Positions 1 to 34,269 of a stretch of DNA of 34,269 nucleotides are shown here, in pieces. The stretch's first letter is position 1; every line of letters starts with the position of its first letter. The stretch is taken from the NCBI GenBank assembly GCA_028289185.1, contig JAQGGV010000036.1, forward strand, positions 1 through 34,269, written 5' to 3'. The notes beneath the pieces were generated by a model that saw nothing but the letters and a program-made list of their open reading frames with translations, ran no database searches and was not told where the DNA came from. Source of the DNA: Candidatus Saccharimonadota bacterium. Lineage in GTDB: Bacteria; Patescibacteriota; Saccharimonadia; Saccharimonadales; Saccharimonadaceae. Made by a program: the position numbers and the translations under genes.

Positions 1-2
1 AG

Positions 3-452
3 TTATTCCCACTCAAAGTTAAAACCTCATTAGTCTACGGAATGCTTGCGGTATCAATACTACTTTGGCTCACATGGGTATATCGCTTGATATACGTCAC
101 CCATACATCAGACATTCTCAATAAGGACATTAACTTTCCGCCATTCCTGATTGCAATGTTCCTATTTGCTCTTTTTCTTCGACTCAAATTACCCCATAGC
201 CGCCTTATCAACATGGTCGCCGGCACAACACTCGCTGTCTATCTCATCCATGCTAATCGAAATCTTTGGGAGCCACTCTGGAAGTTCTTTGATATCTACA
301 AGGTTCACGGTACACCGTGGTTTTATATCTTCCCATTCGTCATTGGAACCCTTGTTTTCTCTGTTTGTGTTGTAATCGAACTAGGGCGCCAGCGTGTCGC
401 AAGTAAATTACAGTTTGCGAAACTCATACACTACTTTAACCAATCGTCGTAG
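3..452 (+). CDS. Acyltransferase family 3-like membrane protein, C-terminal fragment (5' end outside window)
   Basis: Reading frame is open from position 3 to the stop at 452. Several TM segments and an 'AGTTLAVYLIHANRNLW' motif typical of the C-terminal part of acyltransferase-3 proteins. Confidence 0.6.
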   Translation, partial: LFPLKVKTSLVYGMLAVSILLWLTWVYRLIYVTHTSDILNKDINFPPFLIAMFLFALFLRLKLPHSRLINMVAGTTLAVYLIHANRNLWEPLWKFFDIYKVHGTPWFYIFPFVIGTLVFSVCVVIELGRQRVASKLQFAKLIHYFNQSS

Positions 453-509
453 TATTTGCAGCACCGCACTCCTAACAGATAAAGGAGTGTAGTATCATAG
501 AGGTACTAC

Positions 510-1478
510 ATGAGGAAGTCCAACACCAACGCAACTGCTCAAACGCTGTATATCGTTATACCCTGCTATAACGAAGAGGCTGTAATCCAAGAGACTGCCA
601 AAAGGTTACTGGCTAAACTAGATAAACTGATACAAAAGAACCAGATTGATAAGAAAAGCCGAGCCATATTTGTTGATGATGGGTCCAGGGATGATACCTG
701 GAAGCTTATAGAGGCTCTGCACAAAAAACATGACCTGCTAGGTGGAGTGAAGCTGACACGCAACAGAGGCCACCAAAATGCCCTACTAGCGGGACTAATG
801 TTTGCCCGAGGCAATGCCGATGTCGTCATATCGATGGACGCCGATCTGCAGGACGACATCAACGCCATCGACGACATGCTAAAAGCCTACAATAATGGCG
901 CAGAAATCGTCTATGGCGTCCGTTCTACCCGGGCTAAGGATTCAATCCTAAAAAGAACGACCGCACAGGGATTTTACCGACTTATGTCACGACTGGGCGT
1001 TGATAGTATCTACAATCATGCGGATTACAGATTACTGAGCAAGCGTGCCCTTGATGAGCTGGCAAGTTTCAAGGAAGTAAACTTGTTTTTGCGCGGCATT
1101 ATACCGCTTCTTGGCTTTAATACAGCAACCGTCGAATACAAACGCGCTGAGCGATTTGCAGGCGAGTCGAAGTATCCTTTCCGCAAGATGCTCAACTTTG
1201 CAATCGACGGTATCACGTCATTTAGTATCAAACCCCTGCGACTTGTTGCCAGCCTTGGACTTGGTGTTTCGGGTGTTAGTTTTCTGATTATGCTGTATTC
1301 AATTGTAATAAAGTTTATGGGCTCGGCAGTAGAAGGATGGACATTCACTATCATATCTGTCTGGTTTATTGGTGGTGTGCAGATGCTAAGTATTGGAATT
1401 GTTGGTGAATACATCGGTAAAATATACAATGAAGTCAAAGCTAGACCACGTTTCATCATAGAGAAAGAGATTCACTGA
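510..1478 (+). CDS. GT2 family glycosyltransferase (DPM1/GtrB-like, two C-terminal TM helices)
   Basis: 'YIVIPCYNEEAVIQETAKRL', 'IFVDDGSRDDTW', 'DADLQDD', C-terminal 'FIGGVQMLSIGIVGEYIGKIYNEVKARP'. Confidence 0.9.
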   Translation: MRKSNTNATAQTLYIVIPCYNEEAVIQETAKRLLAKLDKLIQKNQIDKKSRAIFVDDGSRDDTWKLIEALHKKHDLLGGVKLTRNRGHQNALLAGLMFARGNADVVISMDADLQDDINAIDDMLKAYNNGAEIVYGVRSTRAKDSILKRTTAQGFYRLMSRLGVDSIYNHADYRLLSKRALDELASFKEVNLFLRGIIPLLGFNTATVEYKRAERFAGESKYPFRKMLNFAIDGITSFSIKPLRLVASLGLGVSGVSFLIMLYSIVIKFMGSAVEGWTFTIISVWFIGGVQMLSIGIVGEYIGKIYNEVKARPRFIIEKEIH

Positions 1479-2734
1479 TGCGTCAAAGAAAAGAATTAGA
1501 AGTCGACGAAAGCAATATGTTGTTTTCGAAAAGAATTGTTGGGATTATCGCAATCGTTGCGGTTGTTATCTTGGCGATTGCCATGCGACTAAGCGTCTTT
1601 TCGACCGAGACTGATGACATGCATTATTTCCTGATTCCCTGGTACCAACATTTCGCTACATACGGGCTGCATGGCATCGCCAACATCGACAGTAATTACA
1701 ATGTGCCGTATCTCTACCTACTGTGGTTATCAACTCACCTGCATCTATCCGCAATTGTAGCAATAAAGCTCATCACGCTGCTATTCGAGGCGTGCTTTGC
1801 TGCCCTAGTTTACTTGATTGGTAAGGACTACTACCCAGCCAAAAAACACATACCGATCATCATGGCTATCGCCTCACTGTTCATACCAACACTCTTCCTG
1901 CAAGGTGGTCTGTGGGGGCAGTGCGATATTATCTATACATTCTGGCTGGTTGCGTGCTGGTGGATGATGTCAAAGGGCAAACAACAGTCCGGCTGGATAC
2001 TATTTGGCGTTGCGATTGCATTCAAACTCCAGGCAATTTTCTTTCTGCCATATATGCTCTACAAGTGGTTTGTTAACTCGCGTATCAAAAAGCCCGTATT
2101 GTCTGCCGTGAATGTACACCTGTTCTACCCATTACTGGCCGTCCTGACAATCGTTGTCCTGGCACTGCCCGCAGTGGCCTTTGGTCGGCCCGTCAGCATG
2201 ATATTCGGTGTTTATGCCGGCCAGGTCAGCGACCCTGGCACTAGCACGTCTCTGGGTAGTGCGGCGACTGTTTTCCAACTCTTCGTTAACATGAACGACA
2301 AAGCCGTATTATACCTAGCAAAGCCGGCGATATTCTTTGCCTGTGCGCTTGTCGTTGCCATATTCGGCATGTACCTGACATACGTTAAGCGAACGACATT
2401 CAAGGATACCTTCACGCTTCCACTACTATTTTTGCTTATCCTACCGTACTTCCTGCCATTCATGCACGACAGGTATTTCTTTGCGGGCGAGATATTTGCG
2501 CTACTATTTGCAGCACTAACCAGAAGGTGGTTTTTCATCGTCGCGGCAACCCTGTTACAGGCAACCGCATTGCCGCTGTATGCGTCATACCTATGGCACA
2601 GCAACGTCTGGCCTGCACCAGTTCTTGCACTTATACAGCTCGGCGTTATAGGACTGATTGCATGGTACCTATACCAAAACTCCGAGACGAAAAGTATCAC
2701 GAATCTTTGGGGTTTACGTCGGTCTGGCGAATAA
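1478..2734 (+). CDS. Polytopic membrane glycosyltransferase (GT-C/GT87-like mannosyltransferase)
   Basis: Multi-TM protein with 'GLWGQCDIIYTFWLVACWWMM' and 'FLPFMHDRYFF' motifs. Start overlaps the preceding stop. Confidence 0.65.
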   Translation: MRQRKELEVDESNMLFSKRIVGIIAIVAVVILAIAMRLSVFSTETDDMHYFLIPWYQHFATYGLHGIANIDSNYNVPYLYLLWLSTHLHLSAIVAIKLITLLFEACFAALVYLIGKDYYPAKKHIPIIMAIASLFIPTLFLQGGLWGQCDIIYTFWLVACWWMMSKGKQQSGWILFGVAIAFKLQAIFFLPYMLYKWFVNSRIKKPVLSAVNVHLFYPLLAVLTIVVLALPAVAFGRPVSMIFGVYAGQVSDPGTSTSLGSAATVFQLFVNMNDKAVLYLAKPAIFFACALVVAIFGMYLTYVKRTTFKDTFTLPLLFLLILPYFLPFMHDRYFFAGEIFALLFAALTRRWFFIVAATLLQATALPLYASYLWHSNVWPAPVLALIQLGVIGLIAWYLYQNSETKSITNLWGLRRSGE

Positions 2735-2740
2735 TCATTT

Positions 2741-4450
2741 ATGCTGCGTACATACTTATTAACATTGAAAAAACTTATTTCAACAACTCCAGGTTTGTTC
2801 ATCGTCGGTATCATCGTTGGCCTCATTGTATTCACATTGCTGTTTGGGCTGGCAATTGTGAACCCGCTCAATATCGATTGGATTCAGAACATTAACGGTG
2901 ATGTGGTGCAGCACTATATCGGCTGGATGTATTATCGGGACTCAGCCTGGCAATTCCCAAACATTGGTAAGATCGACGGGCTGGCATATCCAGGTGGTAT
3001 ATCGCTTGTCTACATGGATGTCATCCCGATTTTTGCAATCATTTTCAAATTGTTCAGCGGCATCTTACCAGCACACTTCCAGTACTTTGGTATCTTTACG
3101 CTCCTTAGTTATCTGTTGCTGGGTGGCTTTGCGGCAATCATTATCAAACGCTTTACCAAGAGTACGCTCATTACACTTCTTGGTACCGTCATGTTGGTTT
3201 GTACCCCAATTATTATTGGCCGATCGTTTGCACATACGGCACTGACGGCACATTGGCTCGTGCTGGCCGCCATCTACTATGCAATCGTATTCCATCAGGA
3301 AAAGGCTCCAACGAAAAAACAAGTCATTACATGGTCGATTCTGCTCACACTTGCCGTCCTAATCCATGCGTATTTCATACCTATTGTGGCATCGGTGTTC
3401 ATATTCTCACTCGTGCAGCAACATGTTCGTATCAAAACAAGCTTGATACGCTTTATCGTACCAGTTGCCGTTGCTCTCGTCATGTTTGGACTGATTGGCG
3501 GCTTCTCGACGGGTATGGCGACAAACGGCGACTCAGGCCTTGGAGCATACGGTATCAACCTATTGGCACCAATTATCCCCATAGGCTATTCGACATTTGT
3601 CATGACACCCTTTACTCACCCCCAATGGGAAGGGCTCAGCTATATTGGCCTGGGAATACTCCTGATTGTACCGATTGCTTGGTTCGTGCTACTGACAGGC
3701 CTACGTAAATCATCATTGAAACAATACGTAAAAGATATCTATCGAAAACTTCAAAACAAGAGGACACTTGTCCTGACACTAATTGTCTTGCTTGTTTTTA
3801 TCTTTTCGCTCAGTCCTCGCGTGTTCGTCGGTGACTTGCACATAGCCAACATACCGCACCCGAGTATTATCGGTTACGTCTGGGAAACATTCCGATCGAC
3901 TGGACGAATATTTTGGCCTATCTACTACTCGCTTATCATCCTGCTATTTGTTCTACTGATAAATATTACTCGCAAATGGAACTTCACGATTGCAATAGCC
4001 CTGATTCTACCGTTGACCGTCATACAGGCAGTGGACATCCTGGACTCGCCAGCAGTCAAGCAAAAGACTTCATCGGTCTCGCTAGCCCTCAGTAAGCCAC
4101 ACGTCAGCGACCAGCTAGACAGTAAGTTTATACGTAGTTACTGCAACAAGCACAACGTCGTCCTAGTTGATAACAGTCTAGATTCTGGCGTTAAGATGTT
4201 TACTGATTTGTCTGACTATATCGTTTCGTGTCACCCAGCACTAACATCTGGCTACTTCGCTCGCTTCCCCAAAAACGCAATTCTAAACTACGCTAACGCC
4301 AAGCGTTTGCAACTTGTTCAGGGTACGCTCACCATACCAGACTCTGACCTGTACCTGACGCAGAGCCCTGACTTCATGCATGAAATCAATCAACAAGAAT
4401 ATGCGTTCCAGAAATTTGGTGATTACTATGTCATCACGAACAAGTTGTAG
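2741..4450 (+). CDS. Large polytopic membrane protein, probably GT-C-like glycosyltransferase (DUF6311/YfhO-like)
   Basis: 569 aa, about 10 TM segments, N-terminal 'NGDVVQHYIGWMYYRDSAWQFP' loop. Located in a glycosyltransferase cluster. Confidence 0.55.
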   Translation: MLRTYLLTLKKLISTTPGLFIVGIIVGLIVFTLLFGLAIVNPLNIDWIQNINGDVVQHYIGWMYYRDSAWQFPNIGKIDGLAYPGGISLVYMDVIPIFAIIFKLFSGILPAHFQYFGIFTLLSYLLLGGFAAIIIKRFTKSTLITLLGTVMLVCTPIIIGRSFAHTALTAHWLVLAAIYYAIVFHQEKAPTKKQVITWSILLTLAVLIHAYFIPIVASVFIFSLVQQHVRIKTSLIRFIVPVAVALVMFGLIGGFSTGMATNGDSGLGAYGINLLAPIIPIGYSTFVMTPFTHPQWEGLSYIGLGILLIVPIAWFVLLTGLRKSSLKQYVKDIYRKLQNKRTLVLTLIVLLVFIFSLSPRVFVGDLHIANIPHPSIIGYVWETFRSTGRIFWPIYYSLIILLFVLLINITRKWNFTIAIALILPLTVIQAVDILDSPAVKQKTSSVSLALSKPHVSDQLDSKFIRSYCNKHNVVLVDNSLDSGVKMFTDLSDYIVSCHPALTSGYFARFPKNAILNYANAKRLQLVQGTLTIPDSDLYLTQSPDFMHEINQQEYAFQKFGDYYVITNKL

Positions 4451-4456
4451 TTGTAT

Positions 4457-5617
4457 CTAGGTAAGTTTTTCGTAGGCTTCGATGACTTCTTCAGCAATTT
4501 TCGGCCAGCTGTAGACCTCGGCATACTTGTCGCCGGCCTCAACCTGCTTAGTGATGTCGATGCGTTTTAATTCACGAGCCAGCTCGTAATAGGCTGCGGC
4601 CGATGTGAGCTTTATCTCACCGAATTCCTGGTTCATTTCTTTGAATGAATCAGTTGGATAGCCGATAACTGCTCGCTGGTTGGCGAATGCAAGATTCAAA
4701 GCACCGGACGACACCTGCCCATAATAGACATTGTTATATGCATAGACACATACATCAACTTCGCGGATGAGCGCGTTCAGACTATCGTCATCATCAACAT
4801 AACCCGTGATATAGACACGGTCCTTGAGGTCTAACGTATCAATGAGCGTTGCGATTGTATTGTAGATATTTACCTCATCGCTGATCGGTTGCATGCCGCC
4901 GATAATAGCCAGTTTGTAATTGTCTGGCAGGAATTTGAGCGCTCGCACAGCATCATCAATGCCCTTGTATTGGTGCATGAACCCAACTGTCGCATAGATA
5001 ACGTCACCGTCTTTTTTATTCAGGTTATCAGCTATTTCTGTCGATATGGCAGCAGGTTTGGTAAATGGTAGCACCGGGTGATGAATTTGCGCAATCTGAT
5101 CACGTTTGACGCCGTAGTTTAGCAAGCTGCGAGTTGCACCGTTATTGTGCGTAAACAACAGATCTGCTTTTTTGAAGGCATCGATGTGGCGTTTTTTGAA
5201 TATGCCATGAAGTCGCTTCTGCCTCAGAACAAGTATCGCACTGCGCGGACCAATACCTTGGCGTGGTTTCCACTTGAACGCCAATGCAGGTGACAGGTGA
5301 ACGGTAACTGCAACTTTTTTGCCCATTGCCTTTGCTGTATCGACAAGCAGCGCAAACTCGTCACCGGAATACAAACCGAATTCGTGCTGGATATGCAGGA
5401 TATCGTAATTTTGTAGATCAGTTTTCAGGCGCTCCATTGTCTCGGCCAATTCCTGTTCACTCATGACCCGTGTTTTGTAGGGAGACGAATCAAAAAACTT
5501 CGTTTCGATTTCATCGGGCAAATCCTGAAAAATGTCCATGAAGTTCTCTTCATAAATACCGACACCGCAATTATCGCTGCGACGTGAACTGAATTGTAAT
5601 ACTTTTACTTTAGACAT
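4457..5617 (-). CDS. GT4-family glycosyltransferase
   Basis: 'DILHIQHEFGLYSGDE', 'VGFMHQYKGIDDAVRALKFLPDNYKLAIIGG', 'GQVSSGALNLAFANQRAVIGYPTDSFKEM'. Confidence 0.8.
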   Translation of the reverse strand: MSKVKVLQFSSRRSDNCGVGIYEENFMDIFQDLPDEIETKFFDSSPYKTRVMSEQELAETMERLKTDLQNYDILHIQHEFGLYSGDEFALLVDTAKAMGKKVAVTVHLSPALAFKWKPRQGIGPRSAILVLRQKRLHGIFKKRHIDAFKKADLLFTHNNGATRSLLNYGVKRDQIAQIHHPVLPFTKPAAISTEIADNLNKKDGDVIYATVGFMHQYKGIDDAVRALKFLPDNYKLAIIGGMQPISDEVNIYNTIATLIDTLDLKDRVYITGYVDDDDSLNALIREVDVCVYAYNNVYYGQVSSGALNLAFANQRAVIGYPTDSFKEMNQEFGEIKLTSAAAYYELARELKRIDITKQVEAGDKYAEVYSWPKIAEEVIEAYEKLT

Positions 5618-6926
5618 GTGCTATCTCCTGCATCTTGGCACGTACCTGCTCATATGATTGGTCCCAGGTCGTCTGTTTATATGTCGCGCATTTGTCGCGC
5701 CATTTTTTCTGATTTTCGGGGGTCAGCATTTCTTGAATTAGCGTCAGACACTCGTCAGATGACGCCGGATTGAAGTGCTGTACATACCCCTCCGCTACCT
5801 CTATCATACTCGTTGTGTTGCTGCAGACACAAGGCGTACCACGCGCAATACTCTCGGCAATCGGTATTCCCCAGCCTTCCGCAAAGCTCGGAAAGACGCT
5901 CAGCTTGGCATGCTCGTACAGCCACGACAGGTTCTCGTCCGATACGTCATGCAAAAATACAAACTTATCCTTTACCTGTGGATCCTGTGTCATAAAATCG
6001 TAAATCTGTTCAGTTTTCCAACCAAGACGACCAACGATAACAGATGTCGGCAAATCAATTCCCCGCTCGGCAGCCAATTTATAGACATAGTAGAGTAGCG
6101 CGTGATTCTTCTTAGCTTCAATCGTACCAACCGTCACGATGAAGTCACTTTTCGCAGCGCCTGATGCCGCAAAGTTTTCGTCCGTCGGCATTTCAGATTT
6201 TGCAAACTTGAAGTCCTCACCTAACCTAAAGACTTCCATGTGAGGTGGATCAATGTCGTTTGCTACCAGCCATTGACGCAAATCTTCCTGGGTGGCATGC
6301 GATACACTCAGTACCAATGCGGAGACTGGAACAATCCGACGACAATAATTCATCAGGCTTTCGGTCGAGTGCCCAGAGAATTGTGGCGTCTGCGTGAATG
6401 GCAAAACGTCGTGAATAACCGGGATGATCTTGAGATTGGTATCATGGACACCTTCTTCCAAGGTACGTAGGAAATTGTCATCCCACCACTCGCCCCAGGA
6501 TATAAAGATTGCGTCGCCCTTTTTGAATGTAATCTTTCTATATGCCTGCGCTTCGGCCGCAGCTAGGTTATTCTGAGCTTTTTTGACGAGTCCCGTGTCA
6601 CTAAGGCCTGCGCGGACGATGACCTTTTTTGCCAAGTGTTTTAACGGTTTGAAAACCTCCGTTATATGCACCTGTCGCGACGGAGTGCCGGCCTTCTGGC
6701 CGTCTTCCTTGATATAAACGATGCCCTGACCAAGCTTTTCGACCGTTGAGGGGAAGTCAATCTCGCAGAACGCCCGAACCTCCTTGACCCAGGACACAAA
6801 CACAACCTGCTGGTCGTCATGTGATTTAAAACGGGTGGAAAGTTCGTACATAACACGTGGAATACCAGCCATGCGGCCCTGCCAGTGAATCAATTGCGTC
6901 ACGTCGATATAGAGTGTTTTATCCAT
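5610..6926 (-). CDS. GT4-family glycosyltransferase
   Basis: 'VTVGTIEAKKNHALLYYVYKLA', 'SVFPSFAEGWGIPIAESIARGTPCVCSNTTSMIEVAEG'. 8-nt overlap with the next gene. Confidence 0.85.
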   Translation of the reverse strand: MDKTLYIDVTQLIHWQGRMAGIPRVMYELSTRFKSHDDQQVVFVSWVKEVRAFCEIDFPSTVEKLGQGIVYIKEDGQKAGTPSRQVHITEVFKPLKHLAKKVIVRAGLSDTGLVKKAQNNLAAAEAQAYRKITFKKGDAIFISWGEWWDDNFLRTLEEGVHDTNLKIIPVIHDVLPFTQTPQFSGHSTESLMNYCRRIVPVSALVLSVSHATQEDLRQWLVANDIDPPHMEVFRLGEDFKFAKSEMPTDENFAASGAAKSDFIVTVGTIEAKKNHALLYYVYKLAAERGIDLPTSVIVGRLGWKTEQIYDFMTQDPQVKDKFVFLHDVSDENLSWLYEHAKLSVFPSFAEGWGIPIAESIARGTPCVCSNTTSMIEVAEGYVQHFNPASSDECLTLIQEMLTPENQKKWRDKCATYKQTTWDQSYEQVRAKMQEIAHV

Positions 6927-8085
6927 GTTTTCCTCCTGTGTTTATTGCGACCAACTCCTGCGCTAAATGCTTCGCACTTTTCTTCCAGGTAAACTGCTTG
7001 GCACGTGCTATGCCTTTCGTATTCACATCATGACGTTTATTGTAGGTTTTTTGCATCGCCCCTGCTATGGCCTCAACATCATCGGGATCGACATACTCAC
7101 CCGCATCACCAACAACTTCCGGCAAGGAGCTGACATCACTCACAATAACCTGCGTACCGCATGCCATAGCCTGGAGTGGTGAAATGCCAAACCCCTCGTA
7201 AAATGCCGCGTGCACCAGACACGCAGCACCGCTCAACAATCCGGGTAGATCCCGATCTTCCACATAGTGACTGGGTCTGATAATTTGACAACCGGATTTT
7301 TGCATGGAGTCAATTTTGTTCCTCATGACATCTTCTGACCAAGACATTCCACCAACAATTAACAAACTCGCCTCATCCTTACCATTTTTTTTGCAAAACA
7401 ACTCGTATGCCGCAAGGACTCCTTCGAGGTTCTTTCGTGGCTCGATATTGCTCAGAAACATAAAATACTTTTTATATGTCAGTCCATATGAGCGTAGCAG
7501 GTCAGTCACGGCGCTTTTTGGAAGTGGTTTGAATGTATCATCAATGCCGTTATACACCACAGAGGTCTTGCCTTTTGCCTCGGGAAAATACTTCTCGATT
7601 TCTGTCTGTGCATGTTTGGAAACGGTGATTACTCGTGACGTACGATCAATCCAACGCGCTATGTTCGCGTTTAGAAATGCCAGATTCTTTTTCTCGACAA
7701 ACTGTGGATAGACCTTGAAACTCGCATCGTGAATATAAGTTGCTGATGGTGAACGTATCAGGGGCCAGTTACGAAAATTTGGAAATAGGTAGACACCCCT
7801 ACCAAAAATAATATCCATTGGTGGCAGTAAACGGTACTTTAGCAGGCCGTTAAATATCCGGCCCGGCACCAGACTTATTTTCACATTTACATTATCGTTG
7901 AATTTCCAACGTTCAATTTTACCCACTTTGTTTGCTGCAACGATGACAGAAAGCCGATATTTCGCTATAAAGTCGGGGTCTTCACTCAGTGCACGAATGA
8001 GCGAGACGGTCGCTGTGCCAATGCCACTTGGTCTCTGGGAAATAATCGCGTCACCATCAACAAAAACTGTCGTTTTTTTATTCAT
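6919..8085 (-). CDS. GT4-family glycosyltransferase
   Basis: 'FLSNIEPRKNLEGVLAAYELF', 'HAAFYEGFGISPLQAMACGTQVIVSDVSSLPEVVGDAGEYVDPDD'. Start moved to MNKKTTVF at 8085, because the ORF-track start at 8115 overlaps the upstream gene. Confidence 0.85.
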   Translation of the reverse strand: MNKKTTVFVDGDAIISQRPSGIGTATVSLIRALSEDPDFIAKYRLSVIVAANKVGKIERWKFNDNVNVKISLVPGRIFNGLLKYRLLPPMDIIFGRGVYLFPNFRNWPLIRSPSATYIHDASFKVYPQFVEKKNLAFLNANIARWIDRTSRVITVSKHAQTEIEKYFPEAKGKTSVVYNGIDDTFKPLPKSAVTDLLRSYGLTYKKYFMFLSNIEPRKNLEGVLAAYELFCKKNGKDEASLLIVGGMSWSEDVMRNKIDSMQKSGCQIIRPSHYVEDRDLPGLLSGAACLVHAAFYEGFGISPLQAMACGTQVIVSDVSSLPEVVGDAGEYVDPDDVEAIAGAMQKTYNKRHDVNTKGIARAKQFTWKKSAKHLAQELVAINTGGKHG

Positions 8086-8087
8086 AC

Positions 8088-9257
8088 TTAGCGTGATTTC
8101 CTGCGTTTTACCCACCCAGCCACTCGGAGTGGCTTTGTCACCTTCCAGCTGGCCGAATGGAGGATTCTCTCGATCTCAGCACGCACGAGTACAACTTCCT
8201 CGTTGTATTTACGCTGGTACTCAGACAACAGATATGACACATGCCGTGACACGGCATCATCCCTAAGATTGGTAATTCTATAACGCATCCATCCGATATA
8301 GCTTTCGCTCAACAGGAGCTGTAATTCTCTGTAATCATTTTTGTTATCAAAGTCTGCTTCCTTTAGTTTTCCTGCATCTAGACTCAGTAGGAACTTCTTG
8401 GCCCTTGTGTGAACCTCTTCGTGGACAGGATACAGTTCAGTAAAATACAGACTACCTAGAATATGGACTGTAGCAACCTCCAGAAAGCTTTTTTCAACCT
8501 TTTTATAGAGGCCTTTTTCATCGAGGAACTTTTTCAAGCCTTCAAGTGAGTCCAGTACATCAAAGGGGTATTTAAATGATGAACCGACGTTTGATGTCGT
8601 TGTGCCAGTGCGATAAAACGACAAGGATTTATCGACATAACTAATCGTCGTCGCCTCGACAAGTGCACGACCAACGAAATCAATATCCTCCGCCCGATGT
8701 GATTTTTCGTTATGACGAATTTTTTTGCCATGCAGAAAAGCTGTTCTGAAAAGCTTATTCCAGACCATTAAAAGCGGCGTGCTATAGATAAAGCCAGGTG
8801 CTGTGTTGTACGAGAATGTTCCTGATTTGCCACCAAGGTGTGCAAAGTCGATCTTTGGATCGCTATATTTCTTCATTGAGTCATAAAACAGTTGGTAATT
8901 GGCGACAGCAATGTCGGCGTCATGTGTTGTGATAGACGCATGCAGCGTACCTAGTAAGTCAGGTGAAAAGAAATCGTCACCATCCAAAAATATAGTATAT
9001 CTACCCGTGGCAACATCAAAGCCAGCATTCCTAGCCGATGAGAGGCCACCGTTTTGCTTATTTAACAGACGAAAACGCTCATCGAGTTTGACGTACTTGT
9101 CCGCGATTGACTGTGTTTTGTCCGTCGAACCATCGTTAACGATGATGCACTCAAAATTCGTGAATGTCTGTTTGCGCAAAGAATCAAGGCACTCGGCCAA
9201 ATACATATCAACGTTATAGGCGGGGACAATTACCGAGACATCTACTACATCGCTCAT
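8088..9257 (-). CDS. GT2-family glycosyltransferase (CPS/EpsJ-like)
   Basis: 'VSVIVPAYNVDMYLAECLDSLRKQTFTNFECIIVNDGSTDKT', 'ISSARN'-type 'GGLSSARNAGFDVATGRYTIFLDGDD'. Confidence 0.9.
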   Translation of the reverse strand: MSDVVDVSVIVPAYNVDMYLAECLDSLRKQTFTNFECIIVNDGSTDKTQSIADKYVKLDERFRLLNKQNGGLSSARNAGFDVATGRYTIFLDGDDFFSPDLLGTLHASITTHDADIAVANYQLFYDSMKKYSDPKIDFAHLGGKSGTFSYNTAPGFIYSTPLLMVWNKLFRTAFLHGKKIRHNEKSHRAEDIDFVGRALVEATTISYVDKSLSFYRTGTTTSNVGSSFKYPFDVLDSLEGLKKFLDEKGLYKKVEKSFLEVATVHILGSLYFTELYPVHEEVHTRAKKFLLSLDAGKLKEADFDNKNDYRELQLLLSESYIGWMRYRITNLRDDAVSRHVSYLLSEYQRKYNEEVVLVRAEIERILHSASWKVTKPLRVAGWVKRRKSR

Positions 9258-9285
9258 ATACGGATCCCTTCTGGTATTACTTCAC

Positions 9286-10467
9286 TCATTCTATCTTAAA
9301 GTCTGCGTCCGTGACGACCGGGAAGAATGTCGACTTGCCATGAGTATTATAGAAATTAACAGCACTCGTGAACTCCTCGCACACAACCAGACCTTTGTCT
9401 GTCTTGATATTCATGTTGATTGAATAGTTTTTCATGCCGAGTGTGTTTGGGAACACTGAGATGACCTTCTTTTTCTGCTTAGAACTGAGCGACAGACCCT
9501 TGGTGTGGCTCTGGTTGTAATGCGTACCTGTTATGAGTTTGTCCTCGCTATAAAAATCGAGTCCGAAATCGATAGTCTCGTCAAACGTTTTGTCTGTATT
9601 GTTATTGAGCGTAAACGAAATCGTTATATCTGACTGCGTTACTTTGTGACTGATGTCACTAAATGTCACTTCACCGCTACCCCAGCGGTTTGCCTCATTG
9701 ATAACGAGCGCTGAGCCTTTGTCCATGAATAACTTTAGGTACTCGTCAGCAATAGTGGAGGCCTTGCCCTCGTGAGTGATATGACCACCTTCGATGAGTA
9801 TCGCCCGATCGCAGTATTCGCGGACGGCTGACATGTCGTGGGTCACAAAGACGATTGTCATGTCGGTTTTTTTGAGTGCCTTGAAATAGTCATAGCATTT
9901 ACGCTGGAAGTCTGCATCTCCAACAGCCAACACTTCGTCAATCAGCATAATATCGGCTTTAGCGCGCGTCGCAACAGAGAAAGCCAGGCGAACTTGCATA
10001 CCGGAGGAATAATTTTTTAGTTTTTGATCCATGAATTTTGCAAGTTCGGCGAATTCAACGATTTCGTCATACATGGCGTCAATTTCCTTGCGATTGAATC
10101 CCAGGAGCGCACCGTTGAGGTAGACATTTTCGCGACCGGATAGTTCTGGGTTGAACCCAACGCCGAGTTCAATAAACGGCACCAATTTACCATCTGCGCG
10201 CACGGTTCCCTTGGTCGGCTGATAGATACCAGCTAGAATCTTCAGCAGCGTGCTCTTGCCACTACCGTTACGTCCAGCAATGCCAAAGAATTCACCTTTT
10301 TTGATATCAAAGCTAATACCTTGTAACGCGTGCTGTACCTCGTAGCCTTTGTTCTTTTTGCGGATACTGTTCGTAAACCTCGCCTTGATCGAGTTGTTAC
10401 TCTCGTGTGGTAGCTTAAAGAATTTCGATACACTATCGACGCTGATGGCGATGTCATTCTCGGCCAT
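9286..10467 (-). CDS. Polysaccharide ABC transporter ATP-binding protein (Wzt/TagH-like) with C-terminal Wzt-type substrate-binding domain
   Basis: Walker A 'GRNGSGKSTLLK', signature 'YSSGMQVRLAFS', Walker B 'DIMLIDEVLAVGD', beta-rich C-terminal domain. Start chosen at MAENDIAIS (10467). Confidence 0.9.
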   Translation of the reverse strand: MAENDIAISVDSVSKFFKLPHESNNSIKARFTNSIRKKNKGYEVQHALQGISFDIKKGEFFGIAGRNGSGKSTLLKILAGIYQPTKGTVRADGKLVPFIELGVGFNPELSGRENVYLNGALLGFNRKEIDAMYDEIVEFAELAKFMDQKLKNYSSGMQVRLAFSVATRAKADIMLIDEVLAVGDADFQRKCYDYFKALKKTDMTIVFVTHDMSAVREYCDRAILIEGGHITHEGKASTIADEYLKLFMDKGSALVINEANRWGSGEVTFSDISHKVTQSDITISFTLNNNTDKTFDETIDFGLDFYSEDKLITGTHYNQSHTKGLSLSSKQKKKVISVFPNTLGMKNYSINMNIKTDKGLVVCEEFTSAVNFYNTHGKSTFFPVVTDADFKIE

Positions 10468-10468
10468 A

Positions 10469-11275
10469 TTACACTTCCTCCGCGAAGTTTTTAGCGTGGC
10501 GACGAAAATACAACATCGAGAACACTGCGAACACTGCGACAAATGCCACTGGAATCAAGCGCGCCCACTCAGTTCCGTAAATCGTGCCGACGGTTGCCGC
10601 CTGTGGCCAGATAAATGCCTGCCTGAGATCCTGCATGATTTGTGCTGGTGGTGTCAAAATCAAAACTTTTTGTGCGATGACCGGAATACTGTTAATCGGA
10701 TAGATGATTGGTGTACCGTAAAAGGCACCTTGCATCAGGACTTCCCAGATGTAATTAATATCCCGAAGTTTCACGAAAAGTGCGCTGAGTAAAAATGCGA
10801 CTGATAGCGAGAAGACAAACAGCTCGACCAGTAGGAGTGGAGCCCAAAGAGACCCAATCGACACTTCGACACCCGAGGCGACGGCAAATATAACGACGAC
10901 GACGAGGTTAAGCGCGAGGTTGATTAGTGCCGAGAATGAACCAGCCAGGACAATGACGTATTTTGGAAAGTTTAGTTTGCGAATCAGATCACCACGACCA
11001 ACAATCGCACCGACTCCGTTATTACTTACCTCTGTAAAGTAGTTCCATACCACGATTCCAAGTAGCAGATAGACCGGATAGTGCGGTATCCCCTTACCAA
11101 CTGGCAGGAACTTGACGAAAACAACATACAGAATCGCAAATAATGCCAGCGGTCGTAGGAGTGACCATATATAACCAAGCGCCGAGCCTTGATAGCGAAG
11201 CTTGAAATCAGTGATAACAAGTTCGCGCAGCAGGATCAACGAGTAACGATACTTTTTGAGAAACTTTTGCTTCAT
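10469..11275 (-). CDS. ABC-2 type polysaccharide exporter permease (Wzm/TagG-like)
   Basis: 'LVITDFKLRYQGSALGYIWSLLRPLALFAILYVVF' typical of Wzm/TagG. Directly upstream of the Wzt-like ATPase. Confidence 0.9.
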   Translation of the reverse strand: MKQKFLKKYRYSLILLRELVITDFKLRYQGSALGYIWSLLRPLALFAILYVVFVKFLPVGKGIPHYPVYLLLGIVVWNYFTEVSNNGVGAIVGRGDLIRKLNFPKYVIVLAGSFSALINLALNLVVVVIFAVASGVEVSIGSLWAPLLLVELFVFSLSVAFLLSALFVKLRDINYIWEVLMQGAFYGTPIIYPINSIPVIAQKVLILTPPAQIMQDLRQAFIWPQAATVGTIYGTEWARLIPVAFVAVFAVFSMLYFRRHAKNFAEEV

Positions 11276-11313
11276 TTATTGCGTTTTATTATACCGTGAT
11301 TGACCGATATAGC

Positions 11314-11862
11314 CTAGCGCTGGTAGTCGTCCGCTACTCTGACGATATCATCCTCATTCGACGGGTTGTCTCTGTCTGCGTGTTGCCATATCTCAGCAAC
11401 GACAGTATATCCATCTTCGGCTCCGACCAGTCGATGGCGTTCTCCTTTTTGAAATTGAACAACTTCACCGGGCTGGGCCGTTTGGACTGATGTTTGCTCG
11501 TCGGTTTGGCTCTTTACATATGCCCCCGTCGTCAGGAACATCCATCGCTCCGCCCGCCGATCATGATATTGCCAACTTAGCCTTTGGCGTGGCTCCACCA
11601 GTAGGACTTTGGGGCTCAATTCGGCATCCCGTATACCAAGCCTTGCTTCACTCACAGAAAGACTAGGGAAAAAGTCGGCAATAAATGTCTCGGCCTGGCT
11701 ACCATCAATGCGAAAGTACGCACCCCAAGGCTTCTGATCAGCGAGGTCAACAATCATATAGCCGGCGTCCTCGAGCTCACACCCAATAGCGGCTACAGCC
11801 GCGGGTTTGTTGTCATATACATGGTCGTTAATGGATACAAGATACTCTTTTAGTTCAGACAT
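11314..11862 (-). CDS. Stand-alone cupin related to type II phosphomannose isomerase / sugar isomerase
   Basis: 'PWGAYFRID', 'VEPRQRLSWQYHDRRAERWMFLTTGAYV', 'KGERHRLVGAEDGYTVVAEIWQ' resemble the cupin domain of type II PMI. Confidence 0.7.
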   Translation of the reverse strand: MSELKEYLVSINDHVYDNKPAAVAAIGCELEDAGYMIVDLADQKPWGAYFRIDGSQAETFIADFFPSLSVSEARLGIRDAELSPKVLLVEPRQRLSWQYHDRRAERWMFLTTGAYVKSQTDEQTSVQTAQPGEVVQFQKGERHRLVGAEDGYTVVAEIWQHADRDNPSNEDDIVRVADDYQR

Positions 11863-11918
11863 GCCACCTCCTCAATTTCCCTCATTATAACCTAAGGTCT
11901 GTTGCTATAATAAGGGGA

Positions 11919-13064
11919 GTGAATTGGAAATTTTGGAAAAAGCCAAAACAAAACCGCGAACGAATCCTGGCGCTCGACCTGCTGCGCGGAGCCTTTTTGA
12001 TTGAGATTATCTGTGCCCACATTGGTTGGCGACCGTCGCTTATCACCTTTATTAGTGGTGGCGATGGGCTGTTTGCATCCGCGGCCGAGGGCTTCTTTAC
12101 GATTTCGGGGCTGCTAGTGGGTTATTTATACGGGCCAAGGATACTAAAGGACCGCAAGAAAACGTTTCAGAAGATTTGGAAGCGAGCCTGGCTACTCTAC
12201 TGCCTAGCGACGTTTTTTACCCTGTTCTATACCGCTTGGGCGGTGTCAGAACCAAATTCGGCCGCCTATCACACTATCTATACCCGCGAGCCGTGGCGCT
12301 TCCTGGTCGACACCTTTACGCTGCGGTATGCCTTTGGCTGGGCCGAGTTCCTGAACCGCTACGCGCTGTTTATGATCGTGGCGCCGTTCGTCGTCTGGCT
12401 GGTTGCCAAGGGCCGAGCCTGGATTGTGGCGATTATCAGCCTGCTTATTTGGTTCTTCCTGCGTAACACCGATCGCTTCCTGCCCTTTTCAGCTTGGCAG
12501 CTGGTATTTATGTTTGGTATTATCCTGGGCTACTACTTGCCGAATATCGAGGAGTGGTTCCGCTCGCTGCCACAGCGGACACAGCGCAGTATCTTTGTAA
12601 GCGTCTGTGGCGTAGCTGCTGCGACCTATGTGTTCTCTATGCTATTGTTCGTTATCGCGCCGCTGGTACTACCTGCTAGCAGCCCTATCCTCGCCTTCCA
12701 TGACCAACTCGTACCGATCTTTGAAAAAAACCACCTAGCACCGGCCCGTGTGGCTGTCGGCATCGTCTGGTTCGCAGCGCTCTATATGGCGTTCCGTCGT
12801 TATGAAAAGCCCATCAGCAAATACACTCGCGGCGTACTGGAAGTCTTTGGCCGGCAGTCACTGTTTGTCTATAGCTTCCACGCCTTTATGTTGTTTATCC
12901 TCGACCTGTACTTCGTGCCACCAGCCGGCCATACCATCACCTCGAACACACTCATCACGCTGATTGTTATCATCATTATCTATAACGCCGCCTACTACCG
13001 CGGGCATGTGACCAAGATTGGCAAACGCCTACTGTCTAATCGCTCAACGACGCAGGTGCCCTAA
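11919..13064 (+). CDS. OpgC-like membrane acyltransferase (GTG start)
   Basis: 'RILALDLLRGAFLIEIICAHIG', 'AAEGFFTISGLLVGYLYGPRIL', about 10 TM segments, resembling the OpgC_C/acyltransferase family. Confidence 0.65.
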   Translation: MNWKFWKKPKQNRERILALDLLRGAFLIEIICAHIGWRPSLITFISGGDGLFASAAEGFFTISGLLVGYLYGPRILKDRKKTFQKIWKRAWLLYCLATFFTLFYTAWAVSEPNSAAYHTIYTREPWRFLVDTFTLRYAFGWAEFLNRYALFMIVAPFVVWLVAKGRAWIVAIISLLIWFFLRNTDRFLPFSAWQLVFMFGIILGYYLPNIEEWFRSLPQRTQRSIFVSVCGVAAATYVFSMLLFVIAPLVLPASSPILAFHDQLVPIFEKNHLAPARVAVGIVWFAALYMAFRRYEKPISKYTRGVLEVFGRQSLFVYSFHAFMLFILDLYFVPPAGHTITSNTLITLIVIIIIYNAAYYRGHVTKIGKRLLSNRSTTQVP

Positions 13065-13066
13065 CC

Positions 13067-14122
13067 ATGAAGTTGTTGGAATATGAAGGCAAGAAAATAC
13101 TGCAGACTAGCAACATCGCTGTGCCAAAGTCATTTGTTGCAGGTGAGTCGGCTGACTTTTTGCCGGCTGTTCTCAAATCACAAGTGCCCGTTGGCGGGCG
13201 TGGCAAGGCCGGCGGTGTGGTCATCGTAAAGGATGATGCCGAATACACGGCTGAGCGCGAAAAGATTTCGCATCTGGAAATCAAAGGTTACACGCCAAAG
13301 ACTATCTTGGCCGAGCAGCCACTGGACATTGACCGGGAGTTATATCTGTCCCTCGTCATTGATAAAGCAACGGCATCGACCGAGCTGATGGCCCACAAAC
13401 GCGGTGGTGTAGAAGTTGAAGACAACGCAGCCGAGGACTTTTTGAAACTGACACTGGAAACCGGCAGCGCCGATGCAGCCGGACAGCAACTCGCCGACTA
13501 CTACGACCTGCCGGACAAGACCTTCGCACTACAGGATCTGGTAGAAAAGTTGTATGTACTGTTCAATCAACAGGATATGACACTGCTGGAAATTAACCCC
13601 TTGGTTTTGACGAAAACAGGCGAGTTGGTTGCCGCCGACGCCAAAATCACACTCGACGACGCGGCGCAGTTTCGCCACCCCGATTGGTCATTCGAGCTTG
13701 ATCCGGTGGAGACTAACTTTGTCACACTTGATGAAACTGGCAATGTTGCCACAATTGCCAATGGTGCCGGCCTGGCCATGGCGACCGTCGATGCGGTCGC
13801 AGACAACGGTATGAAACCCGCCAACTTCCTGGATATCGGTGGTGGAGCAAACGAAGCCAGCGTACTGGCGGCATTTAAACGCATCACTGAGTACTCCCAT
13901 GTGAAAGTTATCATCATCAATATCTTTGCCGGTATCACCCGTTGCGACGAGGTAGCGCGTGCCATCATCGCAGCCCGCGCGCAGTTGGATGACCTGCCGC
14001 CACTCGCCATTCGCCTAGCCGGTACAAATTACGAGCAGGCAGCGAAATTGCTACAGCAACAAAACATTCCGATTCACGCCAACCTGGATCAAGCACTGGC
14101 GGCTGCAAAGGAACTGACATGA
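13067..14122 (+). CDS. sucC: Succinate-CoA ligase (ADP-forming) beta subunit
   Basis: N-terminal 'LLEYEGKKIL', ATP-grasp 'VGGRGKAGGV', 'NFLDIGGGANEASVLAAFKRI', 'IINIFAGITRCDEVARAI'. Confidence 0.92.
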   Translation: MKLLEYEGKKILQTSNIAVPKSFVAGESADFLPAVLKSQVPVGGRGKAGGVVIVKDDAEYTAEREKISHLEIKGYTPKTILAEQPLDIDRELYLSLVIDKATASTELMAHKRGGVEVEDNAAEDFLKLTLETGSADAAGQQLADYYDLPDKTFALQDLVEKLYVLFNQQDMTLLEINPLVLTKTGELVAADAKITLDDAAQFRHPDWSFELDPVETNFVTLDETGNVATIANGAGLAMATVDAVADNGMKPANFLDIGGGANEASVLAAFKRITEYSHVKVIIINIFAGITRCDEVARAIIAARAQLDDLPPLAIRLAGTNYEQAAKLLQQQNIPIHANLDQALAAAKELT

Positions 14123-14988
14123 ACGCGCAACTGTTAACCGGTAAAAACGTCATCGTTCAGGGAATCACTGGCAGCCACGGATCGTTCCACACTCGCGCCA
14201 TGATTGCGGCTGGTACAAATATTGTCGCAGGCACAACCCCTGGCAAAGCTGGTCAAAACGTTGATGGCATTCCGGTTTATAACTCGATTGTTGATGTCCA
14301 GAACGATATGTCGGTTGATACGAGCGTCATATTTGTACCGGCAGCATTCGCTAAATCCGCAATCCTAGAAGCAATTGACGCAAAAGTTCCGTTGATTGTC
14401 TGTATCACCGAGGGTATTCCGATACATGATATGTTGCAAATCCGACAACATTTAGAGAAGTCGAGTAGCCAGCTAATCGGGCCAAACTGTCCGGGAATTC
14501 TGATGCCCGGCATCATTAAACTCGGTATCATTCCGGCAGCCATGGGACTAGCCGGCACTGTTGGCATCGTTAGCCGTAGTGGCACCCTTACCTATGAGGC
14601 GATGGCTGGTCTGACCGAATATGGGGTCGGCCAAAAATACGTCATCGGTATCGGTGGCGACCCGATTAACGGAACGGGCTTCACCGATTGTTTGGAATTG
14701 TTCCAAAATGACCCAGACGTTGATCGTATTGTGTTGATCGGTGAAATCGGCGGCACAACTGAATACCAGGCGGCAGACTACATAGCCGAACACGTCAGCA
14801 AGCCTGTCTATGCCTATGTAACAGGTCATCACGCACCAGAGGGCGTACAGTTGGGCCACGCCGGAGCTATCTTGGGCAGCCAACAGGAATCTGCCAAAGC
14901 CAAAACGGACTACCTGCGTCGGAATGGTGCCCGTACCTCAACAAGTATCACGAGTCTGCTAACTGCCGTCACCTCTGATAAAAAGTGA
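14119..14988 (+). CDS. sucD: Succinate-CoA ligase alpha subunit
   Basis: 'VQGITGSHGSFHTRAMIAAGTNIVAGTTPGKAGQ', 'GPNCPGI', 'IGEIGGTTEYQAADYI', 'LGHAGAI' carrying the phosphorylated His. 4-nt overlap with sucC. Confidence 0.93.
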   Translation: MNAQLLTGKNVIVQGITGSHGSFHTRAMIAAGTNIVAGTTPGKAGQNVDGIPVYNSIVDVQNDMSVDTSVIFVPAAFAKSAILEAIDAKVPLIVCITEGIPIHDMLQIRQHLEKSSSQLIGPNCPGILMPGIIKLGIIPAAMGLAGTVGIVSRSGTLTYEAMAGLTEYGVGQKYVIGIGGDPINGTGFTDCLELFQNDPDVDRIVLIGEIGGTTEYQAADYIAEHVSKPVYAYVTGHHAPEGVQLGHAGAILGSQQESAKAKTDYLRRNGARTSTSITSLLTAVTSDKK

Positions 14989-15000
14989 TATACTAACGAT

Positions 15001-15945
15001 ATGACAAAATCCATCACGGTTCTGATCCCCGCTTACAACGAGGAGCCAGTGCTGCCAAAATTATACGAACGACTATCAAGCCTCGCAAATAGCGAGACCA
15101 AGTACAAATTTGAGTTCCTGTTCGTGAATGATGGCAGCAATGACGGAACACTCCCTTTGCTCAAAGAATTAGCCATAGAAGACCATCGCATCAGTTACGT
15201 GAACCTGTCGCGTAACTTCGGCAAGGAGATTGCCATGATCGCCGGTATCGATCATGTCGATAGCGACGCCATGGTTATCATCGACGCCGACTTGCAAGAT
15301 CCGCCAGAACTCATCCCGGATATGCTGAACCTGTGGGAGGATGGCTATGACGATGTCTACGCCCGTCGTACCAAACGCCTGGGTGAATCGTGGTTCAAAC
15401 GAACGACATCAGCGCTGTTTTACAAGGTATTACAGCGCTCGACGAGCATACCGATTCAGCGTGACACCGGTGACTTTCGTCTGCTCGACCGCCGTTGTAT
15501 CGATGCGCTCAAACAAATCCGCGAACGCGAACGCTACACCAAAGGTTTCTTCAGCTGGATTGGGTACAAGAAAAAGGAAATTACCTATGTTCGTGACCCT
15601 AGGGCTGCCGGTGTGACTAAATGGAACTATTTCAAACTGTTCAACCTAGCTATCGATGGTATTGTATCATTTACAACAGCACCGTTACGTATCGCATCGG
15701 TTTTTGGCATTTTGGTATCATTTGTGGCCTTCATCTACATCCTCTATTTGCTTATTCGCCCGCTATTTGGCGTTCCAACTGGCGGTGGTTACTCGTCACT
15801 ACTGGCGGTCATGCTGTTTATCGGCGGCGTACAGCTACTGTCGCTGGGTGTCATCGGTGAATATATAGGTCGAATCTTTAACGAAACCAAGCAACGCCCG
15901 CTGTACCTGGTCGAGGAATATCACAAAAATAAGGCCAAGAAATAA
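15001..15945 (+). CDS. GT2 family glycosyltransferase (DPM1/GtrB-like)
   Basis: 'ITVLIPAYNEEPVLPKLYERL', 'FLFVNDGSNDGT', 'DADLQDPPELIPDM', C-terminal TM pair. Similar to the 510-1478 protein. Confidence 0.92.
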   Translation: MTKSITVLIPAYNEEPVLPKLYERLSSLANSETKYKFEFLFVNDGSNDGTLPLLKELAIEDHRISYVNLSRNFGKEIAMIAGIDHVDSDAMVIIDADLQDPPELIPDMLNLWEDGYDDVYARRTKRLGESWFKRTTSALFYKVLQRSTSIPIQRDTGDFRLLDRRCIDALKQIRERERYTKGFFSWIGYKKKEITYVRDPRAAGVTKWNYFKLFNLAIDGIVSFTTAPLRIASVFGILVSFVAFIYILYLLIRPLFGVPTGGGYSSLLAVMLFIGGVQLLSLGVIGEYIGRIFNETKQRPLYLVEEYHKNKAKK

Positions 15946-17046
15946 ATGCTCATTGCGATTGATGCTCGCATTATTTCGACATCGACAGGCCGATACGTCG
16001 AACGACTCGTCACCTATTTGGAGCAGCTCGATTCGCCCCATGAATTTATTATCCTCGTTCTGGAAAAGGACAAGGATTACTGGAAACCAACCAGATCGAA
16101 CTTTACGGTCAAAGTTGCCGATTTCAAGCAGTATACCTTTGACGAACAAATTGCGTTTAGTCGCTTTTTGCGTCGGCTAAAGGCTGATTTGGTGCATTTT
16201 TGTATGCCACAGCAGCCCGTTGTCTATCATGGATTGTCTGTGACGACGATCCATGACCTGAACCTGCTACGAATCAAGCAAAACGACGACATGAGCAAGG
16301 CCGCACTGCGTACCAAGCAAATCATCTTTCGTAGCCTACTCCATAGTGTCATCAGCCGCAGCAACCACATCATTACCCCGTCTAAATACACCGCCGACGA
16401 CGTCATGAAGTTCCACCGTATATCAAAGGATAAGATCACGGTCACCCATGAATCGGCCGACCTGGTATCTACCAGTCCGAAACCCGTCAGTAAGTACAAG
16501 AACGTACCATTTCTGTTGATGGTTGGGCGAACCGAGGAATACAAGAACCACCGAAATGCCATTGAGGCGATGCAGGCGATGCTGTGGCGCGACCCCAAGC
16601 TTCGTATGGTTGTCGTTGGCAAACGCGATGATTCGAGTAGTGAGCTCGAGGACTGGGTACTGACAAACGGCTTTACGAATGTTGATTTCTTTGGCTTTGC
16701 CAGCGATGAACAATTGGCGTGGCTATACGAGCATTGTCGCGGTTACATCTTTGCCTCATACATGGAAGGTTTTGGGTTGCCCGGTCTGGAAGCGATGAAA
16801 CACGGCGCACCAGTTGCTAGTAGCGATCGGACGAGCCTACCTGAAGTCTATGGCAAGGCAGCAATCTACTTTAACCCCGACGATATTGCCGAAATGAGCG
16901 AAGTCATGGGTAAGCTGCTAAATGATAAAAGCCTACGACATCGGTTAATCGAAGCGGGTCATAAACGCACGGAACTATACTCTTGGCAGCGAATGGCCAA
17001 ACAAACCCTCGACATCTATAACGAAGTCCTCAAAAAGAAGAGTTAA
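15946..17046 (+). CDS. GT4-family glycosyltransferase
   Basis: 'LLMVGRTEEYKNHRNAIEAM', 'FASYMEGFGLPGLEAMKHGAPVASSDRTSLPEVYGKAAIYFNPDD'. Confidence 0.88.
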   Translation: MLIAIDARIISTSTGRYVERLVTYLEQLDSPHEFIILVLEKDKDYWKPTRSNFTVKVADFKQYTFDEQIAFSRFLRRLKADLVHFCMPQQPVVYHGLSVTTIHDLNLLRIKQNDDMSKAALRTKQIIFRSLLHSVISRSNHIITPSKYTADDVMKFHRISKDKITVTHESADLVSTSPKPVSKYKNVPFLLMVGRTEEYKNHRNAIEAMQAMLWRDPKLRMVVVGKRDDSSSELEDWVLTNGFTNVDFFGFASDEQLAWLYEHCRGYIFASYMEGFGLPGLEAMKHGAPVASSDRTSLPEVYGKAAIYFNPDDIAEMSEVMGKLLNDKSLRHRLIEAGHKRTELYSWQRMAKQTLDIYNEVLKKKS

Positions 17047-17075
17047 GCCGGAAGCAATCATGCGCAGCGTGGGCG

Positions 17076-17139
17076 TTAGGGGGTGGAGTGAATTTCCGAA
17101 TTCATTTTGGAAATGAAACGGAGGGGCAAGCCCCTCCTA
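17076..17139. repeat. REP/MITE-like intergenic palindromic repeat, copy 1
   Basis: TTAGGGGGTGGAGT...GAAACGGAGGGGC-AA-GCCCCTCCTAA. Perfect 8-bp hairpin GGAGGGGC/GCCCCTCC at 17120-17137. Shared with copy 2 at 19037-19101. Confidence 0.75.
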
Positions 17140-17140
17140 A

Positions 17141-17602
17141 CTATGACGATTGCTGGGCGATAACGATGTGTCGGTCGCGACCTTCGCCCTCGGAAAAGGT
17201 CTGAATGTTTGGATATTCACTGGCAACGTGATGAACAATCCGACGGTCAGCGGCATTGATATGGACGATTTTTGAATCGCCAGTCTTCAGGACTTCCTCG
17301 ATCCATTCTTTGGCCTGCTTGGCGATTTTTTCTTCGCGCTGTTTTTTGTAGTCAGCAACGTCGATATTTACGCGAGTCAGTTCGGCATCCTTACCACGTA
17401 GTATGGTCGATACAATGTATTGCAAGCTACGGAGTGTCTCGGCATTTTTGCCGATCAACAGGCTATTGAGTTCCGTTGATGGCACACTCAGTTCGATGAC
17501 GTCTTCTTCTAGGCTCGCCTCAATTTCGACATTGACCTCAAAAAACGTCAGTAAATCCGCAAGGTATTTCTTGGCAAATTCGAGTGATTCGTTCGCGTTC
17601 AT
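17141..17602 (-). CDS. jag: KH-R3H RNA-binding protein (Jag/KhpB), without Jag N-terminal domain
   Basis: KH motif 'LLIGKNAETLRSLQYIVSTIL', R3H-like 'INAADRRIVHHVASEYPNIQTFSEGEGRDRHIVI'. Overlaps the yidC 3' end in the canonical order. Confidence 0.9.
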   Translation of the reverse strand: MNANESLEFAKKYLADLLTFFEVNVEIEASLEEDVIELSVPSTELNSLLIGKNAETLRSLQYIVSTILRGKDAELTRVNIDVADYKKQREEKIAKQAKEWIEEVLKTGDSKIVHINAADRRIVHHVASEYPNIQTFSEGEGRDRHIVIAQQSS

Positions 17603-18573
17603 CGCTTCCCCTTCTTACTGCGCTGTTTAGGCTTTGATGGGTTCGCGCCCTTCGCCACAATTCGCGTTACGGTTGCTTCCTGTGCCACGGCTGCGCGGGC
17701 TTGCGCCTTGGCAGTTGCCTTTTTAGGAGTAGCTTTTGGATGTTCGTCAGCAATTTCCTCAAGCTCAGTTTCGTCGTCGCGCAAAATGATTGATTGCTGG
17801 ATAACAGCAACGAGGGTTGAGGTCGCATAGTAGAGCGCAATTGCGCCTGGCAGACTGAGCATGATAAAGAGCATAAACAGTGGTAGAACATAGATCATTT
17901 TGCCCATGATGGCGTTGTTAATGTCGGACTGATCGGCATCTTTGCCGTTGGCTGCGTCGCTCAGGATGTCACGGAGCCGTCGTTGGCCAGTTGCTTGTGG
18001 CAACGTCTGTTTGCTTTGGATGAATTGGCCGATAGCCGCGACCAGTGCCAGCACGACCAGGATGCCGTTGACACCTGTTGCCGAAAACGCGTGTTGCGTT
18101 AGGTCAACAACACCTAGAAACTTTTCGTTAAATGCACTTGGGTGTTCGATGATGTGCTTGATTGGTCCGATGTTCTCGATGAAATCATAAGTCCATTTTG
18201 TCAGCTGATCACGATGCAGCGTAAAGATCTGGATAACAGAGTAGAGCGAAATAAAGATTGGCAACTGAATAATAAGGATACCAATTGATCGGAATGGGCT
18301 GACGCCGTGGCGCTTGTACAGCTCCATCATTTCAACACCCTGGGCTTGGCGATTACCCTTGGTGCGCTTCTTGATTTCCTCGAGTTCTGGCTGCAAGCGA
18401 CGCATTGCTTTTGTCTGGTGCAGCTGGCGTTTTACCAGTGGATACATGGCAAGTCGCAGAATAATCGTAAAGAGTACAATACTCAAACCAAAGTCGCCAC
18501 CTGGGATAACTGCGTATAGCAGCATCAACAAGTTGAACAAAGGCTGGACAATAAGCAGTTCAAAGATGTTCAC
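17599..18573 (-). CDS. yidC: Membrane protein insertase YidC/Oxa1/Alb3
   Basis: 'DFGLSIVLFTIILRLAMYPLVKRQLHQTKAMRRLQPELEEIKKR', conserved gene order with rnpA and jag. Confidence 0.95.
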   Translation of the reverse strand: MNIFELLIVQPLFNLLMLLYAVIPGGDFGLSIVLFTIILRLAMYPLVKRQLHQTKAMRRLQPELEEIKKRTKGNRQAQGVEMMELYKRHGVSPFRSIGILIIQLPIFISLYSVIQIFTLHRDQLTKWTYDFIENIGPIKHIIEHPSAFNEKFLGVVDLTQHAFSATGVNGILVVLALVAAIGQFIQSKQTLPQATGQRRLRDILSDAANGKDADQSDINNAIMGKMIYVLPLFMLFIMLSLPGAIALYYATSTLVAVIQQSIILRDDETELEEIADEHPKATPKKATAKAQARAAVAQEATVTRIVAKGANPSKPKQRSKKGKR

Positions 18574-18636
18574 GTTTTGTTCTCACACTCCACTTCGTGG
18601 TCAAAAGTAATTTCACCCTATAGTACCACTTTTTGG

Positions 18637-18987
18637 CTATTTTTTATAGACGCCAGCAGATGCCAGAAGCTGTTTGACGCTATCTTCGAGCTCTTTTTGC
18701 GGTAGCGCAAACACCTCGGCCGAAAAGACCAGCAGGACAATATCGCTGTTTGGTTGAATCGTTGGCAGTTCCTGACGCACGATTTCATACAACCGGCGGC
18801 GAACACGATTGCGACCAACCGCAGCTTTGATTACCTTCTTGCTAATCACAACCGCGATGCGTGGTTCCTTGCGTTTGGGATGTGACGAATGTTTGAGCGT
18901 CAGCAAATGCGACCGCACAGCGTGGCCATGCGCATAGACATAGCGCAGGCTACCGTGGCCGTGAAATCGATTTTTGAACGGAATCAT
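18637..18987 (-). CDS. rnpA: Ribonuclease P protein component
   Basis: 'FHGHGSLRYVYAHG', 'RIAVVISKKVIKAAVGRNRVRRRLYEIVRQE' (RNR motif). Start set at MIPFKNRF rather than the ORF-track start at 19074. Confidence 0.93.
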   Translation of the reverse strand: MIPFKNRFHGHGSLRYVYAHGHAVRSHLLTLKHSSHPKRKEPRIAVVISKKVIKAAVGRNRVRRRLYEIVRQELPTIQPNSDIVLLVFSAEVFALPQKELEDSVKQLLASAGVYKK

Positions 18988-19036
18988 ATAACTAATAGTA
19001 TACAGGGTACGCAAGAAGCCGTGCGTAGCACGGCCT

Positions 19037-19101
19037 TTAGGGGGTGGAGTTTCTTTCGTGGATTCACTCCACAAAAGAAACGGAGGGGCGAGCCCCTCCT
19101 A
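19037..19101. repeat. REP/MITE-like intergenic palindromic repeat, copy 2
   Basis: TTAGGGGGTGGAGTTTCTTTCGTGGATTCACTCCACAAAAGAAACGGAGGGGCGAGCCCCTCCTA. Nested GTTTCTTT/AAAGAAAC plus GTGGA/TCCAC hairpin, and GGAGGGGC-GA-GCCCCTCC at 19082-19099. Confidence 0.75.
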
Positions 19102-19239
19102 CTAAATACTCATTTGAGCGCGGCCCTTAAGTCGGCGGCGCTTAAGCACGGCACGACCAGCCTTGGTCGAAATACGCGCCCTGAAACCGTGCGTACGAGC
19201 ACGATGACGAGTGTGTGGTTGGTGTGTCCTTTTTGGCAT
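19102..19239 (-). CDS. rpmH: 50S ribosomal protein L34
   Basis: Translated by eye: [45 protein letters not shown] (45 aa, below the ORF-track cutoff). Classic L34 next to rnpA. Confidence 0.95.
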
Positions 19240-19285
19240 AACTTTCCTACTCTACCGTATTTTGTGCCATTTTGCAAGGGGTGGA

Positions 19286-19403
19286 ACCTCGTTTAATACT
19301 TCCTAAGCCTCCGTGAAGCGACTGTAGCCCGAGAACATCCTGACCAAAACAAAGATGCTCCCGGAGCGGAAGGGAGGAGGGCGATGAAAGTATTGAACCA
19401 GGT
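19286..19403. other. Structured element with long closing stem (possible ncRNA or leader; identity unknown)
   Basis: ACCTCGTTTAATACTT (19286-19301) pairs with AAGTATTGAACCAGGT (19388-19403): 16 positions with one C-C mismatch and one G-U. Inside are CTCCC/GGGAG and CATC/GATG arms. Confidence 0.5.
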
Positions 19404-19409
19404 CCAGAG

Positions 19410-19525
19410 TTATCCACGGAACTTGAACCTTTATCCACACATTAATAGATGAGGGACATAATTGTGGATAACTCGCCTCTCTATTAGGACCCTACCGTAT
19501 TTACACCATTTGGAGTTGTGGAAAA
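19410..19525. promoter_or_regulatory. DnaA-box cluster upstream of dnaA (oriC left part)
   Basis: TTATCCACG 19410-19418, TTATCCACA 19431-19439, TGTGGATAA 19463-19471, and variant TGTGGAAAA 19517-19525. Confidence 0.8.
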
Positions 19526-19603
19526 CTGCCGGCTGACCTATAGTAGAAGGTATTACCGTTGCATATATGTGACACACAATAACTATCCAAGTGAGGGGGA
19601 AGC

Positions 19604-20947
19604 GTGCAGCATTCTTTATGGCAAAGTGTTTTAGGGGAAATTGAACTGACAATTCCTCACTCCACCTTTATCACTTGGTTCAAGAATACTGAGCTTGTCG
19701 AATCAACCGACGAACTCGTCACGATTGCCGTACCGAATATTTTTGCCGTTCGTCAGTTCCAGGTAAAATTTACCGAGCAAATCAAAGAAGTTCTGGCTAA
19801 AAATGGCGTCGAGCCAGCCAAAATTGAATATATCGTCAAAACCGCCAGCAAGCGCTCGGTCATGAGTCGCGAAACAACCGTCAATTCTCCACTAGCCGAT
19901 CGCCCAAGTATGCGCACGCCACTGGCGCCAATCGGTAGTCTGAATCCTCGCTACACATTCAGTAACTTTATTGTTGGGTCGAGTAATGACCTTGCCTACA
20001 CCGCCTGCCAAGCCGTTGCGCAGTATCCAGGTATTAAATACAATCCTCTCTTTCTCTATGGCGGCGTTGGTTTAGGCAAAACTCACCTAGCTCAAGCAGT
20101 TGGTAATGAAATTATGAAAAACCAGCCAGACGCGCATGTGACCTATATAAGTAGCGAGACATTTGTAAAGGAATTCTTGGATAGTATTCGTTTCAAGAAA
20201 AAGGGTTTTTCGGACAAATACCGCAATGTTGATGTACTGATTATCGACGACATGCAGTTTATCGCCAACAAGGAAAAGACTCAGGAAGAATTCTTCCACA
20301 CCTTTAATGCACTACACCAGAACAACAAACAGATTATCATCACCAGCGATAAACCACCTCGTAGTATCCCTACCCTGACCGAACGTCTACGAAGTCGCTT
20401 TGAGATGGGTATGTCGATCGACATCCAAATGCCAGACTTTGAAACTCGCTGTGCCATCATTGAGGCCAAGGCGGCATTATCAGGTGTTGAGCTTGACCGT
20501 GATACGGTTGAATACCTCGCAAATAACATCAAGACGAACATCCGTGAACTTGAAGGTGCACTTAATCAACTCCTGGCTTATGCCGAGATGCGATCGATTA
20601 CTCCTGACATTACAACGGCTGAGGGATTGCTAGGTAATGTCCGTCGGACTCGCCCACAACATGTGTCCGCTAAACAAATCATCGACAAAACTGCCAAGTA
20701 CTTCTCACTCTCTATAGCAGAGATTTGTAGTGCACAGCGTGACAAGCACATCGTGACGCCTCGTCAGATCGCTATGTACCTGCTTCGAAGTGAGTTACAC
20801 CTCAGCTTTCCTAAGATTGCGATGGAACTTGGCCGCAAAGACCATACAACAGCTATTCACTCCGTCGAAAAGATTGAGAAATCAATCAAACTAGACTTTG
20901 TCATCCGCGAACAAGTGGCGGAAATTCGGGAGCGACTCTATGCCTAA
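19604..20947 (+). CDS. dnaA: Chromosomal replication initiator protein DnaA (GTG start)
   Basis: 'NPLFLYGGVGLGKTHLAQAVGNEI', 'DVLIIDDMQFIANKEKTQEEFFHTFNAL', domain IV 'PRQIAMYLLRSELHLSFPKIAMELGRKDHTTAIHSVEKI'. Confidence 0.98.
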   Translation: MQHSLWQSVLGEIELTIPHSTFITWFKNTELVESTDELVTIAVPNIFAVRQFQVKFTEQIKEVLAKNGVEPAKIEYIVKTASKRSVMSRETTVNSPLADRPSMRTPLAPIGSLNPRYTFSNFIVGSSNDLAYTACQAVAQYPGIKYNPLFLYGGVGLGKTHLAQAVGNEIMKNQPDAHVTYISSETFVKEFLDSIRFKKKGFSDKYRNVDVLIIDDMQFIANKEKTQEEFFHTFNALHQNNKQIIITSDKPPRSIPTLTERLRSRFEMGMSIDIQMPDFETRCAIIEAKAALSGVELDRDTVEYLANNIKTNIRELEGALNQLLAYAEMRSITPDITTAEGLLGNVRRTRPQHVSAKQIIDKTAKYFSLSIAEICSAQRDKHIVTPRQIAMYLLRSELHLSFPKIAMELGRKDHTTAIHSVEKIEKSIKLDFVIREQVAEIRERLYA

Positions 20948-21016
20948 TACACTACTCAGAGCATGGGGAAAACCTGTGCCTTTGCGTCGAAGAACCAGTC
21001 CATTACCTGTCAACGA

Positions 21017-21176
21017 TCATCCACAGTTAGCCAAATCGCACAGAAAACGAACCGACCAAGCAGTGTACAAGTACCGATACCTCCCCATATTTAACCCTCT
21101 TTCCACACACAGCTTTCCACACATCCAAACAGCAATTTTACATCCGTCACACAAACACTTATTCACACTTTCCACA
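21017..21176. promoter_or_regulatory. DnaA-box-like array in the dnaA-dnaN intergenic region (candidate oriC right part)
   Basis: TCATCCACA 21017-21025, CTTTCCACA 21099-21107, 21113-21121 and 21168-21176, TTATTCACA 21159-21167, all in the same orientation. AT-rich AAATTTATAAATCAAG follows at about 21198. Confidence 0.65.
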
Positions 21177-21225
21177 TAGCCTACTAATACAACGACAAAT
21201 TTATAAATCAAGAAAGGTAATAACA

Positions 21226-22329
21226 ATGGAACTTTCCGTCACACAAGAAAATCTTGCTCGGGCACTGGGTGCGGCGTCGCGCGTGGCAAGTTCCAAAACC
21301 CAACTCCCAATACTCAGTAATATCCTACTGCGGACCGACGAACATCGTTTAATGGTTGCAGCAACAAATCTGGAGATTGCATCAACCCACCATATTGGTG
21401 CCAAGATTATTAACGAAGGTGCAATTACTGTTCCTGCACGTTTGATTACTGAATTTGTAACCAGCCTACCTAAAACAGCCGTTACTTTGAAAGTTACCGA
21501 CAATAAACTTCACATCACCGCCGATGGATATAATTCAACAATTAACGGTATCTTGGCCGATGAATTCCCTGAACTCCCAACAATCAATGACAAAACAGCG
21601 GTTAGTTACGCAATTGATACGTCCCTATTAAAACAATCAATTGGGCAAACGATACTAACAGCAAGCAATGACGCGACTCGCCCAGTCCTCACTGGTGTAT
21701 ATTGGCATTCACATAATGGATCACTTTACTTGGCGGCAACTGATGGTTATCGATTGTCAGAGAAAAAACTCATCCCAACAAAGAGTGAAGTGTCGGCGAT
21801 TATCCCAACGACAAGCCTCCAGGAGGTTCTACGTATCCTGAACGAAGACATTAATGAGGTTGAAGTATTATTTGACGAGTCACAGGTTCGTTTCCGTCTG
21901 AATGATGCCGAACTCACGAGTCGATTAATCGATGGTAATTTCCCGGACTATCGTCAACTTATTCCAGCTTCGTCTGAATCGGTTGTTCAGATTCCCCGCG
22001 CTGACTTTGCGCAAATCACGAAGGTCGCCGGATTGTTCGCCCGTGAATCAGGTGGCAGCGTCACAGTGACAGCCGACGCCGAAAAAGACCAACTATCACT
22101 CCACTCTGTTGCCAGTGAACTTGGTGAAAACACCTCCGAAGCTGCTGCCGAAGTAACCGCCGATGGCCAAGTAACACTCAATTCTCGCTACCTAACGGAG
22201 GCGTTAAATGTCATCGACGGCGAAACGGTCACCTTCCGCTTTAGTGGCAAACTATCCCCCTGTGTTTTGTCTGCAACCGACGGCAAAACGACCGATTACC
22301 AGCACATCATCATGCCTCTAAAGAGTTAG
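21226..22329 (+). CDS. dnaN: DNA polymerase III beta sliding clamp
   Basis: 'TQENLARALGAASRVASSKTQLPILSNILLRT', 'TDGYRLSEKK', C-terminal 'CVLSATDGKTTDYQHIIMPLKS'. Confidence 0.97.
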   Translation: MELSVTQENLARALGAASRVASSKTQLPILSNILLRTDEHRLMVAATNLEIASTHHIGAKIINEGAITVPARLITEFVTSLPKTAVTLKVTDNKLHITADGYNSTINGILADEFPELPTINDKTAVSYAIDTSLLKQSIGQTILTASNDATRPVLTGVYWHSHNGSLYLAATDGYRLSEKKLIPTKSEVSAIIPTTSLQEVLRILNEDINEVEVLFDESQVRFRLNDAELTSRLIDGNFPDYRQLIPASSESVVQIPRADFAQITKVAGLFARESGGSVTVTADAEKDQLSLHSVASELGENTSEAAAEVTADGQVTLNSRYLTEALNVIDGETVTFRFSGKLSPCVLSATDGKTTDYQHIIMPLKS

Positions 22330-22330
22330 T

Positions 22331-23365
22331 ATGATCATACAGTCACTGTCTGTTGAAAACTTTCGTTCACATAAGAAATTTTCACGCTCACTATCAGATA
22401 CAGTGACGGTTATTACAGGCCCAAATGGTAGTGGTAAAACATCGCTTATCGAGGCAATTATGGTTGCACTCGGCGGCAAGTCGTTCAAGGGAACGGATAG
22501 TGAATTACTTCGTCGCGGAGCTGACTGGTGGCGCGTAGATGTGAAGTTGGATAACCAGGACCGAACAGTGAAATATCAGCCGGATGCGCCCAAGAAAAAA
22601 CAATTCATCGTCGATGACAAAGCAAATATTCGTTTACCAACCACGTCGCGCTATCCAATTGTCTTGTTTGAACCGGAGGACCTTCGTCTATTGCATGGTT
22701 CCCCGTCGCGTCGTCGGCAGTTTATAGACCGGTTTGCGGCAGAATTGATACCTGATTACGGAAAGGTCGTCCGGCGCTATGAGCGGGCTCTGCTGCAGCG
22801 CAACAAGCTACTAAAGCGTCGGGTTGCAACCGACGAACTATTCGCCTGGAATGTTAGTCTGGCAAAATACGGTGCGCAAATGATTGATATGCGTGTGCGC
22901 CTCATTGAGCGTTTAAATGCTGGGCTGCAACCAACCTATAACACGATCGCCCAAACAAGGGATGTTGTGTCGCTACACTATTCCCATACGGTTATTGACC
23001 ATACGGAACAGAAATTATTATCAGAACTTGAGGCGCGGACTGAACGTGATCAAATCCTGGGCTTTACTAGTATCGGTCCACACCGACACGACGTGTTATT
23101 TCGATTCAACGATGCACCGGCGATTGGGTCGGCGTCGCGTGGTGAAGTTCGTACGATTATTTTGGCACTCAAATTCCTGGAGGTGGACATTGTTCAGCAG
23201 GTCACCGATCAGCCGCCAATTGTGCTGCTTGATGACGTCCTGAGTGAACTTGATGACAAACGTCAGTCACACTTGGCGACGAAATTCCAAAACCACCAAA
23301 TCATTATGACCAGCACTAACCCACCGGAGGTTCTGGGAAGCGCAAAAGTTATACGTTTGCGCTAG
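22331..23365 (+). CDS. recF: DNA replication/repair protein RecF
   Basis: 'LSVENFRSHKKFS', Walker A 'GPNGSGKTSLIEAI', 'SPSRRRQFIDRF', 'IGPHRHDVLF', 'SASRGEVRTIILALKFLEV', 'PPIVLLDDVLSELDDKR'. Confidence 0.96.
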   Translation: MIIQSLSVENFRSHKKFSRSLSDTVTVITGPNGSGKTSLIEAIMVALGGKSFKGTDSELLRRGADWWRVDVKLDNQDRTVKYQPDAPKKKQFIVDDKANIRLPTTSRYPIVLFEPEDLRLLHGSPSRRRQFIDRFAAELIPDYGKVVRRYERALLQRNKLLKRRVATDELFAWNVSLAKYGAQMIDMRVRLIERLNAGLQPTYNTIAQTRDVVSLHYSHTVIDHTEQKLLSELEARTERDQILGFTSIGPHRHDVLFRFNDAPAIGSASRGEVRTIILALKFLEVDIVQQVTDQPPIVLLDDVLSELDDKRQSHLATKFQNHQIIMTSTNPPEVLGSAKVIRLR

Positions 23366-23837
23366 CGGCGGGGGTCGCATCGTCGCCCGGCAAGCTAATC
23401 GCTTTATTGATTTCATCTAGGATGGATTCTGGTACGTCAGGAAATTCAACGGTTGAAAGAAGTGGACGAGGTGGCAACGTGCGGAGTATCCATATCCCCT
23501 GCTTTTTTTGCATGAGGACGCGCAGCGTATCGCGATTTAATGAATCGGTTCCCTTGTACGAAAGGGTTGTGCCATACCACTGACCCTGGTCAAATAACTG
23601 ACCCTGATTAATTAAGTAGTTAGTCTCAACCAATGGGTAACTTGCGGTTAGGACGCTGGTGATTGTTGGTTGCTCGGCTTTTAGTTCTGCCGCTAGTTCA
23701 GTTTTGCTGATTGGCTGAACGGTGGCGACGGGCTTTGGGATAGGTTTGGGAGCGGTCGCTGCGCCATAGGCAACCGAACCAGCGCCAATGATAATCGCCG
23801 TGGTAACGATTAGGATGAATTTTAGTCGATCGCTCAC
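23349..23837 (-). CDS. Small membrane-anchored exported protein (cluster A)
   Basis: N-terminal TM 'FILIVTTAIIIGAGSVAYG', low-complexity Pro/Lys linker, folded C-terminus. Overlaps the recF 3' end by 17 nt and the upstream gene by 4 nt. Confidence 0.7.
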   Translation of the reverse strand: MSDRLKFILIVTTAIIIGAGSVAYGAATAPKPIPKPVATVQPISKTELAAELKAEQPTITSVLTASYPLVETNYLINQGQLFDQGQWYGTTLSYKGTDSLNRDTLRVLMQKKQGIWILRTLPPRPLLSTVEFPDVPESILDEINKAISLPGDDATPAASANV

Positions 23838-24478
23838 TTCTTCACCCCAGTAACAAGTGGATTCTTGAAATCCTTAAAAACAATCTTGAAATCAGTCGGA
23901 TCGTAACCAAGCTGTCTGATTTTTTCGACGGCATAAAAACGATAGCGTGGTGATGGCGTCGTGATTGTGAGTGTGATGGACACGTTGTCATTGTTGGTAA
24001 TGTAGCCGATAGTGAAATATGGATCCTGGAACGGTAGTTTAGAAGTTATTGGGTTAAGACTGCTAAAATATTGGCCGTTTACATTTGCCTCGATTGCACC
24101 ATACTCCTCGTTTTTCTGGTAATCGTCGGCGTGGTTGTTTGCCCATTTCTTGGCATCATCGCTTGATGCTGTCAGTGACAAAGCAACGACGTTTTGGGGT
24201 TTATCGCCAGATACGAGGACTGTTTTGGTGAGTGTTTGGTATCCATCCTTTTTAGCGGTAACTGTGTAGCTACCGTCCTTTACCCAATCGGTGCCGTTGC
24301 CTTCACTCTGCCCATTGAATGTAATCTGGGCATCGCTTGGCACGGCGCTGACAACGACGCCGGTTTTGCCCTGACGGATCGCGTAGGTATAAATGGCGCC
24401 ACCGATAATCAGAGCAAAAATGACAACGCATACAATAACGATACGACGTTTGTTTCTTTGGATGAGTTCGTAGTACAT
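23834..24478 (-). CDS. Membrane-anchored PEGA-domain protein (cluster A)
   Basis: N-terminal TM, then 'GVVVSAVPSDAQITFNGQSEGNGTDWVKDGSYTVTAKKDGYQTLTKTVLVS', a PEGA-like repeat. Confidence 0.75.
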   Translation of the reverse strand: MYYELIQRNKRRIVIVCVVIFALIIGGAIYTYAIRQGKTGVVVSAVPSDAQITFNGQSEGNGTDWVKDGSYTVTAKKDGYQTLTKTVLVSGDKPQNVVALSLTASSDDAKKWANNHADDYQKNEEYGAIEANVNGQYFSSLNPITSKLPFQDPYFTIGYITNNDNVSITLTITTPSPRYRFYAVEKIRQLGYDPTDFKIVFKDFKNPLVTGVKK

Positions 24479-25776
24479 TACTTTGGCGCCTCCGTCAGAG
24501 CGACTGATTTACGGTACCAATCAAATGACGTGTCAGTCGCGCTTTCGTGGCCAGCCATTGGTGAACGCTCGGGTCCGCCAAGTGACGCCGAGGCGATCTT
24601 TGAGCCAAAGCCTGGAATTTGGCCAACGTAGACATAGGTGTGTTCGCTATTTACGGCCACATCACCGGGCTGGCGTTTGCTGGCATCACGAACATCGCTG
24701 TCGCTAATCCTGGTCCAGTTTTGCTTTAGCCACGCTTCCTGTGCTGTTGTTGCACCACCATGGCCATTTGAGTTGTAGCGCTTTTCGAAACCACTATTTA
24801 TCATTAAGCGCGTGACGAACCCGCCACAGTCATTGCCGCCATTGCCACCGGTATATTCACCGAGGCTAGCGGCTTTACGAACAGCATCGGCATAGGCTGG
24901 TTCTTGGTCGGTGCGAACGGCGTATTGTGGCCAGGCATACGCCAGTGTTGTCTTGCCCAGGTCACCGCCCGAGAAGCCACCAGCGGTACAGGAACCGCCT
25001 GTGGTTGTGGACGATCCGTCTGTTGGTAGGTTATTACTCATTGAACCGACGACATCCGGTGATGGTGATGGTGATGGTTGCGTTGTGCCGCTTGTGTCGG
25101 GTGCACCCTGGCTGCCGTTGGTTGATCCGGCGAGTGCTGGTGCATCGACGTATGCATCATAGAATTTCTTGGCGTTACCGCCACGGACCGAAACGACCTT
25201 TTCGTGCGAGTCGGCCGAGCTTTCGTAGCCGTCATGAACAGCGACCGCAGCCTGCACGGGATCATCGGTTGCTTTGAGTGCGCTCAATGTTTGCGGGTAG
25301 TTCTCGGACAATTCTTTCCAGGCATAGGCTAACTGTCCATTCAGGTTTGTGATATCGACTCCGAGTGACGCGGTTTCTTGTACAAGTCCTTGTTGTCGCC
25401 CGCCAGATGTCCACTGTGCTAGCCCAAAACCAACACCAGCGCTCGGTTTGAAATTACTTCCGGCAGTTGCGTGTGAACCGCCCTGAATGATTGTTGGGTC
25501 GAGTCCGGACTCCACTTCGAAGTTACCGGCAATGCCTGCTGCTTGTGCTAGTGTTAGCCCCTTTTTCATAAAGAATTGCAGGATGTTTTCCAAATTATTT
25601 TTGCCAGTCAACGTCATGATGCCATCGGATGTTTCGCTCGGACAGGTTGGGTCATAGAACAGGATGCTGTTGTTCGAAAAGAAATTCTCGTCAAAACCCT
25701 TCGCCTCGACTACATTGACCAACTGCGACAGGACGATAATAGTCACAAACATGTAACTAAGTAATCGCCGAATCAT
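24478..25776 (-). CDS. Secreted phage-tail-lysozyme-like protein with C-terminal NlpC/P60-CHAP-like domain (cluster A)
   Basis: 'QFFMKKGLTLAQAAGIAGNFEVESGLDP...GVGFGLAQWTSGGRQQGL', PSPSPSP linker, 'DCGGFVTRLMINSGF' and 'QPGDVAVNSEHTYVYVG' (Cys/His motifs). Confidence 0.8.
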   Translation of the reverse strand: MIRRLLSYMFVTIIVLSQLVNVVEAKGFDENFFSNNSILFYDPTCPSETSDGIMTLTGKNNLENILQFFMKKGLTLAQAAGIAGNFEVESGLDPTIIQGGSHATAGSNFKPSAGVGFGLAQWTSGGRQQGLVQETASLGVDITNLNGQLAYAWKELSENYPQTLSALKATDDPVQAAVAVHDGYESSADSHEKVVSVRGGNAKKFYDAYVDAPALAGSTNGSQGAPDTSGTTQPSPSPSPDVVGSMSNNLPTDGSSTTTGGSCTAGGFSGGDLGKTTLAYAWPQYAVRTDQEPAYADAVRKAASLGEYTGGNGGNDCGGFVTRLMINSGFEKRYNSNGHGGATTAQEAWLKQNWTRISDSDVRDASKRQPGDVAVNSEHTYVYVGQIPGFGSKIASASLGGPERSPMAGHESATDTSFDWYRKSVALTEAPK

Positions 25777-28766
25777 GTTGAAACCCCGCTTGCGACCGGT
25801 CGCGCGCCTTCAACAATCGATGTTGGGTCAATCGATTTGCCGCCGGCAAGTGGCGATCCATCCCATACTTCAAAACGGAGATGGGGGCCGTTTATCATGT
25901 CGGCGCTACCGATCTTCGCAATTTGATCCCCCGCCTTCACTTTCTGATTAACGGACACTAGTACACCGTCATCATCGATATTTCCATAAACACTGTAGAA
26001 TACTTTGCCAGTGGCATCGGCATCGTGTTGGATAACAACCCAGTTGCCGTAACCGTCTGCTTTGCCAGCGGCGACAACAATCCCATCCTTGGCGGCGTAA
26101 ATTGGTTGCTGATTGGTTAGTGCCACGCTACTTCCGGCCAAATCAACTCCAGTAAAGCCACTGTCGCCAAATTTGCGTGTAATCAGGTCGCTGGCAACGG
26201 TCGGAAAGACCCAACCGTTTGGTCCAGCTTTAGCCTTGGTGTTGTCGCCGGCTCCGGTTGTAATTGGCGTTGATTGTTCGTGATCCTTTTGGCCCCCGTC
26301 TACTGATAGGTCCATGGTGTAGGTACGAAAATGCATGTTCAGCGGTTCGTTTTCCGTGCTATAGCAGGCGCTGCCATCACCTTGGTCTTCGTCGCTGCCA
26401 TCACCGTATGGCTGTGTTCGATTGACGCATTGAGTCATGAATTTAACGTAGTTCCATGATTGACCATTGTCCTTTGCCTCGCCCGTATCACTGTCTGGAT
26501 CGATGTTGCCTGTGTCGGACATCCACTGGGCGTTGTCGAGCGGGTCAAGATTTAGGCTATTCTGTGGCATGTAGTGACGGACGACACAGCCAGGGTCGGC
26601 TTTGATACTATACGATTGGTAATCCAGGTCTGGACAAGAGTTGAAATATTCGTCTGGCAACGCATTTGCCGCATGGACAGTTCCGGAAATGGTTGCGAAT
26701 GTTGTCGGAATCAGGCTGGCCATATTCATCATGGCGACCGACGTGTTTTGGCGTGATTCTAGGATTGTCGGTGTAAAGTTGAACAGCATCGATCCCAGGA
26801 ATGAATAACGATTGTTTACATCAAATGGTGTACCTCGTGCTAGGTACTGCTGGTCCTGATTGTAGGCCGATGCCGTTTGGCGGTTCTGACTGATGTAATC
26901 CATACCTGCTTGGTCGGTGACTGGTGGCATGCCGCGTGCTTGAGCAATGTCACTCAGAAGTGCATCAGTACCGTTGCCAACTACCTCACCAGCATCGAGA
27001 CCATATACATTGTTGACGATATTACCAGTCATGATGTCGCCAATTTTTGCTTCGATTGCTGGTTGTGCGATGCTCCAGGCAACAGATAAACCAGCCTGGA
27101 CCGCCGTGGCTATACCGAGCGTTGCGGCACCGGTGACAACTCCAAGCCCCAGTGCGCCAATACGTACAAAACCATTTCGAACGACGCCGCAGGCTTTGTT
27201 GATTGCTTTAGGATTGGAATTACCACCTGTCACAACCTTGGATACGGCGGAACGAATGGCGTCAATGATGGCGGCAGAGCCACCGGTGAATGAGAATTTC
27301 GATGCGCGCGATGACATCTTTTCCATGATGCCAGACGATTCTACCTTGTAACGGAACGAGTCGAATGCGTTGCCACCCTTCTCGGGGTCACTTATCAATG
27401 GAAGCTTACCTGTTGAGGGGCTACTTAATTTTGAATCATCGATAACTTGACTGTCTGGTTGCGATTTCATCAAAATATTACCAGCAAAGTTTGTCGCCTC
27501 TTCACTTGCATCACCGGCTTTGGTTTTATCCGCGAGTGTCAGTACGAGTGCTAACGCTTCTCTTATTTCCTGTTGTTTTTGGACGGTTTTGGCAGCAATG
27601 CTAATATCGCCCAGACCTGTCCACGCGCTACAGGTGTTCTCGGCTATTGAGTCGACCGCAACTGCTTTTTCGGCTGTTCCTGCGACAACACCAGTCAGCC
27701 CGCCTGCTTTTTGTAGAACGCTTGCGTTGTCAGATATTTTGCCAGCCTCATCGACTTGTGATTGCGAGAGTGTATGGCCGCTATCGTCGGTATATGTTGT
27801 GTTGCCATCCTTGTCGGTGTGTTTTGTCAGGCTGGCGGCCTCGATATTTTCCTGGCCACCGGCGATGTCGTTGAGTTTTTTCTGGCGCTCCTCGTCGTTC
27901 TGCCCGGTAAGGTCATAATTTTTGCTGGCCTTGTCTTTGGCGAAAACCTCTCGACTAGTTGGGTCGCTGACGCTTTTGAAGGTTGGATTATCGACGGTAC
28001 CCCACGCAGTGCGAAAACCTTCGCTGTTTTGGAGCGCTGCGCTGAACTGGTCGGCAGTTCGGTAGACTTCAGGCGCTTTGCCCTCGTCGGTAAAGACGAT
28101 ACTTGCAATCTTGCCCTTACCATCGACGATATCGGTTCGGTTGATTTTGATTTTTTCATTTTTGCTTTCGAAGTCTTTCACCTCGTTGTCGGTCATTTCG
28201 CCAAGCTCGCATTTGATCTTAACGGCGCCACACGGTTCGGCGCCCCCGGACTTAAACTTGGCTTTTATGAGTGAGGTTGAGCGGGAGTCAACAGCCTTGA
28301 GCTGGTCGTTGAACGATTGGGTAAAGATTTCTTTCATCTGCACAATTGCCGATGCTGGTGCAAACATGACGGTCATAAATCCACCACCACCAACTAATAA
28401 TGAAACAGCAGTCAACATAGATGCTTTGCTACGGAGATTTTTGCCAGTAAAGAGTTGCTGAATTTTGGCAGGTTTGTTTTGCGCTGCGGCGGGCGTGCCG
28501 ATGCTTTTGATGAAGCTGCCTCGTTCCTCGCCGTCGCGTACGCCTAGGACATCGTTTGCAACATCGGCTTGGCCACGGCCAAGTCCGGCATCGTGGCGGT
28601 TGGACGAGAGCTGCGAGCCACTATAAAAGTCCGGCTCCACAGGGGTTCCAGCTTGTTCCGTATGACGAAGTTGCGCACTTGGTAAATGGGCATACTTTTC
28701 GTCCTGATTTTTAGTTAGATTATCAGCTCTCACAACAGAGGTCTCAATTCGTGTATATTGTACCAC
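25773..28766 (-). CDS. Large (997 aa) membrane-anchored protein with C-terminal degenerate M23/LytM-like domain (cluster A)
   Basis: TM 'ASMLTAVSLLVGGGGFMTVMFAPA', second hydrophobic region 'IGALGLGVVTGAATLGIATAV', C-terminal 'GVDLAGS...IYAAKDGIVVAAGKADGYGNWVVIQH...VKAGDQIAKIG...GPHLRFEVWDG'. Confidence 0.8.
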   Translation of the reverse strand: MVQYTRIETSVVRADNLTKNQDEKYAHLPSAQLRHTEQAGTPVEPDFYSGSQLSSNRHDAGLGRGQADVANDVLGVRDGEERGSFIKSIGTPAAAQNKPAKIQQLFTGKNLRSKASMLTAVSLLVGGGGFMTVMFAPASAIVQMKEIFTQSFNDQLKAVDSRSTSLIKAKFKSGGAEPCGAVKIKCELGEMTDNEVKDFESKNEKIKINRTDIVDGKGKIASIVFTDEGKAPEVYRTADQFSAALQNSEGFRTAWGTVDNPTFKSVSDPTSREVFAKDKASKNYDLTGQNDEERQKKLNDIAGGQENIEAASLTKHTDKDGNTTYTDDSGHTLSQSQVDEAGKISDNASVLQKAGGLTGVVAGTAEKAVAVDSIAENTCSAWTGLGDISIAAKTVQKQQEIREALALVLTLADKTKAGDASEEATNFAGNILMKSQPDSQVIDDSKLSSPSTGKLPLISDPEKGGNAFDSFRYKVESSGIMEKMSSRASKFSFTGGSAAIIDAIRSAVSKVVTGGNSNPKAINKACGVVRNGFVRIGALGLGVVTGAATLGIATAVQAGLSVAWSIAQPAIEAKIGDIMTGNIVNNVYGLDAGEVVGNGTDALLSDIAQARGMPPVTDQAGMDYISQNRQTASAYNQDQQYLARGTPFDVNNRYSFLGSMLFNFTPTILESRQNTSVAMMNMASLIPTTFATISGTVHAANALPDEYFNSCPDLDYQSYSIKADPGCVVRHYMPQNSLNLDPLDNAQWMSDTGNIDPDSDTGEAKDNGQSWNYVKFMTQCVNRTQPYGDGSDEDQGDGSACYSTENEPLNMHFRTYTMDLSVDGGQKDHEQSTPITTGAGDNTKAKAGPNGWVFPTVASDLITRKFGDSGFTGVDLAGSSVALTNQQPIYAAKDGIVVAAGKADGYGNWVVIQHDADATGKVFYSVYGNIDDDGVLVSVNQKVKAGDQIAKIGSADMINGPHLRFEVWDGSPLAGGKSIDPTSIVEGARPVASGVST

Positions 28767-28852
28767 AAAATTGTTTTTGTGTAAATAAAATTATAGAGAT
28801 GAATAGGCTTGTGGCTAAATGGGCTCATTCACTGTGTCATAATGGTAATGAT

Positions 28853-29536
28853 ATGACGTCCTATCAGTTGTTTTTGTGGCTATCGGTTTTTGTGGCGACG
28901 ACTGTTGAGATGGTCGAGGCGTTAACAATTATCTTAGCGCTTGGCATTACTCGTGGCTGGCGGACAGCACTTATTGCAACGGGGGCGGCAATCGTGACAC
29001 TAGCGGTAGTTGTGGCGATTTTTTACTCGATATTTGCACGTGTCACCGGCGAGGGAAACGTGCCGATTATGCCACTTTGGGCACTCGTCGGCGGCCTGCT
29101 ACTTATCTTTGGTTTGCAGTGGATGAAAAAGGCGATTCTGCGTATTGGTGGTGTATTAGAATCGCGTGACGAAGAAAAAATATATAAAAGACTCACCGCA
29201 AGTGCAAAAAAGGCACCCAAAAGTAAAAAAGATTCGATTGATTGGTATAGCTTTGTTTTGGTATTCAAGGGTGTACTGTTGGAGGGATTTGAGGTTGTCT
29301 TTATCGTGATCATCTTTGGCAGCGCGAGGGGCGAAATTGGGATTGGGATTGGCGCATCACTTGCAGCGCTTTTGTTTGTTGCGCTACTTGGCGTCGTAAT
29401 CCATAAACCACTATCGCGCGTGCCAGAAAGCTGGATGAAACTGACGGTAGGAATACTGTTGACAACATTTGGAACGTATTTCGGCTCTGAGGGCGTTGGG
29501 ATTATATGGCCGCTTGGTGAGTGGGCGCTTCTGTAA
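28853..29536 (+). CDS. FTR1/COG4280-like polytopic membrane permease
   Basis: Two ExxE motifs in TM segments, 'ATTVEMVEALTIILALG' and 'KGVLLEGFEVVFIVIIFG'. Start moved to MTSYQLF (28853). Confidence 0.65.
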   Translation: MTSYQLFLWLSVFVATTVEMVEALTIILALGITRGWRTALIATGAAIVTLAVVVAIFYSIFARVTGEGNVPIMPLWALVGGLLLIFGLQWMKKAILRIGGVLESRDEEKIYKRLTASAKKAPKSKKDSIDWYSFVLVFKGVLLEGFEVVFIVIIFGSARGEIGIGIGASLAALLFVALLGVVIHKPLSRVPESWMKLTVGILLTTFGTYFGSEGVGIIWPLGEWALL

Positions 29537-29628
29537 TTATTAGTGATTTATGTAACATTCTCGCTGTTTATGATTAATTTCCTTCGTGCGGGCGATCCTA
29601 TACGCGACTTGGTAGCGGACAAAAAATC

Positions 29629-30249
29629 GTGAAATACATTCGCAGTTTTTTTGGCTTTTGGCGCAAATTCATCGTTGGTGATGATGCACGAATCGCGGCA
29701 GTAATTATGTGGTCCCTTCTATTTATCGATTCTTTGTCACGAAATTACATCAATGCTTGGTTTGTATTGCCAGTAGTAGTAATAATAATGCTTGGGGTAC
29801 TTACCTATGGGTCAACTTTGCGGCAGCCACGTGTCAGACTTTCACCTATAGTGAAGTTGCTTTTGACGAGCACGGTGCCGATGCTACTAGTCATAGCTCT
29901 CCCGCCAATACTGTCACGTATTACGAGTAATGAATGGGGTGTTGAGTACATACTATTACCACTTGCTATCTACGTTGCCTACTCGATTGTCCTTGCTGCA
30001 CTAATGCGTCTCGGACTTCGCTCATATCCGGCTCTCTCTACTTTTATATTGGGTCTGGCATCACTGTATCTGATTGTCTATAGGCAGGACAAAATCAATG
30101 AATTCTCGCAGGATTTGACGAGGCAGAATTCACTTGGTTTGGCTGCTGCCATCACTATTTTGATCGCTATTGTTATCGCTGTTCTCGTGCTGGAATTCAA
30201 ATTCCGACACAAGCAAACTATTGAAGATACTGGAAGTTCAGCACGTTAA
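29629..30249 (+). CDS. Hypothetical polytopic membrane protein
   Basis: 206 aa with about 6 hydrophobic segments. Its 3' end overlaps the convergent gene by 32 nt. Confidence 0.6.
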   Translation: MKYIRSFFGFWRKFIVGDDARIAAVIMWSLLFIDSLSRNYINAWFVLPVVVIIMLGVLTYGSTLRQPRVRLSPIVKLLLTSTVPMLLVIALPPILSRITSNEWGVEYILLPLAIYVAYSIVLAALMRLGLRSYPALSTFILGLASLYLIVYRQDKINEFSQDLTRQNSLGLAAAITILIAIVIAVLVLEFKFRHKQTIEDTGSSAR

Positions 30250-31642
30250 CGCTTGCGCTATCAAGAGTCTTTGAGCTAACAATGGAATTCTTTGTCGTAT
30301 TCACACAGTCCTGATTAGTCGAGTTTCTCTTCATAACAATTGATGTTGCAGAGAAATTCATGACGTTGGCAATACAAATAGGTGCGCTGCTAGGTAGTAC
30401 GACGAGGAGCTTCTGGGCAACCGACGAATCGTTTGTCGGCTGTTGATTGTTCAGACCGAATCGGTATAAATCCAGGGTCGTGATGGCAAATCCAGTACGA
30501 TCAACGGTCGCATATACATAGGCATGGTCGTCGCTCATACGGATATCCGAGAAATTACCAACGAGCGGATCAATCGCTGCAACCTTGTCGGATTTGCCAC
30601 TATCGAGACTATAGCGCCATATATCACTCCCCTGGATATAGAGGATTGTATTATCGTCGATCCAGATCGGTGCAACGACATTATTATCTGGCATTTGAGC
30701 AATCTTGTTCAGCTGGGTGTCGAACACACCTGTCAGCTCACCACTCGTTACCAACTTGTTCCCGGATGGCGACCACGCTGCCTCGTACAATTCGCCAGCA
30801 ATTTGATATTTCGTTCCGTCGTTATGCAGAACTGCAATGCTCGTCGGGCGACTTGCGCCGCTTGGCTGCTGGGTAATTTCGATTGATTGATTCGATGCCG
30901 ATCCTATACGTACGTAATCGCTACTTGAATAGACTTTTGTAAATGAACCGTCGCCATTTGCGCTGTAAATGATGTGACCATCAGAAACATACCACCTGCC
31001 GTCGGGTGCAACTGAAAAACCAATATCCCCCGTGACTTTGAACGGCAAAGTCACATTACTGATTGACTGTCCCTGGATTTTGACAATTTCATAATCAACA
31101 GCGCCAGTTTTTACCAGTCCGATACCAAAGGAATTAGTGCCCCATTTAATTGTTTGGAACGACCTACTCCCACCTAGTACCGAGACATGATTGCTTGAGT
31201 CAACATTATAAAGTGGATAGTTTGCATCATTGCGATCGATGAACGACAAGTGGTCACTTGACGCAGTGACCGCGTCTGCGCCTAGGGATGTTATAGGTAT
31301 CAGATTACCCGTGATAGTTGTTACGATGCCGGCGTTGAGGTTGACTGCTTTACGTTCTCCAAAAGATAGTTTGACGACCTGCCTGGTGGAAGTGGATGCG
31401 CTCGCGACAACGATGGTATACGTACCTGGCTCGACCCTAACGACCGCTTGTTTGGTGTTTTGGGTGACATCAATTGGATGTGAATTTGGGGAGTTCTCTT
31501 GCAGCGTGATGCTATTTGTTGCGTCTGAGGTTGTAATCGTGAGCGTCGCATCCGCAAAAAAGCTATACACTATCCATGCGCTGCCTATGAGGAATAGAAC
31601 AATGAGGCTGTATAAAAGGATTGATCGTTGTTTTGTTGTCAT
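30218..31642 (-). CDS. Membrane-anchored protein with PEGA-like domain and beta-propeller-like repeats (cluster B)
   Basis: TM 'ILLYSLIVLFLIGSAWIVYSFF', 'ATLTITTSDATNSITLQEN...VRVEPGTYTIVVASASTSTRQVVKLS', then propeller-like 'VAPDGRWYVSDGHIIYSANGDGSF', 'AAWSPSGNKLVTSG'. Start moved to MTTKQRS. Confidence 0.7.
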   Translation of the reverse strand: MTTKQRSILLYSLIVLFLIGSAWIVYSFFADATLTITTSDATNSITLQENSPNSHPIDVTQNTKQAVVRVEPGTYTIVVASASTSTRQVVKLSFGERKAVNLNAGIVTTITGNLIPITSLGADAVTASSDHLSFIDRNDANYPLYNVDSSNHVSVLGGSRSFQTIKWGTNSFGIGLVKTGAVDYEIVKIQGQSISNVTLPFKVTGDIGFSVAPDGRWYVSDGHIIYSANGDGSFTKVYSSSDYVRIGSASNQSIEITQQPSGASRPTSIAVLHNDGTKYQIAGELYEAAWSPSGNKLVTSGELTGVFDTQLNKIAQMPDNNVVAPIWIDDNTILYIQGSDIWRYSLDSGKSDKVAAIDPLVGNFSDIRMSDDHAYVYATVDRTGFAITTLDLYRFGLNNQQPTNDSSVAQKLLVVLPSSAPICIANVMNFSATSIVMKRNSTNQDCVNTTKNSIVSSKTLDSASVNVLNFQYLQ

Positions 31643-31655
31643 ATATTCATATATC

Positions 31656-33026
31656 CTATGCGTTAACCGCGCTATCACCGCCCCATTTCGGCCAATTTGC
31701 CGGTGGTGGGGTATGGCTTGATCCACACTCAGAGTGGAGGCTGTCGTGTTTTAACCCAAGCGTTTGCAGGAATTTATCGACATCAACACCGCTATTCGAG
31801 GGGAAACTACCTCCACATATCGATTTATTATAGTCACTCCACTCCACATATCCCGTTCCCCCACCCCCCGAAGCCCAACCCGTTTCCAGTTCTGTGCCGT
31901 GGTCTTGGTAGTCACATATTGATTTGTTCGTGTCGACAGTATCACCTACCTTTACCGTGGGTGTGCAATCCTCAGCAATGTACATAAATAGGTCTTTCGC
32001 TTTACCGGATGTTATCTTGTATTTGACGTACGCGCCGGGGCTTCCGGGCCACCCTGATCCACTCGCATCAACGAGGACAATCTGGGCCGGGCAGGCGGCG
32101 TAAATCGGCCCCGACCCCCCTGTGCCACCATAGTCGTAGCCACCGTCAATGCGTGAAACGCTAGAGTTCTTTAGGTCGCGGAAAGGGTTTTTACATTCGC
32201 CGTTGTCCGCAGCCACACTATCACACGACGAACCTGACGAAGCGGCTGAGCTTGTTGCGCTGCTAGTGCTGCTCGTGGGACTGATGCTGCCACCTACTCC
32301 CGCCGGTAGCGACTGGCCGTTAACGATTTCGTTATATATATCCGTCGCGTTTTTTTCACGATTGTTATTACCGTTTGCTTGGTCCGTTGATACTTCGTAA
32401 TCATGGTCAAAGATAAGCGCATCCTGCGATGCAGGCTGGCCTTTCATTTTATTAAGCATAGGGCCGTAGCTTTGATCTAATTCCTGCCAAGCGTATTCCA
32501 ATTGCGCGCCTAGGCAGTCTGCTGGCTTGCCCTGAGCAGCGATAAAAGCCTTGGCTTTGGTGATACGGTCGCCACACCACTGGGCAATGCCAAACGCTGC
32601 AGATGACCCACAGCCTGACCCTCCCGCGACGTAGGAGTTTAAATTACTTTCCTGGCGCCAGTTGCCCATAATACCGGCTGCTGCATTTGCGGCATCGTCT
32701 TTACTAAAGCCTTTTTTGACCAACTGGCCGGTCAAGTAATCCCATATTTGCTGTTCGTTCGCCTTGTCATTGCCACCCTTGTTACCGCAACCACCAGCGT
32801 CACCATTGCCGACTGAAGCGTCACTACTTGAGCCCGATGAGCTACAACTATGATCGTAGTACAGGACATCGTTTGTTTCGCGATACCTGCGTTCTAGATC
32901 GTCAGCCGATGCAGTTGCCGAGGGGGCCACGGCGTGCGCCAGTGGCGATAGACCGGCATTGAGTAGGCACGCCAAAAGCAGTGTCGCCATCCGGAAACGG
33001 CGAAACAATTTGTCAAACTTTATCAT
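31656..33026 (-). CDS. Secreted phage-tail-lysozyme-like protein with C-terminal LytM-fold-like domain (cluster B)
   Basis: 'GFSKDDAANAAAGIMGNWRQESNLNS...AAFGIAQWCGDRITKAKAF...CLGAQLEYAWQEL', Ser/Thr-rich linker, then 'SRIDGGYDYGGTGGSGPIYAACPAQIVLVDASGSGWPGSPGAYVKYKI...PTVKVGDTVDTNKSICDY...ELETGWASGG'. Confidence 0.8.
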   Translation of the reverse strand: MIKFDKLFRRFRMATLLLACLLNAGLSPLAHAVAPSATASADDLERRYRETNDVLYYDHSCSSSGSSSDASVGNGDAGGCGNKGGNDKANEQQIWDYLTGQLVKKGFSKDDAANAAAGIMGNWRQESNLNSYVAGGSGCGSSAAFGIAQWCGDRITKAKAFIAAQGKPADCLGAQLEYAWQELDQSYGPMLNKMKGQPASQDALIFDHDYEVSTDQANGNNNREKNATDIYNEIVNGQSLPAGVGGSISPTSSTSSATSSAASSGSSCDSVAADNGECKNPFRDLKNSSVSRIDGGYDYGGTGGSGPIYAACPAQIVLVDASGSGWPGSPGAYVKYKITSGKAKDLFMYIAEDCTPTVKVGDTVDTNKSICDYQDHGTELETGWASGGGGTGYVEWSDYNKSICGGSFPSNSGVDVDKFLQTLGLKHDSLHSECGSSHTPPPANWPKWGGDSAVNA

Positions 33027-33520
33027 AACGCCTTCCTGACTGCATCTGGCAGCGAAATGTACTGCGGCGGAAAGTCCGTACCGGGCCCAGCGACGACCGT
33101 CAGTGGGCTATTTGCGTTGCCTGTCTGTTGGAATATAACCTTGTTCGGCTCGGTACCCGTTTTAGTGACGGTGACGACAAACCATCCAGGTAGCGGCTCC
33201 TTGATATCGGTTATTCCGAATCGCACTTGGCCGTCTGCATCGGCAGCAACACCGTTAGTCTGTAGGATCGCATTGTAATAATCCTGTGTTGTGGGTGGCG
33301 CCTGGGCGACGGTTGCTTGGCTGCTGTTAGCGCCGGAATTGGTCGTGGACTGCGCGCCTGCACTACTATTCGGAACGACTGTTTCACCCTGTTTCACGAC
33401 TGATTTTGTGGGCGTGTCGAACTTTTGGCCCGCAGTTTTTTGTAGTAGAAAATAACCAATGATAGCAACGAGGATAGCTATTCCTATAGCGCCGATGATG
33501 ATAAGTCGTTTTCTATCCAT
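33023..33520 (-). CDS. Small membrane-anchored exported protein (cluster B)
   Basis: MDRKRLIIIGAIGIAILVAIIGYFLLQ TM anchor, Ser/Thr/Asn linker, folded C-terminus 'GWFVVTVTKTGTEPNKVIFQQ...FPPQYISLPDAVRKAL'. Start set at 33520, just after the upstream stop. Confidence 0.7.
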   Translation of the reverse strand: MDRKRLIIIGAIGIAILVAIIGYFLLQKTAGQKFDTPTKSVVKQGETVVPNSSAGAQSTTNSGANSSQATVAQAPPTTQDYYNAILQTNGVAADADGQVRFGITDIKEPLPGWFVVTVTKTGTEPNKVIFQQTGNANSPLTVVAGPGTDFPPQYISLPDAVRKAL

Positions 33521-33524
33521 AGTT

Positions 33525-34269
33525 TTATACCGACACCGTTCCGCCCTTGAATCGTAGGACAAAACTACCGTTCCCCTGTTCATTACCAGGCGAGGGACCA
33601 AAACCAGGACCGCAACCCGTGGTGTGGGATCCAACCGTAGAGAACTTGCCACCGTTTACACCCGTGATAACTTCAACGTGTGCGTCGCACCTGATAGCCA
33701 TGTCACCGGGTTGGGCTTGTGCCTGCGGGATCTTTTCATAGAATTTTTTTGGTCCGCTGGCGTCGGCGCACATATCCTGCGTGGACATTGACCCCGTATC
33801 GGTGCCCGTTGCCTGGTAGACAACAGCCCTTGTGAAGCCCGAGCAGTCGACGCCATTTTCGGGCCCAGCAAAATGGGCAGCAATGCGCCGTTGCAAATCC
33901 GCGAGATCCCCGTGGCCACCGCCGTCGGTGTAGCAGGCTTGATACTGCCCGCCCCATCCACCCATAGCCGCTGCTTCTTGGGCAATATTCCCTGTTGGCG
34001 CAGTACTGCTGGCGGCGCTGTTTGCTTCGGGTGTTTTGTCGGTACAACTTTTTACGCGTTTGGATGTGGCGTACTGCACGTAGCACCAGTTGTAATACGT
34101 CGCATAACTGTCCATCGTCGGGTTTGATTGCGCACACTTTGAGCCATCAGTCCAGTCATAATTATCGGCGGTTATCGACGCGGTTGATGATCCAATTGGC
34201 ATTATGCCCTTTCCGTCATCCGCAGTTCGCTGTGTACAGTACTTAACGTAGTTATCGAACTCGGAATCG
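33525..34269 (-). CDS. Large protein, C-terminal part with NlpC/P60-like domain (cluster B; N-terminus outside window)
   Basis: Frame stays open to the window edge (DSEFDNYVKYCTQRTADDGKGIMPIG...). 'NGVDCSGFTRAVVYQATG', 'QPGDMAIRCDAHVEVITGV'. 'NYVKYCTQRT' resembles 'NYVKFMTQCVNRT' of the 997-aa cluster A protein. Confidence 0.75.
   Translation of the reverse strand, partial: DSEFDNYVKYCTQRTADDGKGIMPIGSSTASITADNYDWTDGSKCAQSNPTMDSYATYYNWCYVQYATSKRVKSCTDKTPEANSAASSTAPTGNIAQEAAAMGGWGGQYQACYTDGGGHGDLADLQRRIAAHFAGPENGVDCSGFTRAVVYQATGTDTGSMSTQDMCADASGPKKFYEKIPQAQAQPGDMAIRCDAHVEVITGVNGGKFSTVGSHTTGCGPGFGPSPGNEQGNGSFVLRFKGGTVSV

What the first reader, a model, noticed from the sequence alone, without database searches (positions are those of the whole stretch)
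23349..34269. Two paralogous operons of secreted/anchored cell-wall-active proteins with shuffled gene order
Seen: two minus-strand sets with overlapping or near-abutting genes. Set A (23349-28766) runs large TM protein, lysozyme-like protein, PEGA protein, small anchored protein. Set B (30218 to window end) runs large protein, small anchored protein, lysozyme-like protein, PEGA/propeller protein. The same four kinds of protein occur twice in different order, separated by two unrelated plus-strand membrane genes. Inference: a duplicated exported machine for cell-wall remodelling, DNA uptake/secretion, or attack on host-cell peptidoglycan. If the organism is an epibiotic Saccharibacterium, the last option is attractive.
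Basis: partly seen in the sequence, partly recalled or inferred. Interest (0 to 1): 0.85.

Follow-up and report, generated by a model that had tools for sequence, protein, structure and literature searches.

The report
Doubled cell-wall-cutting kit of secretion machine
Two neighbouring gene sets beside the replication origin of an ultrasmall Saccharibacterium encode the cell-wall-cutting part of its type IV secretion machine, one set kept nearly constant and the other re-equipped with different cutting domains in each relative, as might be expected if the second set is fitted to the walls of different host bacteria.

Summary
Both minus-strand sets are at the stated coordinates. They are the peptidoglycan-hydrolase segment of the chromosomal Saccharibacteria T4SS. 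In relatives the order is VirB6-PrgI-TrsD-VirB4-LARGE-LYS-PEGA/PROP-small, running convergently into recF-dnaN-dnaA. LARGE directly follows virB4 in 50 of 55 loci. This genome's virB4 lies on contig C49 with the first ~690 residues of large protein B, whose end is cut by the window edge. The muramidase domain of LYS is homologous to that of PrgK, the VirB1-type hydrolase encoded just after virB4 in pCF10. Only two A/B pairs are clearly homologous: the LARGE anchor and the lysozyme domain. The sets are ancient paralogues with unlike C-terminal modules. The "shuffled order" is different slot use, not rearrangement. New here: in 10 tandem genomes set A is constant (M23; lysozyme+NlpC/P60, once with an added SGNH domain) while set B has 7 architectures, although VirB4 stays 85-97% identical. 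In this genome A's M23 has lost two motif residues, as PrgK's LytM is degenerate. Best reading: VirB1-type wall breaching for the T4SS, set A for the epibiont's own wall, set B probably tuned to the host's. The last step is inference.

The parts
25773..28766 (-). LARGE_A: ~120 aa N-terminal part, membrane segment near residue 126, cysteine-bearing outer region, C-terminal M23/LytM domain (849-985) with two of four motif residues replaced (FTGVD, HLRFE)
   Evidence: Pfam M23 1e-20; anchor has no Pfam, NCBIfam or PDB match; ligand check against the other M23 domains
24478..25776 (-). LYS_A: signal peptide, Phage_lysozyme2 muramidase (56-213, catalytic Glu kept), NlpC/P60-type domain (271-423, DCGGFV and GDVAVNSEHTY kept)
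   Evidence: Pfam 4e-30; alignment with PrgK muramidase; motif check
23834..24478 (-). PEGA protein: one membrane anchor, PEGA domain, conserved C-terminal domain (NPI..LP ... GYDPTD)
   Evidence: Pfam PEGA 8e-7; alignment A2
23349..23837 (-). small_A: one membrane anchor and a conserved outer domain; in most relatives a PEGA-like domain lies between the two
   Evidence: alignment A1; small vs PEGA profiles 96.7%; fold unresolved
33525..34268 (-). LARGE_B, C-terminal 247 aa: NlpC/P60-type domain (DCSGF ... AHVEV); cut by the contig end. The N-terminal 692 aa are on G000:C49:50-2128(-), with an in-frame TAG 49 nt from that contig's edge and about 54 residues unseen
33023..33520 (-). small_B: one-anchor protein in the optional slot between LARGE and LYS; start taken as the ATG of MDRKRL
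   Evidence: sequence; related proteins in L052 and L062; C-terminal similarity to small_A by profile
31656..33026 (-). LYS_B: signal peptide, Phage_lysozyme2 muramidase (88-235, catalytic Glu kept), then an M23-like domain without its HxH motif (278-424)
   Evidence: Pfam 9e-23; domain scan and motif check
30218..31642 (-). PROP: one-anchor protein with a long outer region (propeller-like, fold not confirmed); takes the PEGA slot in set B
   Evidence: no Pfam family above cut-off; profile link to PEGA weak
28751..29536 (+). tmX: ~5 membrane segments, inserted between the sets; not part of the conserved module
   Evidence: found with tmY in only one other locus of 62 (G043, L035), there in the opposite orientation
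29629..30249 (+). tmY: 6 membrane segments, partner of tmX; not part of the conserved module
19604..23365 (+). dnaA-dnaN-recF, the conserved origin-side neighbours that the module runs into convergently
   Evidence: Pfam; 57 of 58 loci show a convergent gene facing recF or dnaN

Best explanation
Sets A and B are tandem copies of the peptidoglycan-breaching (VirB1-type) module of the chromosomal Saccharibacteria type IV secretion system. LARGE is a T4SS-associated membrane protein that carries one wall-active domain outside the cell. LYS is a Sec-exported muramidase with a second wall-active domain. PEGA, PROP and small proteins are single-anchor outer scaffold proteins, plausibly doing what PrgL (VirB8-like) does in pCF10. 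Together they would open and line a path for the secretion channel through peptidoglycan. Set A, the constant copy, would serve the epibiont's own wall, and its degenerate M23 here would act as a binding or regulatory domain. Set B, the variable copy next to VirB4, would be fitted to the wall of the host it grows on. Shown: synteny, domain content, ancient paralogy, A-constant/B-variable contrast. Inferred: enzyme activity, assembly with the channel, division of labour, host targeting.
For: VirB4 and PrgI lie directly upstream in relatives; own VirB4-LARGE_B contig found; LARGE follows virB4 in 50 of 55 loci, median gap 12 nt; same locus in 10 sampled genomes of other families of the order; VirB4 in 187 of 196 family genomes. 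pCF10 has the same order PrgI-VirB4-PrgK-PrgL, and the LYS muramidase profile hits PrgK's muramidase at 1.9e-22, hhalign 98.6%. PrgK combines a degenerate LytM, a muramidase and a CHAP domain and binds PrgL (PMC11323569). The T4SS is essential for epibiotic growth in S. epibionticum (PMC10633639), including peptidase and lysozyme genes directly downstream of virB4 (PMC12102498). A third LARGE without a hydrolase lies beside a second VirB6-like gene in this genome. Set A 2 architectures, set B 7; 4 of 1024 within-genome label swaps as extreme. VirB4 85-97% identical while LARGE anchors are 23-41% and LYS 33-54%.
Against: No activity data. The LARGE anchor matches no known T4SS subunit. PEGA and small proteins show no sequence link to PrgL and the structure prediction failed. 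The join between C49 and the window is inferred from relatives, not assembled. C49 carries an in-frame TAG in LARGE_B, so set B's large protein could be broken. Fast divergence could also reflect relaxed constraint. The A-versus-B contrast rests on 10 related genomes, so the swap count is not a phylogenetically corrected probability.
Confidence: 0.75

Rival explanations
1. Both sets only remodel the epibiont's own wall so that the T4SS and pili can be assembled; the variety in set B follows variety in the epibionts' own peptidoglycan or neutral domain exchange.
For: This is the established role of VirB1-type enzymes (PMC12857230); LYS and LARGE carry an export signal or a membrane segment.
Against: A single constant set would suffice; set A is nearly constant across genera while set B changes between genomes with over 90% identical VirB4.
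Confidence: 0.3
2. Set B enzymes are effectors released onto or into the host, comparable to antibacterial T4SS effectors, rather than parts of the apparatus.
For: Variable C-terminal toxin-like modules on a constant N-terminal part; putative effectors next to the TM7x T4SS have been proposed (PMC10768705).
Against: LYS has a Sec signal peptide and LARGE a membrane segment, so neither looks like a T4SS substrate; no immunity gene was recognised; no coupling protein was sought here. The TM7x array called Sec-secreted has been reinterpreted as VirB2 pilins (PMC12102498).
Confidence: 0.15
3. Set B is a decaying duplicate: its large gene is interrupted, its M23-like domain is degenerate, and the variety reflects relaxed selection.
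For: In-frame TAG in LARGE_B 49 nt from the contig edge; M23-like domain of LYS_B lacks HxH; LARGE_B anchors diverge strongly.
Against: LYS_B keeps the muramidase Glu and fold motifs; LARGE_B's NlpC/P60 keeps Cys and His motifs; the closest single-set relatives kept a B-type set, not A; the TAG lies at a contig edge, where assemblies are least reliable.
Confidence: 0.12

Closest known systems
T4SS cluster SEML1_0006-0019 of Ca. Southlakia epibionticum ML1 (PMC10633639; PMC12102498)
   Same: Chromosomal Saccharibacteria T4SS with low locus numbers, with peptidase and lysozyme genes directly downstream of virB4; essential for epibiotic growth
   Different: Read here from papers only, its proteins were not compared; a second, module-swapped hydrolase set is not described in the parts of those papers read
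PrgK (VirB1-type, DELTA class) and PrgL of plasmid pCF10 (PMC11323569)
   Same: Same position after PrgI-VirB4; homologous phage-tail-lysozyme muramidase; combined with a degenerate LytM and a cysteine peptidase-type domain
   Different: One protein in pCF10; here the domains are split over LARGE and LYS, with exchangeable C-terminal modules, a new anchor family, and the whole set doubled
TraG of pIP501 and other two-domain VirB1-like enzymes
   Same: Glycan-cleaving plus peptidase-type domain, as in LYS_A
   Different: From the literature (PMC12102498, PMC11323569); not compared by sequence here
Degenerate LytM regulators such as EnvC, ActS, DipM
   Same: LARGE_A's M23 domain matches ActS (3e-13) and EnvC models below cut-off and has lost two motif residues here
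   Different: The other nine recF-proximal copies in the main clade keep the motif, so degeneracy is specific to this genome among those compared

Membership tests
Patescibacteria (MPF-FATA-like) T4SS locus | VirB4 ATPase adjacent | tested here: met
   C49 VirB4 with LARGE_B N-terminal part directly downstream; adjacency in 50 of 55 loci. The C49-to-window join is inferred
Patescibacteria (MPF-FATA-like) T4SS locus | PrgI/VirB3, TrsD and VirB6-like genes in the cluster | tested here: met
   PrgI PF12666 at 1.9e-12 in L051; homologues on C49 by profile. VirB6 and TrsD are named by position, membrane segments and size, without a Pfam match
Patescibacteria (MPF-FATA-like) T4SS locus | Location next to dnaA (reported for many, not all, Patescibacteria) | tested here: met
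   dnaA-dnaN-recF at 19604-23365
Patescibacteria (MPF-FATA-like) T4SS locus | VirB2-like pilin array | not tested
   not searched in the own genome; a pilin-like C-terminus was seen on C39 by eye only
VirB1-type T4SS peptidoglycan hydrolase (PrgK/TraG) | Muramidase or SLT domain homologous to the reference | tested here: met
   LYS profile vs PrgK residues 544-720: 1.9e-22; hhalign 98.6%; catalytic Glu kept in both window copies
VirB1-type T4SS peptidoglycan hydrolase (PrgK/TraG) | Cysteine peptidase-type (CHAP or NlpC/P60) domain in the module | tested here: met
   NlpC/P60-type domain with Cys/His motifs in LYS_A and LARGE_B; no direct homology to PrgK's CHAP found
VirB1-type T4SS peptidoglycan hydrolase (PrgK/TraG) | LytM/M23 domain (PrgK; absent in TraG) | tested here: met
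   M23 in LARGE_A; profile link to PrgK LytM weak: 7e-5, hhalign 25%
VirB1-type T4SS peptidoglycan hydrolase (PrgK/TraG) | Anchored in the membrane with outer catalytic domains | tested here: inconclusive
   LARGE has a hydrophobic segment by simple hydropathy; LYS has a signal peptide and no other anchor
VirB1-type T4SS peptidoglycan hydrolase (PrgK/TraG) | Peptidoglycan-degrading activity | not testable with these tools
   needs purified protein
VirB8-like scaffold (PrgL/TraM) | Sequence similarity to PrgL | tested here: not met
   no match of small or PEGA profiles; weak NTF2-like PDB hit 3h51 at E 0.38 is not significant
VirB8-like scaffold (PrgL/TraM) | NTF2-like outer domain after one membrane anchor | tested here: inconclusive
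   one anchor present; model pLDDT 43.6

The most novel reading that the evidence does not exclude
Saccharibacteria carry an exchangeable wall-breaching arsenal on an otherwise frozen T4SS: a constant hydrolase set for passing their own wall and a second set in which muramidase, endopeptidase, amidase, glycosidase and esterase modules are swapped onto constant parts to match the peptidoglycan of different hosts, with LARGE as a new T4SS subunit that presents the module.
Probability: 0.35. Interest if true: 0.82.

Novelty: new variant of a known kind. Interest (0 to 1): 0.62.

Why it matters
How an epibiont's T4SS crosses two walls, its own and the host's, and what sets host range in Patescibacteria, are open questions. 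This locus offers a direct handle: a nearly invariant secretion core, a constant hydrolase set, and a second set that changes modules between close relatives. If set B follows host wall chemistry, host range could be predicted from sequence and tested by gene removal in the tractable laboratory strains. It also adds a widely conserved Saccharimonadales protein family (LARGE) to the T4SS locus.

Tried and rejected
Shuffled operon: rejected, the small genes occupy different optional slots. Recent duplication: rejected, A and B fall in different supported clades. One single origin of all tandems: rejected for G021 and G018, whose two copies pair within the genome. VirB8 membership of the small or PEGA proteins: no sequence support, PDB and Pfam searches empty, AlphaFold without an alignment failed; loci fetched from whole genomes are not among the sequences that the structure tool says it accepts, so no deeper alignment was sent. 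Finding relatives in viral contigs gave none. The single genome-contig scan found only M23-domain hits in unrelated bacteria, so organism names are missing and 'Saccharibacteria' rests on gene content, synteny and literature. LARGE anchor as a known family: none found. M15 as a name for the CD..HPxG.AxD...HxH module: Pfam finds nothing, only a weak PDB link (9flh, 2e-7), so it is called LAS-like.
Full report
What was checked. Set A: 25773-28766, 24478-25776, 23834-24478, 23349-23837. Set B: 33525 to the end, then 33023-33520, 31656-33026 and 30218-31642 with the likely starts. Pfam gives M23 (1e-20) in LARGE_A, Phage_lysozyme2 in both LYS proteins (4e-30, 9e-23), PEGA (8e-7) and a sub-threshold NlpC/P60 in LARGE_B. 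The window is a whole contig, C47 of an 80-contig, 770 kb genome estimated at 82% completeness, so LARGE_B is cut by the contig end. The rest of the window holds dnaA-dnaN-recF, yidC and jag, and surface-polysaccharide genes.

What it is. In relatives the same genes follow the core of a type IV secretion system. PrgI (1.9e-12) and VirB4 (1.1e-27) sit directly upstream. This genome's VirB4 is on contig C49, in the order VirB6-like, PrgI, TrsD-like, VirB4, then 692 residues of LARGE_B. Alignment to relatives leaves about 54 residues between the C49 piece and the window fragment. C49 shows an in-frame TAG 49 nt from its edge; I cannot tell an assembly artefact from a real interruption. Relatives such as G094 and G043 have virB4 and both sets on one contig, which supports the join. 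The genome nearest by VirB4 (G006) is also the nearest by dnaA.

How conserved. VirB4 is found in 187 of 196 genomes of the family. In 62 annotated loci LARGE follows virB4 on the same strand in 50 of 55 cases with a median gap of 12 nt, and the gene facing recF or dnaN is convergent in 57 of 58. Ten sampled genomes of other families of the order show the same locus. A sequence profile of the LARGE anchor finds it in 5 of 144 genomes drawn across the phylum, all of the same order. That is a sensitivity-limited result.

Link to known wall hydrolases of T4SSs. In plasmid pCF10 the order is PrgI, VirB4, PrgK (annotated phage tail tip lysozyme), then PrgL. The lysozyme profile built from these loci hits PrgK residues 544-720 at 1.9e-22 and 98.6% by hhalign. 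The conserved Glu of the GN...ES motif is kept in LYS_A, LYS_B and PrgK. PrgK has a degenerate LytM, a muramidase and a CHAP domain, the outer two restraining the muramidase, and it binds PrgL (PMC11323569). Here the same kinds of domain are split: set A has M23 on LARGE and muramidase plus NlpC/P60 on LYS. Set B has NlpC/P60 on LARGE and muramidase plus an M23-like domain on LYS. The partner of the muramidase is thus exchanged between the two sets.

Degenerate domains. LARGE_A's M23 reads FTGVD and HLRFE where intact relatives read HxGxD and HLHFE; the other nine recF-proximal copies of the main clade are intact. LYS_B's M23-like domain lacks HxH. In PrgK a degenerate LytM regulates rather than cuts; that the same holds here is inference.

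Paralogy. In a tree of LARGE anchors ten A copies form one supported clade, and the window's B copy groups with other B copies and with single-set relatives that carry the propeller-type gene. The three close relatives G005, G007 and G008 hold only a B-type set. G021 and G018 made their own duplications. Tandem doubling is therefore old in this lineage and arose at least three times in the sample. The tree is a quick one with some long branches.

Constant and variable sets. Across ten tandem genomes set A is M23 plus muramidase-NlpC/P60 every time, once with an added SGNH domain. Set B shows seven architectures, including LAS-like, NlpC/P60 or M23 on LARGE, and SLT-M23, muramidase-LAS-like, M23-muramidase, GH3, amidase and esterase combinations on LYS. 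Only 4 of 1024 within-genome label swaps give a contrast as large. That count ignores shared ancestry. VirB4 is 85-97% identical to the window's, while LARGE anchors are 23-41% and LYS 33-54%.

Other parts. Small_A in most relatives has an extra PEGA-like domain (profile 96.7%), and small_B shares its C-terminal domain with small_A (94%); PEGA and PROP are not shown to be related. Whether small and PEGA proteins are VirB8-like could not be decided. A third LARGE in this genome, on C39, lies directly after a second VirB6-like gene and has no recognised hydrolase domain, which suggests that the LARGE anchor itself is a T4SS component.

Mechanism proposed. LARGE sits with the T4SS in the membrane and presents one wall-active domain; LYS is exported by Sec and cuts glycan strands nearby; PEGA, PROP and small proteins form the outer scaffold; the channel then passes the wall. 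The T4SS is essential for epibiotic growth in a related strain (PMC10633639) and so are the peptidase and lysozyme genes after virB4 (as reported in PMC12102498). I infer that set A serves the own wall and set B the host wall. The first part (VirB1-type module of the T4SS) I hold at about 0.85, host tuning of set B at about 0.35.

Novelty. The Saccharibacteria T4SS, its place near dnaA, and its downstream peptidase and lysozyme genes are known. I did not find the second set, the exchange of modules or the constant/variable contrast in the papers searched, but that search covers open-licence text only and no supplements.

Noticed in passing
window 11919-14988 (+): An OpgC-like succinyl/acyltransferase gene (OpgC_C, 2e-35) is followed directly by both subunits of a succinyl-CoA-ligase-type enzyme, between glycosyltransferase genes. 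Two close relatives (L058, L060) lack this block at the same place; possibly a local succinyl-CoA supply for surface-glycan modification.
   Followed up: partly
G000:C39 (locus L113) 2229-7090 (+): A second VirB6-like gene is followed directly by a third LARGE protein without a recognised hydrolase domain; a neighbouring opposite-strand protein ends in a pilin-like hydrophobic stretch.
   Followed up: partly
window 28751-30249 (+): The two membrane genes between the sets occur together in only one other locus examined (G043, L035), in the opposite orientation relative to the sets; a small inversion or independent insertion.
   Followed up: no
L056 (G000:C49) about 50-52 (-): In-frame TAG in the LARGE_B reading frame close to the contig edge, with coding similarity continuing after it.
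   Followed up: partly
L067:6048-8885: A set-B protein joins an esterase-like (GDSL), a beta-lactamase-like (PF13354, 1.5e-17), an SLT and an NlpC/P60-type domain in one chain.
   Followed up: no
L101 and L108 (G057:C14 and C51): Two different copies of the module-recF-dnaN-dnaA region are present in one genome bin, which suggests a mixed bin.
   Followed up: no
alignment A4, e.g. L066:5277-5846: A C-terminal module with invariant CD...H..G.xxD...HxH residues is not recognised by Pfam and only weakly by PDB (9flh); a probable undescribed LAS-like wall peptidase family.
   Followed up: partly
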